Assembly: GCA_025980465.1 (NCBI GenBank)
Contig: JAICXJ010000002.1
Coordinates: 1 to 64,000, forward strand
Origin: Frankiales bacterium
GTDB lineage: Bacteria; Actinomycetota; Actinomycetes; JAFAQI01
DNA length: 64,000 bases
Direction: 5' to 3'
The position numbers and the translations under genes were made by a program. A model generated the notes under the pieces. It did not search any database and was not told the origin of the DNA. It worked only from the letters and a program-made list of their open reading frames with translations. Positions 1 through 64,000 of this stretch are shown piece after piece (position 1 is the stretch's first letter; the number at the start of each line of letters is the position of its first letter).

Positions 1-939
1 CGCCGCCGCCATGTAGTCGGGCTGGCCGCCGATGCCGGCGACCGCAGAGCCGCTAAAAGCCTCGACGTTGACCTGGCCGTCGAGGTCGATCTCGAGAGCC
101 GTGTTCACTGCCACCAGAGGGGGCGCCTCCCGCAGGCGTCCGGCGCCATGTGTCACCTCTGCGCGCTCGAGAATGAGACGGCCGTCGATCCAGTCGAATA
201 TCGCGTCACTACCGACGGCGTACCCCGACATCGGGGTGGCCGCGAGCAGTCCGCGTTCGTCAAGGGCGACCACCGCTTCGGTGAGGATGCCGGTGTCGAT
301 CATCACCGGCTTGGTCACCGCGTCGATCACTGCCGAGCCGAGAGCACCGGGCGCGAACTGCAACCGGGCATCGTCCGGGATGACACGCGCGACGTGCTCG
401 GCGATCCGGCGGTGGGTGTCTGTCGGAGGTGTCCACGCCAACCGCTTCGGTCCGCGCGCCACCTTGTCGATGACGGCGAGCCGGTCGGCAGGCAGCGGCG
501 GGCCGGCGACACATCGTGGGCCGTCGAGCTCGATGGCGACGACTGAAGCGCCGGCCTCGATGACCGACCACATCCAGCCCGACTCGCTCGCAAACCGGTA
601 GCCGTCGTCGTACTGCACGACAGACGCCAGGAGGAGGTCCGGCTTGAGCACGTCGCGGAGCAACGCCGGCCAGGTGCCGAGCCGGGCGGGGAGGTAGCGC
701 GCTTGCCCGGCATCGATCGGTGGGCGGTTGGCGTAGCCGCCGAGGAGTGCGACGGTGTCGCCGAACGCGCCGAAGTCCAGCCCGTCGTGCGCGACCGTCG
801 CGAAGCCGAGCACGAGACGGACGTCGCCAGCAGCGAGCGCGGCCGCGGACAGCGGCGCAAGCAACTCCGTCGGGGCGCCGGCACCATCTCCCACCGCGAC
901 GGTGGAACCCGGGCGGACGGCCTCATCAAGTGCGGTCAC
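1..939 (-). CDS. Acetyl-CoA hydrolase/transferase family protein (3'-truncated by window)
   Basis: Reading the minus strand from GTG 939 gives 313 codons with no stop down to base 1, so the C-terminus lies outside the window. The N-terminus carries GAPTELLAPLSAAAL, typical of the first CoA-transferase domain. The last residues before the edge, GIGGQPDYMAAA, match the conserved C-terminal-domain motif of acetyl-CoA hydrolase/4-hydroxybutyrate CoA-transferase proteins. Such enzymes move CoA between acyl donors and short-chain carboxylates. The GTG lies 6 bases after the stop of the upstream LLM oxidoreductase, so the two are probably co-transcribed. Family is clear; substrate is not. The internal ATG-started frames at 260-571 and 327-929 are other frames of this gene. 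Confidence 0.85.
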   Translation of the reverse strand, partial: MTALDEAVRPGSTVAVGDGAGAPTELLAPLSAAALAAGDVRLVLGFATVAHDGLDFGAFGDTVALLGGYANRPPIDAGQARYLPARLGTWPALLRDVLKPDLLLASVVQYDDGYRFASESGWMWSVIEAGASVVAIELDGPRCVAGPPLPADRLAVIDKVARGPKRLAWTPPTDTHRRIAEHVARVIPDDARLQFAPGALGSAVIDAVTKPVMIDTGILTEAVVALDERGLLAATPMSGYAVGSDAIFDWIDGRLILERAEVTHGAGRLREAPPLVAVNTALEIDLDGQVNVEAFSGSAVAGIGGQPDYMAAA

Positions 940-945
940 GACGGT

Positions 946-1839
946 CTACAGCTCGGCGATGGCGGGGGCTAGCTCGCGCCACTGCTCGAGCGGCACTGGG
1001 CGCTTGCCGTCGACCAGGGCTTGGACAGCCACGTGGTCGGCCCCGGCGTCGAGGTGCGCCTTCACTCGGGTGACGATCGCATCCACGTCGCCCCACACCA
1101 CGATCGAGTCGACCAACAGGTCGCTTCCGCCGTCGGCGATGTCGGCCTCGGTGAAGCCGAGCCGGCGCAGGTTGCGCAGGTAGTTCGGCTGGGTCAGATA
1201 GACCGCGAGGTGCGCCCTCGCGGTCGCGCGGGCGATCTCGGAGTTGCTGTCGAGAACGAACATCTGCTCCGGGCACAGCAGCGGACCCGATCCCATCGTC
1301 TGTCGAGCTGTTGCCGTGTGCTCGACCGACACGAGGTAAGGATGCGCCCCATCGGCCTTCTCCGCCGCGAGTCGCAGCATCCGCGGTCCGAGCGCGGCGA
1401 TCACCCGTCGTACCGGGGTGGTCGGCCGCTGCGCGAAGTACGGCGCGGCGTCCATCGCGTCGAGATACGCCGCCATCGTCTCCACCGGCTTGCCGTAGGC
1501 ATGGCCGCGCAGGTCCTCCACCAGGTTGCGGTGACTGACTCCAATACCGAGCAGCACGCGTTCGGGGTAAGCCTCGGTGAGTGCGCGGACGCCGCAGGAC
1601 ATCGCGATCGCGTCCCGGCCGTAGATATTCATGATCCCGGTCGCGCCGATGACCGTGGTCGTTGCGGAGAGGATGTGGGTCAGCTGCACGAACGGATCTC
1701 GGCCCGCGACCTCAGGAATCCAGATCGCGCCGAAACCCAGCGATTCGAGCTCGGCCGCGAGCTCCCTCGCCTGCGACGTGGGGACGAAGTCGAGCGAAGG
1801 AGTCCAACATCCGACCCGAGACAGCGCGAAGTCGCTCAC
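946..1839 (-). CDS. LLM class (probably F420-dependent) oxidoreductase
   Basis: 297 residues beginning GTG. TIM-barrel luciferase-like features are visible: GFGAIWIPEV near residue 36, an IGVSHRNLVED segment, ALGPRMLRLAAEKADGAHPY around residue 150, and a C-terminal VDAIVTRVKAHLDAGADHV repeat. Length and motifs fit the actinobacterial subfamily that uses deazaflavin F420, but F420 rather than FMN is inferred from family. It is the first gene of a minus-strand pair with the CoA-transferase and is divergent from the thiolase at 1940, with about 100 bases between. One of five LLM proteins in the window. Likely a redox step on an acyl-CoA or small organic substrate. Confidence 0.85.
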   Translation of the reverse strand: MSDFALSRVGCWTPSLDFVPTSQARELAAELESLGFGAIWIPEVAGRDPFVQLTHILSATTTVIGATGIMNIYGRDAIAMSCGVRALTEAYPERVLLGIGVSHRNLVEDLRGHAYGKPVETMAAYLDAMDAAPYFAQRPTTPVRRVIAALGPRMLRLAAEKADGAHPYLVSVEHTATARQTMGSGPLLCPEQMFVLDSNSEIARATARAHLAVYLTQPNYLRNLRRLGFTEADIADGGSDLLVDSIVVWGDVDAIVTRVKAHLDAGADHVAVQALVDGKRPVPLEQWRELAPAIAEL

Positions 1840-1939
1840 CGGATCTTCCTACTCTGCCGCGACTCGGCGTTGCCCGGCGGGTTGAGGGACAATAGGTTCG
1901 CGCACATCGAACCCGCCAGTGACGGAAGCCGAGGAACCG

Positions 1940-3085
1940 ATGCCCGAAGCCGTGATCTGCGAGGCGGTCCGTAGTCCGATCGGCAAGCGCAACGGTGCGC
2001 TCGCCGACATTCACGCCGCCGACCTTTCGGCTGACGTCCTCAACGCCGTCCTCGAACGGAGTGGGCTCAACCCCGAGGTCGTCGACGACGTGATCTGGGG
2101 CTGCGTGGGCCAGATCGGGGACCAGTCGAGCAACATCGCTCGGTTCGCCGTACTCGCCGCGGGCTGGCCCGACCACATTCCTGGTACGACCACCAATCGC
2201 GCGTGCGGCTCGAGCCAGCAGGCGGTGGACTTCGCCGCGATGGGGGTGATGTGCGGCCAGTACGACCTCGTCGTTGCCGGTGGCATCGAGACGATGAGCC
2301 GAGTGCCGCTGGGTGCCGCCCGCGAGACTGGGTTTCCCTATGGCCCGCGGGTGATGGAGCGCTACGACAACTTCTCCTTCAACCAGGGCATCTCGGCCGA
2401 GCTGATCGCCGAGCGCTGGGGATTTTCGCGGCAGCAGCTCGACGAGTTCGCGGCCCGGTCGCACGAGCTCGCCGCCCGCGCCGTCGACCGCGGTGACTTC
2501 ACCGAGCAGATCGTGCCGATCAAGGTCGGCGACAACACGGTCACGGAGGATGAGGGGATCCGACGCGGCACCTCGGTGGAGACGCTGGCGAAGCTGAAGC
2601 CGGTGTTCAAGGAGGACGGCATCATCCACGCCGGCAACTCCTCGCAGATCTCCGACGGCTGCGCCGCGTTGATCGTGACCACACCGGAGCGCGCGAAGGA
2701 CCTTGGTCTCACCCCGATCGTGCGCTACGTGTCGGGCGCGGTCAGTGGCGCGGACGCCAAGATGATGCTGACCGGCCCGATCCCGGCGACCGAGAAGCTG
2801 CTGAAGAAGTCCGGTGTCGCCATTGGTGACATCGGTGCGTTCGAGGTCAACGAGGCGTTTGCCTCGGTGCCGCTGGCCTGGCTCGCCGAGCTCGGCGCCG
2901 ACCCGGAACGCCTCAACCCGGTGGGCGGCGCGATTGCGCTCGGGCATCCGCTCGGTGCCTCCGGCGGGATCCTGATGACCCGCCTGATCCACCACATGCG
3001 CGAGTCGGGTCACCGTTACGGCCTGCAGACGATGTGTGAGGGCGGCGGTACGGCGAACGCGACGCTGCTCGAGCTGGTGGCCTGA
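1940..3085 (+). CDS. Acetyl-CoA acyltransferase (thiolase)
   Basis: 381-residue thiolase, a normal length. The nucleophilic cysteine is in NRACGSSQQ (around residue 90); the C-terminal catalytic motifs are NEAFASVP, GHPLGASGG and the CEGGG loop that holds the second cysteine. It cleaves 3-ketoacyl-CoA or condenses acetyl-CoA, cytoplasmic. ATG 1940 is chosen because GAGGAA lies at 1930-1935; an upstream in-frame start at 1919 would overlap that ribosome site. Divergent from the LLM/CoA-transferase pair, which suggests a shared acyl-CoA pathway. Biosynthetic versus degradative direction cannot be told from sequence. Confidence 0.93.
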   Translation: MPEAVICEAVRSPIGKRNGALADIHAADLSADVLNAVLERSGLNPEVVDDVIWGCVGQIGDQSSNIARFAVLAAGWPDHIPGTTTNRACGSSQQAVDFAAMGVMCGQYDLVVAGGIETMSRVPLGAARETGFPYGPRVMERYDNFSFNQGISAELIAERWGFSRQQLDEFAARSHELAARAVDRGDFTEQIVPIKVGDNTVTEDEGIRRGTSVETLAKLKPVFKEDGIIHAGNSSQISDGCAALIVTTPERAKDLGLTPIVRYVSGAVSGADAKMMLTGPIPATEKLLKKSGVAIGDIGAFEVNEAFASVPLAWLAELGADPERLNPVGGAIALGHPLGASGGILMTRLIHHMRESGHRYGLQTMCEGGGTANATLLELVA

Positions 3086-3108
3086 CCGAGCCGGACGCGC
3101 CGGCGGCG

Positions 3109-4425
3109 ATGCCGTCGCGGCTCGCGACTCGGGCCGTCGTCGTCGCGTGGTGCCTGCTTGCCGGTGCCGACGCCGGCTCCGCTGCGGGCTATTACGACCC
3201 GACCGCGCTGGTCGCGATCATCGTCGGCTTCGTTCTGCTTGTCGCAGTGGCGGCATCAGGAGCGACCCTGGATGCGTTCTCCCGGCGGCTGGCCGTCCTA
3301 CCGATCGGGATGTGCGTCGGCTTCGCGATCGACGACAGCACCCGGCCGTTCCTCTACCAACAGGGCGCCGGACTGGCAGCGATCGAGTCGCTCGAGGTTG
3401 CCACCGCCCTCGCCGCGACGGTGCTGTTGCTCGGCGGCCCGCGCTGGCGGCGGTTCTGGTGGTGGCTGGTCGCGCTGCTCGCCACGGCGACCGGAATCGT
3501 GATCATCGCTGTGATCCGCAATCCCGGCATCGACGTCTGGGACGTGCTTCAGCAGTCCAGCACCGGACTGCTGCACGGCGACGACCTGTACCGGCAGCAC
3601 TGGGCGCACAGCACCGGGCTCCAGGCGGTGTATCCCTACCTGCCGTGGTCGACGCTGTTACTCGCGCCGTTCCGCTGGCTGTTCTTCGACGTCCGGTTCG
3701 GCCTACTCGCAGCGATCCTGGTCAGCGCCTGGCTGGTCCGTCGTACCGACCGCGCAGTCGGGTCGCTGCTGAGCTGCCTGCTGCTGGTCTCGCCCGGCTG
3801 GGTGTTGCTGGTCAACCGGTCCTGGACGGAGCCGCTGCTGGTGTTGCTGGTCGGCGGTTCGATCCTCGCGATCCGGTCCGGTCGCAGCGCTCTCGCGATC
3901 GTGTCCCTTGCGGCTGCCCTCGCCTGCAAGCAGCACATCGTGCTGCTCCTCCCGCTGTTCGCGGTGTGGCCTGCGTTCGGCATCCGGCGGGTGATCACGT
4001 CAGTCGTGCTTGCCCTTATCGCGATCCTGCCGTGGCTGATCGCCGGGCCTCGCGACCTGTGGCATGACGCGGTTCATGCCAATGTCGTGTTGCAGGTCAA
4101 GGCGTCGTCACTCGACGTACCGGCGTTGCTGGTGCGGCATGGGCACCGGATCGGGTTCTGGCTCGCGGTGGTGCTAGTGGTCGGGGCCTACCTGATCGCC
4201 TGGGCCCGGGTGCGTCGCACGCCGTCAGGACTGGCGCTGTCGTGCGCGCTGGTGATGTGGGCCTTCGATCTCGCGAACAAGCAGACGTTCTTCAACCACT
4301 ATCAGCTGCCGCTAGGGCTGCTGGTCGTTGCGCTGGCGACGGCCGAATCGCGACGGGGAAGTACCGGCGCGTCACGGCCGGTGCCGCCGTTGTCGTCCTT
4401 GGGGCGGACCACCTCTTCGTGGTAG
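3109..4425 (+). CDS. Polytopic membrane protein, glycosyltransferase-87/DUF2029-like
   Basis: 438 residues with about ten hydrophobic segments. The pattern resembles polyprenyl-phosphate-sugar-dependent mannosyltransferase-like proteins: an early extracytoplasmic loop with GIDVWDVLQQS and GDDLYRQHW, then YPYLPWSTLLLAPFRWLF, and later ALACKQHIVLLLPLFA. This suggests transfer of a lipid-linked sugar outside the membrane; this is inference from topology. It follows the thiolase by 23 bases. Its last about 40 codons run antisense over the 3' end of the flavoprotein gene (124-base convergent overlap), and the tail is low-complexity Ser/Thr/Pro-rich, so the natural stop may have been lost and a new one picked up. 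Confidence 0.7.
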   Translation: MPSRLATRAVVVAWCLLAGADAGSAAGYYDPTALVAIIVGFVLLVAVAASGATLDAFSRRLAVLPIGMCVGFAIDDSTRPFLYQQGAGLAAIESLEVATALAATVLLLGGPRWRRFWWWLVALLATATGIVIIAVIRNPGIDVWDVLQQSSTGLLHGDDLYRQHWAHSTGLQAVYPYLPWSTLLLAPFRWLFFDVRFGLLAAILVSAWLVRRTDRAVGSLLSCLLLVSPGWVLLVNRSWTEPLLVLLVGGSILAIRSGRSALAIVSLAAALACKQHIVLLLPLFAVWPAFGIRRVITSVVLALIAILPWLIAGPRDLWHDAVHANVVLQVKASSLDVPALLVRHGHRIGFWLAVVLVVGAYLIAWARVRRTPSGLALSCALVMWAFDLANKQTFFNHYQLPLGLLVVALATAESRRGSTGASRPVPPLSSLGRTTSSW

Positions 4426-5822
4426 TCCTCCTCGACGTTGACGGCCCAGACGTCGTGAGTGGTGCCGGTGATCAGGTTCTCTACTGACAGCATCGCCGTC
4501 ATCATCGAGTGGTCCTGGTTGTTGTACTTGTGCATCCCGTTGCGGCCGACCGGATACACGTTCGGCAGCTCGTTGCTGAGCCAGTCGCTGATCGCCTTCA
4601 CCGCGACGTCGTAGCCCTCGTCATACACCGGATAGGCCTTCGGCATCCGGACGACATAGGACTCCTCGACCTGACCCGGGCCGACCAGGCCGAGCGTGAT
4701 GAGCTCCTTCTCCGCCAGTACCGCAAGGTCGGCGTCGGTAGAGTTCCACAACTCGTCGCCCTCGAAGACGAAGTACTCCAGACCGAGGCAGCTACGACCG
4801 TCGCGCACCAGGTACGGCGACCAGGAGCCGAAGTTCTGGATCCGGCCCACCTTCACCTCAGGCGAGTGGATGTAGATCCAGTTGTCGGGGAAGCTCGCCG
4901 ACTCCGGAACCACGAGGGCGACGGTGAGGAAGTCGCGATGGGTCAGCCGCCTGGCGGCGTCCTGAACCTGCTGCGGCGCCGGCGGGTCCAGCGACAGTGC
5001 CAGCTCGGGCAGCGGCATCGAGCTGATCACCGCCCTTGCCGGGGTGACGGTCTGCTTGCCGTCCTGTTCGGTGACTACGGCAGTGGCGCGGTGGTCGCTG
5101 TGCTTGATCGCGACGACCTTGGAGTTCATCACGATGGTGCCGCCGCGCTCGAGGACGAGGTCGCGGGCGCGCTCCCACATCATTCCGGGACCGAGCTTCG
5201 GGTACTGGAACTGCTCGATCAACGTGGTGATCTCGGTCTGGTTGCGCTTCGGGAGCAGCGCGTTGAGGACCGCGCTGAACAGCGAGAGGTTCTTGATGCG
5301 CTGCGCCGCCCAGTCGGCCGAGATCTCGCTCGCCGGAACACCCCAGACCTTCTCGTTGTAGGTCTTGAAGAAGGTCCGATACAGCCGCCAGCCGAAGCGC
5401 GCCGCGACCCAGCCCTCGAGCGACGACTGGTCCTTCGGCGGCCGGATTCGGGCCCAGACGTAGGAGAGCACGCACTTGATCGACTCGATGAGGCCGAGGT
5501 TGCGCAACGCGTTCGAGGCGCGCAACGGGTAGTCGAACAGCTTGTTGTCGTAGAAGATCCGGCTCATCCGCGGCCGCAGCAGGAAGTCCTCGTCGGGCAG
5601 GATCTCGTGCCAGAGCTCCTCGACCGGCCTCACCTTCGTGAAGAACCGGTGGCCGCCGATGTCGAATCGCCAGCCGTTCCGCTCGACCGTTCGGCTGATA
5701 CCGCCGACGACCGTGTCGGCCTCGAAGACGGTGACCGGAGTATCGGCCTTGGTCAGCAAATAGGCCGAGGTCAGACCGGCCGGACCCGCGCCGACGACGA
5801 CCACTTGCGAGTCGGTCGCCAC
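4302..5822 (-). CDS. FAD-dependent UDP-galactopyranose-mutase-like oxidoreductase
   Basis: 506 residues from GTG 5822, preceded by AGGAG with good spacing; the longer TTG-started frame at 5843 lacks this. A Rossmann motif VVVVGAGPAGLTSAYLL is at the N-terminus, followed by FEADTVVGGISRTVE and FDIGGHRFF, all hallmarks of the amine-oxidase/UGM-related FAD family found in polysaccharide loci. FDYPLRASN and KTYNEKVWGVP are also typical of this group. C-terminal NGMHKYNNQDHSM resembles the flavin-contacting end of the family. Likely acts on a nucleotide- or lipid-linked sugar for an envelope glycan. The last about 40 residues overlap the convergent membrane-protein gene. True UGM activity is not implied. 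Confidence 0.85.
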   Translation of the reverse strand: MATDSQVVVVGAGPAGLTSAYLLTKADTPVTVFEADTVVGGISRTVERNGWRFDIGGHRFFTKVRPVEELWHEILPDEDFLLRPRMSRIFYDNKLFDYPLRASNALRNLGLIESIKCVLSYVWARIRPPKDQSSLEGWVAARFGWRLYRTFFKTYNEKVWGVPASEISADWAAQRIKNLSLFSAVLNALLPKRNQTEITTLIEQFQYPKLGPGMMWERARDLVLERGGTIVMNSKVVAIKHSDHRATAVVTEQDGKQTVTPARAVISSMPLPELALSLDPPAPQQVQDAARRLTHRDFLTVALVVPESASFPDNWIYIHSPEVKVGRIQNFGSWSPYLVRDGRSCLGLEYFVFEGDELWNSTDADLAVLAEKELITLGLVGPGQVEESYVVRMPKAYPVYDEGYDVAVKAISDWLSNELPNVYPVGRNGMHKYNNQDHSMMTAMLSVENLITGTTHDVWAVNVEEDYHEEVVRPKDDNGGTGRDAPVLPRRDSAVASATTSSPSGS

Positions 5823-5952
5823 GGGTCTCCTCAGGATTATCAACCGGTTTGATGGAGTTCAGGCGCCGGCCAGACGGCGCTCGGTAACTGCGTGATGCTG
5901 GTCTCCATGGTAAGGATCAAGGCGCCGCGAACGGCGTCGACCCCCCGCTGAT

Positions 5953-5967
5953 GCCCGAATTTCGGGC
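5953..5967. promoter_or_regulatory. Perfect 7-bp inverted repeat in a divergent promoter region
   Basis: GCCCGAA and TTCGGGC are separated by a single T. It lies in the 208-base gap between the divergently transcribed flavoprotein (start 5822) and the membrane protein at 6031, about 64 bases upstream of the latter. With one spacer base it cannot form a useful hairpin loop, so a protein-binding site is more likely than a terminator. No regulator is identified. Confidence 0.35.
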
Positions 5968-6030
5968 CGATCACGCCACTAGGCCGCTATGAGTACGCCG
6001 GCCGTTGCTCGCTAGGGTTCCCACACCGAG

Positions 6031-7518
6031 ATGCCGAGTCCCTCTTCCGCCGATGACGGCGACCGCAGCACGCTGCCGTCGTGGCGGTCGATGCTCAGCG
6101 GCTGGACCGGCATCGTCGTCGCATCGGCGGTGTTGGCGTGGGTGTCGATCCTGGCACTCCGCGACAGCGTGGCCTACGACCCCTACTCCTGGGTGATCTG
6201 GGGTCGCGAGATCGTGCACCTGCACCTCAACACCCGACAGGCGGCGACCTCGGTCAAGCCGTTGCCGATGCTCTTCGACTCGATCTTTTCCTTCACCGGT
6301 TCGCATCTGCCCGGCGTCTGGCTGTTTGCGGCGCGGTTCGGCGCGCTGCTCGGCTTCGGCGCAGTGTTCCGGTTGGCGCGGCGATTCGGCGGGCTCGGCG
6401 CGGGGATCGTCGCGATCGCCGGCTTTGCGGTGTCGAACGAGCTGCTTGGTTACCTGTTCATGCGCGGCATGTCCGAGCCACTGGCAGCGGCGGCGATGGT
6501 GGCCGCAGTCGACTGCTACCTGCTCGCACGCCCGCGGGCTGCCACGGGTTGTCTGATCGCGGCGGCGTACCTCCGCCCCGAGGCGTGGCCGCTCCTGCTG
6601 GTGTACCTGATCTGGTTGTCGTGGCCGCATTCCTGGTTCCGCCGTGCCGGCGCGATCGCGGTGGGGGTCTTCGTTCCGTTCTCGTGGTTCCTCATCGACT
6701 GGTTCGGAGCCCGGCAGTTCAACCGCTCCGCGAATGCCGCGACTCACCAAAGTCAAGGCGGTCCATTGCTGCACCGTCAGCCCGGCATCGCCACGCTCAC
6801 CGAGACCTGGAAACTCGCCTCCGGACCGATCGTGGTGTTGTTCCTTATCGCTCTTGCGCTTGCCCTCGTCGGGTGGTGGCGCGCCGGCCACTCGCTCAAT
6901 CCGGCGAGGCTGGACCCGCTGCAGCTCATCGTGCTCATCGTGGCGGTCTGGGTGATCGCCGACGCCGTTCTCGCCCAAGGACACTTCGCGACCGGAGCGC
7001 CTCGTTACCTGTTACCAGCAGAGGCGTTGGCCTGCGTCGTGGCCGGTTGCTTGGTGGCTCAGATCGGGCGTCGACTCGCTCGGTGGGGAAGCAGCCGGCT
7101 CATCGCGGGCGCCGCGCTACCCACACTGGTCGCGGTGGTCTTGGCCGTCCTGATTCCGTCGTTCGTCAGCACCGGAAGACAGCTACGCACCGGAGTGAGG
7201 CAGGGGCAGCAGTTCGTGTTGCTGGGCGGCCGACTCGCGGCTGCGGTGCGGCTGGCGGGCGGCCGGGACGCCGTCGTGCACTGCGGAACGATCGCTACCC
7301 GCAACTTCCAGGTGCCAGTGGTGGCCTGGCAACTTGATGTCCCGCTCGACCGGATCCTGACAACCGCGGCGGTCCCCGGGACGGTGTTCCAGCAGGGTGA
7401 CGTTCCAGTCATCCCGAGTGCACTGGCCGGCGGGTATCGAACTGTTGCCAGCCTCGGCCGCTCGCCGCTGTCGTCCTGGCAGGTCCACACCGCCTGCCCG
7501 GCTAGTCACACGCGGTAG
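6031..7518 (+). CDS. Polytopic membrane protein, GT-C type glycosyltransferase-like
   Basis: 495 residues. A cytoplasmic N-terminus is followed by a first membrane helix around residues 25-45, then the loop DSVAYDPYSWVIWGREI, the position where GT-C enzymes carry acidic residues binding the polyprenyl-phosphate sugar. About nine to ten more hydrophobic segments follow, then a soluble C-terminal part. LRPEAWPLLLVYLIW is characteristic of actinobacterial membrane proteins of this type. Likely role: transfer of a lipid-linked sugar in envelope glycan assembly; substrate unknown. It is divergent from the flavoprotein, and converges with the next GT39-like gene across an 82-base gap. Confidence 0.7.
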   Translation: MPSPSSADDGDRSTLPSWRSMLSGWTGIVVASAVLAWVSILALRDSVAYDPYSWVIWGREIVHLHLNTRQAATSVKPLPMLFDSIFSFTGSHLPGVWLFAARFGALLGFGAVFRLARRFGGLGAGIVAIAGFAVSNELLGYLFMRGMSEPLAAAAMVAAVDCYLLARPRAATGCLIAAAYLRPEAWPLLLVYLIWLSWPHSWFRRAGAIAVGVFVPFSWFLIDWFGARQFNRSANAATHQSQGGPLLHRQPGIATLTETWKLASGPIVVLFLIALALALVGWWRAGHSLNPARLDPLQLIVLIVAVWVIADAVLAQGHFATGAPRYLLPAEALACVVAGCLVAQIGRRLARWGSSRLIAGAALPTLVAVVLAVLIPSFVSTGRQLRTGVRQGQQFVLLGGRLAAAVRLAGGRDAVVHCGTIATRNFQVPVVAWQLDVPLDRILTTAAVPGTVFQQGDVPVIPSALAGGYRTVASLGRSPLSSWQVHTACPASHTR

Positions 7519-7600
7519 GAGCCCGCTGCTCAACGTCACATTGACCGAGATCAGATCGGCGAACCGACTCAGCGGGAACTGCGGTGTCCGGCTCGCCCGG

Positions 7601-9115
7601 TCAGCGCTTCGTGAACTCCACGAGTTGGTCGACCTCGAACGACGTCTCACTCTGCTTCACGTACAGGTGCGGACGGCCGCGGGCGACTGCGAAGTCGGTG
7701 TAGAGGTTGGTGCAGTCGCGCCGGAAGGTCGGATACCCCTCGGCCGAGACCAGCCAGATCGGCCGTCCGCTGGCGCGCTTGAGCGCGGCTTGTGCAAACT
7801 GGCCGGCTCGCGAGTTCTCGTTTCGCTTCTTGTAGTCGACCCAGTCCACCATCGCGGCGGGGCCGAAGGTCGGATAGACCACCTGGGTGCCGGAGCTGGG
7901 AGCCAGCCGATGGATCGCGGGCCCGAGCTGGTCGGGACAGATGACGACGAGGTCGCCCGGCGCAGCATGACGCAGGAGCACGTCCGCGACCTCGCCGGCC
8001 TGGGTGCGGGTCTGGAACGGGATCAACGCCGACGCGATCAGGCCGAGCGCGGTGAGGATCGCGAGCGTCGGCAGCTGAATCGACTGCGGTAGCGCGGTGA
8101 GACCGATCGCGACGACGAGAAGCAGGAACGGTACGACGATCATGCTGTAGCGCGAGGCGTAGGCGTTGCTGCTGATCTCACTCGCGATGGTGCCTACCAG
8201 CATCGTCACCAGGCTGAGGGCGCAGAGGACGAGCGGCAGCCGGCGCAGCGGGCGCCTGATATGGATGCCGCCGTTGCGTGCGGCGTAGCCGGCGATCGCC
8301 ATCACGACGAGCGCGTAGTACGACAGCCGCAACCACGGCGCGGCGATCCCGGTGCCCACCCAACCGCCGATGGACAGCAGTCCGGTGTCGATGCCGGGCG
8401 GCTTGCCCCACGGCGCTCCGGTGTGTGCGCTCTGGTAGGCGAATGTCGGCAGCCAGGGCGAGAACAATGCGGCAGCGATGAGCAGTGCGATGACGATCCG
8501 CCGCGATGGTCGGTTGCCGCGCACGGTCGCCACGACGGCAGCCGCGCCGACCACCACGAGCAAATAGATCGTCCAGTACTGCGTGAGCAGCAGCGCACCG
8601 CTCACAACGCCGGCGGCAATCGTCCACCCAGCGCCGCCCACCACCCAGGCCCGCTCGAAGGCAAGGATCGCCAGCAGGACGAGCAGGAGCACGAGGGAGT
8701 ACATGCGCGCCTCGCTCGCGTACCTCACCACGAACGGACAGCTCGCGAGCAGCAGGACCGGCACCCACGGCTGGGTCCGCAACGGCGGTACCCGGCGGGC
8801 GACCAGGGCCATGGCGGGCAGCGAGAGCACGGCAAAGACACCCGACAACGACCGCACCGCCTCGTCGCCGGTGCCGAAGACGGCCATCCAGCCGTGCAAC
8901 ACGAGGTAGAACAGCGGTGGCGACCCGTCGATCTTGAGGGCACGGAACAGGTCCGGAAGCGACTTGTGAGCGATCACGACCGTCTGCGCCTCGTCCAGCC
9001 ACAGCGGCGAGCGTGACCAGAAGAAGAACGCGAGTGCTGCAGCGATGGCGACTGCGGCGGCGCCTCGCCTCACCCTTGGATCGGCAAACCCGCGCAGCGG
9101 CAACTGGTCCGGCAT
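7601..9115 (-). CDS. Glycosyltransferase family 39-like membrane protein
   Basis: 504 residues from ATG 9115; the longer frame to 9241 would run across the divergent promoter. After the first helix comes SRSPLWLDEAQTVVIAHKS, with the DE pair in the first extracytoplasmic loop typical of PMT/ArnT-type GT-C enzymes, then DGSPPLFYLVLHGWM and RYASEARMYSLVLLL. These match PF13231-type dolichyl/polyprenyl-phosphate-mannose protein transferases. About ten membrane segments and a C-terminal soluble domain of about 130 residues. Divergent from the GT2 gene, with only about 60 bases between starts. Predicted to transfer a sugar from a polyprenyl phosphate donor outside the membrane. Confidence 0.85.
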   Translation of the reverse strand: MPDQLPLRGFADPRVRRGAAAVAIAAALAFFFWSRSPLWLDEAQTVVIAHKSLPDLFRALKIDGSPPLFYLVLHGWMAVFGTGDEAVRSLSGVFAVLSLPAMALVARRVPPLRTQPWVPVLLLASCPFVVRYASEARMYSLVLLLVLLAILAFERAWVVGGAGWTIAAGVVSGALLLTQYWTIYLLVVVGAAAVVATVRGNRPSRRIVIALLIAAALFSPWLPTFAYQSAHTGAPWGKPPGIDTGLLSIGGWVGTGIAAPWLRLSYYALVVMAIAGYAARNGGIHIRRPLRRLPLVLCALSLVTMLVGTIASEISSNAYASRYSMIVVPFLLLVVAIGLTALPQSIQLPTLAILTALGLIASALIPFQTRTQAGEVADVLLRHAAPGDLVVICPDQLGPAIHRLAPSSGTQVVYPTFGPAAMVDWVDYKKRNENSRAGQFAQAALKRASGRPIWLVSAEGYPTFRRDCTNLYTDFAVARGRPHLYVKQSETSFEVDQLVEFTKR

Positions 9116-9177
9116 GAACGGGTCCTGTCGTGATCTCGGGAGAGGTAGTCGGATCGGTGAACCGTAGGGTAAGGCCC

Positions 9178-10020
9178 GTGGGCGCAACGAATCGCAGGGC
9201 CCGGCCTTACATCGCCGGAGTTCGCGCGGCCGCGCTCGCACAGTTCCAGCGCGAACATTCCACGCTGAAGTTCGCTCCCACCGTCGCTGTCATCGCCGCG
9301 CTCAACGAGCGCGACAGCATCGGCGCCGTCCTCGACGCGATGCCCAGCGAAGCCTGCGGGCTCGCCATCGACGTACTTGTGGTGGACGACGGCAGCACTG
9401 ACGGCACCGACGCGGTGGTGCGGAGCAACTACCCGGGCGTCTACGTGGCGCGGCTGGAACGCAACTGTGGGCACGGCATCGCGCTCCGGCTCGGATATCA
9501 GCTCGCCGCCGATTACGGCGCGCAGTACGTCGTGACACTCGACGCCGATATGCAGTGGGATCCGCGCGAGATCCCGGGTGTTCTCGAGCCGTTGGTCAGC
9601 AACCAGGCCGACTTCGTGATCGGCTCCCGGGTGCTCGGGACTGCGGAGACCGACGACGCGTTCCGCCATGCCGGTGTGACGTTTTTCGCCCGACTGGTCA
9701 GCCTGCTCACCAGGACCCGGGTCACCGACACCTCGAGCGGTTTCCGTGCGATGCGCGTCGAGGTGACGCAGAACGTCCGCCAGGTCCAGGTGCAGTACCA
9801 GACTTCGGAGCTGTTGATCGGCGCGATCGCGCAGGGTTACCGCGTCGCCGAGCGGCCGATCACGATGCACAAGCGCTTCGCAGGGGAGAGCAAGAAGGGC
9901 CACAACATCCTCTACGGCGGCCGCTACGCCCGGGTCATCGTGTTGACCTGGGCGCGGGAGCAGCTCCGCTCCCGCGGGGCAAAGCGGTTGCCGGCCGGTG
10001 CGGCGGGCAAGCAGCAATAG
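9178..10020 (+). CDS. Family 2 glycosyltransferase (polyprenyl-phosphate glycosyltransferase-like)
   Basis: GT-A fold signals are clear: VAVIAALNERDSIGAVLDA, VLVVDDGSTDGTDAVV, then VVTLDADMQWDPREIPGV with the DXD-like acidic motif, and a conserved late TSSGFRAM segment. GTG 9178 is preferred because AGGGTAAGG precedes it closely; GTG 9130 is an in-frame alternative adding 16 residues. It has no C-terminal membrane helices, but the next gene, a polytopic LPG-TM protein, starts on the last base of its stop codon (TAGTG), so the pair is co-translated. The pairing of a DPM1-like GT2 with an AglD-like membrane protein suggests synthesis or transfer of a lipid-linked sugar. Confidence 0.9.
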   Translation: MGATNRRARPYIAGVRAAALAQFQREHSTLKFAPTVAVIAALNERDSIGAVLDAMPSEACGLAIDVLVVDDGSTDGTDAVVRSNYPGVYVARLERNCGHGIALRLGYQLAADYGAQYVVTLDADMQWDPREIPGVLEPLVSNQADFVIGSRVLGTAETDDAFRHAGVTFFARLVSLLTRTRVTDTSSGFRAMRVEVTQNVRQVQVQYQTSELLIGAIAQGYRVAERPITMHKRFAGESKKGHNILYGGRYARVIVLTWAREQLRSRGAKRLPAGAAGKQQ

Positions 10021-10979
10021 TGGCCGTTACCGAGGGGGACCGGGATGTCGTGCCCGTCGCAGAGCCGAGGCCGCACGAGCCGGTGATGCACCGGGCGTAT
10101 CGGATGTACACGCAGCTTGCCGGCAGAGCGCAGCGGGTGCAGGCGCGAGCACCGCGGCTGATCGCGGTCGCCCGGATCGTCTACCTCCCGCTCGCCCTGG
10201 CACTGGTCGCGTACTACGGCTATCGAGCGAGTCAGAAGGTCGACCTCTCGACGATCCGGATCTGGGCGCTCGCCGTCGGATATCTCGCTGCGTTGATCTG
10301 GTGGGTCTGTCTCGGTCTCGGCTGGTCGACGCTCGTGACCGAGCGGGTTGAAAGGGCACCGTTCGTGGCCTGGTGCAAGACGCAGGTGACGCGATACCTC
10401 CCCGGCGGGATCTGGGCGCCGCTGACCCGGGCCACGACTGTGAAGGGTCGGATCCGCGACAAGGCCACCGCAGTCGTGGCAGAGAACGTGATCGTGCTGG
10501 CGGCCGCGCTCGGGGTCGGCGCGGTGTGGGCCACCGTGCACCATCCCTACCTGCTGCCCGCGGCGGCGTTGATTCTGGCGCCGGCAGCAGCGGCCGGCTG
10601 GCTGGAGCGTCGTTCGAAGGTGACCAAGGTCGGCATCGTGCGGACCACCGGTCTGTACAGCGTCGGCTACGTCACGTACGGCGTATCGGCACTGCTCACC
10701 CAGGTGGCGGTCTCCGGCGTCCGCACTCCGACGTACCCGCTGTACGTGGCGGGCGCCGCCTGCCTTGCGTGGGCGGTCGGGCTGGTGGTGGTTTTCGCGC
10801 CGGGAGGGGTGGGCGTCAGGGAGGTCGTTTACGTCTGGCTGCTGCGCGGCTTGTACCCGCACGCTCAGCTTCAGGCGGCGGCGGTGACGTCGCGATTGAT
10901 CACAATTCTGGCCGAACTTACGGTGCTGAGCGTGATCTCCATGCCCCGATGGGGTAGGTCCAGGTCGGCCCTGACTTAG
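10020..10979 (+). CDS. Lysylphosphatidylglycerol synthase TM-region (UPF0104/AglD-like) membrane protein
   Basis: 319 residues, start GTG overlapping the TAG of the GT2 gene by one base. Family hallmarks: TRYLPGGIWAPLTR around residue 125 and VVFAPGGVGVREVVYVW around residue 260; about eight membrane helices. In this family the membrane domain occurs alone or fused to a GT2 domain (AglD), where it is thought to take part in lipid-linked sugar handling. Tight coupling with the GT2 upstream supports such a two-component unit. The catalytic aminoacyl-transfer domain of true MprF is absent. Confidence 0.85.
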   Translation: MAVTEGDRDVVPVAEPRPHEPVMHRAYRMYTQLAGRAQRVQARAPRLIAVARIVYLPLALALVAYYGYRASQKVDLSTIRIWALAVGYLAALIWWVCLGLGWSTLVTERVERAPFVAWCKTQVTRYLPGGIWAPLTRATTVKGRIRDKATAVVAENVIVLAAALGVGAVWATVHHPYLLPAAALILAPAAAAGWLERRSKVTKVGIVRTTGLYSVGYVTYGVSALLTQVAVSGVRTPTYPLYVAGAACLAWAVGLVVVFAPGGVGVREVVYVWLLRGLYPHAQLQAAAVTSRLITILAELTVLSVISMPRWGRSRSALT

Positions 10980-11052
10980 TTGCCAGGGCGCGTCGGTAGG
11001 CTTCCGCCAGGTTCTTGTTGATCATGTGGGTGGCTGAGAAGGGTTGGCCGTT

Positions 11053-12222
11053 GTGAAGGTTCTGGTCCTCGGGGGCGATGGTTTCTGCGGCTGGCCCACG
11101 GCATTGCACCTGTCGAATCAGGGCCATGAGGTTCGCATCGTCGACAACTTCGCCCGTCGCAAGGCTGACGTCGAGCTCGAGGTGTCGTCGCTGACACCGA
11201 TCACGCCACTCGGTACGCGACTGCGGGTGTGGCAGGAGCTGACCGGCAACGAGATCGGCTTCGACTCCTTCGACGTCGCAGAGCACTACCACCGGTTGCT
11301 CACCTTGATCGAAGACTGGCAGCCGGACGCCGTCGTGCACTTCGCCGAGCAGCGGGCTGCGCCGTATTCGATGAAGTCGTCGTGGCACAAGCGCTACACG
11401 GTGAGCAACAACCTCAATGCGACCAACAACCTGCTCGCTGCGATCGTCGAGTCCGACGTCGACGTCCATGTCGTCCACCTCGGCACGATGGGTGTCTACG
11501 GCTACGGGACCGCCGGCGTGAAGATTCCCGAGGGCTATCTCCAGATCCAGATTCCGACCCCTGAGGGTGAGGTCGTCAACTCGGAGATCCTCTACCCGCC
11601 GAACCCCGGCTCGATCTACCACATGACGAAGACGCAGGACCAGTTGCTGTTCGCGTTCTACAACAAGAACGACCAGGTCCGGGTCACCGATCTGCACCAG
11701 GGCATCGTCTGGGGGACACAGACTGCCGAGACCGCGAAGGATGAGCGGCTCATCAACCGCTTTGACTACGACGGCGACTACGGCACCGTGCTCAACCGGT
11801 TCTTGATGCAGGCGGCGATCAACTACCCGCTGACGGTGCACGGCACCGGCGGCCAGACCCGCGCCTTCATCCACGTGCAGGACACGGTGCGCTGCATCCA
11901 GCTCGCACTCGAGAACCCGCCGGAGCACGGCGACCGGGTCCGGGTGTTCAACCAGATGACGGAGACGCATCGGCTGATCGATCTGGCGAAGCTGGTGTCT
12001 CGCCTGACCGGCGTCGAGGTCGACTACATCGAGAACCCTCGCAACGAGGCGGCCGAGAACGACCTGCTCGTCACGAACGACCACCTCATCGAGCTCGGTC
12101 TCTCGCCCATCACGCTGGAAGAGGGTCTGTTGACCGAGGTCACCGAGATCGCGGCGAAGTACGCCGACCGCGTCGACCTCGAGAAGATCCCGGCCCGCTC
12201 GCTCTGGCGCGTCAAGAAGTAA
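11053..12222 (+). CDS. sqdB: UDP-sulfoquinovose synthase
   Basis: 389 residues, extended SDR fold. N-terminal GGDGFCGWPTALHLS is the signature of the SQD1/SqdB family. It is followed by FAEQRAAPYSMK, then HLGTMGVYGYG (Thr of the active site), YHMTK (the YxxxK pair), GIVWGTQTAET, NRFDYDGDYGTVLNRF and GGQTRAFIHVQDTVRC, all aligning by eye with plant and cyanobacterial SQD1. The enzyme makes UDP-sulfoquinovose from UDP-glucose and sulfite, using bound NAD. GTG 11053 is chosen since AGAAGGG lies about 10 bases before it; a TTG at 11044 is too close. No sqdX/sqdD-type glycosyltransferase is seen beside it, so the acceptor may be something other than diacylglycerol. Ends in an 11-base convergent overlap with the next gene. 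Confidence 0.93.
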   Translation: MKVLVLGGDGFCGWPTALHLSNQGHEVRIVDNFARRKADVELEVSSLTPITPLGTRLRVWQELTGNEIGFDSFDVAEHYHRLLTLIEDWQPDAVVHFAEQRAAPYSMKSSWHKRYTVSNNLNATNNLLAAIVESDVDVHVVHLGTMGVYGYGTAGVKIPEGYLQIQIPTPEGEVVNSEILYPPNPGSIYHMTKTQDQLLFAFYNKNDQVRVTDLHQGIVWGTQTAETAKDERLINRFDYDGDYGTVLNRFLMQAAINYPLTVHGTGGQTRAFIHVQDTVRCIQLALENPPEHGDRVRVFNQMTETHRLIDLAKLVSRLTGVEVDYIENPRNEAAENDLLVTNDHLIELGLSPITLEEGLLTEVTEIAAKYADRVDLEKIPARSLWRVKK

Positions 12223-13078
12223 CGGCGGCGGGCGGGAAGACCGCCAGCAGCGCGCGGATCGCGGCGGCCAGTGCCAGCGGTTGGTCCATCATCGCGTGGT
12301 GGCCCGCCTCGGGTAGCTCGATGACAGGTACGTCGCCGGGCACCAGTTCGCTCATGCGGCGTCCCATCGCCGGCGTACACATCCCGTTCTCGCATCGCAG
12401 CAACGCCATCGGGACGGTGAGCTCCGGCAGCAGGTTGCGATGCCAGGTCCGGTCGCCGAAGACGGCGGTGTCGAACTTCCAGGTCCAGCCGCCCTCGACC
12501 TGCTTCAGCGACTCGGTAGCGACGTGTTCAGCGATGTAGGGGAGTACGACCGGCTGCGACGGCACGGTGCGGAACCGGGCGACGGCGTCGGGGAGGGTGG
12601 GATAGACCTTCTTCACCTCGGGTCGGCGTCGCATCGGCTCTTCCTCGGGCGGCTCGTCCTCCATCATCGGCGAGTCGATGACGACGATCCCGCGCATCAC
12701 CTGCGGTCGTTCGACACCGAGGAGCACCGAGATCCACCCGCCCATGCTGTGTCCGACGTACATCGGCAGCTCCATGCCGTCGGCCGCAGCGCAGCCGGCA
12801 ACCTCGAACGCCCACTGCGGACGCGGGTAGGCCGGCTTCCAGGCGCTGTCACCGTGGCCGGTCAGGTCGGGCGCGATCACCCGGTATTCGTGGGACAGGA
12901 ACGGGCCGATGTGGTCCCACCATGCCGAGTTCGCACCACCGCCGTGAAGCAGGACGACACCTGGTGAGTCCGGCGATCCCCACGCCCGGTAGTGGACATC
13001 GACGCCGTCGACGACGGCAGTGTGGCGGTCAGGTCTCGTCTCGATCGCGCGGCGGAACCACGCCGGCGCGTCAGTCAC
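12212..13078 (-). CDS. Alpha/beta hydrolase
   Basis: 288 residues from GTG 13078, overlapping by 8 bases the end of the upstream small gene. The oxyanion region VVLLHGGGANSAWW, the APDLTGHGDSAW segment, the nucleophile elbow YVGHSMGGW (Ser) and the late ELPEAGHHAMMDQP with the catalytic His are all present. Cytoplasmic esterase/hydrolase of unknown substrate. It is the last gene of a minus-strand run: acyl-CoA ligase, small hypothetical, hydrolase. Confidence 0.9.
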   Translation of the reverse strand: MTDAPAWFRRAIETRPDRHTAVVDGVDVHYRAWGSPDSPGVVLLHGGGANSAWWDHIGPFLSHEYRVIAPDLTGHGDSAWKPAYPRPQWAFEVAGCAAADGMELPMYVGHSMGGWISVLLGVERPQVMRGIVVIDSPMMEDEPPEEEPMRRRPEVKKVYPTLPDAVARFRTVPSQPVVLPYIAEHVATESLKQVEGGWTWKFDTAVFGDRTWHRNLLPELTVPMALLRCENGMCTPAMGRRMSELVPGDVPVIELPEAGHHAMMDQPLALAAAIRALLAVFPPAAVTS

Positions 13079-13397
13079 TGGACGGAAGTGGCTTCGCTTC
13101 CTTGAGCACCAGTGCGACGTCACCCGCGGAGAGCGTCCCGGCGCCGCCTTTGGTGGCGAGCAGCTCGAGGGTGCCGTCCGCGTCGGCCGTCGTGTAGCGC
13201 TTGCCGAGGAGCGTGCCCTCGTCCAGTCCCGGCGCCGGCGTACCGCCCGCGCCGACGGCTACCGTCGAATCTGAGCCGATCTCGATCATCGGCTGACCAC
13301 CGCAGCGCAGGTCGAGCTCGTCGGCGGCTGGGCGGACGACAATGACCTCGGTCGTGCAGACCTGGCTGCGCAGACGTGTTCCTGGCTTGAGTGGCAC
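13071..13397 (-). CDS. Small conserved-looking hypothetical protein
   Basis: 108 residues, beta-rich by composition, no signal peptide or membrane segment. Opens PLKPGTRLRSQVCTTEVIVV and contains DLRCGGQPMIEIG, with two cysteines (Cys14 and the Cys of LRCGG) that could bind a metal or pair. It lies 3 bases after the acyl-CoA ligase stop and overlaps the hydrolase start, so the three are an operon. I recall similar small proteins beside actinobacterial acyl-CoA ligase genes but cannot assign a function. Confidence 0.7.
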   Translation of the reverse strand: MPLKPGTRLRSQVCTTEVIVVRPAADELDLRCGGQPMIEIGSDSTVAVGAGGTPAPGLDEGTLLGKRYTTADADGTLELLATKGGAGTLSAGDVALVLKEAKPLPSSD

Positions 13398-13400
13398 TGG

Positions 13401-14921
13401 TCAGGACTCCTTGATCGTGGATTCAGTGGTCGATGGATCACTCAGCTCGGCGACCAGCTGTCGTCGCAGTAGTTTTCCGGTCGGGGTGTGCGGCAGCTCG
13501 TTGCGCCACACGATGTCATCGGGGGTGCGTGAGCCGCGCAACCGCTCCCGGACGTAGCCACGCAGCTCCTCCGTCGCGACCTCGATGCCCGGCTCGCGGA
13601 CCACGACGGCGCAGATCCGCTCGCCCCACTCGTCGTCGGGTCTGCCCACGACCGCGACGTCCTTGACCGCTGGATGGCTGACGAGCACGTCCTCGATCTC
13701 GGCCGGCGCGATGTTCTCGCCGCCGCGGATGATCGTGTCGTCCGCGCGGCCCTCGATGTAGAGGTAGCCATCAGCATCGGCATGAGCGAGATCCCGGGTG
13801 GGGAACCAACCATCGTTGTCGAGCACGGACCCCTGGCCGCGGTATTCACCGGAGACCTGACCACCGCGCACCCACAGCGACCCGACCTGGCCGACCTCGA
13901 CCGGATTGCCGTCCTCGTCGCGGATCTCGGCTTCGATGCCCGGCACCGGCCGGCCGATGCTGCCGAGCCGGGCGCGTACGGCGGGGTCGTCGGAGCCGAA
14001 CGCATCGCGGTGATCGTCGGGTCCGAGCAGCGCGATCGTCGAGCTGGTCTCGGTCAGGCCGTAGGCGTTGACGAAGTCGACACCGGGAAACGCTCGCAGC
14101 GCGTGCTCGAGAACCGGACGTGGCATCCGGGCGCCGCCGTATGAGATCAGCCGGAGCGCCGGAGCCTCGGCCGGCCCGTCGCCGATCAGTTCCACGACGC
14201 GGGCGAGCATTGTTGGCACGACCATCGCCGAGGTGACGCTCTCGTCGTGGACCAGGCGCAGCCAGGTCTCGGCGTCGAAGTCAGGCAGGTACACCACCCG
14301 CCGGCCGCCGTAGAGGTTGGACAGCGCCGAGCCGACCGCCGCCACGTGGTACGGCGGGACCGCGACGAGCGCCGCTTCGTCTTCGTCGGCGTTGCCGAAC
14401 TCGACCGTGGAGAAGATGTAAGACGTCAGATTCTCGTGACGAAGGACGACCGCCTTGGGTCGCGCGGTCGTCCCACTGGTGAACAGCAGCACCGCGGTCG
14501 CATCGTCCGCGACGGCCGCGGCTTCGCTCGGCGGCGCGTCGGCAGCGGCTTCGATGAAGGCCGCTGTCGACATCACCGCGGAGTCGTGCTCGTGCAGAAG
14601 TCCGACGTAGTCGCTGTCGGCGATGATCAGCGAGTTCTCCAGCTCGCCGAGCAGGTCGTGCAGCTGCTCCTTGGACAATCGGTAGTTCAACGGCGCGAAC
14701 GCCACGCCCGCCATCGCGGCACTGAACATCACCTGCGGGTACGCCGGACCGTTGCGGCCGATGAAGACGACGTGCGAGGGGGAGAGCTGGCCGATCACGG
14801 TGGCCCCGCGTGCGGCGCGAGCGCCGAGCTCGCTGAAACTGATCCCTCCGCCGCGCGAGCCGAGCGCGATACGGTCGGCATGACCCGAGGCGGCCATGTC
14901 GAGCAGGAGTGACAGGCTCAT
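13401..14921 (-). CDS. Fatty-acid/acyl-CoA ligase (AMP-forming)
   Basis: 506 residues from ATG 14921 with GAGG upstream. Adenylate-forming motifs in order: the phosphate loop LLFTSGTTARPKAVVL (about residue 160), AYGLTETSSTIALLG (A5-like), YIEGRADDTIIRGGENIAP (A7/A8 hinge) and PTGKLLRRQL with the A10 lysine. It activates a carboxylic acid to acyl-AMP and then to the thioester. Heads a three-gene minus operon and is divergent, by 54 bases, from the crotonase/CoA-transferase/amidohydrolase operon, so both are likely parts of one degradative route. Confidence 0.93.
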   Translation of the reverse strand: MSLSLLLDMAASGHADRIALGSRGGGISFSELGARAARGATVIGQLSPSHVVFIGRNGPAYPQVMFSAAMAGVAFAPLNYRLSKEQLHDLLGELENSLIIADSDYVGLLHEHDSAVMSTAAFIEAAADAPPSEAAAVADDATAVLLFTSGTTARPKAVVLRHENLTSYIFSTVEFGNADEDEAALVAVPPYHVAAVGSALSNLYGGRRVVYLPDFDAETWLRLVHDESVTSAMVVPTMLARVVELIGDGPAEAPALRLISYGGARMPRPVLEHALRAFPGVDFVNAYGLTETSSTIALLGPDDHRDAFGSDDPAVRARLGSIGRPVPGIEAEIRDEDGNPVEVGQVGSLWVRGGQVSGEYRGQGSVLDNDGWFPTRDLAHADADGYLYIEGRADDTIIRGGENIAPAEIEDVLVSHPAVKDVAVVGRPDDEWGERICAVVVREPGIEVATEELRGYVRERLRGSRTPDDIVWRNELPHTPTGKLLRRQLVAELSDPSTTESTIKES

Positions 14922-14975
14922 GCCGACCTCAGACTCGCAACGTGATCGCACACCGTGGGAATCAGTTCACTAATT

Positions 14976-16034
14976 ATGATATCGGTCACTGCCCCTCCGG
15001 TTTACCGGCTCGCCGAGATTGCGGCGACCGCGCCGGATCTCGACCTCGACCCTAATGGGGTGCCGCGAACAACTTTGTACGGCGTCGTACTTTCTTCGTC
15101 GGCGTCGGATTCGGACGTCCATGCCGCCGCCGAGGTGGTCCGCGACTCGCTGGCAATCGCAGTCGGCATCGCCGACACTGACACCGCGCACGACGTTGCG
15201 CCGGATCTCCTCGATGCCCTCGACCTGACACTGACGAACTCGGCGGCGCAAGGTCGCACGACCGTCCAGGTCGCCGATCCGGCGGCCGCGCTGGACGCCC
15301 TCAACCATGCGGTCGCGTCGTCTCCCCGGGCGGCGGTCGTCCTCACGCAGCTGTTGCGAGCGACCGCCGAGCTGGAGGTTCGCGCCGGGCTCGCCGCTGA
15401 AGCGGCGGCGTACTCGACGCTCCTCGCCGGCCCGGAGTTCGCTGCCTGGCTGGCGAGCCGCGGCGACTCCCGGGCGTCCCGCGGCGCCCCGGACCCGGTG
15501 CAGCTGGAGCGCGCCGGCGACCACTTGACCCTCACTTTGAACCGTCCCGAACGGCGCAACGCGTTCGACGCAAACCTGCGGGAAGCACTGGTCGACGCCC
15601 TCACCGTCGCAGTGGCGGCACCTGAGCTGATGGTGACGCTGCGTGGTGCCGGTCCGGACTTCTCCAGTGGCGGTGATCTCGACGAGTTCGGGTCGGCGCT
15701 CGATGTGGTGTCGGCGTACTTGGTGAGGCTGCAGCGCCATCCCGGCTGGGTCATCCACCAGATCCGGGAGCGGGTGATCGCGCAGCTGCATGGTGCGTGC
15801 ATCGGCGCCGGTGTCGAGATACCCGCTTTTGCTGGTCGGGTCGTCGCGAGCCCGGATACCTACGTCGCGCTGCCAGAGGTGTCGATGGGACTGATCCCCG
15901 GCGCCGGCGGGACGGTGAGCCTGACCCGCCGCATCGGCAGATGGCGGACCGCCTGGCTGGCACTCACCGGGGCACGTCTCGACGCGGACGCAGGGGTGGC
16001 CTGGGGACTGTTCGACGAGATCGCGGCCCGATGA
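14976..16034 (+). CDS. Enoyl-CoA hydratase/isomerase family protein with N-terminal extension
   Basis: 352 residues from ATG 14976; GTG 14955 is an alternative and neither has a strong ribosome site. The crotonase domain is in the C-terminal half: LNRPERRNAFDANLR (about residue 180), GPDFSSGGDLDEFG giving one oxyanion-hole backbone, then HGACIGAGVEIPAFAG and PEVSMGLIPGAGGTVSL. The first about 160 residues are Ala/Asp-rich and not typical of short crotonases (about 260 residues), so this is an extended member. The stop overlaps the next start (ATGA). Confidence 0.85.
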   Translation: MISVTAPPVYRLAEIAATAPDLDLDPNGVPRTTLYGVVLSSSASDSDVHAAAEVVRDSLAIAVGIADTDTAHDVAPDLLDALDLTLTNSAAQGRTTVQVADPAAALDALNHAVASSPRAAVVLTQLLRATAELEVRAGLAAEAAAYSTLLAGPEFAAWLASRGDSRASRGAPDPVQLERAGDHLTLTLNRPERRNAFDANLREALVDALTVAVAAPELMVTLRGAGPDFSSGGDLDEFGSALDVVSAYLVRLQRHPGWVIHQIRERVIAQLHGACIGAGVEIPAFAGRVVASPDTYVALPEVSMGLIPGAGGTVSLTRRIGRWRTAWLALTGARLDADAGVAWGLFDEIAAR

Positions 16035-17272
16035 CGACCGCGAGTGACTGGGCGGAATCAGGCATCGTCGACCTCACCGGCTACGTCGACGGGACACCGA
16101 TGGTGCCGCCCGGTCGCGCGGCGTCGAGGGCACGTGAGGCGGAGTGGGCGTTTCGCGCGATGACGGACTCCCGCGCCGTTGCGCGCGACTGGCACCGGCT
16201 GCTCGGCGAGCGGGCGGCGATGAACGAACGACGACGCAGTGCGCCGTGGTCGCTCGGCCGTACCTGCCGCGCTGTCGCCGCCGCTGACGGCTGGGTCGCG
16301 ATGAACCTGGCCCGGCCGAGCGATGTGGCATCGATCGCTGCGCTCGTCGAGAAGAGCGAGGACTACGACGCCGTCGGAGCCTGGCGGGCAGTTGACGCGT
16401 GGGCTGCCGACTGCCCGGGCACCGAGGTGGTGACGCGTGCCGGACTGCTCGGTCTGCCGTGCGGAGTGATCCCCGACGGCCTGGTCGAGCACGGGGAGGC
16501 AGTCGGTTGGACCGACATCCTCGACGGCGATCCGCCGGATGAGGGCAGCCGGCCGTTCGTCGTTGATCTGTCGGCGTTGTGGGCCGGACCATTGTGTGCC
16601 CACTTGCTCGCCGGCGCGGGTGCCGAGGTCGTGAAGGTGGAGACGAGGTCCCGGCTCGACGGCGCTCGCGAGGGCGACCCGGCGTTCTATCGGCTGCTCA
16701 ACGCCGGCAACGACTCGGTGGTCATCGATCCCGCTGTCGAGGCCGACCGCGACTTGCTGCAGCGGCTCTGCGAGCGGGCCGACATCGTGATCACCGCCTG
16801 CCGGCCGCGAGCCTGGGGCTCGCTCGGCTTGTATCCGTACGAGATCTGCCGACGCACGCCCACCACCTGGGTGGCCATCACGGCCTACGGACTCGATGAC
16901 GGTGACCGGGTCGGCTTCGGTGACGACGTCGCGATGGCGGCGGGCCTCGTGGTCTGGGGAGACGATCGTCGCCCGGTCCCGTGTGGCGACGCGTTCGCAG
17001 ATCCGCTGACGGCGATGCATGCCGCGGTCGATGCGCTCGGCTCCTACCGGATCGGCGGCAGCCGGCTGCTCGACGTGTCGATGCGTGATGTCGTCGCCTC
17101 GACGATCGCCAGCAACGACCCGGCGCCGGCCGTGGTCGAGCCGGCCGACGGCGGCTGGGTGATCAGGCACCGCAGCCGGGACAGCCGGGTGGAGCCGCCG
17201 ACCCGACGTGAGCCGGCCGGCGTCGTCGCGGCGCCGGGACGCGACACGGACCGATGGCGGGGCCGGTTGTGA
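16031..17272 (+). CDS. CaiB/BaiF family III CoA-transferase-like protein
   Basis: 413 residues beginning in an ATGA overlap with the crotonase. The recognisable family III part starts near residue 180: VVDLSALWAGPLCAHLL, GAGAEVVKVETRSRLDG, FYRLLNAGNDSVVIDP and ITAYGLDDGD. The first about 175 residues look like a divergent N-terminal half rather than the normal start of the family. Predicted to transfer CoA between acyl donors and acids. It may be catalytically reduced; the usual catalytic Asp region was not confidently placed. Confidence 0.75.
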   Translation: MTTASDWAESGIVDLTGYVDGTPMVPPGRAASRAREAEWAFRAMTDSRAVARDWHRLLGERAAMNERRRSAPWSLGRTCRAVAAADGWVAMNLARPSDVASIAALVEKSEDYDAVGAWRAVDAWAADCPGTEVVTRAGLLGLPCGVIPDGLVEHGEAVGWTDILDGDPPDEGSRPFVVDLSALWAGPLCAHLLAGAGAEVVKVETRSRLDGAREGDPAFYRLLNAGNDSVVIDPAVEADRDLLQRLCERADIVITACRPRAWGSLGLYPYEICRRTPTTWVAITAYGLDDGDRVGFGDDVAMAAGLVVWGDDRRPVPCGDAFADPLTAMHAAVDALGSYRIGGSRLLDVSMRDVVASTIASNDPAPAVVEPADGGWVIRHRSRDSRVEPPTRREPAGVVAAPGRDTDRWRGRL

Positions 17273-18630
17273 GCGAGTCGACTCGGCTCCGCAATGTGTC
17301 TGTCGATGGCGAGGTCGTCGACTGCCTCGTCGTCGGCGACCGAATCGCGGCGCTCGGCTCATCGGTGGATGCCGGCGACGCCGAGATCGATGGAGCCGGC
17401 GGGGCGTTGCTTCCGGGACTGGCCGACCATCACCTGCACCTGTTCGCGATGGCCGCTGCTGCGATGTCGGTCGACCTGTCCGGTTCCTCGTCGTACGACG
17501 AGCTCGTGCGCGCTGCGCGCGAACGCTCCGAGGTGCGCGCCGTCGGGTGGGACGAGGAACGACTCGGCGACCTTGACCGCGATCGACTCGACGCCCTCGC
17601 CGGAGCAACACCGACCCGGGTGCAACACCGCAGTGGGGCGGTGTGGGTGCTCAACTCGCCGGCCCTGGCCGGGCTCGACCAGGCGGGTGCACCAGCCGGA
17701 GCCGAGCGCGACGCCGCCGGCCGGCTGACCGGCAAGGTCTGGCGGGCGGATGACTGGCTCCGGTCAGCTGCGTCACCGCCCGACCTCGCCCAGGTCGGAT
17801 GTCGGTTGGCCGGCTACGGCATCACGGCGGTGACCGATGCGACACCCGACCTCGACGCCGCTGCGGTCGACGCCCTGATCGAGGCGAAGGAACGACGGTC
17901 GCTGCCGCAACGGCTTCACCTTCTCGGTGCCGACAGCGTGGCGGGCGAGGTCGGCCAGATAACCGTTGGCCCGCGCAAGCTGGTGCTCGCCGACCACGAC
18001 CTGCCGGCACCGGATGAGCTGGGCAAGACCGTCGCCGACCTACACGCTGAGGGACGGCCGGTGGCGATGCACTGCATTTCCCGGGCCGCGCTCGCGTTGG
18101 CGATCGCGGCATTGCGAGCCACCGGATCGTTACCGGGTGACCGGATCGAGCACTGCGCCGTCGCCGACCTCACGGCAATCGCGGAGCTGGCTGCGTGTGG
18201 TGTCACAGTCGTGACGCAGCCCTCGCTTCTCGCTCGGCGAGGCGACGACTACCTGGACCGGCATCCACCTGACGAGCACGCCGACCTCTGGCGCTACCGC
18301 TCGTTTCTCGGCGCTGGAATCCGGGTGGTCCCGAGCAGCGATGCGCCGTACGGCGACGCCAATCCCTGGTCGACGATCCGCGCTGCGCGAGACCGCGCGA
18401 CCGCATCGGGTCGGGTGCTCGGTGCCTCCGAGCGGGTTGCAGCGGCGGTCGCGCTCGGCGGCTTGCTGAGGCCGGTGACGGATCCAGCCGCCCCACCGCG
18501 TCGGATCGCCGTGGGCGCACCGGCCGACCTGATGCTGCTCGGCGTACCGCTCGACGTCGCCCTCGCCGAACCCAGCGCCGAGGTTGTCGGCGCGACGATC
18601 ATCGCCGGGCGGGTCGTGTATCGCCGCTAG
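17269..18630 (+). CDS. Amidohydrolase family protein (YtcJ-like)
   Basis: 453 residues; GTG 17269 overlaps the previous stop (GTGA), the pattern used repeatedly here, though ATG 17254 is in frame. The metal motif LLPGLADHHLHLF comes after a small N-terminal beta domain; later HCISRAALALAIAAL and RIEHCAVADLTA provide further metal-ligand histidines, and VPSSDAPYGDANPW carries the catalytic Asp. The C-terminus closes the beta sandwich (GAPADLMLLG, IIAGRVVYRR). Likely hydrolyses an amide or cyclic amide. Third gene of the crotonase/CoA-transferase operon. Confidence 0.88.
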   Translation: MSESTRLRNVSVDGEVVDCLVVGDRIAALGSSVDAGDAEIDGAGGALLPGLADHHLHLFAMAAAAMSVDLSGSSSYDELVRAARERSEVRAVGWDEERLGDLDRDRLDALAGATPTRVQHRSGAVWVLNSPALAGLDQAGAPAGAERDAAGRLTGKVWRADDWLRSAASPPDLAQVGCRLAGYGITAVTDATPDLDAAAVDALIEAKERRSLPQRLHLLGADSVAGEVGQITVGPRKLVLADHDLPAPDELGKTVADLHAEGRPVAMHCISRAALALAIAALRATGSLPGDRIEHCAVADLTAIAELAACGVTVVTQPSLLARRGDDYLDRHPPDEHADLWRYRSFLGAGIRVVPSSDAPYGDANPWSTIRAARDRATASGRVLGASERVAAAVALGGLLRPVTDPAAPPRRIAVGAPADLMLLGVPLDVALAEPSAEVVGATIIAGRVVYRR

Positions 18631-18637
18631 CTGTGGC

Positions 18638-19192
18638 TAGGAGCCTAAACGACGCTGTACCCGAATCTCCATGTCGCGCGGCATGCCATAGGGCCGCGAC
18701 CGTTCGTACTTCAGAGCCGCCTCTCGCGACATCGCGGCCTGCTCCGCATACAGCCGTTTCATCCACCGACATGCCCCAAACCGGAACGAAGCCCCACCTG
18801 CCGTGGGTATCGGCGAACTCGGCCGAGCTGCCGGCGACGATCAGGTCGCACCCGAGCGCCACCTCCAGCGAGCCGGTCAGGCAGTAGCCGCGCACTTTGG
18901 CGATCGTGATCTGGGGCAGCGCCTCGAGTGCGTCGATCGTCTCCGCCGCGAAGTGCGGTGTGGGCGGTGAGGCTCCGCCGGTCTGCCGCAGGTCGTTGCC
19001 GGCGCCGAAGCAGTCGCCGGCGCCGGTGAGTCCGACGGCTCCGATGCTCGGGTCGGCAGCGAGATCGTCGATGTGGCCGCGTAGCGCGATGAACATCTCG
19101 GTGGTGATCGCGTTGAGCTTCTCGGGCCGGTTCAGGGTCAGGGTGGCGACCTGATCCGAATCCGCTCGATCGACGACGCCGGTCACGTCCAC
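18638..19192 (-). pseudogene. Enoyl-CoA hydratase, frameshifted and internally deleted
   Basis: From GTG 19192 the minus strand reads a normal crotonase start (TLTLNRPEKLNAITTEMF, AGDCFGAGNDLRQTGG, GYCLTGSLEVALGCDL, HGRWGFVPVWGMS). After GMS, about base 18767, that frame becomes non-homologous and runs on to 18599, overlapping the amidohydrolase end. A shift at 18763-18769 opens a frame reading WMKRLYAEQAAMSREAALKY then ERSRPYGMPRDMEIRVQRR with a stop at 18638-18640; this resembles a normal crotonase C-terminus (AxKRLL...YERxxPxGMPxDM). About 60 residues expected between the two parts are missing. So both a frameshift and a deletion are inferred. Confidence 0.7.
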
Positions 19193-19208
19193 TGTTATAT
19201 CTAGTGGA
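19188..19208. promoter_or_regulatory. Perfect inverted repeat over a divergent promoter
   Basis: TCCACT and AGTGGA flank a 9-base AT-rich centre (GTTATATCT) that also looks like a -10 element. It sits over the start codon of the decayed enoyl-CoA hydratase and 21 bases before the MBL-fold gene, so a repressor here would control both directions. Spacing fits a dimeric helix-turn-helix regulator. The regulator is not identified. Confidence 0.45.
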
Positions 19209-19229
19209 ACCGCGCCGAGAGGATCGACT

Positions 19230-20045
19230 GTGACCGCTACCACCGTCGGCGAGATTCGGATCGACCCGGTGCTCGACGGCATCTTGCGCACCCCGCCCGA
19301 GCACGCACTGATCCGACCCGGTGACGACGACGCGTGGGCCGCTCACGCCGACCTGCTCGACGCCGACGGCATGCTTCCGCTTCCAGTCGGCGGCTACCTG
19401 GTCCGCACCGGCGAGCGGGTGATCCTCGTCGACGCCGGACTCGGACCGCTGACCGGCGACGGCATCAGCTGCGGCGAGCTGCTCGACAACCTCGCGGCGC
19501 TTGGGTACCAGCCCGGGGACATCACCGACGTACTGCTCACCCACTTGCACTTCGACCATGTGGGCTGGGTCGCGCAGAAAGGCGTGGTCGTCTTCGAACG
19601 CGCGACGTATCGCTGTCACGAGCAGGACTGGGCGCATTTCGTCACAGCTCCCGACGCAGCGGAAGGCGCGCGCCGCAAACTCACCCCGATCGCCGATCGG
19701 CTGGAACCCTTCGCCGGCGACACCACCATCGCGACCGGCGTCGACACCAGAGACGCGCCGGGCCACACCCCGGGCTCGACCGTCGTGGTGGTGTCGAGCG
19801 GTGAGGAGCGGGCGTTGCTATTGGGTGACGTCGTCCATTGCCCATTCGAGTTCACCGAGCCGGACTGGGAGGCGTTGTTCGACGTTGACCCGAAGCTCGC
19901 GCAGCGGACCCGGGAGGCGCTGGCCCGGGAAGTCGAGAACACCGACGTCCGCATGGTCGGCGCGCACTTCGACGGCATGACGTTCGGCCGGCTGATCTCC
20001 AGCGGCGCCGGCACCCAGTGGCGGAACGACGCAACAGCCGGCTGA
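19230..20045 (+). CDS. MBL-fold metallo-hydrolase
   Basis: 271 residues from GTG 19230 with GAGAGGA at 19217-19223. The metal motif is THLHFDHVGW (HxHxDH) near residue 107, with a further histidine in APGHTPGSTVVVV and the Asp of LLLGDVVHCP; the last histidine is in GAHFDG. All ligand positions of a di-zinc beta-lactamase-fold hydrolase are present. Likely a lactonase/esterase or thioesterase-like enzyme of the AHL-lactonase-like branch; substrate unknown. Divergent from the broken enoyl-CoA hydratase. Confidence 0.88.
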   Translation: MTATTVGEIRIDPVLDGILRTPPEHALIRPGDDDAWAAHADLLDADGMLPLPVGGYLVRTGERVILVDAGLGPLTGDGISCGELLDNLAALGYQPGDITDVLLTHLHFDHVGWVAQKGVVVFERATYRCHEQDWAHFVTAPDAAEGARRKLTPIADRLEPFAGDTTIATGVDTRDAPGHTPGSTVVVVSSGEERALLLGDVVHCPFEFTEPDWEALFDVDPKLAQRTREALAREVENTDVRMVGAHFDGMTFGRLISSGAGTQWRNDATAG

Positions 20046-20461
20046 TCGGATGTCTGCACCGAGGACTAACTCGCTCGTCGGGGCCCTGGAACGCCCTCTT
20101 CGGCACTGTGCCGAGCACCGTCGCCGACGGTATCGGCACCTCGGTTCGCGAGTGCGTCGTAGCGGTCAGCTATGACCCACTCGGCGCATTCGCGGAGACG
20201 GCACCCGTCGAGATGCGCGAAATTGGTGAATAACGGCCCCGGATCCACCAACTTTGTGCATCTCGAGGTCGACTCCGAGCGCCGGATCTGGCTCCCAGCT
20301 GGCGGATTTACTGAGTGCGATGTACCTGCACATACAGACGCTCGAGGGTCAACCGGTACCGGTCCCGACAATGGCCACGCGGGCCTCAGGCGCGGCGTGG
20401 AGTGGAGTGGACGAACAGCGTCGGCGGGAGCGGGTGCGGTGACCGTCGGGGCCGCGCAGCC
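20046..20461. other. Intergenic stretch without a recognisable gene
   Basis: About 415 bases. Several short frames are open on both strands but their translations are compositionally random and none carries a family motif or a convincing ribosome site. No tRNA, inverted repeats of IS type or attachment site was seen. With the frameshifted gene next to it this looks like decaying DNA. Confidence 0.5.
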
Positions 20462-20850
20462 CTATGGTCCAGATGTCACGAGGAGCGCCGGCAGCTTGAA
20501 CGACCTACCGTCCTTGCGCCTCACGAGTGGAACAACTTGCTTGAGCTTTCCGAAGTCGCTTCGACACACGTCAATGGCGGAGATGTCGCTTCTCTTCGCG
20601 CGATGGGGCCGCAGTGCAGTCACCAAGATGCGCTGCGGGTCGCGTAGACCCGGCCCCATGTCATCATGCTGCCCGCCCGAAGCGCGCCTATCGAGAAGAG
20701 GAAGCCAACGACGCCTTGCCACGTCCCAGCGATCATCAGAGCAAGGCCTATGAAGAAAAGAAACACCCCTGCACAAAGGTCGATCACCCCGCAGACCCTC
20801 AGCGTGATCTCCCGCTTCCTGGGCTTAAGGGTGAACGAGGAAGCAGTCAC
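20462..20850 (-). pseudogene. Small PH-domain-like membrane protein, frameshifted
   Basis: From GTG 20850 the minus strand encodes FTLKPRKREITLRVCG, two membrane helices (CAGVFLFFIGLALMIAG and GVVGFLFSIGALRAG) and GRVYATRSA before a stop at about 20620. Switching frame near 20630-20645 continues with RILVTALRPHRAKRSD, ISAIDVCRSDFGKLKQ and KDGRSFKLPALL, ending at 20462. The joined product has the layout of actinobacterial PH-domain proteins: two helices then a one-domain beta fold containing a VRN/W-x-I and DG-R-x-LPAL pattern. A single-base indel is inferred. Base composition is lower in G+C than neighbours. Confidence 0.5.
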
Positions 20851-21039
20851 GCCCGGGAGCGTAGAGCGTGGTGGCTGTCCCGAACGGGACCAAGCGATAA
20901 CAAGTAGCCGGTTCTGTTCTTTCAGAGCAGGTCAGGTGCGTGCGATTTGGATCTTCCCCGTCGGGTTGCGCCAGATCGTCCAGGGTGCCTGACGCCCTCC
21001 TGATAGCACAGCTTGACTGTGGCGCACTTCTGGCTCACT

Positions 21040-21063
21040 ATTCACCTAGTTATCTAGATGAAT
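21040..21063. promoter_or_regulatory. Palindromic operator of the GntR/ABC operon
   Basis: A 24-base sequence of which 20 positions are symmetric; outer arms ATTCA/TGAAT and inner arms CTAG/CTAG around an AT-rich centre. It lies 39 bases upstream of the GntR regulator start and overlaps plausible -10 sequence (TAGTTAT/TATCTAGAT). YtrA-subfamily GntR proteins usually bind such a site and repress their own ABC operon, so autoregulation is inferred. Confidence 0.6.
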
Positions 21064-21101
21064 AGCCCGCCTCGGTTACTCCGCAGCGAACGGTGGTCCT
21101 G

Positions 21102-21494
21102 ATGATCGAGTTCCACCTCGACAGCCGGTCCGGTGTCTCGCCGTACCTGCAGATCGTGCAGCAGGTCCGCCACGGGCTGCGGCTGGGCATGCTGGAGTCC
21201 GGCGAGCAGCTCCCGACCGTCAAGGACGTCGTTGCGAGGCTCGCGATCAACCCGAACACGGTCCTGAAGGCCTACCGCGAGCTCGAGCACGCGGGCCTTG
21301 TCACCGCGCGCCAGGGTGTCGGGACGTTCGTCACCGGCTCACTCGGCCCGACCCCGATCGGAGGTCACGGTCCACTGCGCCGCGATCTCGAGAAATGGCT
21401 TGCGAAGGCACGTCGGGCCGGGCTGGATGACGAAAGCATCGAGGCGCTGTTTCGCGACACATTTCGCTTCGAATCCGCGCAGGACATAGCGTGA
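21102..21494 (+). CDS. GntR family (YtrA-like) transcriptional regulator
   Basis: 130 residues from ATG 21102 (GTG 21093 possible). N-terminal winged HTH: SGVSPYLQIVQQVRHGLRLG, LESGEQLPTVKDVVARLAI, NPNTVLKAYRELEHAGLV and the GVGTFV wing. The short C-terminus lacks the FadR or UTRA ligand domains, as in the YtrA subfamily. The GTG of the ABC ATPase gene overlaps its stop (GTGA), and a palindrome lies just upstream. Probably a ligand-responsive repressor of the transporter. Confidence 0.92.
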   Translation: MIEFHLDSRSGVSPYLQIVQQVRHGLRLGMLESGEQLPTVKDVVARLAINPNTVLKAYRELEHAGLVTARQGVGTFVTGSLGPTPIGGHGPLRRDLEKWLAKARRAGLDDESIEALFRDTFRFESAQDIA

Positions 21495-22387
21495 CCGCCG
21501 CCATCGCCGCCGTCGGCCTCGGCAAGCAGTACGGCCGTAATTGGGCGCTGAAAGATTGCACCGTCGAGATCCCGAGCGGCCGGATCTGCGGGCTGGTCGG
21601 CCCGAACGGCGCCGGCAAGACGACGTTGCTCAACCTCGCCGTAGGGCTGCTCGCCCCGACCGAGGGGCGGATCCGGGTAGCCGGCGGAGCGCCGGCCGCG
21701 GGCCCCGAGCAACTCGGCAAAGTGGGCTTCGTCGCCCAGGACACCCCGACCTACGAGGGGCTGTCGGTGGCGGATCATCTGCGGCTCGGCGAGGCGATGA
21801 ACCCAACCTGGGATCGCGATCTGGCGTCGGAGCGGGTTGCCACCCTGGCGACCGACCTGAAGAAGAAGGCCGGCAACCTCTCGGGTGGGCAGCGGGCGCA
21901 GCTCGCCCTGACCCTCGCAGTGGCCAAACGCCCTGAACTGCTCATCCTCGATGAGCCGGTTGCGAGCCTCGACCCGCTCGCGCGCCGCGACTTCCTGCGG
22001 AGTCTGACCGCCTACGTCGCAGAGGTCGGGGTGAGCGTGGTGCTGTCCTCGCATCTCGTGGCAGACCTCGAGCGGGTCTGCGACTACGTCGTCGTGCTGG
22101 TGCAGTCGCGGGTCCAGCTGGCCGGCGATGTCGATGAGATGCTCGCCACTCATCGTCGAATCGTCGGGCCCCGCCGCGACCCGGCGTCGTTGCCGTCGGA
22201 GCAGACGGTGATCGAGGCCAGTCACACCGATCGGCAGTCGACCATGTTGGTCCGCACCTCCGCGCCGATCCACGATCCGGCCTGGCAGGTCGAGGAGGTC
22301 AGCTTGGAAGACGTGGTCCTCGCGTACATGGGCGGTACGGCGGAGGCCAGCACGACTGGCCGGCCGACGCTGGAGGTGGCGCAGTGA
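21491..22387 (+). CDS. ABC transporter ATP-binding protein
   Basis: 298 residues. Walker A GPNGAGKTTLLN near residue 38, Q-loop in VGFVAQDTPTYEG, signature NLSGGQRAQLAL and Walker B LLILDEPVASLDP, then the switch-histidine region VVLSSHLV. A C-terminal about 80-residue domain is typical of drug/peptide ABC-2 exporters. Overlaps both the regulator upstream and the permease downstream (GTGA each). Confidence 0.95.
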   Translation: MTAAIAAVGLGKQYGRNWALKDCTVEIPSGRICGLVGPNGAGKTTLLNLAVGLLAPTEGRIRVAGGAPAAGPEQLGKVGFVAQDTPTYEGLSVADHLRLGEAMNPTWDRDLASERVATLATDLKKKAGNLSGGQRAQLALTLAVAKRPELLILDEPVASLDPLARRDFLRSLTAYVAEVGVSVVLSSHLVADLERVCDYVVVLVQSRVQLAGDVDEMLATHRRIVGPRRDPASLPSEQTVIEASHTDRQSTMLVRTSAPIHDPAWQVEEVSLEDVVLAYMGGTAEASTTGRPTLEVAQ

Positions 22388-23430
22388 TCTGGGTGAGCTG
22401 GCGGCAGTTCCGTTCGAATGCGATCGTCGGCGCGGCCGGGCTGGTAGCGCTCACCGTCGTACTCCTCCTCACCGGGATCCACCTCGAGCACCTGTACTCG
22501 ACCTTCAAGGCCGAGCGGGCGAGCTGCACCTTGTCCTGTGCCTCGCTGCGTCAGAACTTCCTCGACAACTACCGGCATGTCCGCTTGCTCGGGTCGGTGC
22601 TGGTCGGCGTACCCGCTGTGATCGGGATCTTCTGGGGCGCGCCGCTCGTCGCCCGGGAGCTCGAGACCGGATCATTCCGGTTGGCGTGGACACAGGGCGT
22701 CACTCGTCGACGGTGGCTCGCGACCAAGATGGCGCTCGTCGGTCTCGCCAGCGCCGCCGCCGCCGGTCTCTACAGCCTCGCGATCACGTGGTGGGCGTCG
22801 CCGCTCGACGCAGTCAACAACAACCGGATCGGTACGGCGCTGTTCTCCCAACGCGGAATCGTGCCGATCGGCTACGCGCTGTTCGCGTTCGCCCTTGGCG
22901 TCGTAGCGGGGTTGGCGTTCAAGCGGACGCTTCCCGCGATGGCCACCACGCTGGTCGGCTTCATCACAGCCCGAGGTCTCACCGAGTTCCTGCTTCGCAA
23001 GCACCTGATCCCGGCCAAGAACGCCACGTTCGCCTTGACGTCGTCCCGCGGGATCGGCTTCAACCTCAGCCACGGCCAGTTTTCGCTCAGCCCGAACGGG
23101 AGCAGCTTCCCCGGTGCCTGGACCACCGGGAGCAAGATTGTCGACGCTTCCGGTCACGCGCCGACGGCCGCATTCATCCAGCATGCGTGCCCCGACCTGG
23201 GACGTTTCGCGGCGCCGCCTGGCGCTCACGCAATGCCTGCGCCGGGGTCGGTGGACCGTGCCTTCAGCCACTGCATCCAAACGATCGGCGCGAGGTATCA
23301 CGAGGTGGTGAGCTATCAGCCGGCCTCTCGGTTCTGGGCGCTGCAAGGTATGGAAACAGCGGTGTTCGTGATCGTGGCCGCGCTGCTTCTCGCCGGCTGC
23401 TTCGTTCTGATCCGCCGCCAGGTCGCCTGA
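22384..23430 (+). CDS. ABC-2 type permease
   Basis: 348 residues, start GTG overlapping the ATPase stop. Hydrophobic segments near residues 16-34, 72-92, 110-130, 155-175 and 182-200, then a long (about 110 residue) extracytoplasmic loop, and a last helix near 322-342. ELETGSFRLAWTQGVTRRRW is the cytoplasmic coupling-helix-like segment seen in actinobacterial ABC-2 permeases. Forms the membrane part of the exporter; substrate unknown, cell-envelope stress or antimicrobial export is usual for YtrA-linked systems. Confidence 0.88.
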   Translation: MIWVSWRQFRSNAIVGAAGLVALTVVLLLTGIHLEHLYSTFKAERASCTLSCASLRQNFLDNYRHVRLLGSVLVGVPAVIGIFWGAPLVARELETGSFRLAWTQGVTRRRWLATKMALVGLASAAAAGLYSLAITWWASPLDAVNNNRIGTALFSQRGIVPIGYALFAFALGVVAGLAFKRTLPAMATTLVGFITARGLTEFLLRKHLIPAKNATFALTSSRGIGFNLSHGQFSLSPNGSSFPGAWTTGSKIVDASGHAPTAAFIQHACPDLGRFAAPPGAHAMPAPGSVDRAFSHCIQTIGARYHEVVSYQPASRFWALQGMETAVFVIVAALLLAGCFVLIRRQVA

Positions 23431-23486
23431 GTTCTGGGGGTGCTCCCGGCCCACTGGGCGCCACCATGAGAATGCAACTCTCCGAT

Positions 23487-23500
23487 ATGGAATCATCCAT
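23487..23500. promoter_or_regulatory. Short inverted repeat at a possibly leaderless promoter
   Basis: ATGGA and TCCAT arms with a 4-base centre, ending 3 bases before the ATG of the DUF35 gene. There is no ribosome site before that ATG, and TATGGAAT here could act as a -10, so transcription may start at or near the ATG. Weak evidence. Confidence 0.25.
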
Positions 23501-23503
23501 TCG

Positions 23504-23908
23504 ATGACGCAGACCGCACCCTCCCGGATCCCGCTGGTCGACTATCTGGTGCTCGATCCCGAGCCGCATCTGGTCGCCCAGGAATGCACCAACTGTGGTG
23601 CTCGCTACTTCGACCACCGCGATGCGTGCGCGGGTTGCTTCGAAGACGAGTTCTCGCCCGTCGATGTGCCGCCCACGGGCGAGGTCACGGCCTTCACGAT
23701 CGTGTCCTACGCCCCGCCAGGGGTGGACGCACCGTTCGTCGGCGCGATCGTCGACTGCGGTGGCACTCCGGTGCGGGCCAACCTGCGCGACGTCGAGCCG
23801 ACGCCTGAGCAGGTCACGCTGGGAATGAAGGTCGCACTCACGACGTACTCGCTCGGAACCGACAGCGCGGGCACCGAGGCCATCGGCTTCGGCTTCGCGC
23901 CCGCGTAA
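23504..23908 (+). CDS. Zn-ribbon/OB-fold (DUF35) protein, thiolase partner
   Basis: 134 residues. A rubredoxin-like zinc ribbon is visible as ECTNCGARYFDHRDACAGC (CxxC-x11-CxxC), followed by an OB-fold half with GEVTAFTIVSYAPP and PFVGAIVDCGG. DUF35 proteins form complexes with thiolase-like or acyl-CoA-handling enzymes, often as substrate channel partners. The thiolase begins 12 bases downstream with its own AAGGAG. Steroid or branched acyl-CoA side-chain metabolism is a common context but is inferred here. Confidence 0.9.
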   Translation: MTQTAPSRIPLVDYLVLDPEPHLVAQECTNCGARYFDHRDACAGCFEDEFSPVDVPPTGEVTAFTIVSYAPPGVDAPFVGAIVDCGGTPVRANLRDVEPTPEQVTLGMKVALTTYSLGTDSAGTEAIGFGFAPA

Positions 23909-23920
23909 GGAGACAACAGC

Positions 23921-25123
23921 ATGGCATCTGGCGACGTCTGGATCCTCGGGATCACCATGACGAAGTTCGGCAAGCGACCGGAGACCGACACGGTCGGGCT
24001 GGCCGCCGAGGCCACCCGCGGGGCGCTGAAGGACGCCGGTGTCTCGATGCGAGATGTCGGGGTGCTCGCGGCCGGGAACCTGATGGGGGGCGGCGCGCTC
24101 GGTCAGCAGCTGCAGAAGCAGGTCGGCCAGACCGGCATCCCCGTCTACAACGTCGCCAACGCCTGCGCGACCGGCGCGACCGCGCTGCGCACCGCAATCA
24201 TGGCGATCAAGGCGGGCGAGGTCGACATGGGTCTCGCGGTCGGCGTCGAGAAGCTTTCCGGGGCCGGACTGCTCGGTGTCAGGGGCCCGCGTGCCCAGAG
24301 CGACACCTGGCAGCCGGAGGGTCGGCAGGGCGCGATCATGGGTCTCGACGGTCGGGTCAACACCGACAACATGCCCGGCACCTTCGCCCAGATCGGGATG
24401 GAGTACGGCCACAAGTACGGCGGCGTCAGCTTCGAGTTGTTCGCCCGGATCAGCGAGAAGAACCATGGCCACTCGACGCTGAACCCGCTCGCCGCCTACA
24501 ACAAGGCGATGAGCAAGGAACAGATCATGAGCGACGTCATGATCGCCTACCCCAACACCCGGCCGATGTGCTCGGCGAACTGCGACGGCGCGGCCGCGGC
24601 GGTCGTGGTCAGCGACGAGAAGCTGAAGACCCTCTCCGACGACCAGCGCAAGCGTGCGATCCGGGTCGCGGCCTCGGTGTTGACGACCGACCCGTACGAG
24701 GTCGGCTGCCAGGTGCTGCCGAACGTCAACACGCTAACCAAGAACGCCGCGAAGCAGGCGTACGAGACGGCGGGCGTCTCGCCCGAGGACCTCGATCTGG
24801 TCGAGCTGCACGACTGCTTCGCCACCGCCGAACTGGTGCACTACGACAACCTGATGCTCTGCGACGAGGGCAACGCAGTCGACTTCTTCGAGTCCGGCGC
24901 GCCGCACCGCGACGGCCGGCTGCCGGTGAACGTCTCCGGCGGCCTCCAGTCGAAGGGTCACCCGATCGCTGCCACCGGCATCGCGAACATCTGGGAGATC
25001 TGCCATCACCTGCGCGGGGAGGCCGGCGATCGCCAGATCCAGGGCGCGAAGGTCGGGCTGGCGCACGTGATCGGACTCGGTTCGGCCTGCGGCGTACACA
25101 TCCTCGAAAAGGCCGCTGCCTGA
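23921..25123 (+). CDS. SCP-x/lipid-transfer type thiolase
   Basis: 400 residues from ATG 23921 with AAGGAG at 23907-23912. The nucleophile is in VANACATGATALRTA (Cys about residue 87); LVELHDCFATAE and GGLQSKGHPIAATG carry the histidine region; GLGSACGVH closes the active site. The sequence is of the nonspecific lipid-transfer protein/acetyl-CoA acetyltransferase branch rather than the FadA branch (contrast the gene at 1940). Works with the adjacent DUF35 protein in thiolytic or retro-aldol cleavage of acyl-CoAs. Confidence 0.92.
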   Translation: MASGDVWILGITMTKFGKRPETDTVGLAAEATRGALKDAGVSMRDVGVLAAGNLMGGGALGQQLQKQVGQTGIPVYNVANACATGATALRTAIMAIKAGEVDMGLAVGVEKLSGAGLLGVRGPRAQSDTWQPEGRQGAIMGLDGRVNTDNMPGTFAQIGMEYGHKYGGVSFELFARISEKNHGHSTLNPLAAYNKAMSKEQIMSDVMIAYPNTRPMCSANCDGAAAAVVVSDEKLKTLSDDQRKRAIRVAASVLTTDPYEVGCQVLPNVNTLTKNAAKQAYETAGVSPEDLDLVELHDCFATAELVHYDNLMLCDEGNAVDFFESGAPHRDGRLPVNVSGGLQSKGHPIAATGIANIWEICHHLRGEAGDRQIQGAKVGLAHVIGLGSACGVHILEKAAA

Positions 25124-25227
25124 GCTCATTTGGCGCAATTGCCCCATCTGGCCTGTAACGCTGCCGCGCTGAGCGTCGATTACCAGGAAAGCAAAGCTCC
25201 TGTCCGACCCCCGCGGAGGTAGTCCTC

Positions 25228-25842
25228 ATGAAACCGTCCACCCTGGCATCGTTACTGGCGAGTCACGCCAAAGCTGGTGCCGTTGTCGCCGCGGCGATGG
25301 CCGCGACCGCAGGTGGCGGTCTGGCCGTCGCGTCGGTCGCCACCTCCGCAAGCCCCCACGCAGCGCACGGTCTCTCACAGGCGGCCGCGGCCCACGCCGC
25401 GACGCACAGTCCCGACGCCAATGAGACTGAAGGCACCGACGGGACCGACCAGTCGAACACCGATGGCACCACTACCGATGGCACCACCACCGATGTTCCT
25501 GAGGTCGAGCCGTCGGACAGCGCCCACCCGATGAACCACGGCGCCTGCGTGTCGGCGGTGGCCCAGGCCACGCCTGACCCGTCCGCCAGCCCGAACGCCC
25601 ACGGCCAGGCGGTCTCGACTGCTGCTCGCTCGGACTGCGGCAAGACCACCGGCCACGGCAACTCGAGCAACGCGCCGTCGCATCCGACCGGCAAGCCCAG
25701 CGACACGCCATCGCACCCGCATGGCAAGCCGACCACGGTGCCGTCGCACTCGACCGGCACGCCGACCAACGCCCCGTCGCACTCGACCGGCAAGCCCACC
25801 AGCAACCCCGGTCTGGGCCACGGCAACGGTCACGGCCACTGA
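25228..25842 (+). CDS. Secreted or anchored low-complexity protein with 11-residue repeats
   Basis: 204 residues, GGAGGTAG about 8 bases before ATG 25228. Residues about 15-45 form one hydrophobic Ala-rich segment (VVAAAMAATAGGGLAVASVA) that may be a signal peptide or anchor. Then an acidic Thr/Asp region (residues 66-95), two cysteines (107 and 137) and a Pro/Ser/His/Lys C-terminus with PSH at residues 150, 161, 172 and 183. Ends in GLGHGNGHGH. No enzyme motif. Probably extracellular and disordered; wall association or metal binding is a guess. Confidence 0.75.
   Translation: MKPSTLASLLASHAKAGAVVAAAMAATAGGGLAVASVATSASPHAAHGLSQAAAAHAATHSPDANETEGTDGTDQSNTDGTTTDGTTTDVPEVEPSDSAHPMNHGACVSAVAQATPDPSASPNAHGQAVSTAARSDCGKTTGHGNSSNAPSHPTGKPSDTPSHPHGKPTTVPSHSTGTPTNAPSHSTGKPTSNPGLGHGNGHGH
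25675..25806 (+). repeat. Tandem 33-bp coding repeat, four copies
   Basis: Four degenerate copies of an 11-codon unit, consensus PSHxTGKPTxx, in the C-terminal part of the secreted protein. The last two copies share the exact sequence GTCGCACTCGACCGGCA, showing recent duplication. Copy number could vary between strains. Confidence 0.75.
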
Positions 25843-25924
25843 TCTCGGCCAGCCACTAGCAGTCTCCGGACCGGAGCGACCTGTCAGGGCCGTCGGCGCC
25901 GCCTGAGCGCGCGATTACCTGACA

Positions 25925-25948
25925 GGTCGAACGGTCGAACGGTCAACT
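25925..25948 (+). promoter_or_regulatory. Three tandem 8-bp direct repeats upstream of acyl-CoA dehydrogenase
   Basis: GGTCGAAC, GGTCGAAC and GGTCAACT follow one another directly, ending 11 bases before the GTG of the acyl-CoA dehydrogenase at 25960. AACTAT at the end could be the -10, giving a very short or absent leader. Repeats at 8-base phasing over the core promoter suggest a cooperative DNA-binding protein, but no regulator is adjacent. Confidence 0.4.
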
Positions 25949-25959
25949 ATGTTCGCTGC

Positions 25960-27126
25960 GTGGATCTCTCGCTCTCGCAGCAGGACCTCGACTTCCGTGC
26001 AAACGCTCGCGAGTGGTTGCGAGAGAACTTTCCGAAACAGTCGCGACCGAACGACGGACCGGCGATGCGGGAGTTCGACCTGGCCTGGCAGCGCCGGCAG
26101 TGGGACGCCGGCTGGGCCGGTGTCTCGTGGCCGGCCGAGTACCAGGGCCGCGGGCTGCCGTTGCTCCAGCAGTTGATCTGGTTCGAGGAGTGTGCCCGGG
26201 CCGGCGAACCGGACATCGACAGCCGGTTCGTCGGGCTCAATCATGCCGGCCCGACCCTGATCGCCAACGGAACGCCGGAGCAGAAGGCATTTCACCTTCC
26301 GAAGATCCTCGCCGGTGAACTGGTGTGGTGCCAGGGCTTCTCCGAACCGGGATCCGGATCTGACCTCGCCTCGCTGCGCACCAGCGGCGTGATCGACGGT
26401 GACGACCTGGTCGTCAACGGGCACAAGATCTGGACCAGCTTCGCCGACTTGGCGTCCTACCAGGAGTTGCTGGTCCGCACCGATCCGAGTGCAGCGAAGC
26501 ATCGCGGCCTCACCTGGGTGATCTGCGACATGTCGCTGCCCGGCATCACGATCCGACCGATCAAGACACTCGACGGTCTCAGTCACTTCTGCGAGGTCTT
26601 CTACGATGACGTGCGGATCCCGCTAGCCAATGTGGTCGGTCAGCTCGACGACGGTTGGCGGGTCGCGATGTCAACCCTGTCGTTCGAGCGGGGGACCGCC
26701 TTCACTGCCGGGCAGGTCCAGTTGACGGCGGTGGTCGAGCGACTGCTCGAGGTCACGCACGAGCGGCCAGGACCGGCCGGACAGGACCGTGCCATCGACG
26801 ACGAGGAAATCGCCGGGCAGCTTGCCACATTGCGGGCTGAGGTAACCGCCTTGCGGGCGCTCACCTACACCCACGTCCTGCGCAGCGCCGGACAGTCCCA
26901 GCCAGGCCCCGAGGGGTCGATGGTCAAGCTGTTCTACACCGAGCTGCGGCAGCGGGTGATGCGGCTGGCACTGGAGGTCATCGGGCCTGGCTCCGGCGAG
27001 CGCGGCCTCACCGCTGCGAGTTGGGATGAGGACTACTTGGCGTCCTACTCCGACACGATCGCCGGCGGGACGTCGGAGATCCAGCGCAACATCATTGGCG
27101 AGCGCGTTCTCGGTCTCCCGCGGTAG
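25960..27126 (+). CDS. Acyl-CoA dehydrogenase (alpha-type subunit)
   Basis: 388 residues from GTG 25960. Features: N-terminal SLSQQDLDFRANAREWL, the FAD/substrate segment WCQGFSEPGSGSDLASL, then VNGHKIWTSFADLASY, and the C-terminal DTIAGGTSEIQRNIIGERVLGLP, with SEIQRNII the usual FAD-contact motif. A second acyl-CoA dehydrogenase begins 4 bases after its stop. In actinobacteria such adjacent pairs often form alpha2beta2 heterotetramers acting on steroid side-chain or bulky acyl-CoAs (FadE type); pairing here is inferred from adjacency. Confidence 0.93.
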   Translation: MDLSLSQQDLDFRANAREWLRENFPKQSRPNDGPAMREFDLAWQRRQWDAGWAGVSWPAEYQGRGLPLLQQLIWFEECARAGEPDIDSRFVGLNHAGPTLIANGTPEQKAFHLPKILAGELVWCQGFSEPGSGSDLASLRTSGVIDGDDLVVNGHKIWTSFADLASYQELLVRTDPSAAKHRGLTWVICDMSLPGITIRPIKTLDGLSHFCEVFYDDVRIPLANVVGQLDDGWRVAMSTLSFERGTAFTAGQVQLTAVVERLLEVTHERPGPAGQDRAIDDEEIAGQLATLRAEVTALRALTYTHVLRSAGQSQPGPEGSMVKLFYTELRQRVMRLALEVIGPGSGERGLTAASWDEDYLASYSDTIAGGTSEIQRNIIGERVLGLPR

Positions 27127-27130
27127 CCGC

Positions 27131-28123
27131 ATGGACCTCACCATCTCCGACGACCAGCGGGCGATCGTCGACTCGGTGCGTGATGTCCTGCGCGACTCGA
27201 TGCCGATGGAGCGAGTCCGCGGCGCGCTCGATGGCGACAACTCCGGTGTGGAGCGACTGTGGTCGCAGGCCGCCGATCTCGGCTGGTTCGGGCTCGGCCT
27301 GGCCCAGCACTACGGTGGCAGCGGCTTCGACCTCATCGACGAGGCACTGCTGTTCAAAGAACTCGGCCGCCACCTCACACCGGGTCCATTCCTCGGGACC
27401 CTGCTCGGCGCGCGGGTCGCCGCGATCGGTGGCAACGACGATGTGGCGGAGCAGATCCTCCTCGGCCGGGCGCCCGTGGGTATCGCGGTCCCGCGCCGGT
27501 CCGGCGACTACCTGATCCACGACGCGCAGGCAGCGACGTACCTGCTGCTCAGCGATGTCGACCGCACCGTTCTGATCCCGGCAGCCGCGGCGCGTGAGCG
27601 GCATCGCTTGGCGAGTCTCGACGAGCTCTCGGTGCGCGAGTCAGCTGCGCTGACGATCGACCCTTTCGCCGAGGTCGCCGAGTCCTTCGATCCGATCCAC
27701 GCCCGTGGCTGCACTCTGGTCGCCGCGGTTCTCACCGGAATCGCGGAGGCAACCCGTGACATGTCCGTCACCCACGCCAAGACCCGCGAGCAGTTCGGTG
27801 CGCCGATCGGCACGTTCCAGGCCGTGAAGCATCGGTGCGCCGACATGGGGGTGAGGGCCGCCCTTGCCGATGCCCAGCTGTTGTTCGCTGCGCTGAGCGT
27901 CAGTGAGGGGCAGCCCGACGCGGCACTCGAGGTGGCTGCCGCCCGCGTCGTCGCGCATCGCGCGGCGCTGTCGAATTCTCGCGAGACGATCCAGGTGCAC
28001 GGCGGGATGGGCGTCACCTGGGAGTGCGACGCGCACTTCTACCTCAAGCGCACTCATGCCCTGCGCGACCTGTACGGCGGCGAGCGCGACCACCGTCGGC
28101 TGCTTCTCACCGCATCCGGCTGA
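27131..28123 (+). CDS. Acyl-CoA dehydrogenase (second subunit of a pair)
   Basis: 330 residues from ATG 27131, shorter than classic enzymes (about 380), as usual for the partner subunit. Contains DLGWFGLGLAQHYGGSGFD, THAKTREQFGAPIGTFQAVK and IQVHGGMGVTWECDAHFYLK with the catalytic-region IQVHGGMG motif, then HALRDLYGG. The middle beta domain is reduced. Likely partner of the preceding gene. Converges with mftR, 18 bases apart. Confidence 0.9.
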   Translation: MDLTISDDQRAIVDSVRDVLRDSMPMERVRGALDGDNSGVERLWSQAADLGWFGLGLAQHYGGSGFDLIDEALLFKELGRHLTPGPFLGTLLGARVAAIGGNDDVAEQILLGRAPVGIAVPRRSGDYLIHDAQAATYLLLSDVDRTVLIPAAAARERHRLASLDELSVRESAALTIDPFAEVAESFDPIHARGCTLVAAVLTGIAEATRDMSVTHAKTREQFGAPIGTFQAVKHRCADMGVRAALADAQLLFAALSVSEGQPDAALEVAAARVVAHRAALSNSRETIQVHGGMGVTWECDAHFYLKRTHALRDLYGGERDHRRLLLTASG

Positions 28124-28141
28124 GCGGGCATCGCCGAGCGT

Positions 28142-28804
28142 TCACTCCTCGGTGCCGACGGTCGGTAGTGTCGCTAGCCGCTTCTCGTCGTAGCCGGCGG
28201 CCAAGCCTCGAAGCGCGACCTCGAGATACACCGTGAGATCGGCGTCGGCTCGTGACAGCCAGCGGTCATAGGCCGCTCGGGACGCGGCGAGGGTGGTCCG
28301 TCCGATTGCGAGCGGCTGCAGTGAATCGGGCGGCTCGCCGAGCCGGCCGGCCGCGAACTCGCTGACGGCGCGTTCCCACGCGTCGTAGTGCAGCGAGGCG
28401 CTCGCCTGCAGCGTCGGGTCCGAGCTGATCAGGTTCATCCGGGTCCGCAGCTCCGGCACGTCCTCCGCTCGGTAGCGGTTGACACCCACCACCGCCGCCC
28501 GGATCGCCGTCATCAGCGGGAGCCTCGGCGACACGTCCGCGAACGCCGCCCGTAGCGCCGCGACCTCGCCGTCGAAGGCGTGCCAGAGCACGTCTGCCTT
28601 CGAGTCGAAGTAACGGAAAAAGGTACGCCGGCTCACCCCTGCGGCGGCAGCAATCTGCTCGACCGTGGTGTCCGGGAAGCCATGTCGAGCGAACAGCCGT
28701 AGTGCCACGACCTCCAGCTCACGGGCGCTGGTCCCGGGCGGCCGGCCACGGCGGCCGATCGTCGGCGAGGCGGCGGGACTGGCCATGGCGGTTGATTCTG
28801 GCAC
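28142..28804 (-). CDS. mftR: TetR family regulator, mycofactocin locus repressor
   Basis: 220 residues from GTG 28804 (ATG 28786 possible). The HTH is in residues about 30-75: ALRLFARHGFPDTTVEQIAA, AAGVSRRTFFRYFDSKADVL. The C-terminal all-helical domain would bind a ligand; mycobacterial MftR responds to long-chain acyl-CoA. Divergent from mftA with 47 bases between, in which a short palindrome lies, so it most likely represses mft genes and itself. Neither start has a Shine-Dalgarno; a leaderless transcript is possible. Assignment as MftR rests on position plus family. Confidence 0.88.
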   Translation of the reverse strand: MPESTAMASPAASPTIGRRGRPPGTSARELEVVALRLFARHGFPDTTVEQIAAAAGVSRRTFFRYFDSKADVLWHAFDGEVAALRAAFADVSPRLPLMTAIRAAVVGVNRYRAEDVPELRTRMNLISSDPTLQASASLHYDAWERAVSEFAAGRLGEPPDSLQPLAIGRTTLAASRAAYDRWLSRADADLTVYLEVALRGLAAGYDEKRLATLPTVGTEE

Positions 28805-28809
28805 TGGAT

Positions 28810-28821
28810 GACGTTAATGTC
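28810..28821. promoter_or_regulatory. Near-palindrome between mftR and mftA
   Basis: GACGTTAATGTC is symmetric at 10 of 12 positions. It is 5 bases from the mftR GTG and 30 bases before mftA, and GTTAAT on one strand and ATTAAC on the other could act as -10 elements. A good candidate for the MftR operator, though short for a TetR site. Confidence 0.4.
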
Positions 28822-28851
28822 CGGCACACCGCTCGATTCGAAGGAGATTCG

Positions 28852-28986
28852 ATGGCTGAGACGACTGCTGAGGCGACTCCGGCGACCGAGGTCGCCCCCG
28901 AACCTGACCCAGCGACCGAGGACATCGTGATCGACGACGTACTCGTCGAGGAGGTATCGATCGACGGCATGTGCGGTGTCTACTAA
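28852..28986 (+). CDS. mftA: Mycofactocin precursor peptide
   Basis: 44-residue peptide; ATG 28852 has AAGGAG at 28841-28846. The leader is acidic and Pro/Thr/Ala-rich, and the C-terminus is the invariant IDGMCGVY. MftC decarboxylates the final tyrosine and crosslinks it to the adjacent valine; MftE then releases the dipeptide-derived core. The mftB GTG at 28976 lies inside the last codons, an 11-base overlap. Smaller than most gene-finder cut-offs, so easily missed. Confidence 0.97.
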   Translation: MAETTAEATPATEVAPEPDPATEDIVIDDVLVEEVSIDGMCGVY

Positions 28987-29281
28987 ATCCAGCCGTCCTG
29001 CCGTCCCACCCTTCGATCTGGATCGGGCCTGGCGGCTGCATCCCAGCGTCTCGATCCGGCCGGAACGGTTCGGCGCACTGCTGTATCACTTCGGAACCCG
29101 ACGGCTGTCGTTCCTGAAGAGTCCCGCGCTGCTGCAGGTCGTCGAATCGCTCGCCGACGCACCGACCGCTCGTGACGCCTGCACGATCGCGGGCGTGACT
29201 GATGCCGAGCTTGCGACGTACCAACGCGCGCTCGCAACGCTCGCGACCTCGCAGATGATCCAGGAAGCACCCGCCGCATGA
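28976..29281 (+). CDS. mftB: Mycofactocin peptide chaperone (RRE protein)
   Basis: 101 residues from GTG 28976, overlapping mftA by 11 bases; its stop overlaps the mftC ATG (ATGA). WRLHPSVSIRPERFGALLYH and FGTRRLSFLKSPALLQVVES are typical of MftB, a PqqD-like winged domain that binds the MftA leader and presents it to MftC. No metal or catalytic motif, as expected. Confidence 0.95.
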   Translation: MSTKSSRPAVPPFDLDRAWRLHPSVSIRPERFGALLYHFGTRRLSFLKSPALLQVVESLADAPTARDACTIAGVTDAELATYQRALATLATSQMIQEAPAA

Positions 29282-30459
29282 GCACTGCCGTCGACAGCCT
29301 GGTCGACCAGTTCGCACTCGGTCTCGATGCGCCGATCTGCCTGACGTGGGAGCTCACCTACGCCTGCAACCTCTCGTGCGTGCACTGCCTGTCGAGCTCC
29401 GGGCGACGCGATCCAGGCGAGCTGACGACGGCCGAGTGCAAGGCCGTCATCGACGAGCTCGAGCGGATGCAGGTCTTCTACGTGAACATCGGCGGTGGTG
29501 AGCCGACCGTGCGCCCGGACTTCTGGGAGTTGGTCGACTACGCCACCGCGCATCACGTCGGCGTGAAGTTCTCGACCAACGGCGTGAAGATCACCCCGGA
29601 GATCGCCTGCCGGCTTGCGGCGAGCGATTACGTCGACGTGCAGATCTCACTCGACGGCGCGTCCGCCGATGTCAACGACGCGGTTCGGGGGCAGGGCTCC
29701 TACGACGTCGCGATCCGCGCGATGCGAAACCTCGCCGATGCCGGCTTCCGTGGCTTCAAGATCTCGGTGGTCTGCACCCGGCAGAACATCGGACAGCTCG
29801 ATGAGTTCAGGGCGATCGCCGACCGCTACGACGCCCAGCTTCGGCTCACCCGGCTGCGACCCTCCGGCCGTGGCGCGGATGTCTGGGACGAGCTCCATCC
29901 CACCGCGGCACAGCAACGCGAGCTGTACGACTGGCTGCTCGGGCACGGTGAGAACGTGCTCACGGGCGACTCGTTCTTCCACCTTGCCGGGTACGGCGAC
30001 CCGCTTCCGGGGCTGAACCTGTGCGGCGCCGGGCGGGTGGTCTGCCTGATCGATCCGGTCGGTGACGTGTACGCGTGCCCGTTCGCCATCCACGATGCCT
30101 TCCTGGCCGGCAACGTCCGCTCGCCGGGCGGCTTCCAACAGGTGTGGCACCACTCCGAGCTATTCAACGAACTGCGGTCGCCACAGACCGGCGGCGCCTG
30201 CCGATCTTGCTCGGCGTACGACGCCTGCCGAGGCGGCTGCATGGCGGCGAAGTTCTTCACCGGGCTGCCGCTCGACGGCCCGGACCCGGAGTGCGTCAAG
30301 GGTCACGGCGCGAGCGCGCTGCAGCTGGTCGACCGGGCAGCTACCCCGAAGTCGTCGCTGGACCACTCTCATCGGACGGCTCGGCGGGCGGAGCCGGTGC
30401 CGGTCAGCATTGGCCGGCGACCCGATCGCGCCTGCGACGCCAGCCCGTTGGCCGGCTAG
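29278..30459 (+). CDS. mftC: Mycofactocin radical SAM maturase
   Basis: 393 residues. The radical SAM cluster motif CNLSCVHC has Cys at residues 30, 34 and 37; GGGEPT follows near residue 74. The C-terminal SPASM region holds auxiliary-cluster cysteines in NLCGAGRVVCLIDPVGDVYAC, GACRSCSAYDACRGGC and PECVKG. It performs oxidative decarboxylation of the MftA C-terminal Tyr and the later Val-Tyr C-C crosslink. The last about 40 residues are a basic, probably unstructured tail. Stop overlaps the likely mftE GTG by one base. Confidence 0.97.
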   Translation: MSTAVDSLVDQFALGLDAPICLTWELTYACNLSCVHCLSSSGRRDPGELTTAECKAVIDELERMQVFYVNIGGGEPTVRPDFWELVDYATAHHVGVKFSTNGVKITPEIACRLAASDYVDVQISLDGASADVNDAVRGQGSYDVAIRAMRNLADAGFRGFKISVVCTRQNIGQLDEFRAIADRYDAQLRLTRLRPSGRGADVWDELHPTAAQQRELYDWLLGHGENVLTGDSFFHLAGYGDPLPGLNLCGAGRVVCLIDPVGDVYACPFAIHDAFLAGNVRSPGGFQQVWHHSELFNELRSPQTGGACRSCSAYDACRGGCMAAKFFTGLPLDGPDPECVKGHGASALQLVDRAATPKSSLDHSHRTARRAEPVPVSIGRRPDRACDASPLAG

Positions 30460-31148
30460 TGACGACGATGCGGTTGGCCGACCTCAGCTGGCCGGAGGTG
30501 GCGGAGCAGGCCGGCATGATCCTCGCGCTTCCGGTCGGCGCGACGGAGCAGCACGGGCCTCATCTGCCGCTGTCGACGGACACCGACATCGCGGTCGCGC
30601 TGACCGAGCGGCTGGCCGCCCGCCGTACCGACGTCGTCGTCGCGCCGCCGCTCGCGATCGGCTCGAGTGGCGAGCATGCCGCGTTTCCGGGCACGCTCTC
30701 GATCGGTCGGGACGTCCTGAAGCTGGCGTTGATCGAGCTGGTGCGCTCGGCCCGACTGAGCTATGACGCCGTGCTGTTGGTTTCGGCTCACGGCGGCAAC
30801 GCTGCACCGATTTCGGCGGCCGTGAGGCAGCTGCGTGATGAGGGACATGACGTTGCGGTCGTGGCGCCGCGATGGGAAGGCGACCCGCATGCCGGGCGAG
30901 CCGAGACCTCGCTGATGCTCGCGTTGCGCCCGGAACTGGTGCGCATCGACCGCGCTGTAGCGGGACCGACGCAGTCACTCACCGACCTGCTGCCGCGCCT
31001 GAAAGCCGAAGGAGTTCGTGCCGTCAGCGAGTCCGGCGTGCTCGGTGATCCAACCGGCGCTAGTGCCATCGAAGGCAACCAGTTGCTTGCCGCGATCACA
31101 GCCACGATGTCCGACGAGGTCGCGAGTTGGCGGATGGCGTCGCCGTGA
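30459..31148 (+). CDS. mftE: Mycofactocin precursor peptide peptidase (creatininase family)
   Basis: 229 residues from GTG 30459 (ATG 30468 possible). Creatininase-fold metal sites: LPVGATEQHGPHLPLSTDTD near residue 25 (Glu, His, Asp), LLVSAHGGNAAP (His) and DPHAGRAETSLML (Glu). It cuts the modified MftA after the glycine, freeing AHDP. In this locus it directly follows mftC, where mycobacteria have mftD. An in-frame upstream extension to 30075 is antisense-free but only the mftC shadow frame and is rejected. Confidence 0.95.
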   Translation: MTTMRLADLSWPEVAEQAGMILALPVGATEQHGPHLPLSTDTDIAVALTERLAARRTDVVVAPPLAIGSSGEHAAFPGTLSIGRDVLKLALIELVRSARLSYDAVLLVSAHGGNAAPISAAVRQLRDEGHDVAVVAPRWEGDPHAGRAETSLMLALRPELVRIDRAVAGPTQSLTDLLPRLKAEGVRAVSESGVLGDPTGASAIEGNQLLAAITATMSDEVASWRMASP

Positions 31149-31939
31149 CGGATCGCCGCGTCGCCGTCGTCACCGGCGCGGCTCGGGGGATCGGGGCCGC
31201 AACCGTCGCGGCGCTCGTCACTGCCGGATGGTCGGTCCTTGCCGTCGACATTGCGGCGGACGACCCGGCGATTCCCTATCACCTCGCCGGACCTGATGAT
31301 CTGGATTCGGTGGTCGCGGCCGCAGGCGACCCGGACCGGGTGGCCGGCTACGTCGCGGACGTGCGTCACCTGACTGCGGTCGAGAGCGCGGTCGCCGAGG
31401 CCGAAGAGCGGTGGGGCGGCGTGGACGCGGCGATCGCGTGTGCGGGCGCGATCGTGGGCGGCATACCGCTGCAAGACCTCCCGCTCGAAGCGGAGCAGGC
31501 AGTCCTCGACATCAATCTCGGCGGCACGCTGAAGCTGGCGCGGGCATCGATCCCGGCGATGCTGCGGCGGCCGGAGCCGCGGGCGGGTCGCTTCATCGCC
31601 GTTGCATCGGCGGCGGCGACCCGTGGGCTGCCGTTGCTGGGGGCGTACTGCGCCGCCAAGGCCGGCGTCGCCGGGTTGGTGCGTTCGCTCGGCACCGAAC
31701 TCGGGCCGAGCGGTATCACCGCGAACGCGGTCAGTCCCGGGTCGACCGGTGGCGCGATGCTCGCCGAGAGCGCGCGGCTGTACGGCCTGTCGGCGCAGGA
31801 GCTGTTCGCGATGCAGCAACCGATCGGCCGGCTGCTCGCGCCCGCCGAGATAGCTGCGGTCATTGCCTTTCTCGCGAGTGCCGGTAGTGGTGGGATCACC
31901 GGCACAGTGGTACCGGTCGACGGCGGGCTGGCGCTGTGA
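31145..31939 (+). CDS. Mycofactocin-coupled SDR family oxidoreductase
   Basis: 264 residues from GTG 31145, overlapping mftE (GTGA); the mftF GTG overlaps its stop in the same way. Rossmann motif VAVVTGAARGIGAATVA, ADVRHLTAVES, ACAGAIVGGIP (NAG-like), the catalytic Ser in AVASAAATRG and YCAAK (YxxxK), then AVSPGSTGGAMLAES. Dehydrogenases of this group carry a non-exchangeable NAD(P) re-oxidised by mycofactocin. Its place inside the biosynthetic operon, between mftE and mftF, is strong evidence that it is a mycofactocin client. Substrate unknown. Confidence 0.88.
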   Translation: MTDRRVAVVTGAARGIGAATVAALVTAGWSVLAVDIAADDPAIPYHLAGPDDLDSVVAAAGDPDRVAGYVADVRHLTAVESAVAEAEERWGGVDAAIACAGAIVGGIPLQDLPLEAEQAVLDINLGGTLKLARASIPAMLRRPEPRAGRFIAVASAAATRGLPLLGAYCAAKAGVAGLVRSLGTELGPSGITANAVSPGSTGGAMLAESARLYGLSAQELFAMQQPIGRLLAPAEIAAVIAFLASAGSGGITGTVVPVDGGLAL

Positions 31940-33351
31940 CCGCGACGCCGTTCCCGGCTGAGCTCGCCATCGCGCTCGACGCCTCGACCCGTGAGGTCGA
32001 GCCCGGCACTTTGGTCGGCGGCTCGCCACGGCGGATGGTGCGACTGTCGACGGTGGGCCGAGCGGCGTTCAGCGAACTGCGGGCCGGCCGGGCGAGGTCG
32101 GCCGCCGCCGGCGTACTTGCCCGTCGGCTCACGGACGTCGGCCTGGCGCATCCCCGACCGGCGGGTCCGGACCTCCTCGATGTCACTGTCGTCGTTCCGG
32201 CGCACGGTCGACCCGACCTGCTGGCGGGCTGCCTCGCGGCGCTGGGGGATCGCCATCCGGTTGTGGTCGTCGACGACGCGTCGCCGGACGAGCAGTCGAT
32301 CGCGGCCGTCGCCGCCGAGCATGGTGCCACCGTTATTCGGCGCGACTGCAACGGGGGTCCGGCGGCCGCCCGAAACACCGGACTTGCTCGCGTCAGTACT
32401 GAGTTCGTCGCGTTCGTTGACAGCGACTGCCTTCCCGACGAGGGCTGGATCGAGGCCCTGGGCGGGCACTTCCGCGACCCGCTGGTTGCCGCCATCGCGC
32501 CGCGGATCGTGGCGGCGGACTCGAGCGGCCGGTACGTCGAGTCGGTCAGCCTCCTCGACCTCGGCGATCGCGAGAGCTGCGCCCGGGCCGGTGGTCCGGT
32601 CGGATACGTGCCGACGGCTGCGCTTGTGGTGCGCACCGCCGCGCTCGCCTCGCTCGGCCACGCGTTCGATGAACGACTCCGATACGGCGAAGACGTCGAT
32701 CTGGTCTGGCGACTGAACGCCGCGGGCTGGCGGGTCCGCTACGACCCAGCGGTCGAGGTCGGTCACCGCGAGCCGACCAGCTGGCGGCAGCGCTGGCGCA
32801 AGCGGTTCCACTACGGCACTTCCGCCGCGCCGCTGGCAGTCCGGCATCCCGGATCGGTCCCGCCGATGGTGGTGTCGCCGCTGTCGCTGGTTGCTGCGGC
32901 CGGGCTGCTTGCCCGCCGGCCCGGGCTGGCTGCTGCCGGGCTGGTCGGCTCGACGGCAGTTACCGCCCGAACGCTTCGCCGGGCCGGGTTGCCCGCCGCT
33001 GCCGTCACCGCGCCGCCGCTCGCGCTGCGCGCGACGGCATCGACCTGGGTCGCGACCGGGCGGGTAGCCGGGCAGTTCGGCCTGCCGGTCGTGCTGACGG
33101 CACTCGCCCGACTGCCGAAGGAATCGACCGGCTCGGTGTGGAGCCGGCGCCTCGCGGTTGCGGCCCTCATCAGCGCTGGACCGCTCGCGGCACATCGCCG
33201 GTCTGGGAGCCCGCTGTCTGCCGGCCGGTTCGTCGTCGGGCAGCTACTCGACGACATCGCGTACGGCGCTGGTGTCATCGCCGGCTGTATCCACCACCGC
33301 ACCGCCGACCCGCTTCGGCCGGTGCGGTCAATGACGACTGAGGTGGTCTAG
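31936..33351 (+). CDS. mftF: Mycofactocin glycosyltransferase (family 2)
   Basis: 471 residues from GTG 31936. After an about 80-residue MftF-specific N-terminal region comes the GT-A domain: DVTVVVPAHGRPDLLAGCL, VVVVDDASPDEQ, GGPAAARNTGL, AFVDSDCLPDEGW (DxD-like) and RYGEDVDLVWRL. Residues about 310-390 contain hydrophobic segments that may associate with the membrane. MftF adds the oligo-beta-1,4-glucose chain to the mycofactocin core. One-base overlap (TAGTG) with mftD. Confidence 0.95.
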   Translation: MTATPFPAELAIALDASTREVEPGTLVGGSPRRMVRLSTVGRAAFSELRAGRARSAAAGVLARRLTDVGLAHPRPAGPDLLDVTVVVPAHGRPDLLAGCLAALGDRHPVVVVDDASPDEQSIAAVAAEHGATVIRRDCNGGPAAARNTGLARVSTEFVAFVDSDCLPDEGWIEALGGHFRDPLVAAIAPRIVAADSSGRYVESVSLLDLGDRESCARAGGPVGYVPTAALVVRTAALASLGHAFDERLRYGEDVDLVWRLNAAGWRVRYDPAVEVGHREPTSWRQRWRKRFHYGTSAAPLAVRHPGSVPPMVVSPLSLVAAAGLLARRPGLAAAGLVGSTAVTARTLRRAGLPAAAVTAPPLALRATASTWVATGRVAGQFGLPVVLTALARLPKESTGSVWSRRLAVAALISAGPLAAHRRSGSPLSAGRFVVGQLLDDIAYGAGVIAGCIHHRTADPLRPVRSMTTEVV

Positions 33352-34553
33352 TGGCAAACCGCTGGTTCGAATCGGTGGCGGAGGCGCAGCGACGCGCGAA
33401 GAAGCGGTTGCCGAAGTCGGTGTACGGCGCGCTCGTCGCCGGGTCGGAGCGCGGCTACACGCTCTTCGACAACGAAGCCGCGTTCGGTGAGCTCGGCTTC
33501 GCACCGCACGTCGCCGACCTGGCGGCGGAGCGCGACCTCGCGACCAGCGTCATGGGGCAGCCGATCTCGCTTCCGGTAGTGATCTCCCCGACCGGCGTAC
33601 AAGCGGTCCACCCCGACGGTGAGGTCGCGGTGGCCCGGGCGGCTGCGGCGCGAGGGACCGCGGTGGGGCTGAGCTCGTTCGCCAGCAAGCCGATCGAGGA
33701 GGTCGTCGCCGCCAACCCGCAGACCTTCTTCCAGATGTACTGGACCGGAAGCAAGGAACAGATGCTGGAGCGGATCGAGCGGGCTCGCGCGGCCGGCGCG
33801 GTCGGCCTGATCGCGACGCTCGACTGGTCGTTCTCCAATGGCCGGGACTGGGGCAGTCCCAGCATCCCGGAGCGGATCTCGTTCGGTACGGCGCTGCGCT
33901 ACGCGCCGGAGGCGATCGCCCACCCGCGCTGGTTCTTCGCATTCCTGCGCCAAGGCAAGATCCCAGATCTCACCGTCCCCAACCTGGCGCGGGTCGGCGA
34001 ACCTGGACCCACCTTCTTCGGTGCGTACGGCGAATGGATGCAGACCCCGCTGCCGACCTGGAGTGACATCGCATGGCTGCGCGAGGAATGGGGTGGACCG
34101 TTCATGCTGAAAGGGGTCACCCGACCCGACGACGCGCGCCGGGCCGTGGACGCCGGGGTCACCGCGATCTCGGTGTCGAACCACGGCGGGAACAACCTTG
34201 ACTCGACCCCCGCCTCCATCCGGATGCTGCCGGGCGTGGTCGCGGCGGTCGGCGGCGACGTCGAGGTGGTGCTCGACGGCGGGATCCGGCGGGGGAGCGA
34301 CGTGGTCAAGGCCGTGGCGCTCGGCGCCCGCGCCGTCATGATCGGTCGCGCCTACTTGTGGGGGCTGGCCGCCAATGGCCAGGCCGGGGTGGAGAACGTC
34401 CTCGACGTGCTGCGCGGCGGCATCGATTCGGCGTTGTTGGGCCTGGGCAAGTCATCGATTCACGACCTGGATCCGGGGGACCTCGTGATGGCTGACGGGT
34501 TCGTGCGGACGGTCGTGACGAGGTCGCCGAAAATCAGGCGCGCGGCGCGCTGA
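33351..34553 (+). CDS. mftD: Mycofactocin FMN-dependent deaminase
   Basis: 400 residues from GTG 33351. FMN-dependent alpha-hydroxyacid dehydrogenase fold: PISLPVVISPTGVQAVHPDG, MLKGVTRPDDARRAVDAG, the catalytic-base motif VSNHGGNNLD and phosphate-binding DGGIRRGSDVVKA with GARAVMIGRAYLWG. MftD converts the released AHDP into pre-mycofactocin by oxidative deamination to the alpha-keto amide, the redox-active group. It is last in the core operon here, after mftF. The gene ends 28 bases before the GNAT gene. Confidence 0.96.
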   Translation: MANRWFESVAEAQRRAKKRLPKSVYGALVAGSERGYTLFDNEAAFGELGFAPHVADLAAERDLATSVMGQPISLPVVISPTGVQAVHPDGEVAVARAAAARGTAVGLSSFASKPIEEVVAANPQTFFQMYWTGSKEQMLERIERARAAGAVGLIATLDWSFSNGRDWGSPSIPERISFGTALRYAPEAIAHPRWFFAFLRQGKIPDLTVPNLARVGEPGPTFFGAYGEWMQTPLPTWSDIAWLREEWGGPFMLKGVTRPDDARRAVDAGVTAISVSNHGGNNLDSTPASIRMLPGVVAAVGGDVEVVLDGGIRRGSDVVKAVALGARAVMIGRAYLWGLAANGQAGVENVLDVLRGGIDSALLGLGKSSIHDLDPGDLVMADGFVRTVVTRSPKIRRAAR

Positions 34554-34581
34554 TAGCGCCGTTTCGGGGAAGAGCGTGGTC

Positions 34582-34857
34582 ATGGACTTCCGCAAGAACA
34601 CCGAGCGGTCCCGGTACGAGTTGCTCTACGGCGAGGTGGTCGTCGCCGTCGCCGACTACGTCGAGCGCCCCGACGTCGTTGTCTTCCCACATACCGAGGT
34701 CGACCCACAGCTACGGGGCCGCGGCCTCGCGGCGGAGCTGGTCCGGCAGGCGCTCGATGATGTCCGGGCTTCCGGCCGGCACGTGGTCGCGAGCTGCTGG
34801 TACGTCGCGGACTTCATCGACGCCAATCCGACGTACGCCGACCTGCTCCTCGCCTGA
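34582..34857 (+). CDS. Small GNAT-family N-acetyltransferase
   Basis: 91 residues from ATG 34582 (GTG 34576 possible; GGGGA at 34566-34570). The family COG2388/NATD1 layout is visible: short beta strands YELLYGEVVVAVADYV, FPHTEVDPQLRGRGLAAELV (the acetyl-CoA loop RGRGLA) and a helix, with SCWYVADFIDANPTYADLL at the end. These minimal GNAT proteins are of unknown substrate. It is 28 bases after mftD on the same strand, so probably read through from the mft operon. Confidence 0.85.
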   Translation: MDFRKNTERSRYELLYGEVVVAVADYVERPDVVVFPHTEVDPQLRGRGLAAELVRQALDDVRASGRHVVASCWYVADFIDANPTYADLLLA

Positions 34858-34917
34858 GCTCGGCATCCCGATTCTGCCGACCCGAAGCGATCGGCGGGGG
34901 TACCCTTATCGCGCACC

Positions 34918-35463
34918 ATGCGCAGCATTGACGTAGTCATCGGCATCGGTTGGCTGTTGTTCTGGGCCTACTGGTTAGCAGCTGCGTTCGGGATGAAGTC
35001 CGGGCGAAACCGCTGGCGTCACTTCGCCGGTGCCCGCCTGGTCACGGTCGTTGTCGTCGTGGCGCTGTTGCGCGTGAAGGCGTTCCGTGGCCATGTCGGC
35101 CACGATGCCTGGTTGGCCGGCATCGGCCTTGGACTGTTTGTTGCCGGATTGGCGCTGGCGATCTGGGCGCGCTTGCACCTTGGCCGCAACTGGGGCACGC
35201 CGATGTCCGAGAAGGACGAACCCGAGCTCGTGACCTCCGGGCCGTACCGCTGGATCCGCAACCCGATCTACTCCGGCCTGATCCTCGCGATGATCGGCAC
35301 TGCGGTCGCAGTGACACTGACCTGGCTCGTCGTCGCCGTGGTCGCCGGCGGCTTCTTCGGGTACAGCGCCGTCGTCGAGCAGCGGTACCTGGCCGCTCGG
35401 TTCCCGGACAGCTATCCGGCGTACCGCAACTCCACGAAGATGCTGGTCCCGTTCGTCTTCTGA
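34918..35463 (+). CDS. Isoprenylcysteine carboxyl methyltransferase (ICMT/PEMT) family membrane protein
   Basis: 181 residues, four to five membrane helices (about residues 5-25, 38-52, 65-85, 118-142). The SAM-binding C-terminal motif is TSGPYRWIRNPIYSGLIL followed by FGYSAVVEQRYLAARFP and YPAYRNSTKMLVPFV, the standard ICMT/NnrU-like pattern with the RHPxY-type motif read here as RNPIY. Predicted SAM-dependent methylation of a membrane lipid or small molecule. Sits between mftD and the mycofactocin-dependent alcohol dehydrogenase on the same strand. Confidence 0.87.
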   Translation: MRSIDVVIGIGWLLFWAYWLAAAFGMKSGRNRWRHFAGARLVTVVVVVALLRVKAFRGHVGHDAWLAGIGLGLFVAGLALAIWARLHLGRNWGTPMSEKDEPELVTSGPYRWIRNPIYSGLILAMIGTAVAVTLTWLVVAVVAGGFFGYSAVVEQRYLAARFPDSYPAYRNSTKMLVPFVF

Positions 35464-35599
35464 CGCGACTTGTGGGTCGGGGGTCGCCGGAGGAGTCAGC
35501 GGCGGCGATAACGGACGAAGTGCTCCCGGCTCAAGACAGCGCCTTTAGTTGTGACTACTGTTCGTAAAGCAGCACATCGAGCCACCGAAGGGACCGCCC

Positions 35600-36748
35600 G
35601 TGGACACCAGAGCCGCCGTCTTGTGGAAGACCCATTCCCCCTGGGAGATCGAGGAGATCACCCTGGACCCGCCCAAGCAGGGCGAGGTCACTGTTGCGCT
35701 TGCCGCATCAGGTCTCTGCCATTCCGACGAGCACCTGGTGACCGGCGACATGCAGATGCCCGCCGACATGCAGGAGCTGCTGGGGTTCCCCCAGTACCCG
35801 ATCATCGGTGGCCACGAGGGCGCCGGCACGGTCGTCGAGGTCGGCCCGGGTGTGACCTCGGTCAAGGAGGGTGACCCGGTCTCGCTCGGTTTCATCCCGT
35901 CGTGCGGTCGCTGCCCGTCGTGCTCCTCCGGCCGGCAGAACCTCTGCGACCTCGGCCAGTACCTGATCGTCGGCAAGCAGGTCGCCGACCTGACCTCGCG
36001 CCACCACCTGGCGAAGGACGGCACGGACATCGGCATCATGTGCTGCCTCGGCACCTTCGCGCCGTACAGCGTGGTCAATGAGGCGTCGGTCATCAAGCTC
36101 GAGGACGACATTCCGCTGGACAAGGCGGCGCTCGTGGGCTGCGGTGTGACGACCGGCTGGGGCTCGGCGGTTTATCGCGCAGACGTACAGCCGGGCGAGA
36201 CCGTTGTGGTCGTGGGTGTCGGCGGCATCGGCATCAATGCCATCCAGGGTGCCGCAGCTGCCGGGGCGCGACACATCGTCGCGGTCGACCCGGTCGCGTT
36301 CAAGCGCGAGCAGGCACCGTTGTTCGGTGCGACCCACGCTTGCGAGACGGTGGAAGAGGCATTCGCGCTCGTCGGCGAGATCACCTGGGGGGCGATGGCC
36401 GAGAAGGCGATCATCTGCACCGGCGTCGCCGAGGGTTCGATGATCGCGTCGGTCTTGGCGCTGGTGTCCAAGGGCGGCCGTTGTGTCGTCACGTCAGTCG
36501 CCGACATCAAGGCGACCGACGTGACACTGAGCCTGTTCGAGCTGACGCTCATGCAGAAGGAGCTGGTGGGTGGCATCTTCGGTGGTGCCAACCCGCGCAA
36601 GGACATTCCGCGGCTGCTCCGGCTGTACAAGGAGGGCAAGCTCAAGCTCGACGAGCTGATCACCAGCGAGTACAAGCTCGAGGACGTCAACCAGGGCTAT
36701 CAGGACATGCGCGACGGCAAGAACCTGCGGGGACTGATCCGCTACTAG
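35600..36748 (+). CDS. NDMA-dependent (mycofactocin-dependent) zinc alcohol dehydrogenase
   Basis: 382 residues from GTG 35600, GAAGGGA at 35587-35593. Zinc-binding medium-chain dehydrogenase: catalytic Cys40 in SGLCHSDEHLV, GGHEGAG (His-Glu), structural cysteines in SCGRCPSCSSGRQNLCD, catalytic-site Cys in ALVGCGVTTGWG, and the nucleotide motif VVGVGGIGINAI. The long insertion CDLGQYLIVGKQVADLT with HHLAKDGTDIGIM is typical of the NDMA-dependent methanol/alcohol dehydrogenase family, whose tightly bound NAD is recycled by mycofactocin. A 136-base gap before it contains its probable promoter. Substrate could be methanol, ethanol or longer alcohols. Confidence 0.92.
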   Translation: MDTRAAVLWKTHSPWEIEEITLDPPKQGEVTVALAASGLCHSDEHLVTGDMQMPADMQELLGFPQYPIIGGHEGAGTVVEVGPGVTSVKEGDPVSLGFIPSCGRCPSCSSGRQNLCDLGQYLIVGKQVADLTSRHHLAKDGTDIGIMCCLGTFAPYSVVNEASVIKLEDDIPLDKAALVGCGVTTGWGSAVYRADVQPGETVVVVGVGGIGINAIQGAAAAGARHIVAVDPVAFKREQAPLFGATHACETVEEAFALVGEITWGAMAEKAIICTGVAEGSMIASVLALVSKGGRCVVTSVADIKATDVTLSLFELTLMQKELVGGIFGGANPRKDIPRLLRLYKEGKLKLDELITSEYKLEDVNQGYQDMRDGKNLRGLIRY

Positions 36749-36752
36749 ATCG

Positions 36753-37217
36753 TTGGACAGTTGGGAGGTCGTCGCCCGGGAATCGATCCGGGCGACGCTC
36801 GCCCGCTACAACGCCGCCGGCGATCGCGGTCAGCTCGCCCGGTTGGCCGCCTGCTTCACTCCCGACGGCGTACTGCACTACACCGGCACCGATCACGCGG
36901 TGGGTCGCGAGCAGATCGAGGCTCAGTTGGCCGAGCTGTCAGCGAGGGCGCGCGACAGCGGGCGGAGCAAATATGTCCACCACCACGTCGCGGCACTCGA
37001 CATCGAGTTGACCAGCCGCACCGAGGCGACCGTCCGGTCGTACTTCCAGGTCCTGACCGAACGCGGCCTTGACCACTGGGGTCGCTACGACGACATCGTC
37101 GTCGAGTACGACGGGCGCTGGCTGCTCAAGGACCGCAAGGTGAGCACCGACGGCCGGGTCGAGGGCAGCTGGGCGGACTCGGCCGAAGGCCGGACGCTGG
37201 GCGCCACTGGGGGCTGA
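36753..37217 (+). CDS. SnoaL-like (NTF2-fold) protein
   Basis: 154 residues, start TTG 36753, 4 bases after the alcohol dehydrogenase stop. ESIRATLARYNAAGDRGQLA with ACFTPDGVLHYTG, then VHHHVAALDIELTSRTEATV and GRYDDIVVEYDGRWLLKDRK match the SnoaL_4 family. These cone-shaped proteins are small isomerases/hydrolases or binding proteins. Its stop overlaps the start of the cyclase (TGATG), so both are translationally coupled. Confidence 0.8.
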   Translation: MDSWEVVARESIRATLARYNAAGDRGQLARLAACFTPDGVLHYTGTDHAVGREQIEAQLAELSARARDSGRSKYVHHHVAALDIELTSRTEATVRSYFQVLTERGLDHWGRYDDIVVEYDGRWLLKDRKVSTDGRVEGSWADSAEGRTLGATGG

Positions 37218-40200
37218 TGCTGTGTGAGTGGTGGGCAAACGTCTTGACCGAATGCGTCAACTGTTCCGCGCAGCTGCCAGATGGCGCGCGCTTCTGTCCG
37301 AACTGCGCGACCCCGGTCGCGGCTGCGCCCGCGGCAGAGGAGCGCAAGCTCGCCACCGTGCTGTTCGCCGATCTTGTCGGTTCCACGGCGTTCGCGTCGG
37401 CCCGCGATCCGGAGTATGTCCGCGACATTCTTGACCGCTACTACGACGCGATGAGCGCGGAGATCCTCGACCGCGGCGGGACGCTCGAGAAGTTCATCGG
37501 TGACGCGGTCGTGGCGGTTTTCGGCGCGCCGGCGGCCCGTGAGGATCATGCCGAGCGCGCTCTCGACGCGGCGCTGGCGATGCAGGTGCGGTTCGAGGAG
37601 CTCTTCGGCGCCGACGAGCTGGGGCTGCGGATCGGGGTGAATACCGGCGAGGTCGTACTTGGTCGCGCCCGCCAGAGCAGCTCGTTCGTCAGCGGCGACA
37701 CCGTCAACACCGCCGCGCGGCTCGAGGCCGCAGCACCGTCAGGACACGTGCTGGCCGGCGAGCGGACGGTAGCTGCCGTCGGCGCTGCGTTCGAGTTCGA
37801 CGTGCCGATCACGGTCACGGCCAAGGGAAAGCCGGCCGGCATACCGGCGCGGGTCCTGCTCCGGATGGTCTCGCCCACGCGACCGCGTGGCCGGCTGACA
37901 CAGATGTTCGTGGGCCGCGAGGACGAGCTCAGCGAGCTGGCCCGCGACCTGGCGGCCTGCATCGAGCAGCAACTCCCGCGGTTCGTGGTTATTGTCGGCG
38001 ACCCGGGGCTTGGCAAGAGCAGCCTCGTGGCGCAGTTCCGGGCCCGAATCTCCGCTGGCGTCATGGTGCGGATCGGTCGATGTGTCTCGTTCGGCCGGGG
38101 TGCGACCTACAGCCCGCTCGCCGATGTACTCCGCGAAGATCCCGATCTGCCGGCCGTGCTGGAACGGCGAACGATCCTCGGCGTTACTCTCGGCGACCCC
38201 GCGCCCGCTGACCTCGACCCGCGGGTCGTCGCTGAGCAGCTTCGCGCGGCGTGGGTCGAGCTGCTGTCGGAGCTCGCCACCGAGCAACCGGTCGTCCTCG
38301 TCGTCGAGGATCTGCACGGGGCGAGTCAGCCGCTCCTCGCCCTGCTCGCGCGAATGGCTACCGACGTGCGCGGCCCGGTGTTCCTGCTCGCCACGGTGAG
38401 GCCGGACGCGATGGTGCCCGAGGGCCTGCGGCGGCTGAGCCTGGATCCGCTGTCGCCATCCGAGGTCGATACCTTGCTGACCGAACTCCTGGGCGAGGGG
38501 CTGCCGGCCGACGCGCGAGAACTGATCGTGCGCCGCGCCGAAGGCAACCCCTTCTTCCTCGAAGAGATCACCGCGTCGTTCATCGACCGGGGGCTGCTCA
38601 AGCGGGACGACGACGCCTGGTCGTGGCACGGGTCGGTCGATGCTGTCGACGTACCGGACTCGGTGCAGGCCGTCCTCGCCGCGCGCATCGACCTGCTCAG
38701 CGCCCCGGCGAAGTCCGCGCTGCAAGCGGCGTCGGTAATCGGCCGTGTCCTTGACGAGGCCGCGCTCGCGGAACTCGGGGCGACCGACCAGATCGACGTG
38801 CTAGTGCGCCGAGGATTCCTTCAGGTGCTCGGCGACGATCTCGTGTTCAAGCACGCGTTGACCCGGGAGGTCGCCTATGGCACGTTGCCCAAGGCGAAGC
38901 GCGCAGCGCTGCACGCAACGTATGCGTTGTGGCTGGAGCAAACGACAGGCAGTATCGATGCGCAAGCGGCGGCGCTGGCGAGTCACTATGCGCAGGCGGT
39001 CGAACCGGACATCGCGCCGCTTGCGTGGCGTGGGCGTGAGGCCGAGCTCGAGCGACTGACTTTGACTGCCATCGACTGGTCGCGGCGCGCGGCTGACGTT
39101 GCAATCCGCGGGTACGACATCGAGTCCGCGCTGGGGCATCTGCACCAGGCCGCGAAGCTCGCACCGGGCGACGCGCAACTCTGGCGTGCAATCGGTCGCG
39201 CTAACGCGCTCATATACGCGGGACAGGCGTACTGGGACGCAATGCTGCACGCGATCGAACTGGCAAGTGATCCCGTGCAGCTCGGCGAGATCTATGCCGA
39301 GCTTGCCCTCGAGTCGTTGCTGCGCGCGGCGATGTGGCAGACGGCACCTGATCCACAGGTCGTTGACGGCTGGGCCGAGAAGGCTGTGGAGCTGACGCTC
39401 CCCGACTCGCTCGGACGCGCCCGCGCCCTGACCGCGCACTCGTTGGCACACGACGACGACGCGACAGCCGACGCGGCAATCGCGATTGCACAACGGCACG
39501 GCGACCACGCGCTGGTCAGCAACGGGTACCTGACCCATTGGGCGACGGCGACAATGGTGCGAATCGATTACCACGAGGCGTACGACTGGGCGATGCGCGG
39601 ATCTGCGCTGGCGGAATCGGTCACCGACCCCGACCGGATCGCCACGATCCACCAGGCGTCGGTGGCAGCGGCGCTCGCCCTGGCCCGCTTCGACGAGGCA
39701 GATGAGCATGTCCACCGCATGGCCGCGGTCGCCGAGCGGCTGTCCCCGCACCACGCCGTACATGTGATGGGCGCGCGCACGAGCCGATACGAAGCCATGG
39801 ATGACTGGGCTGCGATTCGAGAACTACAGCCTGAGATCGAGCGGATGGTCGCGAGCGCCACGTCGCCGTGCTCGTTCAACGCGCGGCTGCTGATGTCCTG
39901 CGCGGTTGCGGCCGCCGATGCCGGGTTGGATGGCGAGGCGTCGCGGCTCGAGGCCGCAACGGATTCGCTCGGACTCGACAGCTACCGGCTCTGGTTCGAT
40001 CCGCTGCGGGCTCGGCTTGCTGTCGGCCGTGATGATCTCGAGCGGCTTGCAGTGCTGGTCGAAGACGCTGACAGGTGGGGGTGGGCTCTCTACGTGCACT
40101 GTTTCGCCATCAGAGCACACCTCGACGCGCTCCTTGCGCTCGGTCGTTACGGCGATGCCGCCCGCCAGGCTGACCGGTACAACCAGCCGGGTAGCTACCT

Positions 40201-40339
40201 GGAGCCGTTCGCGCTGTGGACCCTCGCGGTCGTGCACGACGACCCTGACCGGGCCACGCACGCAGCCCAACTCTTTCAAGCGATGGGGCTCTCGCGAGCA
40301 GTCACCCGCGCCGCGCACCGCCCACACGGATGGCGCTAG
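37217..40339 (+). CDS. Class III adenylate/guanylate cyclase with zinc ribbon, AAA/NTPase and TPR domains
   Basis: 1040 residues. Domains in order: zinc ribbon (CVNCSAQLPDGARFCPNC, residues 13-30); class III cyclase catalytic domain (residues about 44-205) with metal Asp in LFADLVGSTAF, second Asp in FIGDAVVAVFG, and transition-state Asn/Arg in DTVNTAARLEAA; NTPase domain with Walker A IVGDPGLGKSSLV (about 257) and Walker B VLVVEDLHG; then a long helical TPR/MalT-like region to the end. No LuxR HTH follows. All catalytic metal residues are kept, so active cNMP synthesis is likely, controlled by the NTPase/TPR sensor. Ends by sharing CTAG with the convergent small gene. Confidence 0.92.
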   Translation: MLCEWWANVLTECVNCSAQLPDGARFCPNCATPVAAAPAAEERKLATVLFADLVGSTAFASARDPEYVRDILDRYYDAMSAEILDRGGTLEKFIGDAVVAVFGAPAAREDHAERALDAALAMQVRFEELFGADELGLRIGVNTGEVVLGRARQSSSFVSGDTVNTAARLEAAAPSGHVLAGERTVAAVGAAFEFDVPITVTAKGKPAGIPARVLLRMVSPTRPRGRLTQMFVGREDELSELARDLAACIEQQLPRFVVIVGDPGLGKSSLVAQFRARISAGVMVRIGRCVSFGRGATYSPLADVLREDPDLPAVLERRTILGVTLGDPAPADLDPRVVAEQLRAAWVELLSELATEQPVVLVVEDLHGASQPLLALLARMATDVRGPVFLLATVRPDAMVPEGLRRLSLDPLSPSEVDTLLTELLGEGLPADARELIVRRAEGNPFFLEEITASFIDRGLLKRDDDAWSWHGSVDAVDVPDSVQAVLAARIDLLSAPAKSALQAASVIGRVLDEAALAELGATDQIDVLVRRGFLQVLGDDLVFKHALTREVAYGTLPKAKRAALHATYALWLEQTTGSIDAQAAALASHYAQAVEPDIAPLAWRGREAELERLTLTAIDWSRRAADVAIRGYDIESALGHLHQAAKLAPGDAQLWRAIGRANALIYAGQAYWDAMLHAIELASDPVQLGEIYAELALESLLRAAMWQTAPDPQVVDGWAEKAVELTLPDSLGRARALTAHSLAHDDDATADAAIAIAQRHGDHALVSNGYLTHWATATMVRIDYHEAYDWAMRGSALAESVTDPDRIATIHQASVAAALALARFDEADEHVHRMAAVAERLSPHHAVHVMGARTSRYEAMDDWAAIRELQPEIERMVASATSPCSFNARLLMSCAVAAADAGLDGEASRLEAATDSLGLDSYRLWFDPLRARLAVGRDDLERLAVLVEDADRWGWALYVHCFAIRAHLDALLALGRYGDAARQADRYNQPGSYLEPFALWTLAVVHDDPDRATHAAQLFQAMGLSRAVTRAAHRPHGWR

Positions 40340-40572
40340 TCCTCAGCTAGCTCCGCGAACGCCTTCTTGGTGTCGCGGTACCACCCCATTCCTTTCATCG
40401 GGTGCTTCCAGCGGCCCTTCATGGCCTTCAACGCGTCCTGGTGGCTGTTGTCGCCCCCGGCGACCGCCTCGCGAAGGTGCTTGTCCTGCAACTTGATCAC
40501 TTCGTCCGCGGTGTTGCCGCTGAGTGCAAGATCGCAGGGGCCGCCAAGTTGCTGACACGTCATCGTCTTCAT
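40336..40572 (-). CDS. DUF1059-like small protein
   Basis: 78 residues from ATG 40572. TCQQLGGPCDLALSGNTADE with EVIKLQDKHLREA resembles the DUF1059 pattern (Cys, LGG-C, then a helix with H). The family function is unknown. The frame extends to 40782 but that would run into the SDR gene. Its stop and the cyclase stop overlap on opposite strands at CTAG (40336-40339). Confidence 0.72.
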   Translation of the reverse strand: MKTMTCQQLGGPCDLALSGNTADEVIKLQDKHLREAVAGGDNSHQDALKAMKGRWKHPMKGMGWYRDTKKAFAELAED

Positions 40573-40625
40573 GCGACGACGATAAGAGCCATCTCCTGCA
40601 TCGTGCTTATCCGATCCTGCTCGTC

Positions 40626-41393
40626 TTACGGGATGCCGCCGTCTACTCGGAGGGTGGCGCCGGTGGTGAAGCTGGCGGCGTCGCTCGCGAGATAGAGCGC
40701 AGCGCCGACGATCTCGGCCGGGTCGGCCACCCGTGGGATCGCGTGGGTTGCCATTCCCTTGGCCATCGCGGCCATGTCCCACGACGCGCTGACGTCGGTG
40801 GCAAACGGCCCCGGCATCAACGTGTTGACCCGCACCGTCGGCCCGTACGCCGTTGCGAGCGCGGTAGTGATCGCGTTCAGCCCGGCTTTAGCGCTGGCGT
40901 ACGGCACGATGTGCGGCAGCGGCCGGATCGATCCCGTCGTACTCACGTTGATGATCGCCCCGCCGCCGTCGGCGATCATCCGTGGCGCGGTCAGGCTGGC
41001 GAGCCGGAACGGGCCCTTCATGTTGAGGTTGATGACGCTGTCGAACAACTGCTCGGAGAGCTCGGACAGGTCGCCGTAGAGCGGCGACATGCCGGCGTTG
41101 TTCACCAGGATGTCGAGCCTGCCGAAGTGCTGGTACGTCGCATCGACGAGACCGGGCACTTGGTCCCATCGACCCACATGGCAGGAGTAGGCCAGGGCGC
41201 GGCGACCGAGCGCCTCCACCTCTGCGGCGACCCGCTGACAGTTGTCGAGCTTGCGGCTGGCGATGACGATGTCGGCACCGGCGGCCGCGAACCCGAGGGC
41301 CATCTCGCGGCCGAGCCCGCGGCTGCCGCCGGTGATGAGGGCGACCTTCCCGGAGAGGTCGAAAAGCTCGGCCGGGGTTCTGACAGCTGTCAC
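40626..41393 (-). CDS. SDR family oxidoreductase
   Basis: 255 residues. Classical SDR: cofactor motif LITGGSRGLGREMAL, ILVNNAGMSPLY, catalytic Ser in NVSTTGSIRPLP and YASAKAG (YxxxK), then LMPGPFATDV and the C-terminal GATLRVDGGIP. Arg in ASRKLDNCQ suggests NADP preference. Substrate unknown; 3-hydroxyacyl or steroid alcohol oxidoreduction is a common role. It is divergent from the DUF2889 gene with about 30 bases between starts. Confidence 0.92.
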   Translation of the reverse strand: MTAVRTPAELFDLSGKVALITGGSRGLGREMALGFAAAGADIVIASRKLDNCQRVAAEVEALGRRALAYSCHVGRWDQVPGLVDATYQHFGRLDILVNNAGMSPLYGDLSELSEQLFDSVINLNMKGPFRLASLTAPRMIADGGGAIINVSTTGSIRPLPHIVPYASAKAGLNAITTALATAYGPTVRVNTLMPGPFATDVSASWDMAAMAKGMATHAIPRVADPAEIVGAALYLASDAASFTTGATLRVDGGIP

Positions 41394-41422
41394 CGTCAGA
41401 ACATAAGGCAGACTGCGAATTG

Positions 41423-42451
41423 ATGGAGACGGCGCACGCCGTCGGTCGTAAGGCGGCGGGTCGGGAGGTGGACGTGCCTATCCTCGCCGCGCCGCCTCGT
41501 CCCACTGGCTCGGTACGGCGGACGAGCTCGCTCGATGTGGTCCGGCCCGAAGGCTTGATGGGAGCCACGGTCGCGATGGCCGGCCGTTGTCGCGACGTCG
41601 TGACGGGTGACCAGACCGCGGTCGCGGACGACGTCACCCTCGACCTGACGATCGCTGTGATGGGCGGCCGGGTCGAGGCGGTCGAATCCTCGAGGAGCCT
41701 TGATCTGTCCGGCCTGGTCGGTTGTTCGGCGGCAAGCAAGTTCCGCGCCGCGGTCAGCGAGCTGCTGCCCGAGGAGGTCGCCGACCGTACGACGCTGCAC
41801 CGGCTGCTTGACGACGTCCCGGGCGCGAACCTGGTCTCGGGCTACGCCTACGCGATTGCCGGGCTCGACACCCGCCGTAGCGCCGCAACGATCGAAGGTC
41901 GGGCCGACCTGTGCGCAGGTTGGGTCAGCGACGGTCAGATGATGCAGAACGCGCGCGCGGGCGAGCTCGGCCTTCGGCTCGGGCCGCCAGCCCCTGTCGT
42001 CGGCCTTGACGGTGATCCGCTCGCCTTCCACGAGCTGTCACCACTGCCTCCGATGTCCTTTCGCCGTCACCGCCGGATGGACGTCCGCCCGATCGACGGC
42101 CACGTCGCGGTCGACGGGTTCTTCCGCGACGTCTATTTCGGCGATGACGCGCCGACGTCGATTCACGAGTACGGGTTTGCCGCCGAGCTGGACGAGGGCC
42201 TCGTCGTGCGGTCCATCGACGTCACGCCCGGCACGTTGCCGTGGGACGAATGCCCCGGCGCGGTGGTCAGCGCGGCCTGGCTGATCGGCGAGCCGGTCGG
42301 TGCCATCGACGAGCTGGTCCGCGCCCGGTTCAAGGGCGCACACACCTGCACTCATCTCAACGACGCGCTTCGCACCCTCGACGACGTCGCCGCGCTGCTC
42401 GCCCGCACCCGCGACCTCGGCGCCCTGAAAGACTCGGGTGTCATCACCTAG
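41423..42451 (+). CDS. DUF2889 domain protein
   Basis: 342 residues from ATG 41423. DUF2889 features: RRTSSLDVVRPEG near the start, a middle CAGWVSDGQMMQNARAGEL, and the C-terminal FKGAHTCTHLNDALRTLDDV with the Cys-Thr-His-Leu-Asn-Asp signature. No transmembrane segment. Function not established; such genes recur in actinobacterial acyl-CoA/steroid catabolic regions. Followed 16 bases later by an LLM oxidoreductase, probably an operon. Confidence 0.8.
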   Translation: METAHAVGRKAAGREVDVPILAAPPRPTGSVRRTSSLDVVRPEGLMGATVAMAGRCRDVVTGDQTAVADDVTLDLTIAVMGGRVEAVESSRSLDLSGLVGCSAASKFRAAVSELLPEEVADRTTLHRLLDDVPGANLVSGYAYAIAGLDTRRSAATIEGRADLCAGWVSDGQMMQNARAGELGLRLGPPAPVVGLDGDPLAFHELSPLPPMSFRRHRRMDVRPIDGHVAVDGFFRDVYFGDDAPTSIHEYGFAAELDEGLVVRSIDVTPGTLPWDECPGAVVSAAWLIGEPVGAIDELVRARFKGAHTCTHLNDALRTLDDVAALLARTRDLGALKDSGVIT

Positions 42452-42467
42452 CGCGGGAGATTTTCGG

Positions 42468-43409
42468 ATGCGGTTCGTCGCGCAGTATCCCATGCCCGCC
42501 ACGGGCGGGCTGTCGGCCGAGCAGCTACCCGCTGACATCGCTGCATACGCCAAGGCGGCGGAGGACGCCGGCTTCGACGGCGTCGCCTTCACCGAGCACC
42601 CGGCACCGTCACGGAAGTGGATGGAAGGCGGCGGTCACTCGTCTCTCGACCCGTACGCCGCGATGTCCTATGTCGCCGCCGTGACGACCCGGATCCGGCT
42701 GGTCTCCTTTCTCGTCGTACTGCCGTATCGCAATCCGATGCTCACCGCCAAGTCGGCGATCAGCGTCGACGTGCTCTCCGGCGGTCGGCTGACGCTGACC
42801 TGTGGGACCGGCTATCTGCGCTCCGAGTTCGGCGCGCTTGGCGTGGACTTCGACGAGCGCAACGAGCTGTTCGACGAGGCGCTGGAAGTGCTCAGCCTGG
42901 CCTGGGCCGACCCGGACGGCGTCGCGTATCAGGGCCGGCACTTCGCCGCGAAGGAGCAGTCCTACCGGCCGGCGCCGATTCAGCCCCGGGCGCCGATCTG
43001 GGTCGGCGGCAACAGCGCGATCGCCAAGTCCCGGGTCGCGAGGTACGGCGTCGGCTGGGCGCCGATGCTGGCCGACGCGACGGTCGCGAGTACCTCCCGT
43101 ACTCCGGCCATCACCTCGGTCGAGGATCTCGCCGCGCACATCCGCGACCTGCACGAGCGGGTGGCTGCCGAGGGGCGCGATCCGGCGTCGATCGACGTGT
43201 GCGGTGGTGACGGCGAGGCGGGCAGCGTGCTGAACCACGCCGGCGCTCGGTTCGAGGCGGAGCGCTCGCTGGACTGGATCGGCCGCATGGCCGAGATCGG
43301 TGTGAACTGGATCAACACCGGTGCCAGCTCCTCGGATCCAGCCCGGAACCGGGACGCGCTCGCCGCCTTCGGCGAACAGGTGATCGCAAAAGTCGGTGAG
43401 CCGCGGTGA
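42468..43409 (+). CDS. LLM class flavin/F420-dependent oxidoreductase
   Basis: 313 residues from ATG 42468 with GGGAGA at 42455. TIM-barrel motifs: FDGVAFTEHPAPSRKW, RIRLVSFLVVLPYRNPM, LSGGRLTLTCGTGYLRSEF, PIQPRAPIWVGGNS and a C-terminal IGVNWINTGASSSDP. Closest in style to F420-dependent steroid/lipid-associated LLM enzymes of actinobacteria. Cofactor assignment is family inference. Confidence 0.88.
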   Translation: MRFVAQYPMPATGGLSAEQLPADIAAYAKAAEDAGFDGVAFTEHPAPSRKWMEGGGHSSLDPYAAMSYVAAVTTRIRLVSFLVVLPYRNPMLTAKSAISVDVLSGGRLTLTCGTGYLRSEFGALGVDFDERNELFDEALEVLSLAWADPDGVAYQGRHFAAKEQSYRPAPIQPRAPIWVGGNSAIAKSRVARYGVGWAPMLADATVASTSRTPAITSVEDLAAHIRDLHERVAAEGRDPASIDVCGGDGEAGSVLNHAGARFEAERSLDWIGRMAEIGVNWINTGASSSDPARNRDALAAFGEQVIAKVGEPR

Positions 43410-43422
43410 CTAGTGTCGTGCA

Positions 43423-43812
43423 CTAGCTGGGCGTGAGAATGGCGATCGGCAGCCGGATCTCGATGGAGCCGCCGATGCCCAGCAGCACCTCGACGAGGCC
43501 GGGATGCTCGACCGGTACATCGATGCGCGCCCAGCACGGCGAGACCCACGGGGCCATCGGCGCTCCGGGGTCAGTGATTTCGGCGTGCATCGTCGCGGTC
43601 GGCATGGCCGGGCCGGCGCCGTTCGCCACCCCGAGCTCGATCTCGCCGGAGGCGCCGAGATCCGGATCGGTCTCGAGCACCATCGCGACCGTCAGCGACA
43701 CCTGCGCGGGGAACGACGCCACCACCCACGTCGCGAGACCGGCGCCGATCACATAGAGCTTGTTACCGGTGATGACGGTGGCGTCGCAGAGCATCGCGGA
43801 CTGGATTCGCAT
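43423..43812 (-). CDS. DUF6941-like hypothetical protein
   Basis: 129 residues. SAMLCDATVITGNKLYVIGAG has the pattern of the DUF6941 family (AD-A-x-V-x-x-GK-L-x-x-x-GAG). The rest is beta-rich with PCWARIDVPVEHPGLVEVLL and EIRLPIAIL; no signal peptide. Function unknown. 21 bases after the acyl-CoA dehydrogenase stop on the same strand, so perhaps the end of that operon. Confidence 0.65.
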   Translation of the reverse strand: MRIQSAMLCDATVITGNKLYVIGAGLATWVVASFPAQVSLTVAMVLETDPDLGASGEIELGVANGAGPAMPTATMHAEITDPGAPMAPWVSPCWARIDVPVEHPGLVEVLLGIGGSIEIRLPIAILTPS

Positions 43813-43833
43813 ACCGACACCGTATGCGCGCGA

Positions 43834-45135
43834 CTACAGCGAGCCGACCTCGTGCTCGATGAGGCTGGCGAGGGCTCGTTCGGCGTCCTCGCGGCGGGGC
43901 GGCAGGTACGCCGAAGGCCAGATCCCGTCCGCCGGCTGGTAGAGCTTCAGCAGCTCTTTGGCGACCGTCTGCTGATGGACCTCGGTCGGCCCGTCGGCGA
44001 GGCCAAGCGCAATGCCGCCGACGAGCATCCCGCCCAGCGGCATGTCACGGGTCAACCCGAGTGCGCCGTGCACCTGGATCGCTCGGCGGGCAATCCCTTC
44101 CAGCACACGCGGCGTCAGCACCTTGATGGCTGCGATGTCCTTGCGGACCTTCATGTAGTCCTTCGTCTCGTCGATCAGCCATGCCGTGCGAAGGACGAGC
44201 AGCCGGAACTGCTGGAGGTCGATCCAGGAGTCGGCGATCATGGCCTGCACCATCTGCTTGCGAGCGAGGAGCTGGCCCTTCGTCGTGCGGGACAGCGCCC
44301 GCTCGCACATCATGTCGAGCGCCCGTTGGGCGACACCGACCGTGCGCATCGCGTGATGCACCCGACCTCCGCCGAGCCGGGTCTGGGCCACGGCAAAAGC
44401 CTGGCCTTCACCACCGAGCAGGTTCTCGGAGGGCACTCGGACGCCGTCGTAGTGGATGAGGGCGTGCGACCCTTCGCCCGACGCCTCGTTGAACAACGCG
44501 AAGTTTCGCTCGATCGTCAGGCCGTCGGACTCGCGCGGCACGATGAACATCGACATCCCGCGATACGGCCCGATGTCCCGGTCGGTGTAGGCCATGACGA
44601 TGAAGAACTCGGCGGTCTGGGCGTTTGAGGAGAAGAACTTCCAGCCGTCGATGACCCACTCGTCACCGTCCTTGCGGGCGGTGGTCGTGAACTCGGTCGG
44701 GTCGGCGCCGGCGTGTGGCTCGGTCATCGAGTAGCAGGAGAACAGCTCGCCATCGAGCAGCGGCTGCAGATATTTCGCCTTCTGTTCCTCGGTGCCGTAG
44801 TGGGCGATGATCTCCGCGTTGCCCGTGTCGGGCGCCTGGCAGCCGAACACGATCGGCGCCCAGCTCGACTGACCGAGTATCTCGTTGAGCAACGCGAGCT
44901 TGAGCTGGCCGTAGCCCTGACCACCGAGATCCGCCCCGAGATGACAGGCCCAGAGCCCCTGGTCCCGCACCTGTTGCTTCAGCGGAAGTACGACGGATCG
45001 ACGCTGCGCTGTCAGCGGGTGGTACTGCAGGTGCGGCCAGGCAAGGTCGAGCGGATCGACCTTCTCCTTGACGAACTGAGCCGCCCAGTCGAGCTTCTCC
45101 TGGTACTGCGGGTCGGTACGAAAATCCCAGGCCAC
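43834..45135 (-). CDS. Acyl-CoA dehydrogenase
   Basis: 433 residues, slightly longer than usual. FAD/substrate segment SCYSMTEPHAGADPTEF, VIDGWKFFSSNAQTAEF, then GGGRVHHAMRTVGVAQRALD, and the C-terminal AIQVHGALGLTRDMPLG plus DGPTEVHQQTVAKELL. The ADGPTEVH motif is that of FadE enzymes acting on branched or bulky acyl-CoAs. Last core gene of the minus operon with P450, AttH-like and EthD-like proteins; 31 bases follow the P450 stop. Confidence 0.93.
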   Translation of the reverse strand: MAWDFRTDPQYQEKLDWAAQFVKEKVDPLDLAWPHLQYHPLTAQRRSVVLPLKQQVRDQGLWACHLGADLGGQGYGQLKLALLNEILGQSSWAPIVFGCQAPDTGNAEIIAHYGTEEQKAKYLQPLLDGELFSCYSMTEPHAGADPTEFTTTARKDGDEWVIDGWKFFSSNAQTAEFFIVMAYTDRDIGPYRGMSMFIVPRESDGLTIERNFALFNEASGEGSHALIHYDGVRVPSENLLGGEGQAFAVAQTRLGGGRVHHAMRTVGVAQRALDMMCERALSRTTKGQLLARKQMVQAMIADSWIDLQQFRLLVLRTAWLIDETKDYMKVRKDIAAIKVLTPRVLEGIARRAIQVHGALGLTRDMPLGGMLVGGIALGLADGPTEVHQQTVAKELLKLYQPADGIWPSAYLPPRREDAERALASLIEHEVGSL

Positions 45136-45166
45136 GCTGGCGCCTTTCTCACTCGGAGACCGCTGA

Positions 45167-46396
45167 CTACTTCCAGCTGAGCATCAGGTCTTTGACGTGG
45201 CGTAGGCCAGGGGGGTACACGAGGTTCTCGTGGCCGGGGGTCAGCCAGTAGTCGGGGATTCGACGGTGCCATTCGCGCAGCGTGATGCGCAGCTCACGAC
45301 GGGCGAGGTGAGAGCCGAGGCAACGGTGTGGTCCCTTGCCGAAGGCCATGTGCCGGTTGGGCGTGCGGTCGAACCGCACGTCGGTCGGGTTCGGGAACTC
45401 GGCCTGATCGACGTTGCCCGAGCCGTAAGACACCATCACCATCGACCCGGCCGCCATCCGGCAGCCGTTCGGAACGGTCACGTCCTCGGTGGCGACTCGT
45501 GGCGACCCGAGCGGCACCGGTGACTCCCAACGCAGGAGCTCCTCGACCGCGCCGTCAATGCAGGAGGGATCGTCGACGATCATCTGCCGATGGGATGGGT
45601 TCTGAGCCAGGAACGCGAAGAAGCAGGTCAGTGCGTCACTGACGGTGTCGAGGCCCGCGATCAAGAACAGGAACATGATGTCGAGGATGTCGTCGTGGGT
45701 CAGCCGCTCGCCTTCGATCTCCGCAGCGAGGAACTGTGAGACCACATCGTCGTGCGGCTCAGCGGTTCGCTTGTCGATGAGGTCGCTGAACAGCGCGTAG
45801 ATCTCGCCGCCGGCCTTGTTGAGTACCGCCGTACGTGCCTCAGGGAGGAACATCGCGTTCGGGTCGTGCTTCTCCGGATGCAGGATGCCGTCACGCAGCC
45901 GCATGAACTCCGGAAGCTCATCTTCCGGCAGGCCGGTCAGCCCGAGGAACACCGAGGTCGGAAACAGCTCGGCGAACTCCTCGCTGAAGTTGCATGACCC
46001 GTTGTCGATGACGGTGTCGATCAGCGCGTTGGCGCGTCGCGTGATGTCCGGCTCCTGTTCGTCCATCCGGCGCGGCGAGAAGAGCGGGTCGAGCAGTCGG
46101 CGGTACTTGGAGTGCTGCGGCGGGTCGACGTTCAGCGGGATCAACGGCCGGACGTTGCCGAGGTTCATCTCGACCACCGAGGAGAACAACTGAGGGTTGT
46201 GCAGGATGTGCTCGATGCTCGCCCGGTCGAAGTGAACCGCGGCACCTGGCATCGGCTCGATGTAGCCGCCGTCCGCGATCAGGGAGAGGAAGCGTTGTTG
46301 CGGTGCGGACATGTCGAGCAGCACGCTCATGTCCTCGGACGGCGCCGAGCTCATCAGTGATCGGTTCTCGGGCGCGGATTCGGTCTCAGTCACCAT
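45167..46396 (-). CDS. Cytochrome P450
   Basis: 409 residues. I-helix FLIAGLDTVSDAL (oxygen-activating AGxDT), ExxR in EELLRWESPV, and heme loop FGKGPHRCLGSHLARREL with the proximal Cys. Soluble bacterial class I type needing ferredoxin, none of which is encoded nearby. Probable hydroxylase of a terpenoid, steroid or fatty acyl substrate. The preceding gene ends 12 bases upstream. Confidence 0.95.
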   Translation of the reverse strand: MVTETESAPENRSLMSSAPSEDMSVLLDMSAPQQRFLSLIADGGYIEPMPGAAVHFDRASIEHILHNPQLFSSVVEMNLGNVRPLIPLNVDPPQHSKYRRLLDPLFSPRRMDEQEPDITRRANALIDTVIDNGSCNFSEEFAELFPTSVFLGLTGLPEDELPEFMRLRDGILHPEKHDPNAMFLPEARTAVLNKAGGEIYALFSDLIDKRTAEPHDDVVSQFLAAEIEGERLTHDDILDIMFLFLIAGLDTVSDALTCFFAFLAQNPSHRQMIVDDPSCIDGAVEELLRWESPVPLGSPRVATEDVTVPNGCRMAAGSMVMVSYGSGNVDQAEFPNPTDVRFDRTPNRHMAFGKGPHRCLGSHLARRELRITLREWHRRIPDYWLTPGHENLVYPPGLRHVKDLMLSWK

Positions 46397-46408
46397 TTAC
46401 TTCTACCG

Positions 46409-47431
46409 TTATGTGACGCCCGTGTCAGCAATCGTCGGCAGCGGATCCGACCGCTCGAGGTAGACCGTGGCGGGCTCCCCATCCCACTCGCAGCGGGCCC
46501 AACCGACCGCGTAGGTCGGACCTGGCCAGCCCGGCCGGGCGCCGTAGGGCATGCTCGGGCCCATCGTCATCCACAGCGTGCTGGCGGTCGTGGCGGTGAC
46601 TGCGACGTCGCCGGCGCTGGAGGTCAGCCCGATCCGCACCTTTTCGCCCGACCATTGCAGGTGGCCGAGCCGGGGGACCTCGACGACCTGGGCCGGCGTG
46701 AGGGCGGAGCCGTCGACGAGGTAGCCGCCCTCGAGGGTGACGCTGCCGTCAGGTGACCAGTAGCGGTGGAGCCCGAAGCCCCGACCTGATTCCAGCAGGC
46801 AGCCGACGATCGCGTGACCGCCGAAGTCCGCGCCGTGCCCAACGCCGCGCGGCCCGCGGGAATGGTCGCGCCAGCCGGTCCCGTTGAACGGGAGGTCAAC
46901 GCCGTCGACGGTGATCGACCCGGTGGCCCGATACAGCTGCTGATAGTGCTCATTGGCCCAGGACTGCTCGGCCATGCTGCCGCGGCCGGTCTCCTCGACC
47001 GCTGCCGCCGCGGCATCCCAGACCGGGCCGACGCAGTCAAAAGCCAGCCGGACCGACACCGGCAGTTTCGTGCCGTCCTTGACCAGGCCGGTGCGCATCT
47101 TCTCGTACGGCGTCCGCAGGAAGTAGCCGTCGACCTCGACCTCCCAGCTGCGGAACGGCTCGAGGCAACGGAAGGTCTGGTTGGCGCCGGCTGGCCGACG
47201 CGACGGGTCGGTGCGGTGGTAGGACCACAGCGTCAGGGCACCCTGCTCCTGGGGCATCGCGATGAGGACCCGGTCCTCCCACGTCTGCCAGTCGCCGGGC
47301 ACGGTGCCGAGGTGCAGCCACATCCCGATGCCGGTAGAGGCGTCGTACGGTGCAAACAGGAGGTTCTCGCTCCACTCCGGGACATCTGGCGGTGCAGTGA
47401 GAACGAGGTCGGCGTCGGCCGCCCAGGTCAA
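46409..47431 (-). CDS. AttH/CrtC-like lipocalin-type hypothetical protein
   Basis: 340 residues, beta-rich with many Trp/Tyr. Contains RSWEVEVDGYFLRTPYEKM, FNGTGWRDHSRGPRG (a conserved hydrated-pocket motif of AttH/hydroxyneurosporene-synthase-like folds) and GRGFGLHRYWSPDGS. Such two-domain diverged lipocalins sit beside P450 and EthD genes in terpenoid or steroid catabolic operons and may bind or isomerise a hydrophobic substrate. ATGA overlap with the EthD-like gene upstream. Family call is by eye. Confidence 0.65.
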   Translation of the reverse strand: MTWAADADLVLTAPPDVPEWSENLLFAPYDASTGIGMWLHLGTVPGDWQTWEDRVLIAMPQEQGALTLWSYHRTDPSRRPAGANQTFRCLEPFRSWEVEVDGYFLRTPYEKMRTGLVKDGTKLPVSVRLAFDCVGPVWDAAAAAVEETGRGSMAEQSWANEHYQQLYRATGSITVDGVDLPFNGTGWRDHSRGPRGVGHGADFGGHAIVGCLLESGRGFGLHRYWSPDGSVTLEGGYLVDGSALTPAQVVEVPRLGHLQWSGEKVRIGLTSSAGDVAVTATTASTLWMTMGPSMPYGARPGWPGPTYAVGWARCEWDGEPATVYLERSDPLPTIADTGVT

Positions 47432-47772
47432 CTTGTGCGAGGTGACCCGAGCGGTGACCAGAACGTCATGCTGACGCTTCGGACGTCGAGTGCCGGCGAG
47501 ACATCGAGCTCGCCGGTCGACAACCGGGTGCTGAACTCCTTCATGACCGTCTCTGGCTCGACCTCGAGCGAGTAGGCCGCGACGTAACGGTGCTTCGGCG
47601 CGGGGGCCCCCAACGGATCGTCATGCTGGTGCAACGCGAAGCGCTGCCCGGATGTGATTCCCGGGATTGCGAGCACATCGACCACGTGCTTCTCGTCGTA
47701 CCACCGGTTGAACTCTTCGTCCTGACCCTCACTCGGGTTGGAGAAGACCAGGAGCATTCCGCCATCAGCCAT
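47428..47772 (-). CDS. EthD-like dimeric alpha/beta-barrel protein
   Basis: 114 residues from ATG 47772. MLLVFSNPSEGQDEEFNRWY, DEKHVVDVLAIPGITSGQRF is the ferredoxin-like dimeric barrel pattern of EthD/DUF4286-type proteins (NPxx..EFNRWYDExHV..VL..PG). EthD proteins accompany P450 operons and often help oxidative attack on ethers or terpenoids. First gene of the four-gene P450 operon; divergent, by 48 bases, from the LLM gene at 47821. Confidence 0.82.
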   Translation of the reverse strand: MADGGMLLVFSNPSEGQDEEFNRWYDEKHVVDVLAIPGITSGQRFALHQHDDPLGAPAPKHRYVAAYSLEVEPETVMKEFSTRLSTGELDVSPALDVRSVSMTFWSPLGSPRTS

Positions 47773-47820
47773 GGCTTCATCTTTCACTATGCGCGATGCG
47801 ATTGATAGACAGGCTTCTTG

Positions 47821-48816
47821 ATGTCGAATGAATCGGTGTCGGGCCAAGGTCGATCGATCGATCGGACGATCGGATTCGGCATCTACATCCCACAGATCGC
47901 GTTCAGCTTCGATGACTTGTTGAGCCGGGCCGAGCACTGCGAGCGACTTGGGATCGACCGGTTCTGGATCTTCGATCACCTCTACGCGCCGGGCATGCCG
48001 GACGCACCGGCGTTCGAAGGATGGACGCTCGCCACCGCGCTGCTCGCCCGGACCACGACGCTGCGGGTCGGCCACCTCGTGCTGTGCAACAACTTTCGCC
48101 ATCCCGCTCTGCTCGGCCGGATGGCCACCACGCTCGACGTGATCTCCAACGGTCGGCTCGAGATCGGCCTCGGCAGCGGCTCCTACCAGCAGGAGCATCG
48201 TGAGGCCGGGCTGTGGTGGGGGAGCTTCGCCGAGCGGTCAGAGCGTCTCGGCGAGACCCTCGAGATCCTCACCGCGATGTTCGCCGGCGGCCGGACCACC
48301 TTTACCGGCAAGCATTATTCGGTCGCTGACATGCCGAACAGCCCTGGGCCGGTCCAATCGCCGCGGCCACCGATTCACATCGGCGGGATCGGTCCGCGCA
48401 CGGTGCGGCTCGCCGCGCGGCACGCCGATGTCTGGAACATTCCGACGTACGGTCTCGCCAGACTCGGGGAAGCCGCCGAGCTGTTCGCTGCCGCGTGTGA
48501 GGACGCGGGCCGGGATCCGGCCACGGTTCGGCGTTCCGTCGAGGGCGTGGTGGTGGTCGCGGCAGCCGATCGGCTGCAGTCCGCGACCGAACTGGCGCGG
48601 CGGCGGTTCGGGTCGGACGCGTTCGGCCTCGACGCCGGCGGGTTCGTCGGTACGCCGGCCCAGGTGACGGATCGCATCGGTGAGCTGGTCGCGACCGGCT
48701 TCACCGACTTCGAGTTCTTCGTCCATGACCGCGGTGAGCCGGAGACACTCGATCTCCTCGCCTCCGAGGTGCTGGCACATTTCACCAGTGAGAGCCACGG
48801 CAGGCTGGAGCGGTGA
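47821..48816 (+). CDS. LLM class flavin/F420-dependent oxidoreductase
   Basis: 331 residues from ATG 47821 (TTG 47818 possible). TIM-barrel signs: LGIDRFWIFDHLYAPGM, TTLRVGHLVLCNNFRHP, ISNGRLEIGLGSGSYQQEH, RPPIHIGGIGPRTVRLAARH and VTDRIGELVATGFTDFEFF. GxGSG region and HxxxHx pattern fit F420-type LLM enzymes. Its stop overlaps the GTG of the MFS exporter (GTGA). Confidence 0.88.
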   Translation: MSNESVSGQGRSIDRTIGFGIYIPQIAFSFDDLLSRAEHCERLGIDRFWIFDHLYAPGMPDAPAFEGWTLATALLARTTTLRVGHLVLCNNFRHPALLGRMATTLDVISNGRLEIGLGSGSYQQEHREAGLWWGSFAERSERLGETLEILTAMFAGGRTTFTGKHYSVADMPNSPGPVQSPRPPIHIGGIGPRTVRLAARHADVWNIPTYGLARLGEAAELFAAACEDAGRDPATVRRSVEGVVVVAAADRLQSATELARRRFGSDAFGLDAGGFVGTPAQVTDRIGELVATGFTDFEFFVHDRGEPETLDLLASEVLAHFTSESHGRLER

Positions 48817-50285
48817 CAACGGCAACTCAGGCTCGCTCGCCGCGTGCCACTTTTCTCGTTCTCGCCACCGCCGTCACGGCGTACTCGTTGCTGCAGTCGC
48901 TCGTCTTGCCGGTTCTCCCGACGATCCAGGTCAGCCTGCACACCAGCCAGAACACCGTGACGTGGGTGCTGACCGCCTACCTGCTGTCGGCGTCGGTCTT
49001 CACGCCGATCCTCGGCCGGCTCGGCGACATGTTCGGCAAGGAGCGAATCCTGGTCTTCGCGCTTGTCGCGCTCGCGGTGGGAGCACTACTCGCCGCGCTC
49101 GCGCAGTCGATCGGAGTGATGATCGTCGCGCGCGCGATCCAGGGAATCGGCGGCGGTGTGCTGCCGCTGGCGTTCGGAATAGTTCGTGACATCTACGACG
49201 ATGACCGGTTGCCCGGAGTGGTCGGCATCATCGCCGGCCTCGCAGCGGCAGGTGGCGGGATCGGGGTCGTCCTCGCCGGTGTGATCGTGAAGGTGTTCGA
49301 TTACCGCTGGCTGTTCTGGCTTCCGATGATCGTGTTGATCGTCGCTGCCGCCGCTGCGCATTTGGTCGTCCCGCGTTCGACGAACCGCTCGCCGGGACGG
49401 CTGAACTGGTGGGCGATCTGGCTGCTCTCGGGTTGGCTGATCGCGTTGCTGTTGGCGGTGAGCGAGGCGCCGTCGTGGGGCTGGGGTTCCGGCCGGGTGC
49501 GCGCGATGTTCGTGGCAGCGGCTGTGCTCGGGCTCGCCTGGATCGTGGTCGAGACGCGATCGTCGCACCCCCTCATCGACATGAGGATGATGCGGGTCCC
49601 GGTTGTGTGGACCACCAACCTGGTGGCGTTCCTGTTCGGCATCGGTCTGTACTCGACGTTCACATTCGTCCCGGAGTTCTTGCAGGCTCCGACCTCGACC
49701 GGCTACGGCTTCGGTGCCAGTATCACGCGGTCCGGGCTCGTGCTGCTTCCGATGGGCACGGCGATGTTCGCGTTCTCGCTGATGTCCGGCCGGCTCACCG
49801 CCCGGTTCGGCTCGAAGTCGCTCCTGCTGACCGGATCGACGGTCAGCATCGCCACGTTTGTGATGCTCACCGTCGCGAACGGTCAGGAGTGGGAGTTGCT
49901 CGTCGCGATGGGCGTGCAGGGCGTCGGTTTCGGCCTCGCCTTCGCGGCGATGTCCAGCCTGATCGTCGAGGGTGTCCCGGCGACCCAGACCGGCGTTGCG
50001 AGCGGGATGAACGCCAACATCCGCACCATCGGCGGGTCGATCGGCGCGGCCGTCGTGAGCAGCATCGTCGCGGCGAGTGCGCATGGACGCGGGTATCCGG
50101 CGAAGTCGGGCTACACCCACGCCTTCTTCGTCATGACCATTGCGACCGCCGCCGCCGCCGCGGCCACGCTGTTGGTTCCAAGGGTGCGGCGAGCCGTGAC
50201 CACCGAGGAACGGCGGCGGTCGATGCCGCACGCGGAGCTCGGCATCGTGGCCGCCGGCACGTTGGTCGGCGGCGACCAGGAGTGA
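48813..50285 (+). CDS. MFS drug exporter, DHA2 (EmrB-like, 14 TM)
   Basis: 490 residues with about 14 hydrophobic helices. Motif C-like LGRLGDMFGKERILV after TM2 and RAIQGIGGGVLPLAFGIV in TM4/5; later MSGRLTARFGSKSLLL. This is the DHA2 family of proton-driven exporters. Coupled to an LLM oxidoreductase upstream, perhaps removing its product or a toxic intermediate. Confidence 0.92.
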   Translation: MTTATQARSPRATFLVLATAVTAYSLLQSLVLPVLPTIQVSLHTSQNTVTWVLTAYLLSASVFTPILGRLGDMFGKERILVFALVALAVGALLAALAQSIGVMIVARAIQGIGGGVLPLAFGIVRDIYDDDRLPGVVGIIAGLAAAGGGIGVVLAGVIVKVFDYRWLFWLPMIVLIVAAAAAHLVVPRSTNRSPGRLNWWAIWLLSGWLIALLLAVSEAPSWGWGSGRVRAMFVAAAVLGLAWIVVETRSSHPLIDMRMMRVPVVWTTNLVAFLFGIGLYSTFTFVPEFLQAPTSTGYGFGASITRSGLVLLPMGTAMFAFSLMSGRLTARFGSKSLLLTGSTVSIATFVMLTVANGQEWELLVAMGVQGVGFGLAFAAMSSLIVEGVPATQTGVASGMNANIRTIGGSIGAAVVSSIVAASAHGRGYPAKSGYTHAFFVMTIATAAAAAATLLVPRVRRAVTTEERRRSMPHAELGIVAAGTLVGGDQE

Positions 50286-50412
50286 CGGCGTTACTCCGTT
50301 TGCCGTAGCGCCTCGCAGCGGAAGTGCACCGGGACAGTCCGTTTCGATGCACTCTCGACCGGCCGGTCCTTGCGGTCGACGTTCAAGACTCGACGGAGAA
50401 TCGGAGACCCAC

Positions 50413-50607
50413 ATGAAGCGCTTCACGCCGACTCGCAGTCTTGCCACCGCCGTCATGGCGCTCAGTCTCTGCGCCACCGTGACGCTCGCTGCGCTCGTCC
50501 CGGTCGCGGGGGTGCGCCCAGCGACGCTCGGCTACGTCGCCATGTTGGTGACCGGCCTCGGGATGTTTCTGCGCGAGCGCGTGTTCGCAGCCGCCACCAC
50601 GAGGTAG
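50413..50607 (+). CDS. Small membrane protein, two helices
   Basis: 64 residues from ATG 50413 with GGAGA at 50403-50407. Two hydrophobic segments, [20 protein letters not shown] and [17 protein letters not shown], with a basic N-terminus; the first may be a signal or anchor. No known family recognised. Codon use and ribosome site support a real gene. Confidence 0.6.
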
Positions 50608-50655
50608 CCGGGCTCGCCCTTGCCGGGCGGTACGACGGCCCGCGAGGATGGCGGC

Positions 50656-52380
50656 ATGGCCCACGACCTGCTGATCGCCGGTGGCACCGTTGTCGACGGC
50701 ACCGGCGAGCCTGCCTGCCGGGTCGACATCGTCGTCGACGACGGACTCATCACAGCGGTCGTCGACCCCGGCACGGTGACGGATGCGATCGACACGCTCG
50801 ACGCGTCCGGGCTACTCGTGACACCGGGGTTCGTGGACATCCACACGCATTTCGACGGCCAGGCGACCTGGGACGACGAACTAGCCCCCTCTGCCTGGCA
50901 CGGCGTCACCACGATCGTGATGGGTAACTGCGGGGTGGGCTTCGCGCCGGTCGAGGACGGCAAGCAGGACTGGTTGATCGGGCTGATGGAGGGGGTGGAG
51001 GACATCCCCGGTACGGCGCTCGCCGAAGGCATCAACTGGGAGTGGGAGACCTTCCCGGAGTACCTCGACGTCCTCGAACGACGACGCTGGCCCGTCGATG
51101 TCGGCGCTCAGATCGCCCACGGCCCGGTGCGGGCATATGTGATGGGCGAGCGAGGGGCGCGCAACGAGCCGGCGACGGCGGCCGAGATCGAGCAAATGAA
51201 GCAGATCGTGAAGGACGCGATCGGCGCGGGCGCCCTCGGCTTCTCGATGTCGCGGACCATTGCCCACATCGCGATCGACGGTGAGCCGGTGCCCGGCACT
51301 TTCGCGGCCGAGGACGAGATCTTCGGGATCGGTGCGGCGCTCGGCGAGCTCGGCAAGGGGATCGTCGAGCTCGCGCCCACGGGGGTTGCAGGCGAGGACC
51401 TCATCAGCCCGGCAAGAGAGGTCGACTGGATGCGTCGGTTGTCCGCGGCGACCGGGCGGCCGGTGACTTTCGCACTGCTTCAGGTCGACTCCGCTCCCGA
51501 GTTGTGGCGGGAGCTGATGGAGACCTCGCGACAGGCGCTGGAGGACGGTGCGGATCTTCGGCCGCAGGTTGCGGGTCGCCCGACCGGCCTGTTGTCCGGC
51601 TTCCGCACGACGTACTGCCTGTTCGACAACATCCCTGAGTTCGCTGCGCTGAAGGCGCGGCGGTTGCCATGGGAGGAGTTCAAGGCGACGGTGCGCGACC
51701 CGGCGTTCCGCGCGACGATCGTCGGCTACCGGCCGGACGGCGCGACTGCCCAACAACTGTCGGATGCATTCGCGAGGACCTTCGTGCTCGGCGATCCGCC
51801 GGACTACGAACCGGGATACGAGAAGTCACTCGCGGGCCTCGCCGAGGCCACCGGCCGTGCGCCGCTCGACATCGCGTACGACGCGATGCTGGAGGTCGAC
51901 TGCGAGGGCCTGCTCTACGTGCCGATCCTCAGCTACAGCAACGGCAACCTCGACCACGTTCGCGAGATGCTGCTGCACCCGCGCGCCGCGGTCGGGCTTG
52001 CCGACGGAGGTGCGCACTGCGGTGTCATCTGCGATGCATCGATGCCCACGTACATGCTCACTCACTGGACCCGCGATCGCTGTCGTGGCGAGACGTTGCC
52101 GCTGGAATTCGTCGTCAGGAAGCAGACCCATGACACCGCACGGCTTTATGGGATGACCGACCGCGGCACGATCGAGCCCGGGATGCTGGCGGACGTCAAC
52201 GTCATCGACTACGACAACCTCCGACTGCAGCCGCCGGAAGTGATCAACGACCTCCCCGCGGGGGGTACCCGGATCGTGCAGCGGGCCGCCGGCTACGTCG
52301 CGACCGTGAAGCGCGGTGTCGTCACCTATCGCAATGGCACCTCGACCGGTGCCCGACCGGGGCAACTGGTCCGCGGGTGA
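50656..52380 (+). CDS. N-acyl-D-amino-acid deacylase-type amidohydrolase
   Basis: 574 residues from ATG 50656. Opens with [20 protein letters not shown], then [20 protein letters not shown] (metal HxH), [14 protein letters not shown] and SFSMSRT, the pattern of COG3653 D-aminoacylases. C-terminal [20 protein letters not shown] and [20 protein letters not shown]. Probably hydrolyses N-acyl-D-amino acids or related amides; these families also act on dihydropyrimidine-like substrates. Overlaps the next SnoaL gene (GTGA). Confidence 0.88.
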
Positions 52381-52847
52381 CCGGTGTGACGACTGAAGCC
52401 GATCTGGATGTGGTGCGTGGATTCTGGAACGCACTCTACGACCGGGACTGGGAGCGGATCGCCTCCTTCTTCGGCCCGACATCTGTCTACTGGGACGTTC
52501 CGGTCGGCCCCAGTGCTGCCGCGCGCGGGCCGGCCGACATCGTGTCGCGGTTGAAGCTGGGACTCGACGGACTCAGCGAATACGAACAGTTCGAGGGGCC
52601 GGTCGTCGCCAACAACGGGGTGGTGATGACCGAGCATCGCGAGGTCTGGCACTGGTCCAGCGGGGAGACCGCCTCACTGCCGTTTGTCAGCGTGATGACG
52701 GTCGCGGACGGTGTGATCACGCTGTGGAAGGACTACTGGGACTACGCGACATTGATGCAGGCGGCGCCCGCGACGTGGCACGACCGGCTGGCGAACGCCG
52801 ACCTGTCGTGGGTGTACGACGCCTCCGGCGATGGCCTCGCGCCCTAG
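52377..52847 (+). CDS. SnoaL-like / limonene-epoxide-hydrolase-like protein
   Basis: 156 residues from GTG 52377. TTEADLDVVRGFWNALYDRD, WERIASFFGPTSVYWDVPVG, then MTEHREVWHWSSGETASL and DGVITLWKDYWDY follow the NTF2-like cone fold with Asp/Arg/Trp in the pocket, near limonene-1,2-epoxide hydrolases. Coupled to the amidohydrolase; may be a small hydrolase or isomerase of its substrate. Confidence 0.82.
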   Translation: MTGVTTEADLDVVRGFWNALYDRDWERIASFFGPTSVYWDVPVGPSAAARGPADIVSRLKLGLDGLSEYEQFEGPVVANNGVVMTEHREVWHWSSGETASLPFVSVMTVADGVITLWKDYWDYATLMQAAPATWHDRLANADLSWVYDASGDGLAP

Positions 52848-52927
52848 ACGGCCCGCGGCCGGTGCCGTACGACGGGTAGCCGCTGAGGTAGCCGACCTGT
52901 GGCGTCTGGGTGAGGTCAGGACCGATG

Positions 52928-53386
52928 CTAGGCAGCTGCCTCGGCTACCGCCTTGATCCGCTCGAGGGTGCGTTGCATGTCGCGCAGGTTGCGCCGCCGG
53001 CGGAGCTTGCCAAGGGTCGCGGCGTAGAACTTCAGCGCGGCGTTGCCGGTCAGCTGGAAGGACTCGGTGACGTCGGTGCCGCCGTCGCGTGGCTCGAGCT
53101 GATAGCGCCAGGTGTTCACCGGGCGGTCACCGAAGACGACGGCGAAGCCGAAGTCGCGTTCGGGCTCGCAAGAGGTGACTTCGCAGGTCGTCCAGTAGAC
53201 GGGACCGATCTCGTTGCGCTTGACGTGGCCGCGGAAGCGGGCGCCGACGGCCGGCCCGTTCGCGCCGTCGACCCACCTCGCTTCGAAGGTCTCGGGGCTG
53301 AACTCTCCGATCCTGGTCACATCGCTGACGATCGACCAGACGGCGGCGGGGGTGGCATTCATGTGGACCGTGACGGAACCCTGCAT
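52928..53386 (-). CDS. SRPBCC (polyketide cyclase/dehydrase-like) lipid-binding protein
   Basis: 152 residues from ATG 53386 (the frame continues to 53422 but across the TesB promoter region). GSVTVHMNATPAAVWSIVSD, RIGEFSPETFEARWVDGA and GARFRGHVKRNEIGPVYW are standard for START-like SRPBCC proteins; the end NLRDMQRTLERIKAVAE is a terminal helix. Binds hydrophobic ligands. Divergent from the thioesterase with about 45 bases between. Confidence 0.88.
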   Translation of the reverse strand: MQGSVTVHMNATPAAVWSIVSDVTRIGEFSPETFEARWVDGANGPAVGARFRGHVKRNEIGPVYWTTCEVTSCEPERDFGFAVVFGDRPVNTWRYQLEPRDGGTDVTESFQLTGNAALKFYAATLGKLRRRRNLRDMQRTLERIKAVAEAAA

Positions 53387-53431
53387 GGCGGCACCGTATC
53401 GGGGTCGGACCGGGTTCGGCACACTAGGTGG

Positions 53432-54268
53432 ATGATCGCGGCCGTCGAGCAGCTGTTGTCACTGCTGGAGCTGGAGCGGCTCGACCGTGACCTGTTCCGT
53501 GGCTCGAACCCGCCCGATCCGAGCGGCCGGGAGCGGGCGTTGTTCGGAGGCCAGGTCGCTGCCCACGCCCTGCGGGCGGCGACGCTGACGGTCGATCCCG
53601 ACCACTACCCGCATTCGCTGCACGGCTACTTCTTGCGGCCCGGAAAGGCCGCTGCACCGACGATCCTGCGGGTGGACCGGATCCGCGACGGTCGCTCGTT
53701 CACGACTCGCACGGTGGTGGCCCAGCAGGACGGGGAGGCGATCTTCAGCCTCACCGCTTCATTTCACAAGGAGGAGCCGGGCGGCGAGTTCGCGACACCC
53801 ATCGCTGACGACATCCCGCTTCCGGAGGAGCTGCTCGCCATGGACGGGACGTCGGTGATGCCCACATTCCGCGGGAACGAGTCGCCGTTCGAGCGGCTCG
53901 AGGTTCCCGGTTACGGGCATTTCGAGCAGAGCGATACGCCGCGTCGTGCAATGTGGATCCGAACTCGTGACGGGTTGCCGGATGACCCCAACCTGCATGC
54001 CTGTGTCCTCACCTTCATCTCGGACATGGGGGTGGTGAGTGCCGTGCGGGCGGCGCTCGGTCGCCGCAACGACCACGGGATGGGCGCCAGCCTCGACCAC
54101 TCGGTGTGGTTGCACCGAAAGGTCCGGCTTGATGACTGGCTGCTGTTCGACGTGTCGTCCCGGTCGAACAGCGGCGCGCGAGGTCTCGGGGTCGGCTCGC
54201 TGCACACCGTCGACGGCGTACATGCCGCGACGATCGGCCAGGAAGCCCTGGTCAGGCTTCCGAGCTGA
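53432..54268 (+). CDS. Acyl-CoA thioesterase II (TesB-type)
   Basis: 278 residues from ATG 53432; an upstream open frame to 52910 is antisense to the SRPBCC gene and rejected. Double hot-dog fold: LFGGQVAAHALRAATLTVD, HSLHGYFLRPGKAAAPTILR, FTTRTVVAQQDGEAIFSLTA, FISDMGVVSAVRAAL and GASLDHSVWLHRKVRLDDWL, the last holding the catalytic Asp-His region. Hydrolyses medium/long acyl-CoAs to release CoA. Confidence 0.92.
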   Translation: MIAAVEQLLSLLELERLDRDLFRGSNPPDPSGRERALFGGQVAAHALRAATLTVDPDHYPHSLHGYFLRPGKAAAPTILRVDRIRDGRSFTTRTVVAQQDGEAIFSLTASFHKEEPGGEFATPIADDIPLPEELLAMDGTSVMPTFRGNESPFERLEVPGYGHFEQSDTPRRAMWIRTRDGLPDDPNLHACVLTFISDMGVVSAVRAALGRRNDHGMGASLDHSVWLHRKVRLDDWLLFDVSSRSNSGARGLGVGSLHTVDGVHAATIGQEALVRLPS

Positions 54269-54354
54269 GGAGCGCAGCGCAGCGCAGGTTCGCCTTCTGG
54301 CTGCGACCTGCCACTCGCGGGCTTACTGCGCGCGACTAGGGGGACATTTCTCGC

Positions 54355-54543
54355 ATGATGAATCTGCTGGTGCTCCTCGCTGTCATCTCGGGCGTCGGCA
54401 TTGCGCTCTACTGCATGATCTGTGAACGCCTGGAAGCCAACCGCCAGTGGCGGGCCGCCCACCCGGCACGCCGACGTGAAGCCGTTGCGCTGTCTCCGGC
54501 CACTCTCGAGCCGGCCGCTGAGCTCGCTGTACCCCGCCTCTGA
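54355..54543 (+). CDS. Small single-helix membrane protein
   Basis: 62 residues from ATG 54355, AGGGGGA at 54338-54344. Residues about 3-23 form one membrane helix (LLVLLAVISGVGIALYCMIC) followed by a basic, Arg/Ala-rich cytoplasmic tail. No family recognised. Lies 86 bases after the thioesterase and converges with the epimerase. Confidence 0.55.
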   Translation: MMNLLVLLAVISGVGIALYCMICERLEANRQWRAAHPARRREAVALSPATLEPAAELAVPRL

Positions 54544-54565
54544 GTGCTGTCGCCCACGGCGCCGG

Positions 54566-55558
54566 CTAGCCGCGAATCGTCGCCTGCAGCGCCTCGAGGC
54601 CGGTGTACCTCGGCGTCCATCCCAGTTGGGTCCGGGCGCGCGTGGTGTCCATGATCGCGGGCTGGCTGATTGCCTCGACCCACTGCGCGAATGAGGGCAG
54701 GTAGGGCAGTTGCGCCAACCGGCGCGCGAGGGCCCGCGCCGGGCGGCCGGGCAGGGGAAGCGGCCAGAAGCCGAGTTCGCGGACGACATCGACTGCACTG
54801 AGTACGCCGTCTCCGGCGATGTTGTAGGCACCTGACGGGCCGGCGCCGACGATGCATTGCAGGAGCGCATCACCGACATCGTCTTCGTGGATGAACTGAA
54901 TCGGAATGTCCGGCACCACGACCGGGAGCGGAAGCGGCGAGCGGCGCAGCCGAGTCTGTAACGGTCGGCCGAGCGGCCCCAGCGGGCCCGGCAGCAGGGC
55001 CTTGGCACCTACCGCGTTCGGTCCCAGGACGACGGGCGGGCGCAGGAGATACACCTCGAGCTCGGGATGACGGCTCGACGCGTCGTGCAGGAGCTCCTCG
55101 ATCTCGGCCTTCTCTCGGGCATAGAACAACCGATTGGCGGGCCGGGTCGGCCAGGTCTCGGTCATCCCTACCGGGTTGTCGCGGTGAAACCCGTACGCTG
55201 CCACCGACGAGGAGTAGACAAACCGCTTGGCTCCGCTCGCGACGCTCGCTTCGAAGACGTTCAGGGTGCCGTCGACATTGATCGATCGGGTGCTCTGCGC
55301 ACTGCCGCCCACGATCAGAAAGGCGAGGTGCACGACGACGTCGGCGGCGTTCAGCGCGTCGCTCAGGGCGGCCGGGTCACGGACGTCCCCGCGGCGATAC
55401 TCCATCTTCGTCCAACCCCGTGAGGATGGATCGAACGGGCGTCGAGCGATCCCGACGATCTTGGCGATGCGGTCATCACGCTGTAACAACGGCATCAGTC
55501 CGGCGCCGAACGTTCCGGTCGGGCCGGTGACCGCGACAGTCAGGCCGCTTTCGCTCAT
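54566..55558 (-). CDS. NAD-dependent epimerase/dehydratase-like protein
   Basis: 330 residues from ATG 55558; a longer frame starts at 55591 in the gap. Extended SDR: VAVTGPTGTFGAGLMPLL, VVHLAFLIVGGSAQS, FVYSSSVAAYGFHRD (Ser) and YAREKAEIEELL (YxxxK), then IQFIHEDDVGDALLQC and AYNIAGDGVLS. May act on a sugar nucleotide or a hydroxysteroid-like substrate; the family is broad. Last gene of the six-gene minus operon. Confidence 0.85.
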   Translation of the reverse strand: MSESGLTVAVTGPTGTFGAGLMPLLQRDDRIAKIVGIARRPFDPSSRGWTKMEYRRGDVRDPAALSDALNAADVVVHLAFLIVGGSAQSTRSINVDGTLNVFEASVASGAKRFVYSSSVAAYGFHRDNPVGMTETWPTRPANRLFYAREKAEIEELLHDASSRHPELEVYLLRPPVVLGPNAVGAKALLPGPLGPLGRPLQTRLRRSPLPLPVVVPDIPIQFIHEDDVGDALLQCIVGAGPSGAYNIAGDGVLSAVDVVRELGFWPLPLPGRPARALARRLAQLPYLPSFAQWVEAISQPAIMDTTRARTQLGWTPRYTGLEALQATIRG

Positions 55559-55594
55559 CCCGGTTGTGCTACCCAACCGGCGCCCTGACATGTG

Positions 55595-57169
55595 CTAGCC
55601 GGTTGCGGCAGCGCGGGCTCGGTATTCCTCGCGCAGCTTGCGCTTGTACAGCTTGCCGTTGTCCTCGCGAGGGAGCCGGTCGACGAAGTCGACGGACCGC
55701 GGGCACTTGTACGACGGAAGGTTGCCGCGGGCGAAGTCGATCATCTCCTGGGCGAGCGCCGGGCTCGGCGACAGTCCCGGTTGCAGCTCGACGACCGCCT
55801 TGACCTCCTCGCCCCACTCCCGGTTCGGCACACCGATGACAGCGACGTCTCCGACTGCCGGATGGCTGATCAGGCAGGCCTCCACCTCGGCCGGGTAGAT
55901 GTTCACGCCGCCGGAGATGATGAGGTTCGCGCTGCGGTCGGTGAGAAACAACCAGCCGTCTGCGTCGAGGTAACCGACGTCGCCGAGGAAGTAGTAGTCG
56001 CCGTCGTAGGAGTTGGCGGTTTTCTCCTCATCGTGGTGATAGCTGAACCGGCCCTCCTCCGGCGCCCTCAGGTAAAGCGTGCCGGTCTCGCCCGGACCGA
56101 GGAGGTCGCCCTCCTCATCCCGAATCTGGACCAGGCCGTCCGCCGGCCGGCCGACCGTGCCGGGCCGGGCCAGCCACTCCGTTGGCGAGACGATGGTCGT
56201 GAGGCCCTCAGTTGCGCCGTAGTACTCCCACACCACCGGACCGAACCAGTCGATGAAGTTCTGCTTCACCGGCACCGGGCAGGGAGCGGCACCGTGCCAG
56301 ATCACCCGCATCGAGCTGACGTCGTAGCTCGACCGGACATCCTCCGGCAACGACAGCAGCCGGTGGAACATCGTGGGGACCATGTGGGTGTGGGTGATCT
56401 TGTGCTCCTGGATGAGCCGTAGCGTCTCCTCGGCCTCCCAGTCGTCCATCAGCACGAGCGTGGTGCCGAAGGTCAGCGGCAGTCCGATCGTGAAGGTCAG
56501 CGGCGCCGCGTGGTACGCCGGGCCGGTCACCAGCGTCCGGTCAGTCCCGGCCTGGAAGCCGGAGGCGGCCTTGAGCGTCTCCATCTGGGCCATTGCGTTG
56601 GGGCTCATCGTGCCGGTCATCTTGCGGTGGACGCCCTTCGGCCGGCCGGTGGTGCCGGAGGTGTAGAGCATCGTCCCGCCCAGACTCGGGTCCGCCAGAT
56701 CGGAGCCGTCGACTCCGTCGAGGGCGCGGTAGAGGTCGCTGAACCCGTCGATCTCGCCTCCGACCGAGAGCTTCAGGCCGGGGTTCGCTTCGGCGGCGGC
56801 CTTCGCTGCGACTGCGGCAAACCGCGCGTCAGCAATGAACGCCTTCGCGCCGGAGTCGGCGACGACGTAGGCCGCCTCGTCGGCGGTCACATGCCAGTTG
56901 ATCGGCGTGAGACGCAGTCCGGAGCGGTTGGTTGCCTGCAGCACTTCGACGAACTCGGGACGGTTCGCGCACAGCAGCGCGACACCGTCGCCCGCAGCGA
57001 TGCCGTGGGCCCGAAGCAGGCGGGCGATCTGGTTGGCCCGGGAGTTGAGCTCGCCGTACGTTCGGCTGCCGTACTCGGAGATGACCGCCGGCACGTCTGG
57101 CTGCAGCTGCGCCCACAGCGAGTTGATCGTGCCGGTGCGCATCGCCCTCTCGATCGGGCTCTCGGTCAT
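55595..57169 (-). CDS. Acyl-CoA ligase (AMP-forming)
   Basis: 524 residues. TMLYTSGTTGRPKGVHRKMT (phosphate loop), YYGATEGLTTIVSPTEW, LTDRSANLIISGGVNIYPAE (hinge) and REDNGKLYKRKLREEY with the A10 lysine. Fatty-acid or aromatic-acid CoA ligase; the substrate pocket was not assigned. The start overlaps the MFS stop (ATGA). Confidence 0.93.
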   Translation of the reverse strand: MTESPIERAMRTGTINSLWAQLQPDVPAVISEYGSRTYGELNSRANQIARLLRAHGIAAGDGVALLCANRPEFVEVLQATNRSGLRLTPINWHVTADEAAYVVADSGAKAFIADARFAAVAAKAAAEANPGLKLSVGGEIDGFSDLYRALDGVDGSDLADPSLGGTMLYTSGTTGRPKGVHRKMTGTMSPNAMAQMETLKAASGFQAGTDRTLVTGPAYHAAPLTFTIGLPLTFGTTLVLMDDWEAEETLRLIQEHKITHTHMVPTMFHRLLSLPEDVRSSYDVSSMRVIWHGAAPCPVPVKQNFIDWFGPVVWEYYGATEGLTTIVSPTEWLARPGTVGRPADGLVQIRDEEGDLLGPGETGTLYLRAPEEGRFSYHHDEEKTANSYDGDYYFLGDVGYLDADGWLFLTDRSANLIISGGVNIYPAEVEACLISHPAVGDVAVIGVPNREWGEEVKAVVELQPGLSPSPALAQEMIDFARGNLPSYKCPRSVDFVDRLPREDNGKLYKRKLREEYRARAAATG

Positions 57170-58542
57170 CCGTTCTCCTCTACGGGTTGCCGCGGGATCG
57201 CCGTACTAACACTTCGCCAGATCGGGCGCGCCGGCCGGACGACGATCGCGATGACGATGGCGATGGCGCCTCCACCGGCCAGCACATCACTGACCGAGGT
57301 TGCCGTCGTGATCGGCCCGGCGGCGAGCAGGCCGAGTGGGACGGTGCCACCAAAACCCATCATGTACAGCGCCATCACCCGCCCGCGCACCGCGTCGTCC
57401 AGGTGCTCCTGGAGCCGGGTCGACAGCGACGTGACCGCCGCGAAGTAGAAGAACCCGACCAGGAACACGACCGGGTACGACGGCCCGGGGGTTCGCAGCA
57501 GCGAGAACCCGACCAGCGCCGCACCGAACATTGTCAGCGCGATGGCGATGATGACGTCCCGGCGGTATCCGACCAGGACTGAGCCGACCGCAATCGCGCC
57601 GGTGGCGGCGCCGAGGCCGAAGCAGGCGTAGAGCAGCCCGTAGGCGAGCCCGGTGACGTCGAGGCCGAGATTACGGGCCGCGATGACCGGCATCAGTCCG
57701 ATGAACGGCAGGCAGAACAACGAGATTGCCGCGATCGTCAGCAAAACTGATCGGACCAGCGGGTCGCGGCGCGCGACCGCGACGCCGCCGAGCAGGCGAC
57801 GCAGCCCGACCTCCCCGGTGGCGGGCGGCTGTGGGACGCCACCGATCAGGATGGCGCCGAGGACCGCGAACAGATATGTGCCGGCGTTGATCGCGAACAC
57901 GCCGCTGGCATGAATGCTCGGTAGCAACACGCCGCCGATCGCCGGTCCCACCACCCGCGAGAGGTTCATCTGCACCGACTGCAGTGAGATCGCACCCGGC
58001 AGGTCGGGGCGCGGAACCAGGTTGGGCATCAGGCTCGACAGCGGTGGCCCGGTCAGCGCGTTGCCGACCCCAATCGCCAGCACGACGGCAAGAAGTAGGA
58101 CGCGCGACGGATGCGAGGTCGTCGCCACCCAGGCGAGGATCGCGGAGAACGCCAGCTGCTCGAGGTTGGTGAGCACCAACAGGCGCCGACGGTCGACGAG
58201 GTCGGCAAGCAGGCCGCCGACCGGCGCGAGTACGAGCAGCGGCCCCAGCTGGGCGAAGCCGACCAGGGCGACGAAGTTCGCCGAGTGCGACAACCGGTAG
58301 GCGAACGCCCCGAGCGCGATGTTCTGCATCCAGGTGCCGACATTGGAGGCGAACGTCGCGATCCAGATCCGCCGGAAGTCGCGGGACCGCAGCGCGGATC
58401 GCGCCGTACCCGGCCGGGCCCGCAGCTCGCCGGGGCTGAGCGCGACGTCACCCGCGACCGTGGCTTCCTCGACGGCGGCGACGTCGGCGCCGATTGACTC
58501 GGACAGGGCCGCACTCACGTCACGCAGCTCGGCCCGGCTCAC
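57166..58542 (-). CDS. MFS transporter (EntS/TetA-like, MFS_3)
   Basis: 458 residues from GTG 58542. An N-terminal about 50-residue hydrophilic part precedes DFRRIWIATFASNVGTWMQN, then 12 helices; PVGGLLADLVDRRRLLVLTN is the loop 2-3 motif and LQEHLDDAVRGRVMALYMMG is typical of MFS_3 exporters. The frame is open to 59361, but that region is antisense-like shadow of the hydroxylase gene, so the later start is used. Another GTG at codon 9 is possible. Confidence 0.85.
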   Translation of the reverse strand: MSRAELRDVSAALSESIGADVAAVEEATVAGDVALSPGELRARPGTARSALRSRDFRRIWIATFASNVGTWMQNIALGAFAYRLSHSANFVALVGFAQLGPLLVLAPVGGLLADLVDRRRLLVLTNLEQLAFSAILAWVATTSHPSRVLLLAVVLAIGVGNALTGPPLSSLMPNLVPRPDLPGAISLQSVQMNLSRVVGPAIGGVLLPSIHASGVFAINAGTYLFAVLGAILIGGVPQPPATGEVGLRRLLGGVAVARRDPLVRSVLLTIAAISLFCLPFIGLMPVIAARNLGLDVTGLAYGLLYACFGLGAATGAIAVGSVLVGYRRDVIIAIALTMFGAALVGFSLLRTPGPSYPVVFLVGFFYFAAVTSLSTRLQEHLDDAVRGRVMALYMMGFGGTVPLGLLAAGPITTATSVSDVLAGGGAIAIVIAIVVRPARPIWRSVSTAIPRQPVEENG

Positions 58543-58583
58543 CTCGGCAGTATGCCGAACCCGGTTCGGTTTCGCGACGGCCG

Positions 58584-59264
58584 TCAGCCCTGGCCGGAGA
58601 GGGTGAGCGCGGTCGGGGAGACCGGGACCTCGATGCGGTCGGGGGCGGTGCCGAGCAGCCGGTCGGCCGAGGTCGACACCACCCCGAACCAGTAGTGCTC
58701 GTTTCGATAGTGGTGCAGCCGATGCGCGCGCCAGCGCGACCGGTACCACCCGCTCCGGGGCTGGTACGGCGAGTGGATGAGGAAGTGGATCCATTCGTCG
58801 GCGAGCAGCGAGCCCAGGCCGGCCGCCGCAGCGGTGGTCGCCCGACGGCGGTCCGGGGCGGTCATCGCGAGGGCGAGTGTGCCGCCGACCAGACCGGCGG
58901 TCACCGGCACCGGGAGTAGCACCAGATCGAGGTCCTTCGGGTCCTCGTGGTGGCGACGGTGGGTGTTCGCCGCGAACGACTCGCGGCGACGGCCGTCGCT
59001 GCCAAGCCGCGAGTGATGCAGGACGAAGACGTGCAGTGCCCACTCGGCGATCGGATGCACCGCCACCACTCCCGTCGCCACCGCGAGGTCGGCGCGCCGG
59101 AACCGGCCCAGCCGGATCCGCAATCGGGCGACACCGGCGAGCGCGACCGCGATCATCACCGGACCCGGCCGGGCGGCGAACTCGCGAGCACACCCGACCT
59201 TGGTCGCAGCCGCGGCAACATCGCTGTAGTGCCGTCGTGTGACGGGGCCGCGACGCCGCCTCAT
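58584..59264 (-). CDS. Fatty acid hydroxylase/sterol desaturase superfamily membrane protein
   Basis: 226 residues. The di-iron histidine clusters are HVFVLHHSR, NTHRRHHEDPKD and WRAHRLHHYRNEHYWFG, matching the HxxxH/HxxHH arrangement. Membrane helices near residues 36-70 and 118-150. ATG overlaps the stop of the LLM gene upstream. Hydroxylates or desaturates a lipid in the membrane, with substrate unknown (carotenoid, sterol-like or fatty acyl). Confidence 0.88.
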   Translation of the reverse strand: MRRRRGPVTRRHYSDVAAAATKVGCAREFAARPGPVMIAVALAGVARLRIRLGRFRRADLAVATGVVAVHPIAEWALHVFVLHHSRLGSDGRRRESFAANTHRRHHEDPKDLDLVLLPVPVTAGLVGGTLALAMTAPDRRRATTAAAAGLGSLLADEWIHFLIHSPYQPRSGWYRSRWRAHRLHHYRNEHYWFGVVSTSADRLLGTAPDRIEVPVSPTALTLSGQG

Positions 59265-60298
59265 CGGGCCGTCTCGGCGTGCAGGGCGCGGGCCACCGCG
59301 CCCCAGCGATCCAGCGATCCGGCATCGCGCTGCCAGGCGGCGCAGGCGAAATACAGCACACCCCGGGTTGCGATTCCGCCGTACCGATCAGCCAGGCCGG
59401 CAGCGACCTCCTCGACGTCTCCCATCACGATGAAATGGTCGAGCAGGTCGTCCGGCACCTCGGCGGCCATCCCAGGGATGTCGCCGGCGCGCTGCTTCAC
59501 CCGGATCGCTTCCGTCGTGCCCGGGTGGCCGAGCTGTTCGAACAGGAATGCGTAGTTCGGTGTCGAGCCGTAGAAGGCGACCTGGATCCGGGCCAGTTCG
59601 CGCCACTCCCGTTGCTCATCTTTGGCGGCGCCGAGTGCTGTGAACGCCGGTGCGATCAGGGCGAGCGCGGCCGGATCTCTGCCCGCCCTCGCCGCCCCCG
59701 CCGCGAGGCCGGGCAGCACCGTCTCGCGCAGGTAGGTCGGGTTGTTGAGAGGATGGACGTGCACTCCGTCGGCAACCGCGCCGGCCATTTCCAGCATCCA
59801 CGGGTTGACCGCCGCGATGTCGATCGGCGGGTCAGGCGCCTCGATCGGGCCGGGGGACCACAGCGCGGGAAGGAGGGACAGGTCGTAGAACGCGCCCTGG
59901 TGGGCCAACGGTGCACTGCCGCGAAAGGCCTGGAAACAGTCGCGCAGCGTCTCGACGTAGTCCCGCAGCCGCGGTCCGGGAGGGTCGAAGTCGACCCCGT
60001 ACCGGCGCTCGATGTGGGCGCGGACCTGGGTGCCGAGACCGAGGCGGAAGCGGCCGCCGGTCAACTCGGCGAGCTCCCAGGCAAGTTGGGCAGTGACCAT
60101 CGGGCTGCGCGGGAACGCCACGGCTATGCCGGTTGCCAGATCAAGGTCGGCAGCAAGGGCGGCGGCCGCACAGGCGAGAAACGCCGTCCGACCGGCTTCG
60201 GTCACCACCAACCCGTCGAAGCCGACTCGCGCCGCGTCGGTGGCCAGCCGCTGCACGTCGCGTAGCCCCATGCCGGTCACCATCAGGTCGACCTTCAT
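59261..60298 (-). CDS. LLM class F420-dependent oxidoreductase
   Basis: 345 residues. FDGLVVTEAGRTAFLACAAA, ATGIAVAFPRSPMVTAQLAW, ELTGGRFRLGLGTQVRAHIE and HYG-like RRYGVDFDPPGPRLRDYVE, then PPIDIAAVNPWMLEMAGAVA match the TIGR03617-type F420-LLM group. Starts 5 bases after the dioxygenase stop and overlaps the hydroxylase start (ATGA). Confidence 0.9.
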   Translation of the reverse strand: MKVDLMVTGMGLRDVQRLATDAARVGFDGLVVTEAGRTAFLACAAAALAADLDLATGIAVAFPRSPMVTAQLAWELAELTGGRFRLGLGTQVRAHIERRYGVDFDPPGPRLRDYVETLRDCFQAFRGSAPLAHQGAFYDLSLLPALWSPGPIEAPDPPIDIAAVNPWMLEMAGAVADGVHVHPLNNPTYLRETVLPGLAAGAARAGRDPAALALIAPAFTALGAAKDEQREWRELARIQVAFYGSTPNYAFLFEQLGHPGTTEAIRVKQRAGDIPGMAAEVPDDLLDHFIVMGDVEEVAAGLADRYGGIATRGVLYFACAAWQRDAGSLDRWGAVARALHAETAR

Positions 60299-60303
60299 CG
60301 CCG

Positions 60304-61107
60304 TCAGTTGTCCCAGACCATCGTGCTTGCCAGCCGGTCACCAACGAGCAGGTCGAGTGGCCGCTGCTTGTCGATGTGACCGATCAGCCCGTGGTAGACG
60401 TCGTATCCGAGGAGTTCCTGCAGCCGTGGCGGGAAGCGACGCACGAGATCGCCGGGCACCCCGAGCTGCTGGTTTTCCTGCTGACGCATGAAGCCGGCGC
60501 AGTAGTTCATCGCGATGCCGTAGCGCCGCTCGGCGGTGCGGTTCGCTCCGCCGCTGTGCCAGAGTGCGCCGTCCCAGACCAGCACGCTGCCCTTGGACAT
60601 CTCGGCCGGAATCGTTTCGTAGTCGCCGCCGTACTGCGGGTTCTCCAACCGATGTGAGCCGGGCACCAGCCGGGTGGCGCCGTTGGCGTCGGTGAAGTCG
60701 GTGATCGCCCACATCGTGTTGCAGACCAGCGGCGGATGCGGTTTCGGCAGCGGGATCAAGATGTCGTCGCTGTGGATCGGCTGTGCCTTCTCGTCGGGGC
60801 AGATCACGATGGAGGACAGCGAGGAGATCAGACATCCCGGGTCGAGGACGCCTTCCACCACGGGCAGCACCGACTCCCAGATCGGGATCTGCTGGTAGAG
60901 CTCGCCGTGGACCAGCAGGTTGTAGACCCGCAACGTGCGGGCGCCCTCGAAGTCGTTGTCCGCCGGTACGACGCCGAGGTCGCGTTCGAGCCGGTCGAGG
61001 TCGGCGCGGAGGGCGTCGGCGAGGTCAGTCGGGAACGCGTCCTCGATGACTGCGTAGCCGTCCTTGCCGACCTTGGCCACCGCTTCGGTGATCACATCGT
61101 CTGGCAC
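60304..61107 (-). CDS. Phytanoyl-CoA dioxygenase (PhyH) family protein
   Basis: 267 residues from GTG 61107; the frame extends to 61233 but that crosses the divergent LLM start. Fe(II)/2-oxoglutarate ligands: His and Asp in QPIHSDDILIPLP and the distal His in GALWHSGGANRT, with the 2OG-binding Arg in the following RTAERRYG. TDANGATRLVPGSHRLE is the PhyH signature. Hydroxylates a lipid or isoprenoid substrate. First gene of the six-gene minus operon. Confidence 0.9.
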   Translation of the reverse strand: MPDDVITEAVAKVGKDGYAVIEDAFPTDLADALRADLDRLERDLGVVPADNDFEGARTLRVYNLLVHGELYQQIPIWESVLPVVEGVLDPGCLISSLSSIVICPDEKAQPIHSDDILIPLPKPHPPLVCNTMWAITDFTDANGATRLVPGSHRLENPQYGGDYETIPAEMSKGSVLVWDGALWHSGGANRTAERRYGIAMNYCAGFMRQQENQQLGVPGDLVRRFPPRLQELLGYDVYHGLIGHIDKQRPLDLLVGDRLASTMVWDN

Positions 61108-61144
61108 CGCCTCAGTATCCCGCCGGACCTGCAAGGCTGCAGGG

Positions 61145-62047
61145 ATGAAGGTGCGAATCGGGATGGGCCTCGGCGCGCTGCGGCCAGGTGACGAGCTCGA
61201 CGCCGTCCTGGCCGCGCTGGAAGACAACGGCATCGACTCGCTCTGGCTGTCCGAGGTCGTCCATCAACCGTTTCCCGATCCGGTCGTCGGCATGGCGTAC
61301 GTCGCGGGTCGGACTCGGCGGCTGAAGGTCGGCACCGGGGTGATGATCCTTCCCGGACGTCAACCGGTGCACGTGGCCAAGGAGCTGGCGAGCCTCGCCC
61401 GGCTGGCGCCGAAACGGATCCTGCCGGTGTTCGGCCTACACCCGGCCCGCCCGGAGGAGCGCGCCCACTTCCCGGTGACCGGGCCGCGGGCCGAGGTCTT
61501 CGACGAGGCGCTCGCGGTGGTCCGCCGGCTGCTCACCGAACCGCGGGTGAACGTGGCCGGCAGGTATTTCACGCTGACCGACGCGTCGGTCGGGTTCATC
61601 CCCGATCCGCCGCTGGATCTGTGGCTCGGTGGCCGCGCGCCAGCCGCGTTGCGGCGGATCGGGCGGCTCGGCGATGGCTGGCTCGCTAGCTTTCTCACTC
61701 CCGATGAAGCCGCCGCCGGGATCACCGTGATCCGGCAGGCGGCGGCCGAGGCCGGACGGGCGGTTGACGACGAGCACTACGGCGTCAGCCTCCCGGTGGC
61801 GCTCGGCGAGGTCCCGGCGAGCATGCACGAGGCGATCCGCGCCCGCCGTCCGGACCTGGACCCGAGTGCGCTGGTCCCGTCCGGCTGGGACGGGATGGAG
61901 CGAGCGATCGAGAAGTTCGTCGCCGCCGGCGTCAGCAAGTTCGTGGTCCGGCCCGTCGTACCACCGCGGTCATGGGAGCAGTTCGTCGTCGAGTTCGCGG
62001 ATCGCGTCACGCCTTGGCACGTCCGATCAGGCCAGGTGGTGGCCTGA
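61145..62047 (+). CDS. LLM class F420-dependent oxidoreductase
   Basis: 300 residues from ATG 61145. DNGIDSLWLSEVVHQPFPD, RRLKVGTGVMILPGRQPVHV, PVFGLHPARPEERAHF, DPPLDLWLGGRAPAALRRIG and FVAAGVSKFVVRPVVPP follow the LLM barrel. Divergent from the PhyH operon with about 38 bases between starts, so both may share one regulator. Confidence 0.9.
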   Translation: MKVRIGMGLGALRPGDELDAVLAALEDNGIDSLWLSEVVHQPFPDPVVGMAYVAGRTRRLKVGTGVMILPGRQPVHVAKELASLARLAPKRILPVFGLHPARPEERAHFPVTGPRAEVFDEALAVVRRLLTEPRVNVAGRYFTLTDASVGFIPDPPLDLWLGGRAPAALRRIGRLGDGWLASFLTPDEAAAGITVIRQAAAEAGRAVDDEHYGVSLPVALGEVPASMHEAIRARRPDLDPSALVPSGWDGMERAIEKFVAAGVSKFVVRPVVPPRSWEQFVVEFADRVTPWHVRSGQVVA

Positions 62048-62179
62048 GAAGGCTCCGTTCCGGACGATCGCGCCCGTCGAGTACGAGATACGACCCGCGC
62101 GTGTCATTCAGCTCCCCCGCATCGTCGACCCGTCTCACAAGGGCTAAAGGTGCGTTCGGATCGGGGCGAGGATCACCAG

Positions 62180-64000
62180 GTGGAGACGCTGACCAGGCCG
62201 GGACGGCTGGTGGGGCTGGCCCTGCTCGTTGCTATCGCCTCGGTCCCGGTCTGGGCCGACACCGACTGGGGTCTACTGGCGGGCGGCGGACATCTCCTGT
62301 TCGGCTCGGCGCACTTGCACGTGTATGTCCGCGACGGTGCCTTGCAAGCCGGCCCGATCGCGCTGGTCACCTTCGGCGTGCTCCAGCTGCTCGCCCCGAC
62401 GGTCGGCATGCTCGTCGTCCATGTCGCGATGTGGGCCGCACTCGGATGTGCCTTGCGCTGGGCCGCTCGCTCCAACCGCGCAGCAGGCGCGCCGGCAGTA
62501 TGCGAAACGGCCGACCGGCGGCGGGTGCCGTACTGGGTAGTTGCGGCAATCGGCGCGCTTCCCCTGCTCACCTGGCATCTGCCTCCCTTCGGTCGGGGTG
62601 AGCAGCTGCTGTGGCTGTCCTGCGCCGCAGTGTTCGGCACTGCGTTGGCACTGCCCTCGACCGGACGATGGCTGCGCCGCACGGTTGCGCTGACCGACGC
62701 GCAGTGGCTCGGCCTGCTGCTGATCGGCATGTGGGCGATGCTCGCTTCAGGGTCGGCCCACCTCGAGGATGCCTGCGCTGCTGCACTCTTGATCTGCTCA
62801 GTGCGTGAGGCGGAACGAGGGAACTCGCTACCGGCCGCGCTGCTGGTCGGCCTCGCGATCGGTTTCAAGCCGTGGGCGGTTGCAGGCATTGCGGTGCTGT
62901 TGCGCCGCGGTCGGCCGGGCCAGGTCGTCCGGGACCTGTTGGTGGCCGGCGTCGTCGTGGTCGGGGCCTGGCTTCCGTTCGTGATCGCCGCGCCGGCGAC
63001 GATTCACGCCGCCGCCAGGCCGTTCGTCGTCATGAAGGTCGTCCCGGTTGCGCTGTTTCTGCATCCGGGAAGCGCCGCGCCGGCATGGCTGCGCTCCGCT
63101 CAGCTGGCCGGCATCGTGCTGGCGGCGCTGGTCGCCCGGCGACACGGATGCGCGGATGCGGTCGCCGCGGGGCTGTGTGCGCGGCTGTTGCTCGATCCGG
63201 GTAGCAGTCCCTATTACGCCTCGACGGTCTTGCTCGCCATCGCATGCGCGGACCTCGCGAACGGCCGGCCGGCTCGGCGGCTCGGAGTCGGCCTGGCCGG
63301 ACTCTGGCTGCTCCCTTGCCTGTCGATGTCGACGGAATACAACGCAGTCGTGAAGGGCGCGACGCTGGTCGCACTGATCGTCTCCTATGCCGCCGACGTA
63401 ACGACGGGGCAGTCGATGCCATCGGTCGGGTGGCTGCGAGAACGACTAGGACAGCAGGCCGGTGGTGAACCCGGTGCCGAGGTCGTTGACGCAGGCGGCC
63501 GGATGGGCGCTGTAGACGACCCGCGTCGCCTTGCTGGCCCGGCTGGCTCCCGCCGCGGTGCTGACCGTCACGTTCACCTCGCCCGAACCGCGCGGGGCTC
63601 GGGCCAGGAGGTAGTTCGCCGACAGCACCCGCACCGAGGTCGCGGGCAGTTCGCCGAACCGCACCTCGGTGTCAGGCCCGAAGCCGCTGCCGCTGATGAC
63701 GACCTGATCGCCTTGCGAGGAGATGCTGGTCGGCGCGACCAGGTTGACGGCGGGCCGGCGGGATCGGAGCAGGTAACGGAAGGCGGGTTCGAGGCCGGCG
63801 TGTGCAACGATCGCCTGCGGCGTCTGATCCGGCGGCGGGTTCTCGCAGACGGTGGCGTTGCGCCAGTGGTTGATGTCGACATACGCAAAGCACGGGTACG
63901 CCGGCCCGCCCGGCGCGAAGACGTTGTCGTACAGCCGGATGTGACCGACGGTTCGGCAGCCGCCGGAGTTGAACGAGTCGAACGGCTGGAAGTAGACGAA
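62180..64000 (+). CDS. Polytopic membrane protein, DUF2029-like; no stop codon before window end
   Basis: From GTG 62180 (GGGGCGAGG just upstream; GTG 62150 also in frame) the frame reads RPGRLVGLALLVAIASVPVW, LHVYVRDGALQAGPIALVTF, then several helices, AALLVGLAIGFKPWAVAGIA and ARLLLDPGSSPYYASTVLLA, the FKPWA and DP-x-x-x-PYY signatures of actinobacterial GT-87-like membrane proteins. The hydrophobic part ends near 63445 (about 422 residues). No stop occurs after that to base 64000, where the frame runs antisense, in exact codon register, to the minus-strand IPT gene; that part is Arg/Asp-rich and probably not native. A nearby frameshift or overlapping end is likely. Confidence 0.55.
   Translation, partial: METLTRPGRLVGLALLVAIASVPVWADTDWGLLAGGGHLLFGSAHLHVYVRDGALQAGPIALVTFGVLQLLAPTVGMLVVHVAMWAALGCALRWAARSNRAAGAPAVCETADRRRVPYWVVAAIGALPLLTWHLPPFGRGEQLLWLSCAAVFGTALALPSTGRWLRRTVALTDAQWLGLLLIGMWAMLASGSAHLEDACAAALLICSVREAERGNSLPAALLVGLAIGFKPWAVAGIAVLLRRGRPGQVVRDLLVAGVVVVGAWLPFVIAAPATIHAAARPFVVMKVVPVALFLHPGSAAPAWLRSAQLAGIVLAALVARRHGCADAVAAGLCARLLLDPGSSPYYASTVLLAIACADLANGRPARRLGVGLAGLWLLPCLSMSTEYNAVVKGATLVALIVSYAADVTTGQSMPSVGWLRERLGQQAGGEPGAEVVDAGGRMGAVDDPRRLAGPAGSRRGADRHVHLARTARGSGQEVVRRQHPHRGRGQFAEPHLGVRPEAAAADDDLIALRGDAGRRDQVDGGPAGSEQVTEGGFEAGVCNDRLRRLIRRRVLADGGVAPVVDVDIRKARVRRPARREDVVVQPDVTDGSAAAGVERVERLEVDE
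63446..64000 (-). CDS. Beta-helix and IPT/TIG-domain surface protein, C-terminal part
   Basis: Read from base 64000 leftwards, open from the edge to TAG at 63446-63448; the N-terminus is outside. Residues begin FVYFQPFDSFNSG and contain GHIRLYDNVFAPGGPAYPCF, then QAIVAHAGLEPAFRYLLR, a motif that ends many actinobacterial right-handed beta-helix proteins. A C-terminal IPT/TIG domain follows: SSQGDQVVISGSGFGPDTEV, RFGELPATSVRVLS and GSGEVNVTVSTAAGASR. Likely a secreted, carbohydrate-active or adhesive surface protein. Three Cys pairs could form disulfides outside the cell. Confidence 0.75.
   Translation of the reverse strand, partial: FVYFQPFDSFNSGGCRTVGHIRLYDNVFAPGGPAYPCFAYVDINHWRNATVCENPPPDQTPQAIVAHAGLEPAFRYLLRSRRPAVNLVAPTSISSQGDQVVISGSGFGPDTEVRFGELPATSVRVLSANYLLARAPRGSGEVNVTVSTAAGASRASKATRVVYSAHPAACVNDLGTGFTTGLLS

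Follow-up and report, generated by a model that had tools for sequence, protein, structure and literature searches.

In the mycobacterial mycofactocin (MFT) locus, mftRABCDEFG, a divergent mftR precedes tightly packed mftA-F genes and mftG, whose product (TIGR03970) was demonstrated in 2025 to pass mycofactocin electrons back to respiration (PMC11778925). About 25% of genomes with mftC lack mftG, and the same work does not settle whether other enzymes can take the place of MftG (PMC11778925). Among the SDRs linked to MFT are the carveol-dehydrogenase-like nicotinoproteins of family TIGR03971 (3PGX, 3S55; PMC5264612), which are expanded into paralogues and coexist with MftG. Related nicotinoprotein SDRs exchange hydride between their bound NAD and MFT or PMFT (PMC7491314).

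The stretch of DNA analyzed here (the window, 64,000 nucleotides from the assembly of an uncultured actinobacterium, a Frankiales bacterium) carries a divergent mftR followed by mftA-B-C-E-SDR-F-D (Table 1). HMM scans placed all six biosynthetic proteins, MftA-F, above their curated NCBIfam cut-offs, with an MftA ending in VY and MftB-MftF at one locus. By these genes, the locus is an intact MFT biosynthetic operon of an MftG-less variant, MFT production itself being predicted. Every joint from mftA to mftD overlaps, by ATGA at B/C, TAGTG at C/E and F/D, and GTGA at E/SDR and SDR/F, and mftA and mftB overlap too. An earlier, sequence-only reading had described this anatomy and its overlaps, a mycofactocin-linked SDR, and the GNAT, ICMT-like and NDMA-dependent alcohol dehydrogenase (ADH) genes downstream, all of which the profile matches and junction sequences bore out. 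As in mycobacteria, mftR is divergent and the biosynthetic genes are tightly packed; in contrast to mftRABCDEFG, mftD comes last, an SDR of TIGR04504 stands between mftE and mftF, and no MftG was found genome-wide.

Table 1. Genes of the mycofactocin locus in the window, with profile scores in bits.
Feature	Coordinates	Strand	Profile match
mftR, TetR-type regulator, divergent	28142..28804	-	TIGR03968 249.1 (cut-off 224.9)
mftA, mycofactocin precursor peptide, 44 aa, C-terminus IDGMCGVY	28852..28986	+	TIGR03969 41.6 (cut-off 25)
mftB, chaperone / recognition element	28976..29281	+	TIGR03967 115.6 (cut-off 33)
mftC, radical SAM maturase	29278..30459	+	TIGR03962 663.7 (cut-off 265)
mftE, creatininase-type peptidase	30459..31148	+	TIGR03964 285.3 (cut-off 172)
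Mycofactocin-coupled SDR, subfamily TIGR04504 ("SDR2"), candidate MftG stand-in	31145..31939	+	TIGR04504 332.5 (cut-off 250)
mftF, glycosyltransferase	31936..33351	+	TIGR03965 366.7 (cut-off 280)
mftD, premycofactocin synthase	33351..34553	+	TIGR03966 706.1 (cut-off 470.85)
Small GNAT-like protein	34576..34857	+	PF14542 92.4
ICMT/PEMT-like membrane methyltransferase	34918..35463	+	PF04191 47.0, PF04140 43.6
NDMA-dependent alcohol dehydrogenase, likely mycofactocin client	35600..36748	+	TIGR03989 585.5 (cut-off 440)

The gene order, which the sequence-only reading had taken to be new, is shared with Amycolatopsis nivea and several related families, including f1 and f14, and we do not count it as a novelty. 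The A. nivea locus (NZ_SDLT01000025.1, L044) encodes an SDR 63% identical to that of the window and has the same 4-bp E/SDR overlap; it differs from the window in that no GNAT- or ICMT-like gene was found there and no ADH lies within the stretch read.

The embedded SDR is a full-length member (residues 4-263) of TIGR04504 (NCBIfam SDR_subfam_2), a family that we did not find named in the literature searched; it is single per genome, and we found no difference between it and the family. It also exceeds the cut-off of NF040491 (297.2 bits, cut-off 265) and falls well below that of the client family TIGR03971 (175.8 bits, cut-off 300). The catalytic residues S155, Y168 and K172 are conserved, and an insertion lies between D35 and D72. 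In 48 of 51 aligned SDR2 sequences the two Asp residues are separated by 33-41 residues, and part of this region is missing from ordinary SDRs (alignment A3). The closest solved structure by sequence is 3PGX, and fold comparison gave query-normalized TM scores of 0.89-0.90 with the mycofactocin SDRs 3S55, 3T7C and 5EJ2. With the TIGR03971 nicotinoproteins, the window SDR has in common the SDR fold, the catalytic Ser-Tyr-Lys residues, and an NAD-covering insertion that is similarly long and carries the same Tyr and Asp-Leu. The SDR thus retains the sequence features of a trapped-NAD nicotinoprotein, namely the NAD-covering insertion after the second-strand Asp together with Ser/Tyr/Lys, and NAD trapping itself is predicted. 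The closest link of the SDR within mft loci is with mftE: the 4-bp E-SDR overlap occurs in 22 loci, and the two genes remain adjacent even where they lie 2.5-4.8 Mb away from A-B-C-D.

We surveyed 297 genomes of the class with profiles for MftC, MftG and the SDR, finding them in 91, 37 and 46 genomes, respectively, the SDR always as one copy per genome and in none of the 297 together with MftG. The 91 MftC genomes comprise 36 with MftG, 45 with the SDR, none with both and 10 with neither. Three of these 10 encode the Gordonia-type MftG TIGR04542 (two above cut-off, the third interrupted by the end of a contig), two have a choline-dehydrogenase-like GMC gene adjoining mftF or the locus, one has part of an SDR at the edge of a contig, and the remaining four are 68-87% complete. 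Outside family f5, several of the MftG assignments depend on scores of 412-462 bits (cut-off 387). Sub-cut-off GMC matches in SDR genomes (about 300-370 bits) were rejected as MftG because equal scores occur in genomes without MftC (e.g. G269, G035).

The MftC tree shows at least eight swaps between the SDR and MftG states, some of them separating close relatives (G224/G126, G276/G268, G064+G259/G027+G161); in no independent pair did MftG change in the same direction as the SDR. A phylogeny-aware sign test within the class gave a median p of only 0.06 (range 0.03-0.13) since the number of independent switches that allow pairing is small, so phylogeny-corrected support for the exclusion is modest; a naive Fisher test (p ~1e-16) ignores shared descent, and we do not rely on it. 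The rule is weaker outside the class, where 29 MftC genomes include 13 with the SDR, none with MftG and 16 with neither. Because 16 of these 29 lack both, MFT use does not require either protein.

Our tentative reading is that the embedded SDR may be a dedicated single-copy partner filling the place of MftG in MFT redox cycling. The suggestion of the sequence-only reading that another protein may replace MftG was, we judge, right. Mechanistically, the tightly held NAD+ of the SDR would take a hydride from mycofactocinol (MFTH2), regenerating MFT, and the SDR would then pass it on to a second acceptor, for which a carbonyl compound, a quinone-like compound and a flavoprotein are candidates. MFTH2 oxidation by the SDR is a prediction drawn only from its mutual exclusion with MftG. 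Since the insertion makes related SDRs hold NAD non-exchangeably, the SDR cannot simply feed the free NAD pool, and how it would reach the respiratory chain is not obvious, which counts against a stand-in role. Still more tentatively, TIGR04504 SDRs might form a second class of MFT-recycling enzymes, non-homologous to MftG and repeatedly swapped with it, which would explain mycofactocinol reoxidation in MftG-less actinomycetes. The either/or pattern with one single-copy SDR offers a concrete, testable candidate for the missing MftG function, and if the reading is true, annotation of TIGR04504 would shift from client to recycler.

The SDR could instead be an ordinary client that oxidizes one particular secondary alcohol and passes the electrons to MFT, with MFT reoxidized otherwise or MftG dispensable. 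The NAD-covering insertion fits such a role, as does the presence of mycofactocin-linked carveol dehydrogenases with trapped NAD among the closest structures, and TIGR03971-like SDRs occur in other mft clusters (also in the R. jostii table of PMC3023750). Yet TIGR03971 and TIGR03989 clients occur alongside MftG in mycobacteria and are expanded there, with 26 and 5 members, respectively, in M. avium (PMC3023750), whereas the window-type SDR occurs once per genome and in no surveyed genome together with MftG, and there is no evident reason for a client to be tied to mftE. If the SDR were also a donor, no MFT outlet would be recognizable in this genome, where we found no TIGR03971 client and a single TIGR03989 ADH above cut-off, that of the window. 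We therefore consider a client role rather unlikely, and the obligate client proposed by the sequence-only reading doubtful, as it leaves the single copy, the mftE coupling and the absence from MftG genomes unexplained.

The tight link to mftE, retained in split loci, and the position of a single-copy gene among biosynthetic genes would also suit an SDR acting in the making or maturation of mycofactocin near the MftE and MftD steps (e.g. by reducing an intermediate), its exclusion of MftG being indirect. This is improbable: mycobacteria make MFT with MftA-F and no TIGR04504 SDR (PMC7491314), the studied SDR loci retain mftE and, as a rule, mftD and mftF, and a biosynthetic role does not predict the complete exclusion of MftG seen in the class survey. 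Less probable again is an exit of MFT electrons via an electron-transfer flavoprotein together with a FixC-like quinone oxidoreductase, which would make the SDR incidental. Genes for the mycofactocin-associated mft_etfA (NF038209) and FixC-/FixX-like proteins do adjoin mftE or the SDR in several mft loci, among them those of two MftC genomes without MftG and SDR (G260, G527). However, none was found in the window, the other examined pieces of its genome or the mft loci of its family, and their presence in two MftG genomes (G001, G232) means that they are not a strict alternative to MftG.

A genome-wide search of the source assembly gave no MftG above the TIGR03970 or TIGR04542 cut-off. Its four distant GMC proteins (best 71 bits, cut-off 387), one of them about 52 kb away on the mft contig, were rejected as hidden MftG by score and by their position in the tree, far outside the MftG group. 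The assembly comprises 106 contigs at 95.45% completeness, which makes the absence of mftG probable, not certain. That mftG was lost in an assembly gap, or that its function falls to one of the four GMC proteins, is nevertheless very improbable, given that no member of the family of this genome, f1, has MftG above cut-off and that SDR-type genomes with one-contig chromosomes (G024, G048, G161) also lack it. The likelier replacement of MftG is the SDR itself, a non-homologous alternative on our reading.

The genes downstream of mftD are not fixed parts of the operon. The GNAT-like and ICMT/PEMT-like genes, placed between mftD and the ADH, had profile matches only in the window and in no other mft locus examined. 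The ADH belongs to a family, TIGR03989, held to pass electrons to MFT, and it lies close to the mft genes in some relatives only.

Curated models supported the gene layout proposed by the sequence-only reading, with MftR, MftA, MftB, MftC, MftE, a short-chain dehydrogenase (SDR), MftF and MftD in that order and each above cut-off. Genes for GNAT, ICMT/PEMT-like and NDMA-dependent alcohol dehydrogenase (ADH) proteins come next; the overlapping junctions were present as described. The missing mftG also held up genome-wide, a search of the host genome (3.45 Mb, 106 contigs, 95.45% complete) returning no MftG above cut-off. Four GMC proteins in this genome were considered as MftG and rejected, being distant from it (best 71 bits against a cut-off of 387) and branching apart from the MftG group in a tree.

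Model scores place the SDR in TIGR04504 (332 bits, cut-off 250) and outside the client family TIGR03971, where it reaches 176 bits against a cut-off of 300. In a 297-genome sample of the class, we found MftC above cut-off in 91 genomes, MftG in 37 and the TIGR04504 SDR in 46, always as a single copy, and MftG and the SDR together in none. The MftC genomes split into 36/91 with MftG, 45/91 with the SDR and 10/91 with neither. Three of these ten carry the Gordonia-type MftG TIGR04542 (two above cut-off, the third broken by the end of a contig), two (G246 and G209) have a choline-dehydrogenase-like GMC gene immediately downstream of mftF or next to the locus, possibly a third MftG-like enzyme, one (G011) shows a fragment of an SDR at the edge of a contig, and the remaining four (G002, G009, G260 and G292) are 68-87% complete. 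Mycobacteria, which have MftG, carry numerous members of the client families TIGR03971 and TIGR03989 (PMC3023750), whereas the TIGR04504 SDR is single and never accompanies MftG in the class sample. A tree of MftC proteins requires at least eight changes between the SDR and MftG states, some among close relatives. Nine phylogenetically independent pairs gave 4-6 opposite moves and no same-direction moves, suggestive backing for exclusion (sign test on these few pairs, median p 0.06). About 25% of mftC genomes are known to lack mftG, with substitution by other enzymes left open (PMC11778925); the disjoint distribution, of which we found no earlier report in the literature searched, makes that question directly testable. 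In genome G108 (L273), MftG is encoded close to an additional pair of mftR-like and mftB-like genes, some 20 kb away from the main mft locus.

Among 29 MftC genomes from other classes of the phylum, none had MftG, 13 had one copy of the SDR and 16 had neither, five of the latter carrying another SDR between A and B, inside the cluster. The SDR-or-MftG pattern is therefore specific to the class, and use of mycofactocin (MFT) requires neither protein.

The predicted structure of the SDR is confident (pLDDT 93), and Foldseek placed it closer to the mycofactocin-linked NAD-trapping SDRs 3S55, 3T7C and 5EJ2 (query-normalised TM 0.89-0.90) than to FabG-type SDRs (about 0.81-0.86). It shares with TIGR03971 enzymes the insertion that buries NAD (PMC5264612), usually 33-41 residues between two conserved aspartates, in which a Tyr and a Leu are likewise conserved, so trapped NAD is likely; conservation extends to the catalytic Ser, Tyr and Lys. 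In related nicotinoprotein SDRs, hydride passes between bound NAD and premycofactocin (PMFT; PMC7491314), so the chemistry needed here has precedent, demonstrated toward MFT reduction.

We infer that the SDR is the recycling partner of mycofactocin. In the host genome the biosynthesis genes are intact, an MFT-type ADH is present and MftG is absent; the SDR is single-copy, linked to mftE and exclusive of MftG. Above cut-off, that genome has a single TIGR03989 ADH and no SDR of TIGR03971, so the ADH/SDR pair would close the MFT cycle: the ADH would reduce MFT and the SDR reoxidise it, forming a closed system. The sequence-only reading took the SDR for a client, which would leave no recognisable MFT outlet in this genome. 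The potential of NAD is about -320 mV. That of PMFT is -255 mV (PMC11778925), so free NAD+ would be an uphill acceptor for MFT electrons; since the insertion also argues against NAD exchange, a carbonyl, quinone or flavoprotein would be more plausible as the second acceptor.

In several mft loci outside the window's family, mft_etfA (NF038209) and FixC- and FixX-like genes adjoin mftE or the SDR, which points to a possible ETF-to-quinone outlet in those organisms. The set also occurs in two MftG genomes and is thus not simply an MftG alternative; we saw none of it in the portions of the host genome read. Mycofactocin-system OYE genes (TIGR03996, TIGR03997) sometimes accompany it, as in locus L238, where both precede it and no mftD was detected.

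Features outside the mft locus of the window (L-numbers, DNA loci; G-numbers, genomes)
Locus	Coordinates	Feature
Window	37217-40339	Downstream of the mft locus; large protein of zinc-ribbon, adenylate cyclase and AAA ATPase type, with partial resemblance to TOMM-system kinase/cyclase fusions
L008 (C27, host genome)	7886-10478	GMC protein adjoining a gene resembling gluconate 2-dehydrogenase subunit 3; probably a membrane-linked dehydrogenase with no relation to MftG
L204 (G246)	9655-11241	Choline-dehydrogenase-like GMC
L216 (G209)	15844-17193	Choline-dehydrogenase-like GMC
L238	5751-14000	mft_etfA, FixC-like and FixX-like genes before mftE
L045, L046, L135, L138, L150, L208, L250, L257, L258		mft_etfA, FixC-like and FixX-like genes before mftE

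The supposed novelty of the gene order did not survive comparison of mft loci from the 297 class genomes and named genomes, annotated with purpose-built profiles. The identical A-B-C-E-SDR-F-D order occurs in Amycolatopsis nivea (L044), in four further members of the window's family (L124, L125, L129, L130) and in a second family (L182, L185); several more families have A-B-C-D-E-SDR-F (e.g. L140, L184, L189, L206), and family f5 has the mycobacterial A-G order, which together with the named relatives points to Actinomycetes as the window's class. The locus belongs to a known system, in a widespread variant that lacks MftG, and neither its order nor its missing mftG is novel by itself. The E-SDR pair is the stable element of mft loci, overlapping by 4 bp in 22 loci, lying no more than about 50 bp apart in some 31, and kept in split loci 2.5 and 4.8 Mb from A-B-C-D (G048 and G233). 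In family f18 (L255-L261, L264-L267), the split-off E-SDR module has an EtfB-EtfA pair a few kb away, at what is probably one ancestral location. Family f56 (L235, L237, L239, L240, L242) has a different layout, with an SDR gene between mftA and mftB and often an NDMA-type ADH right after mftC.
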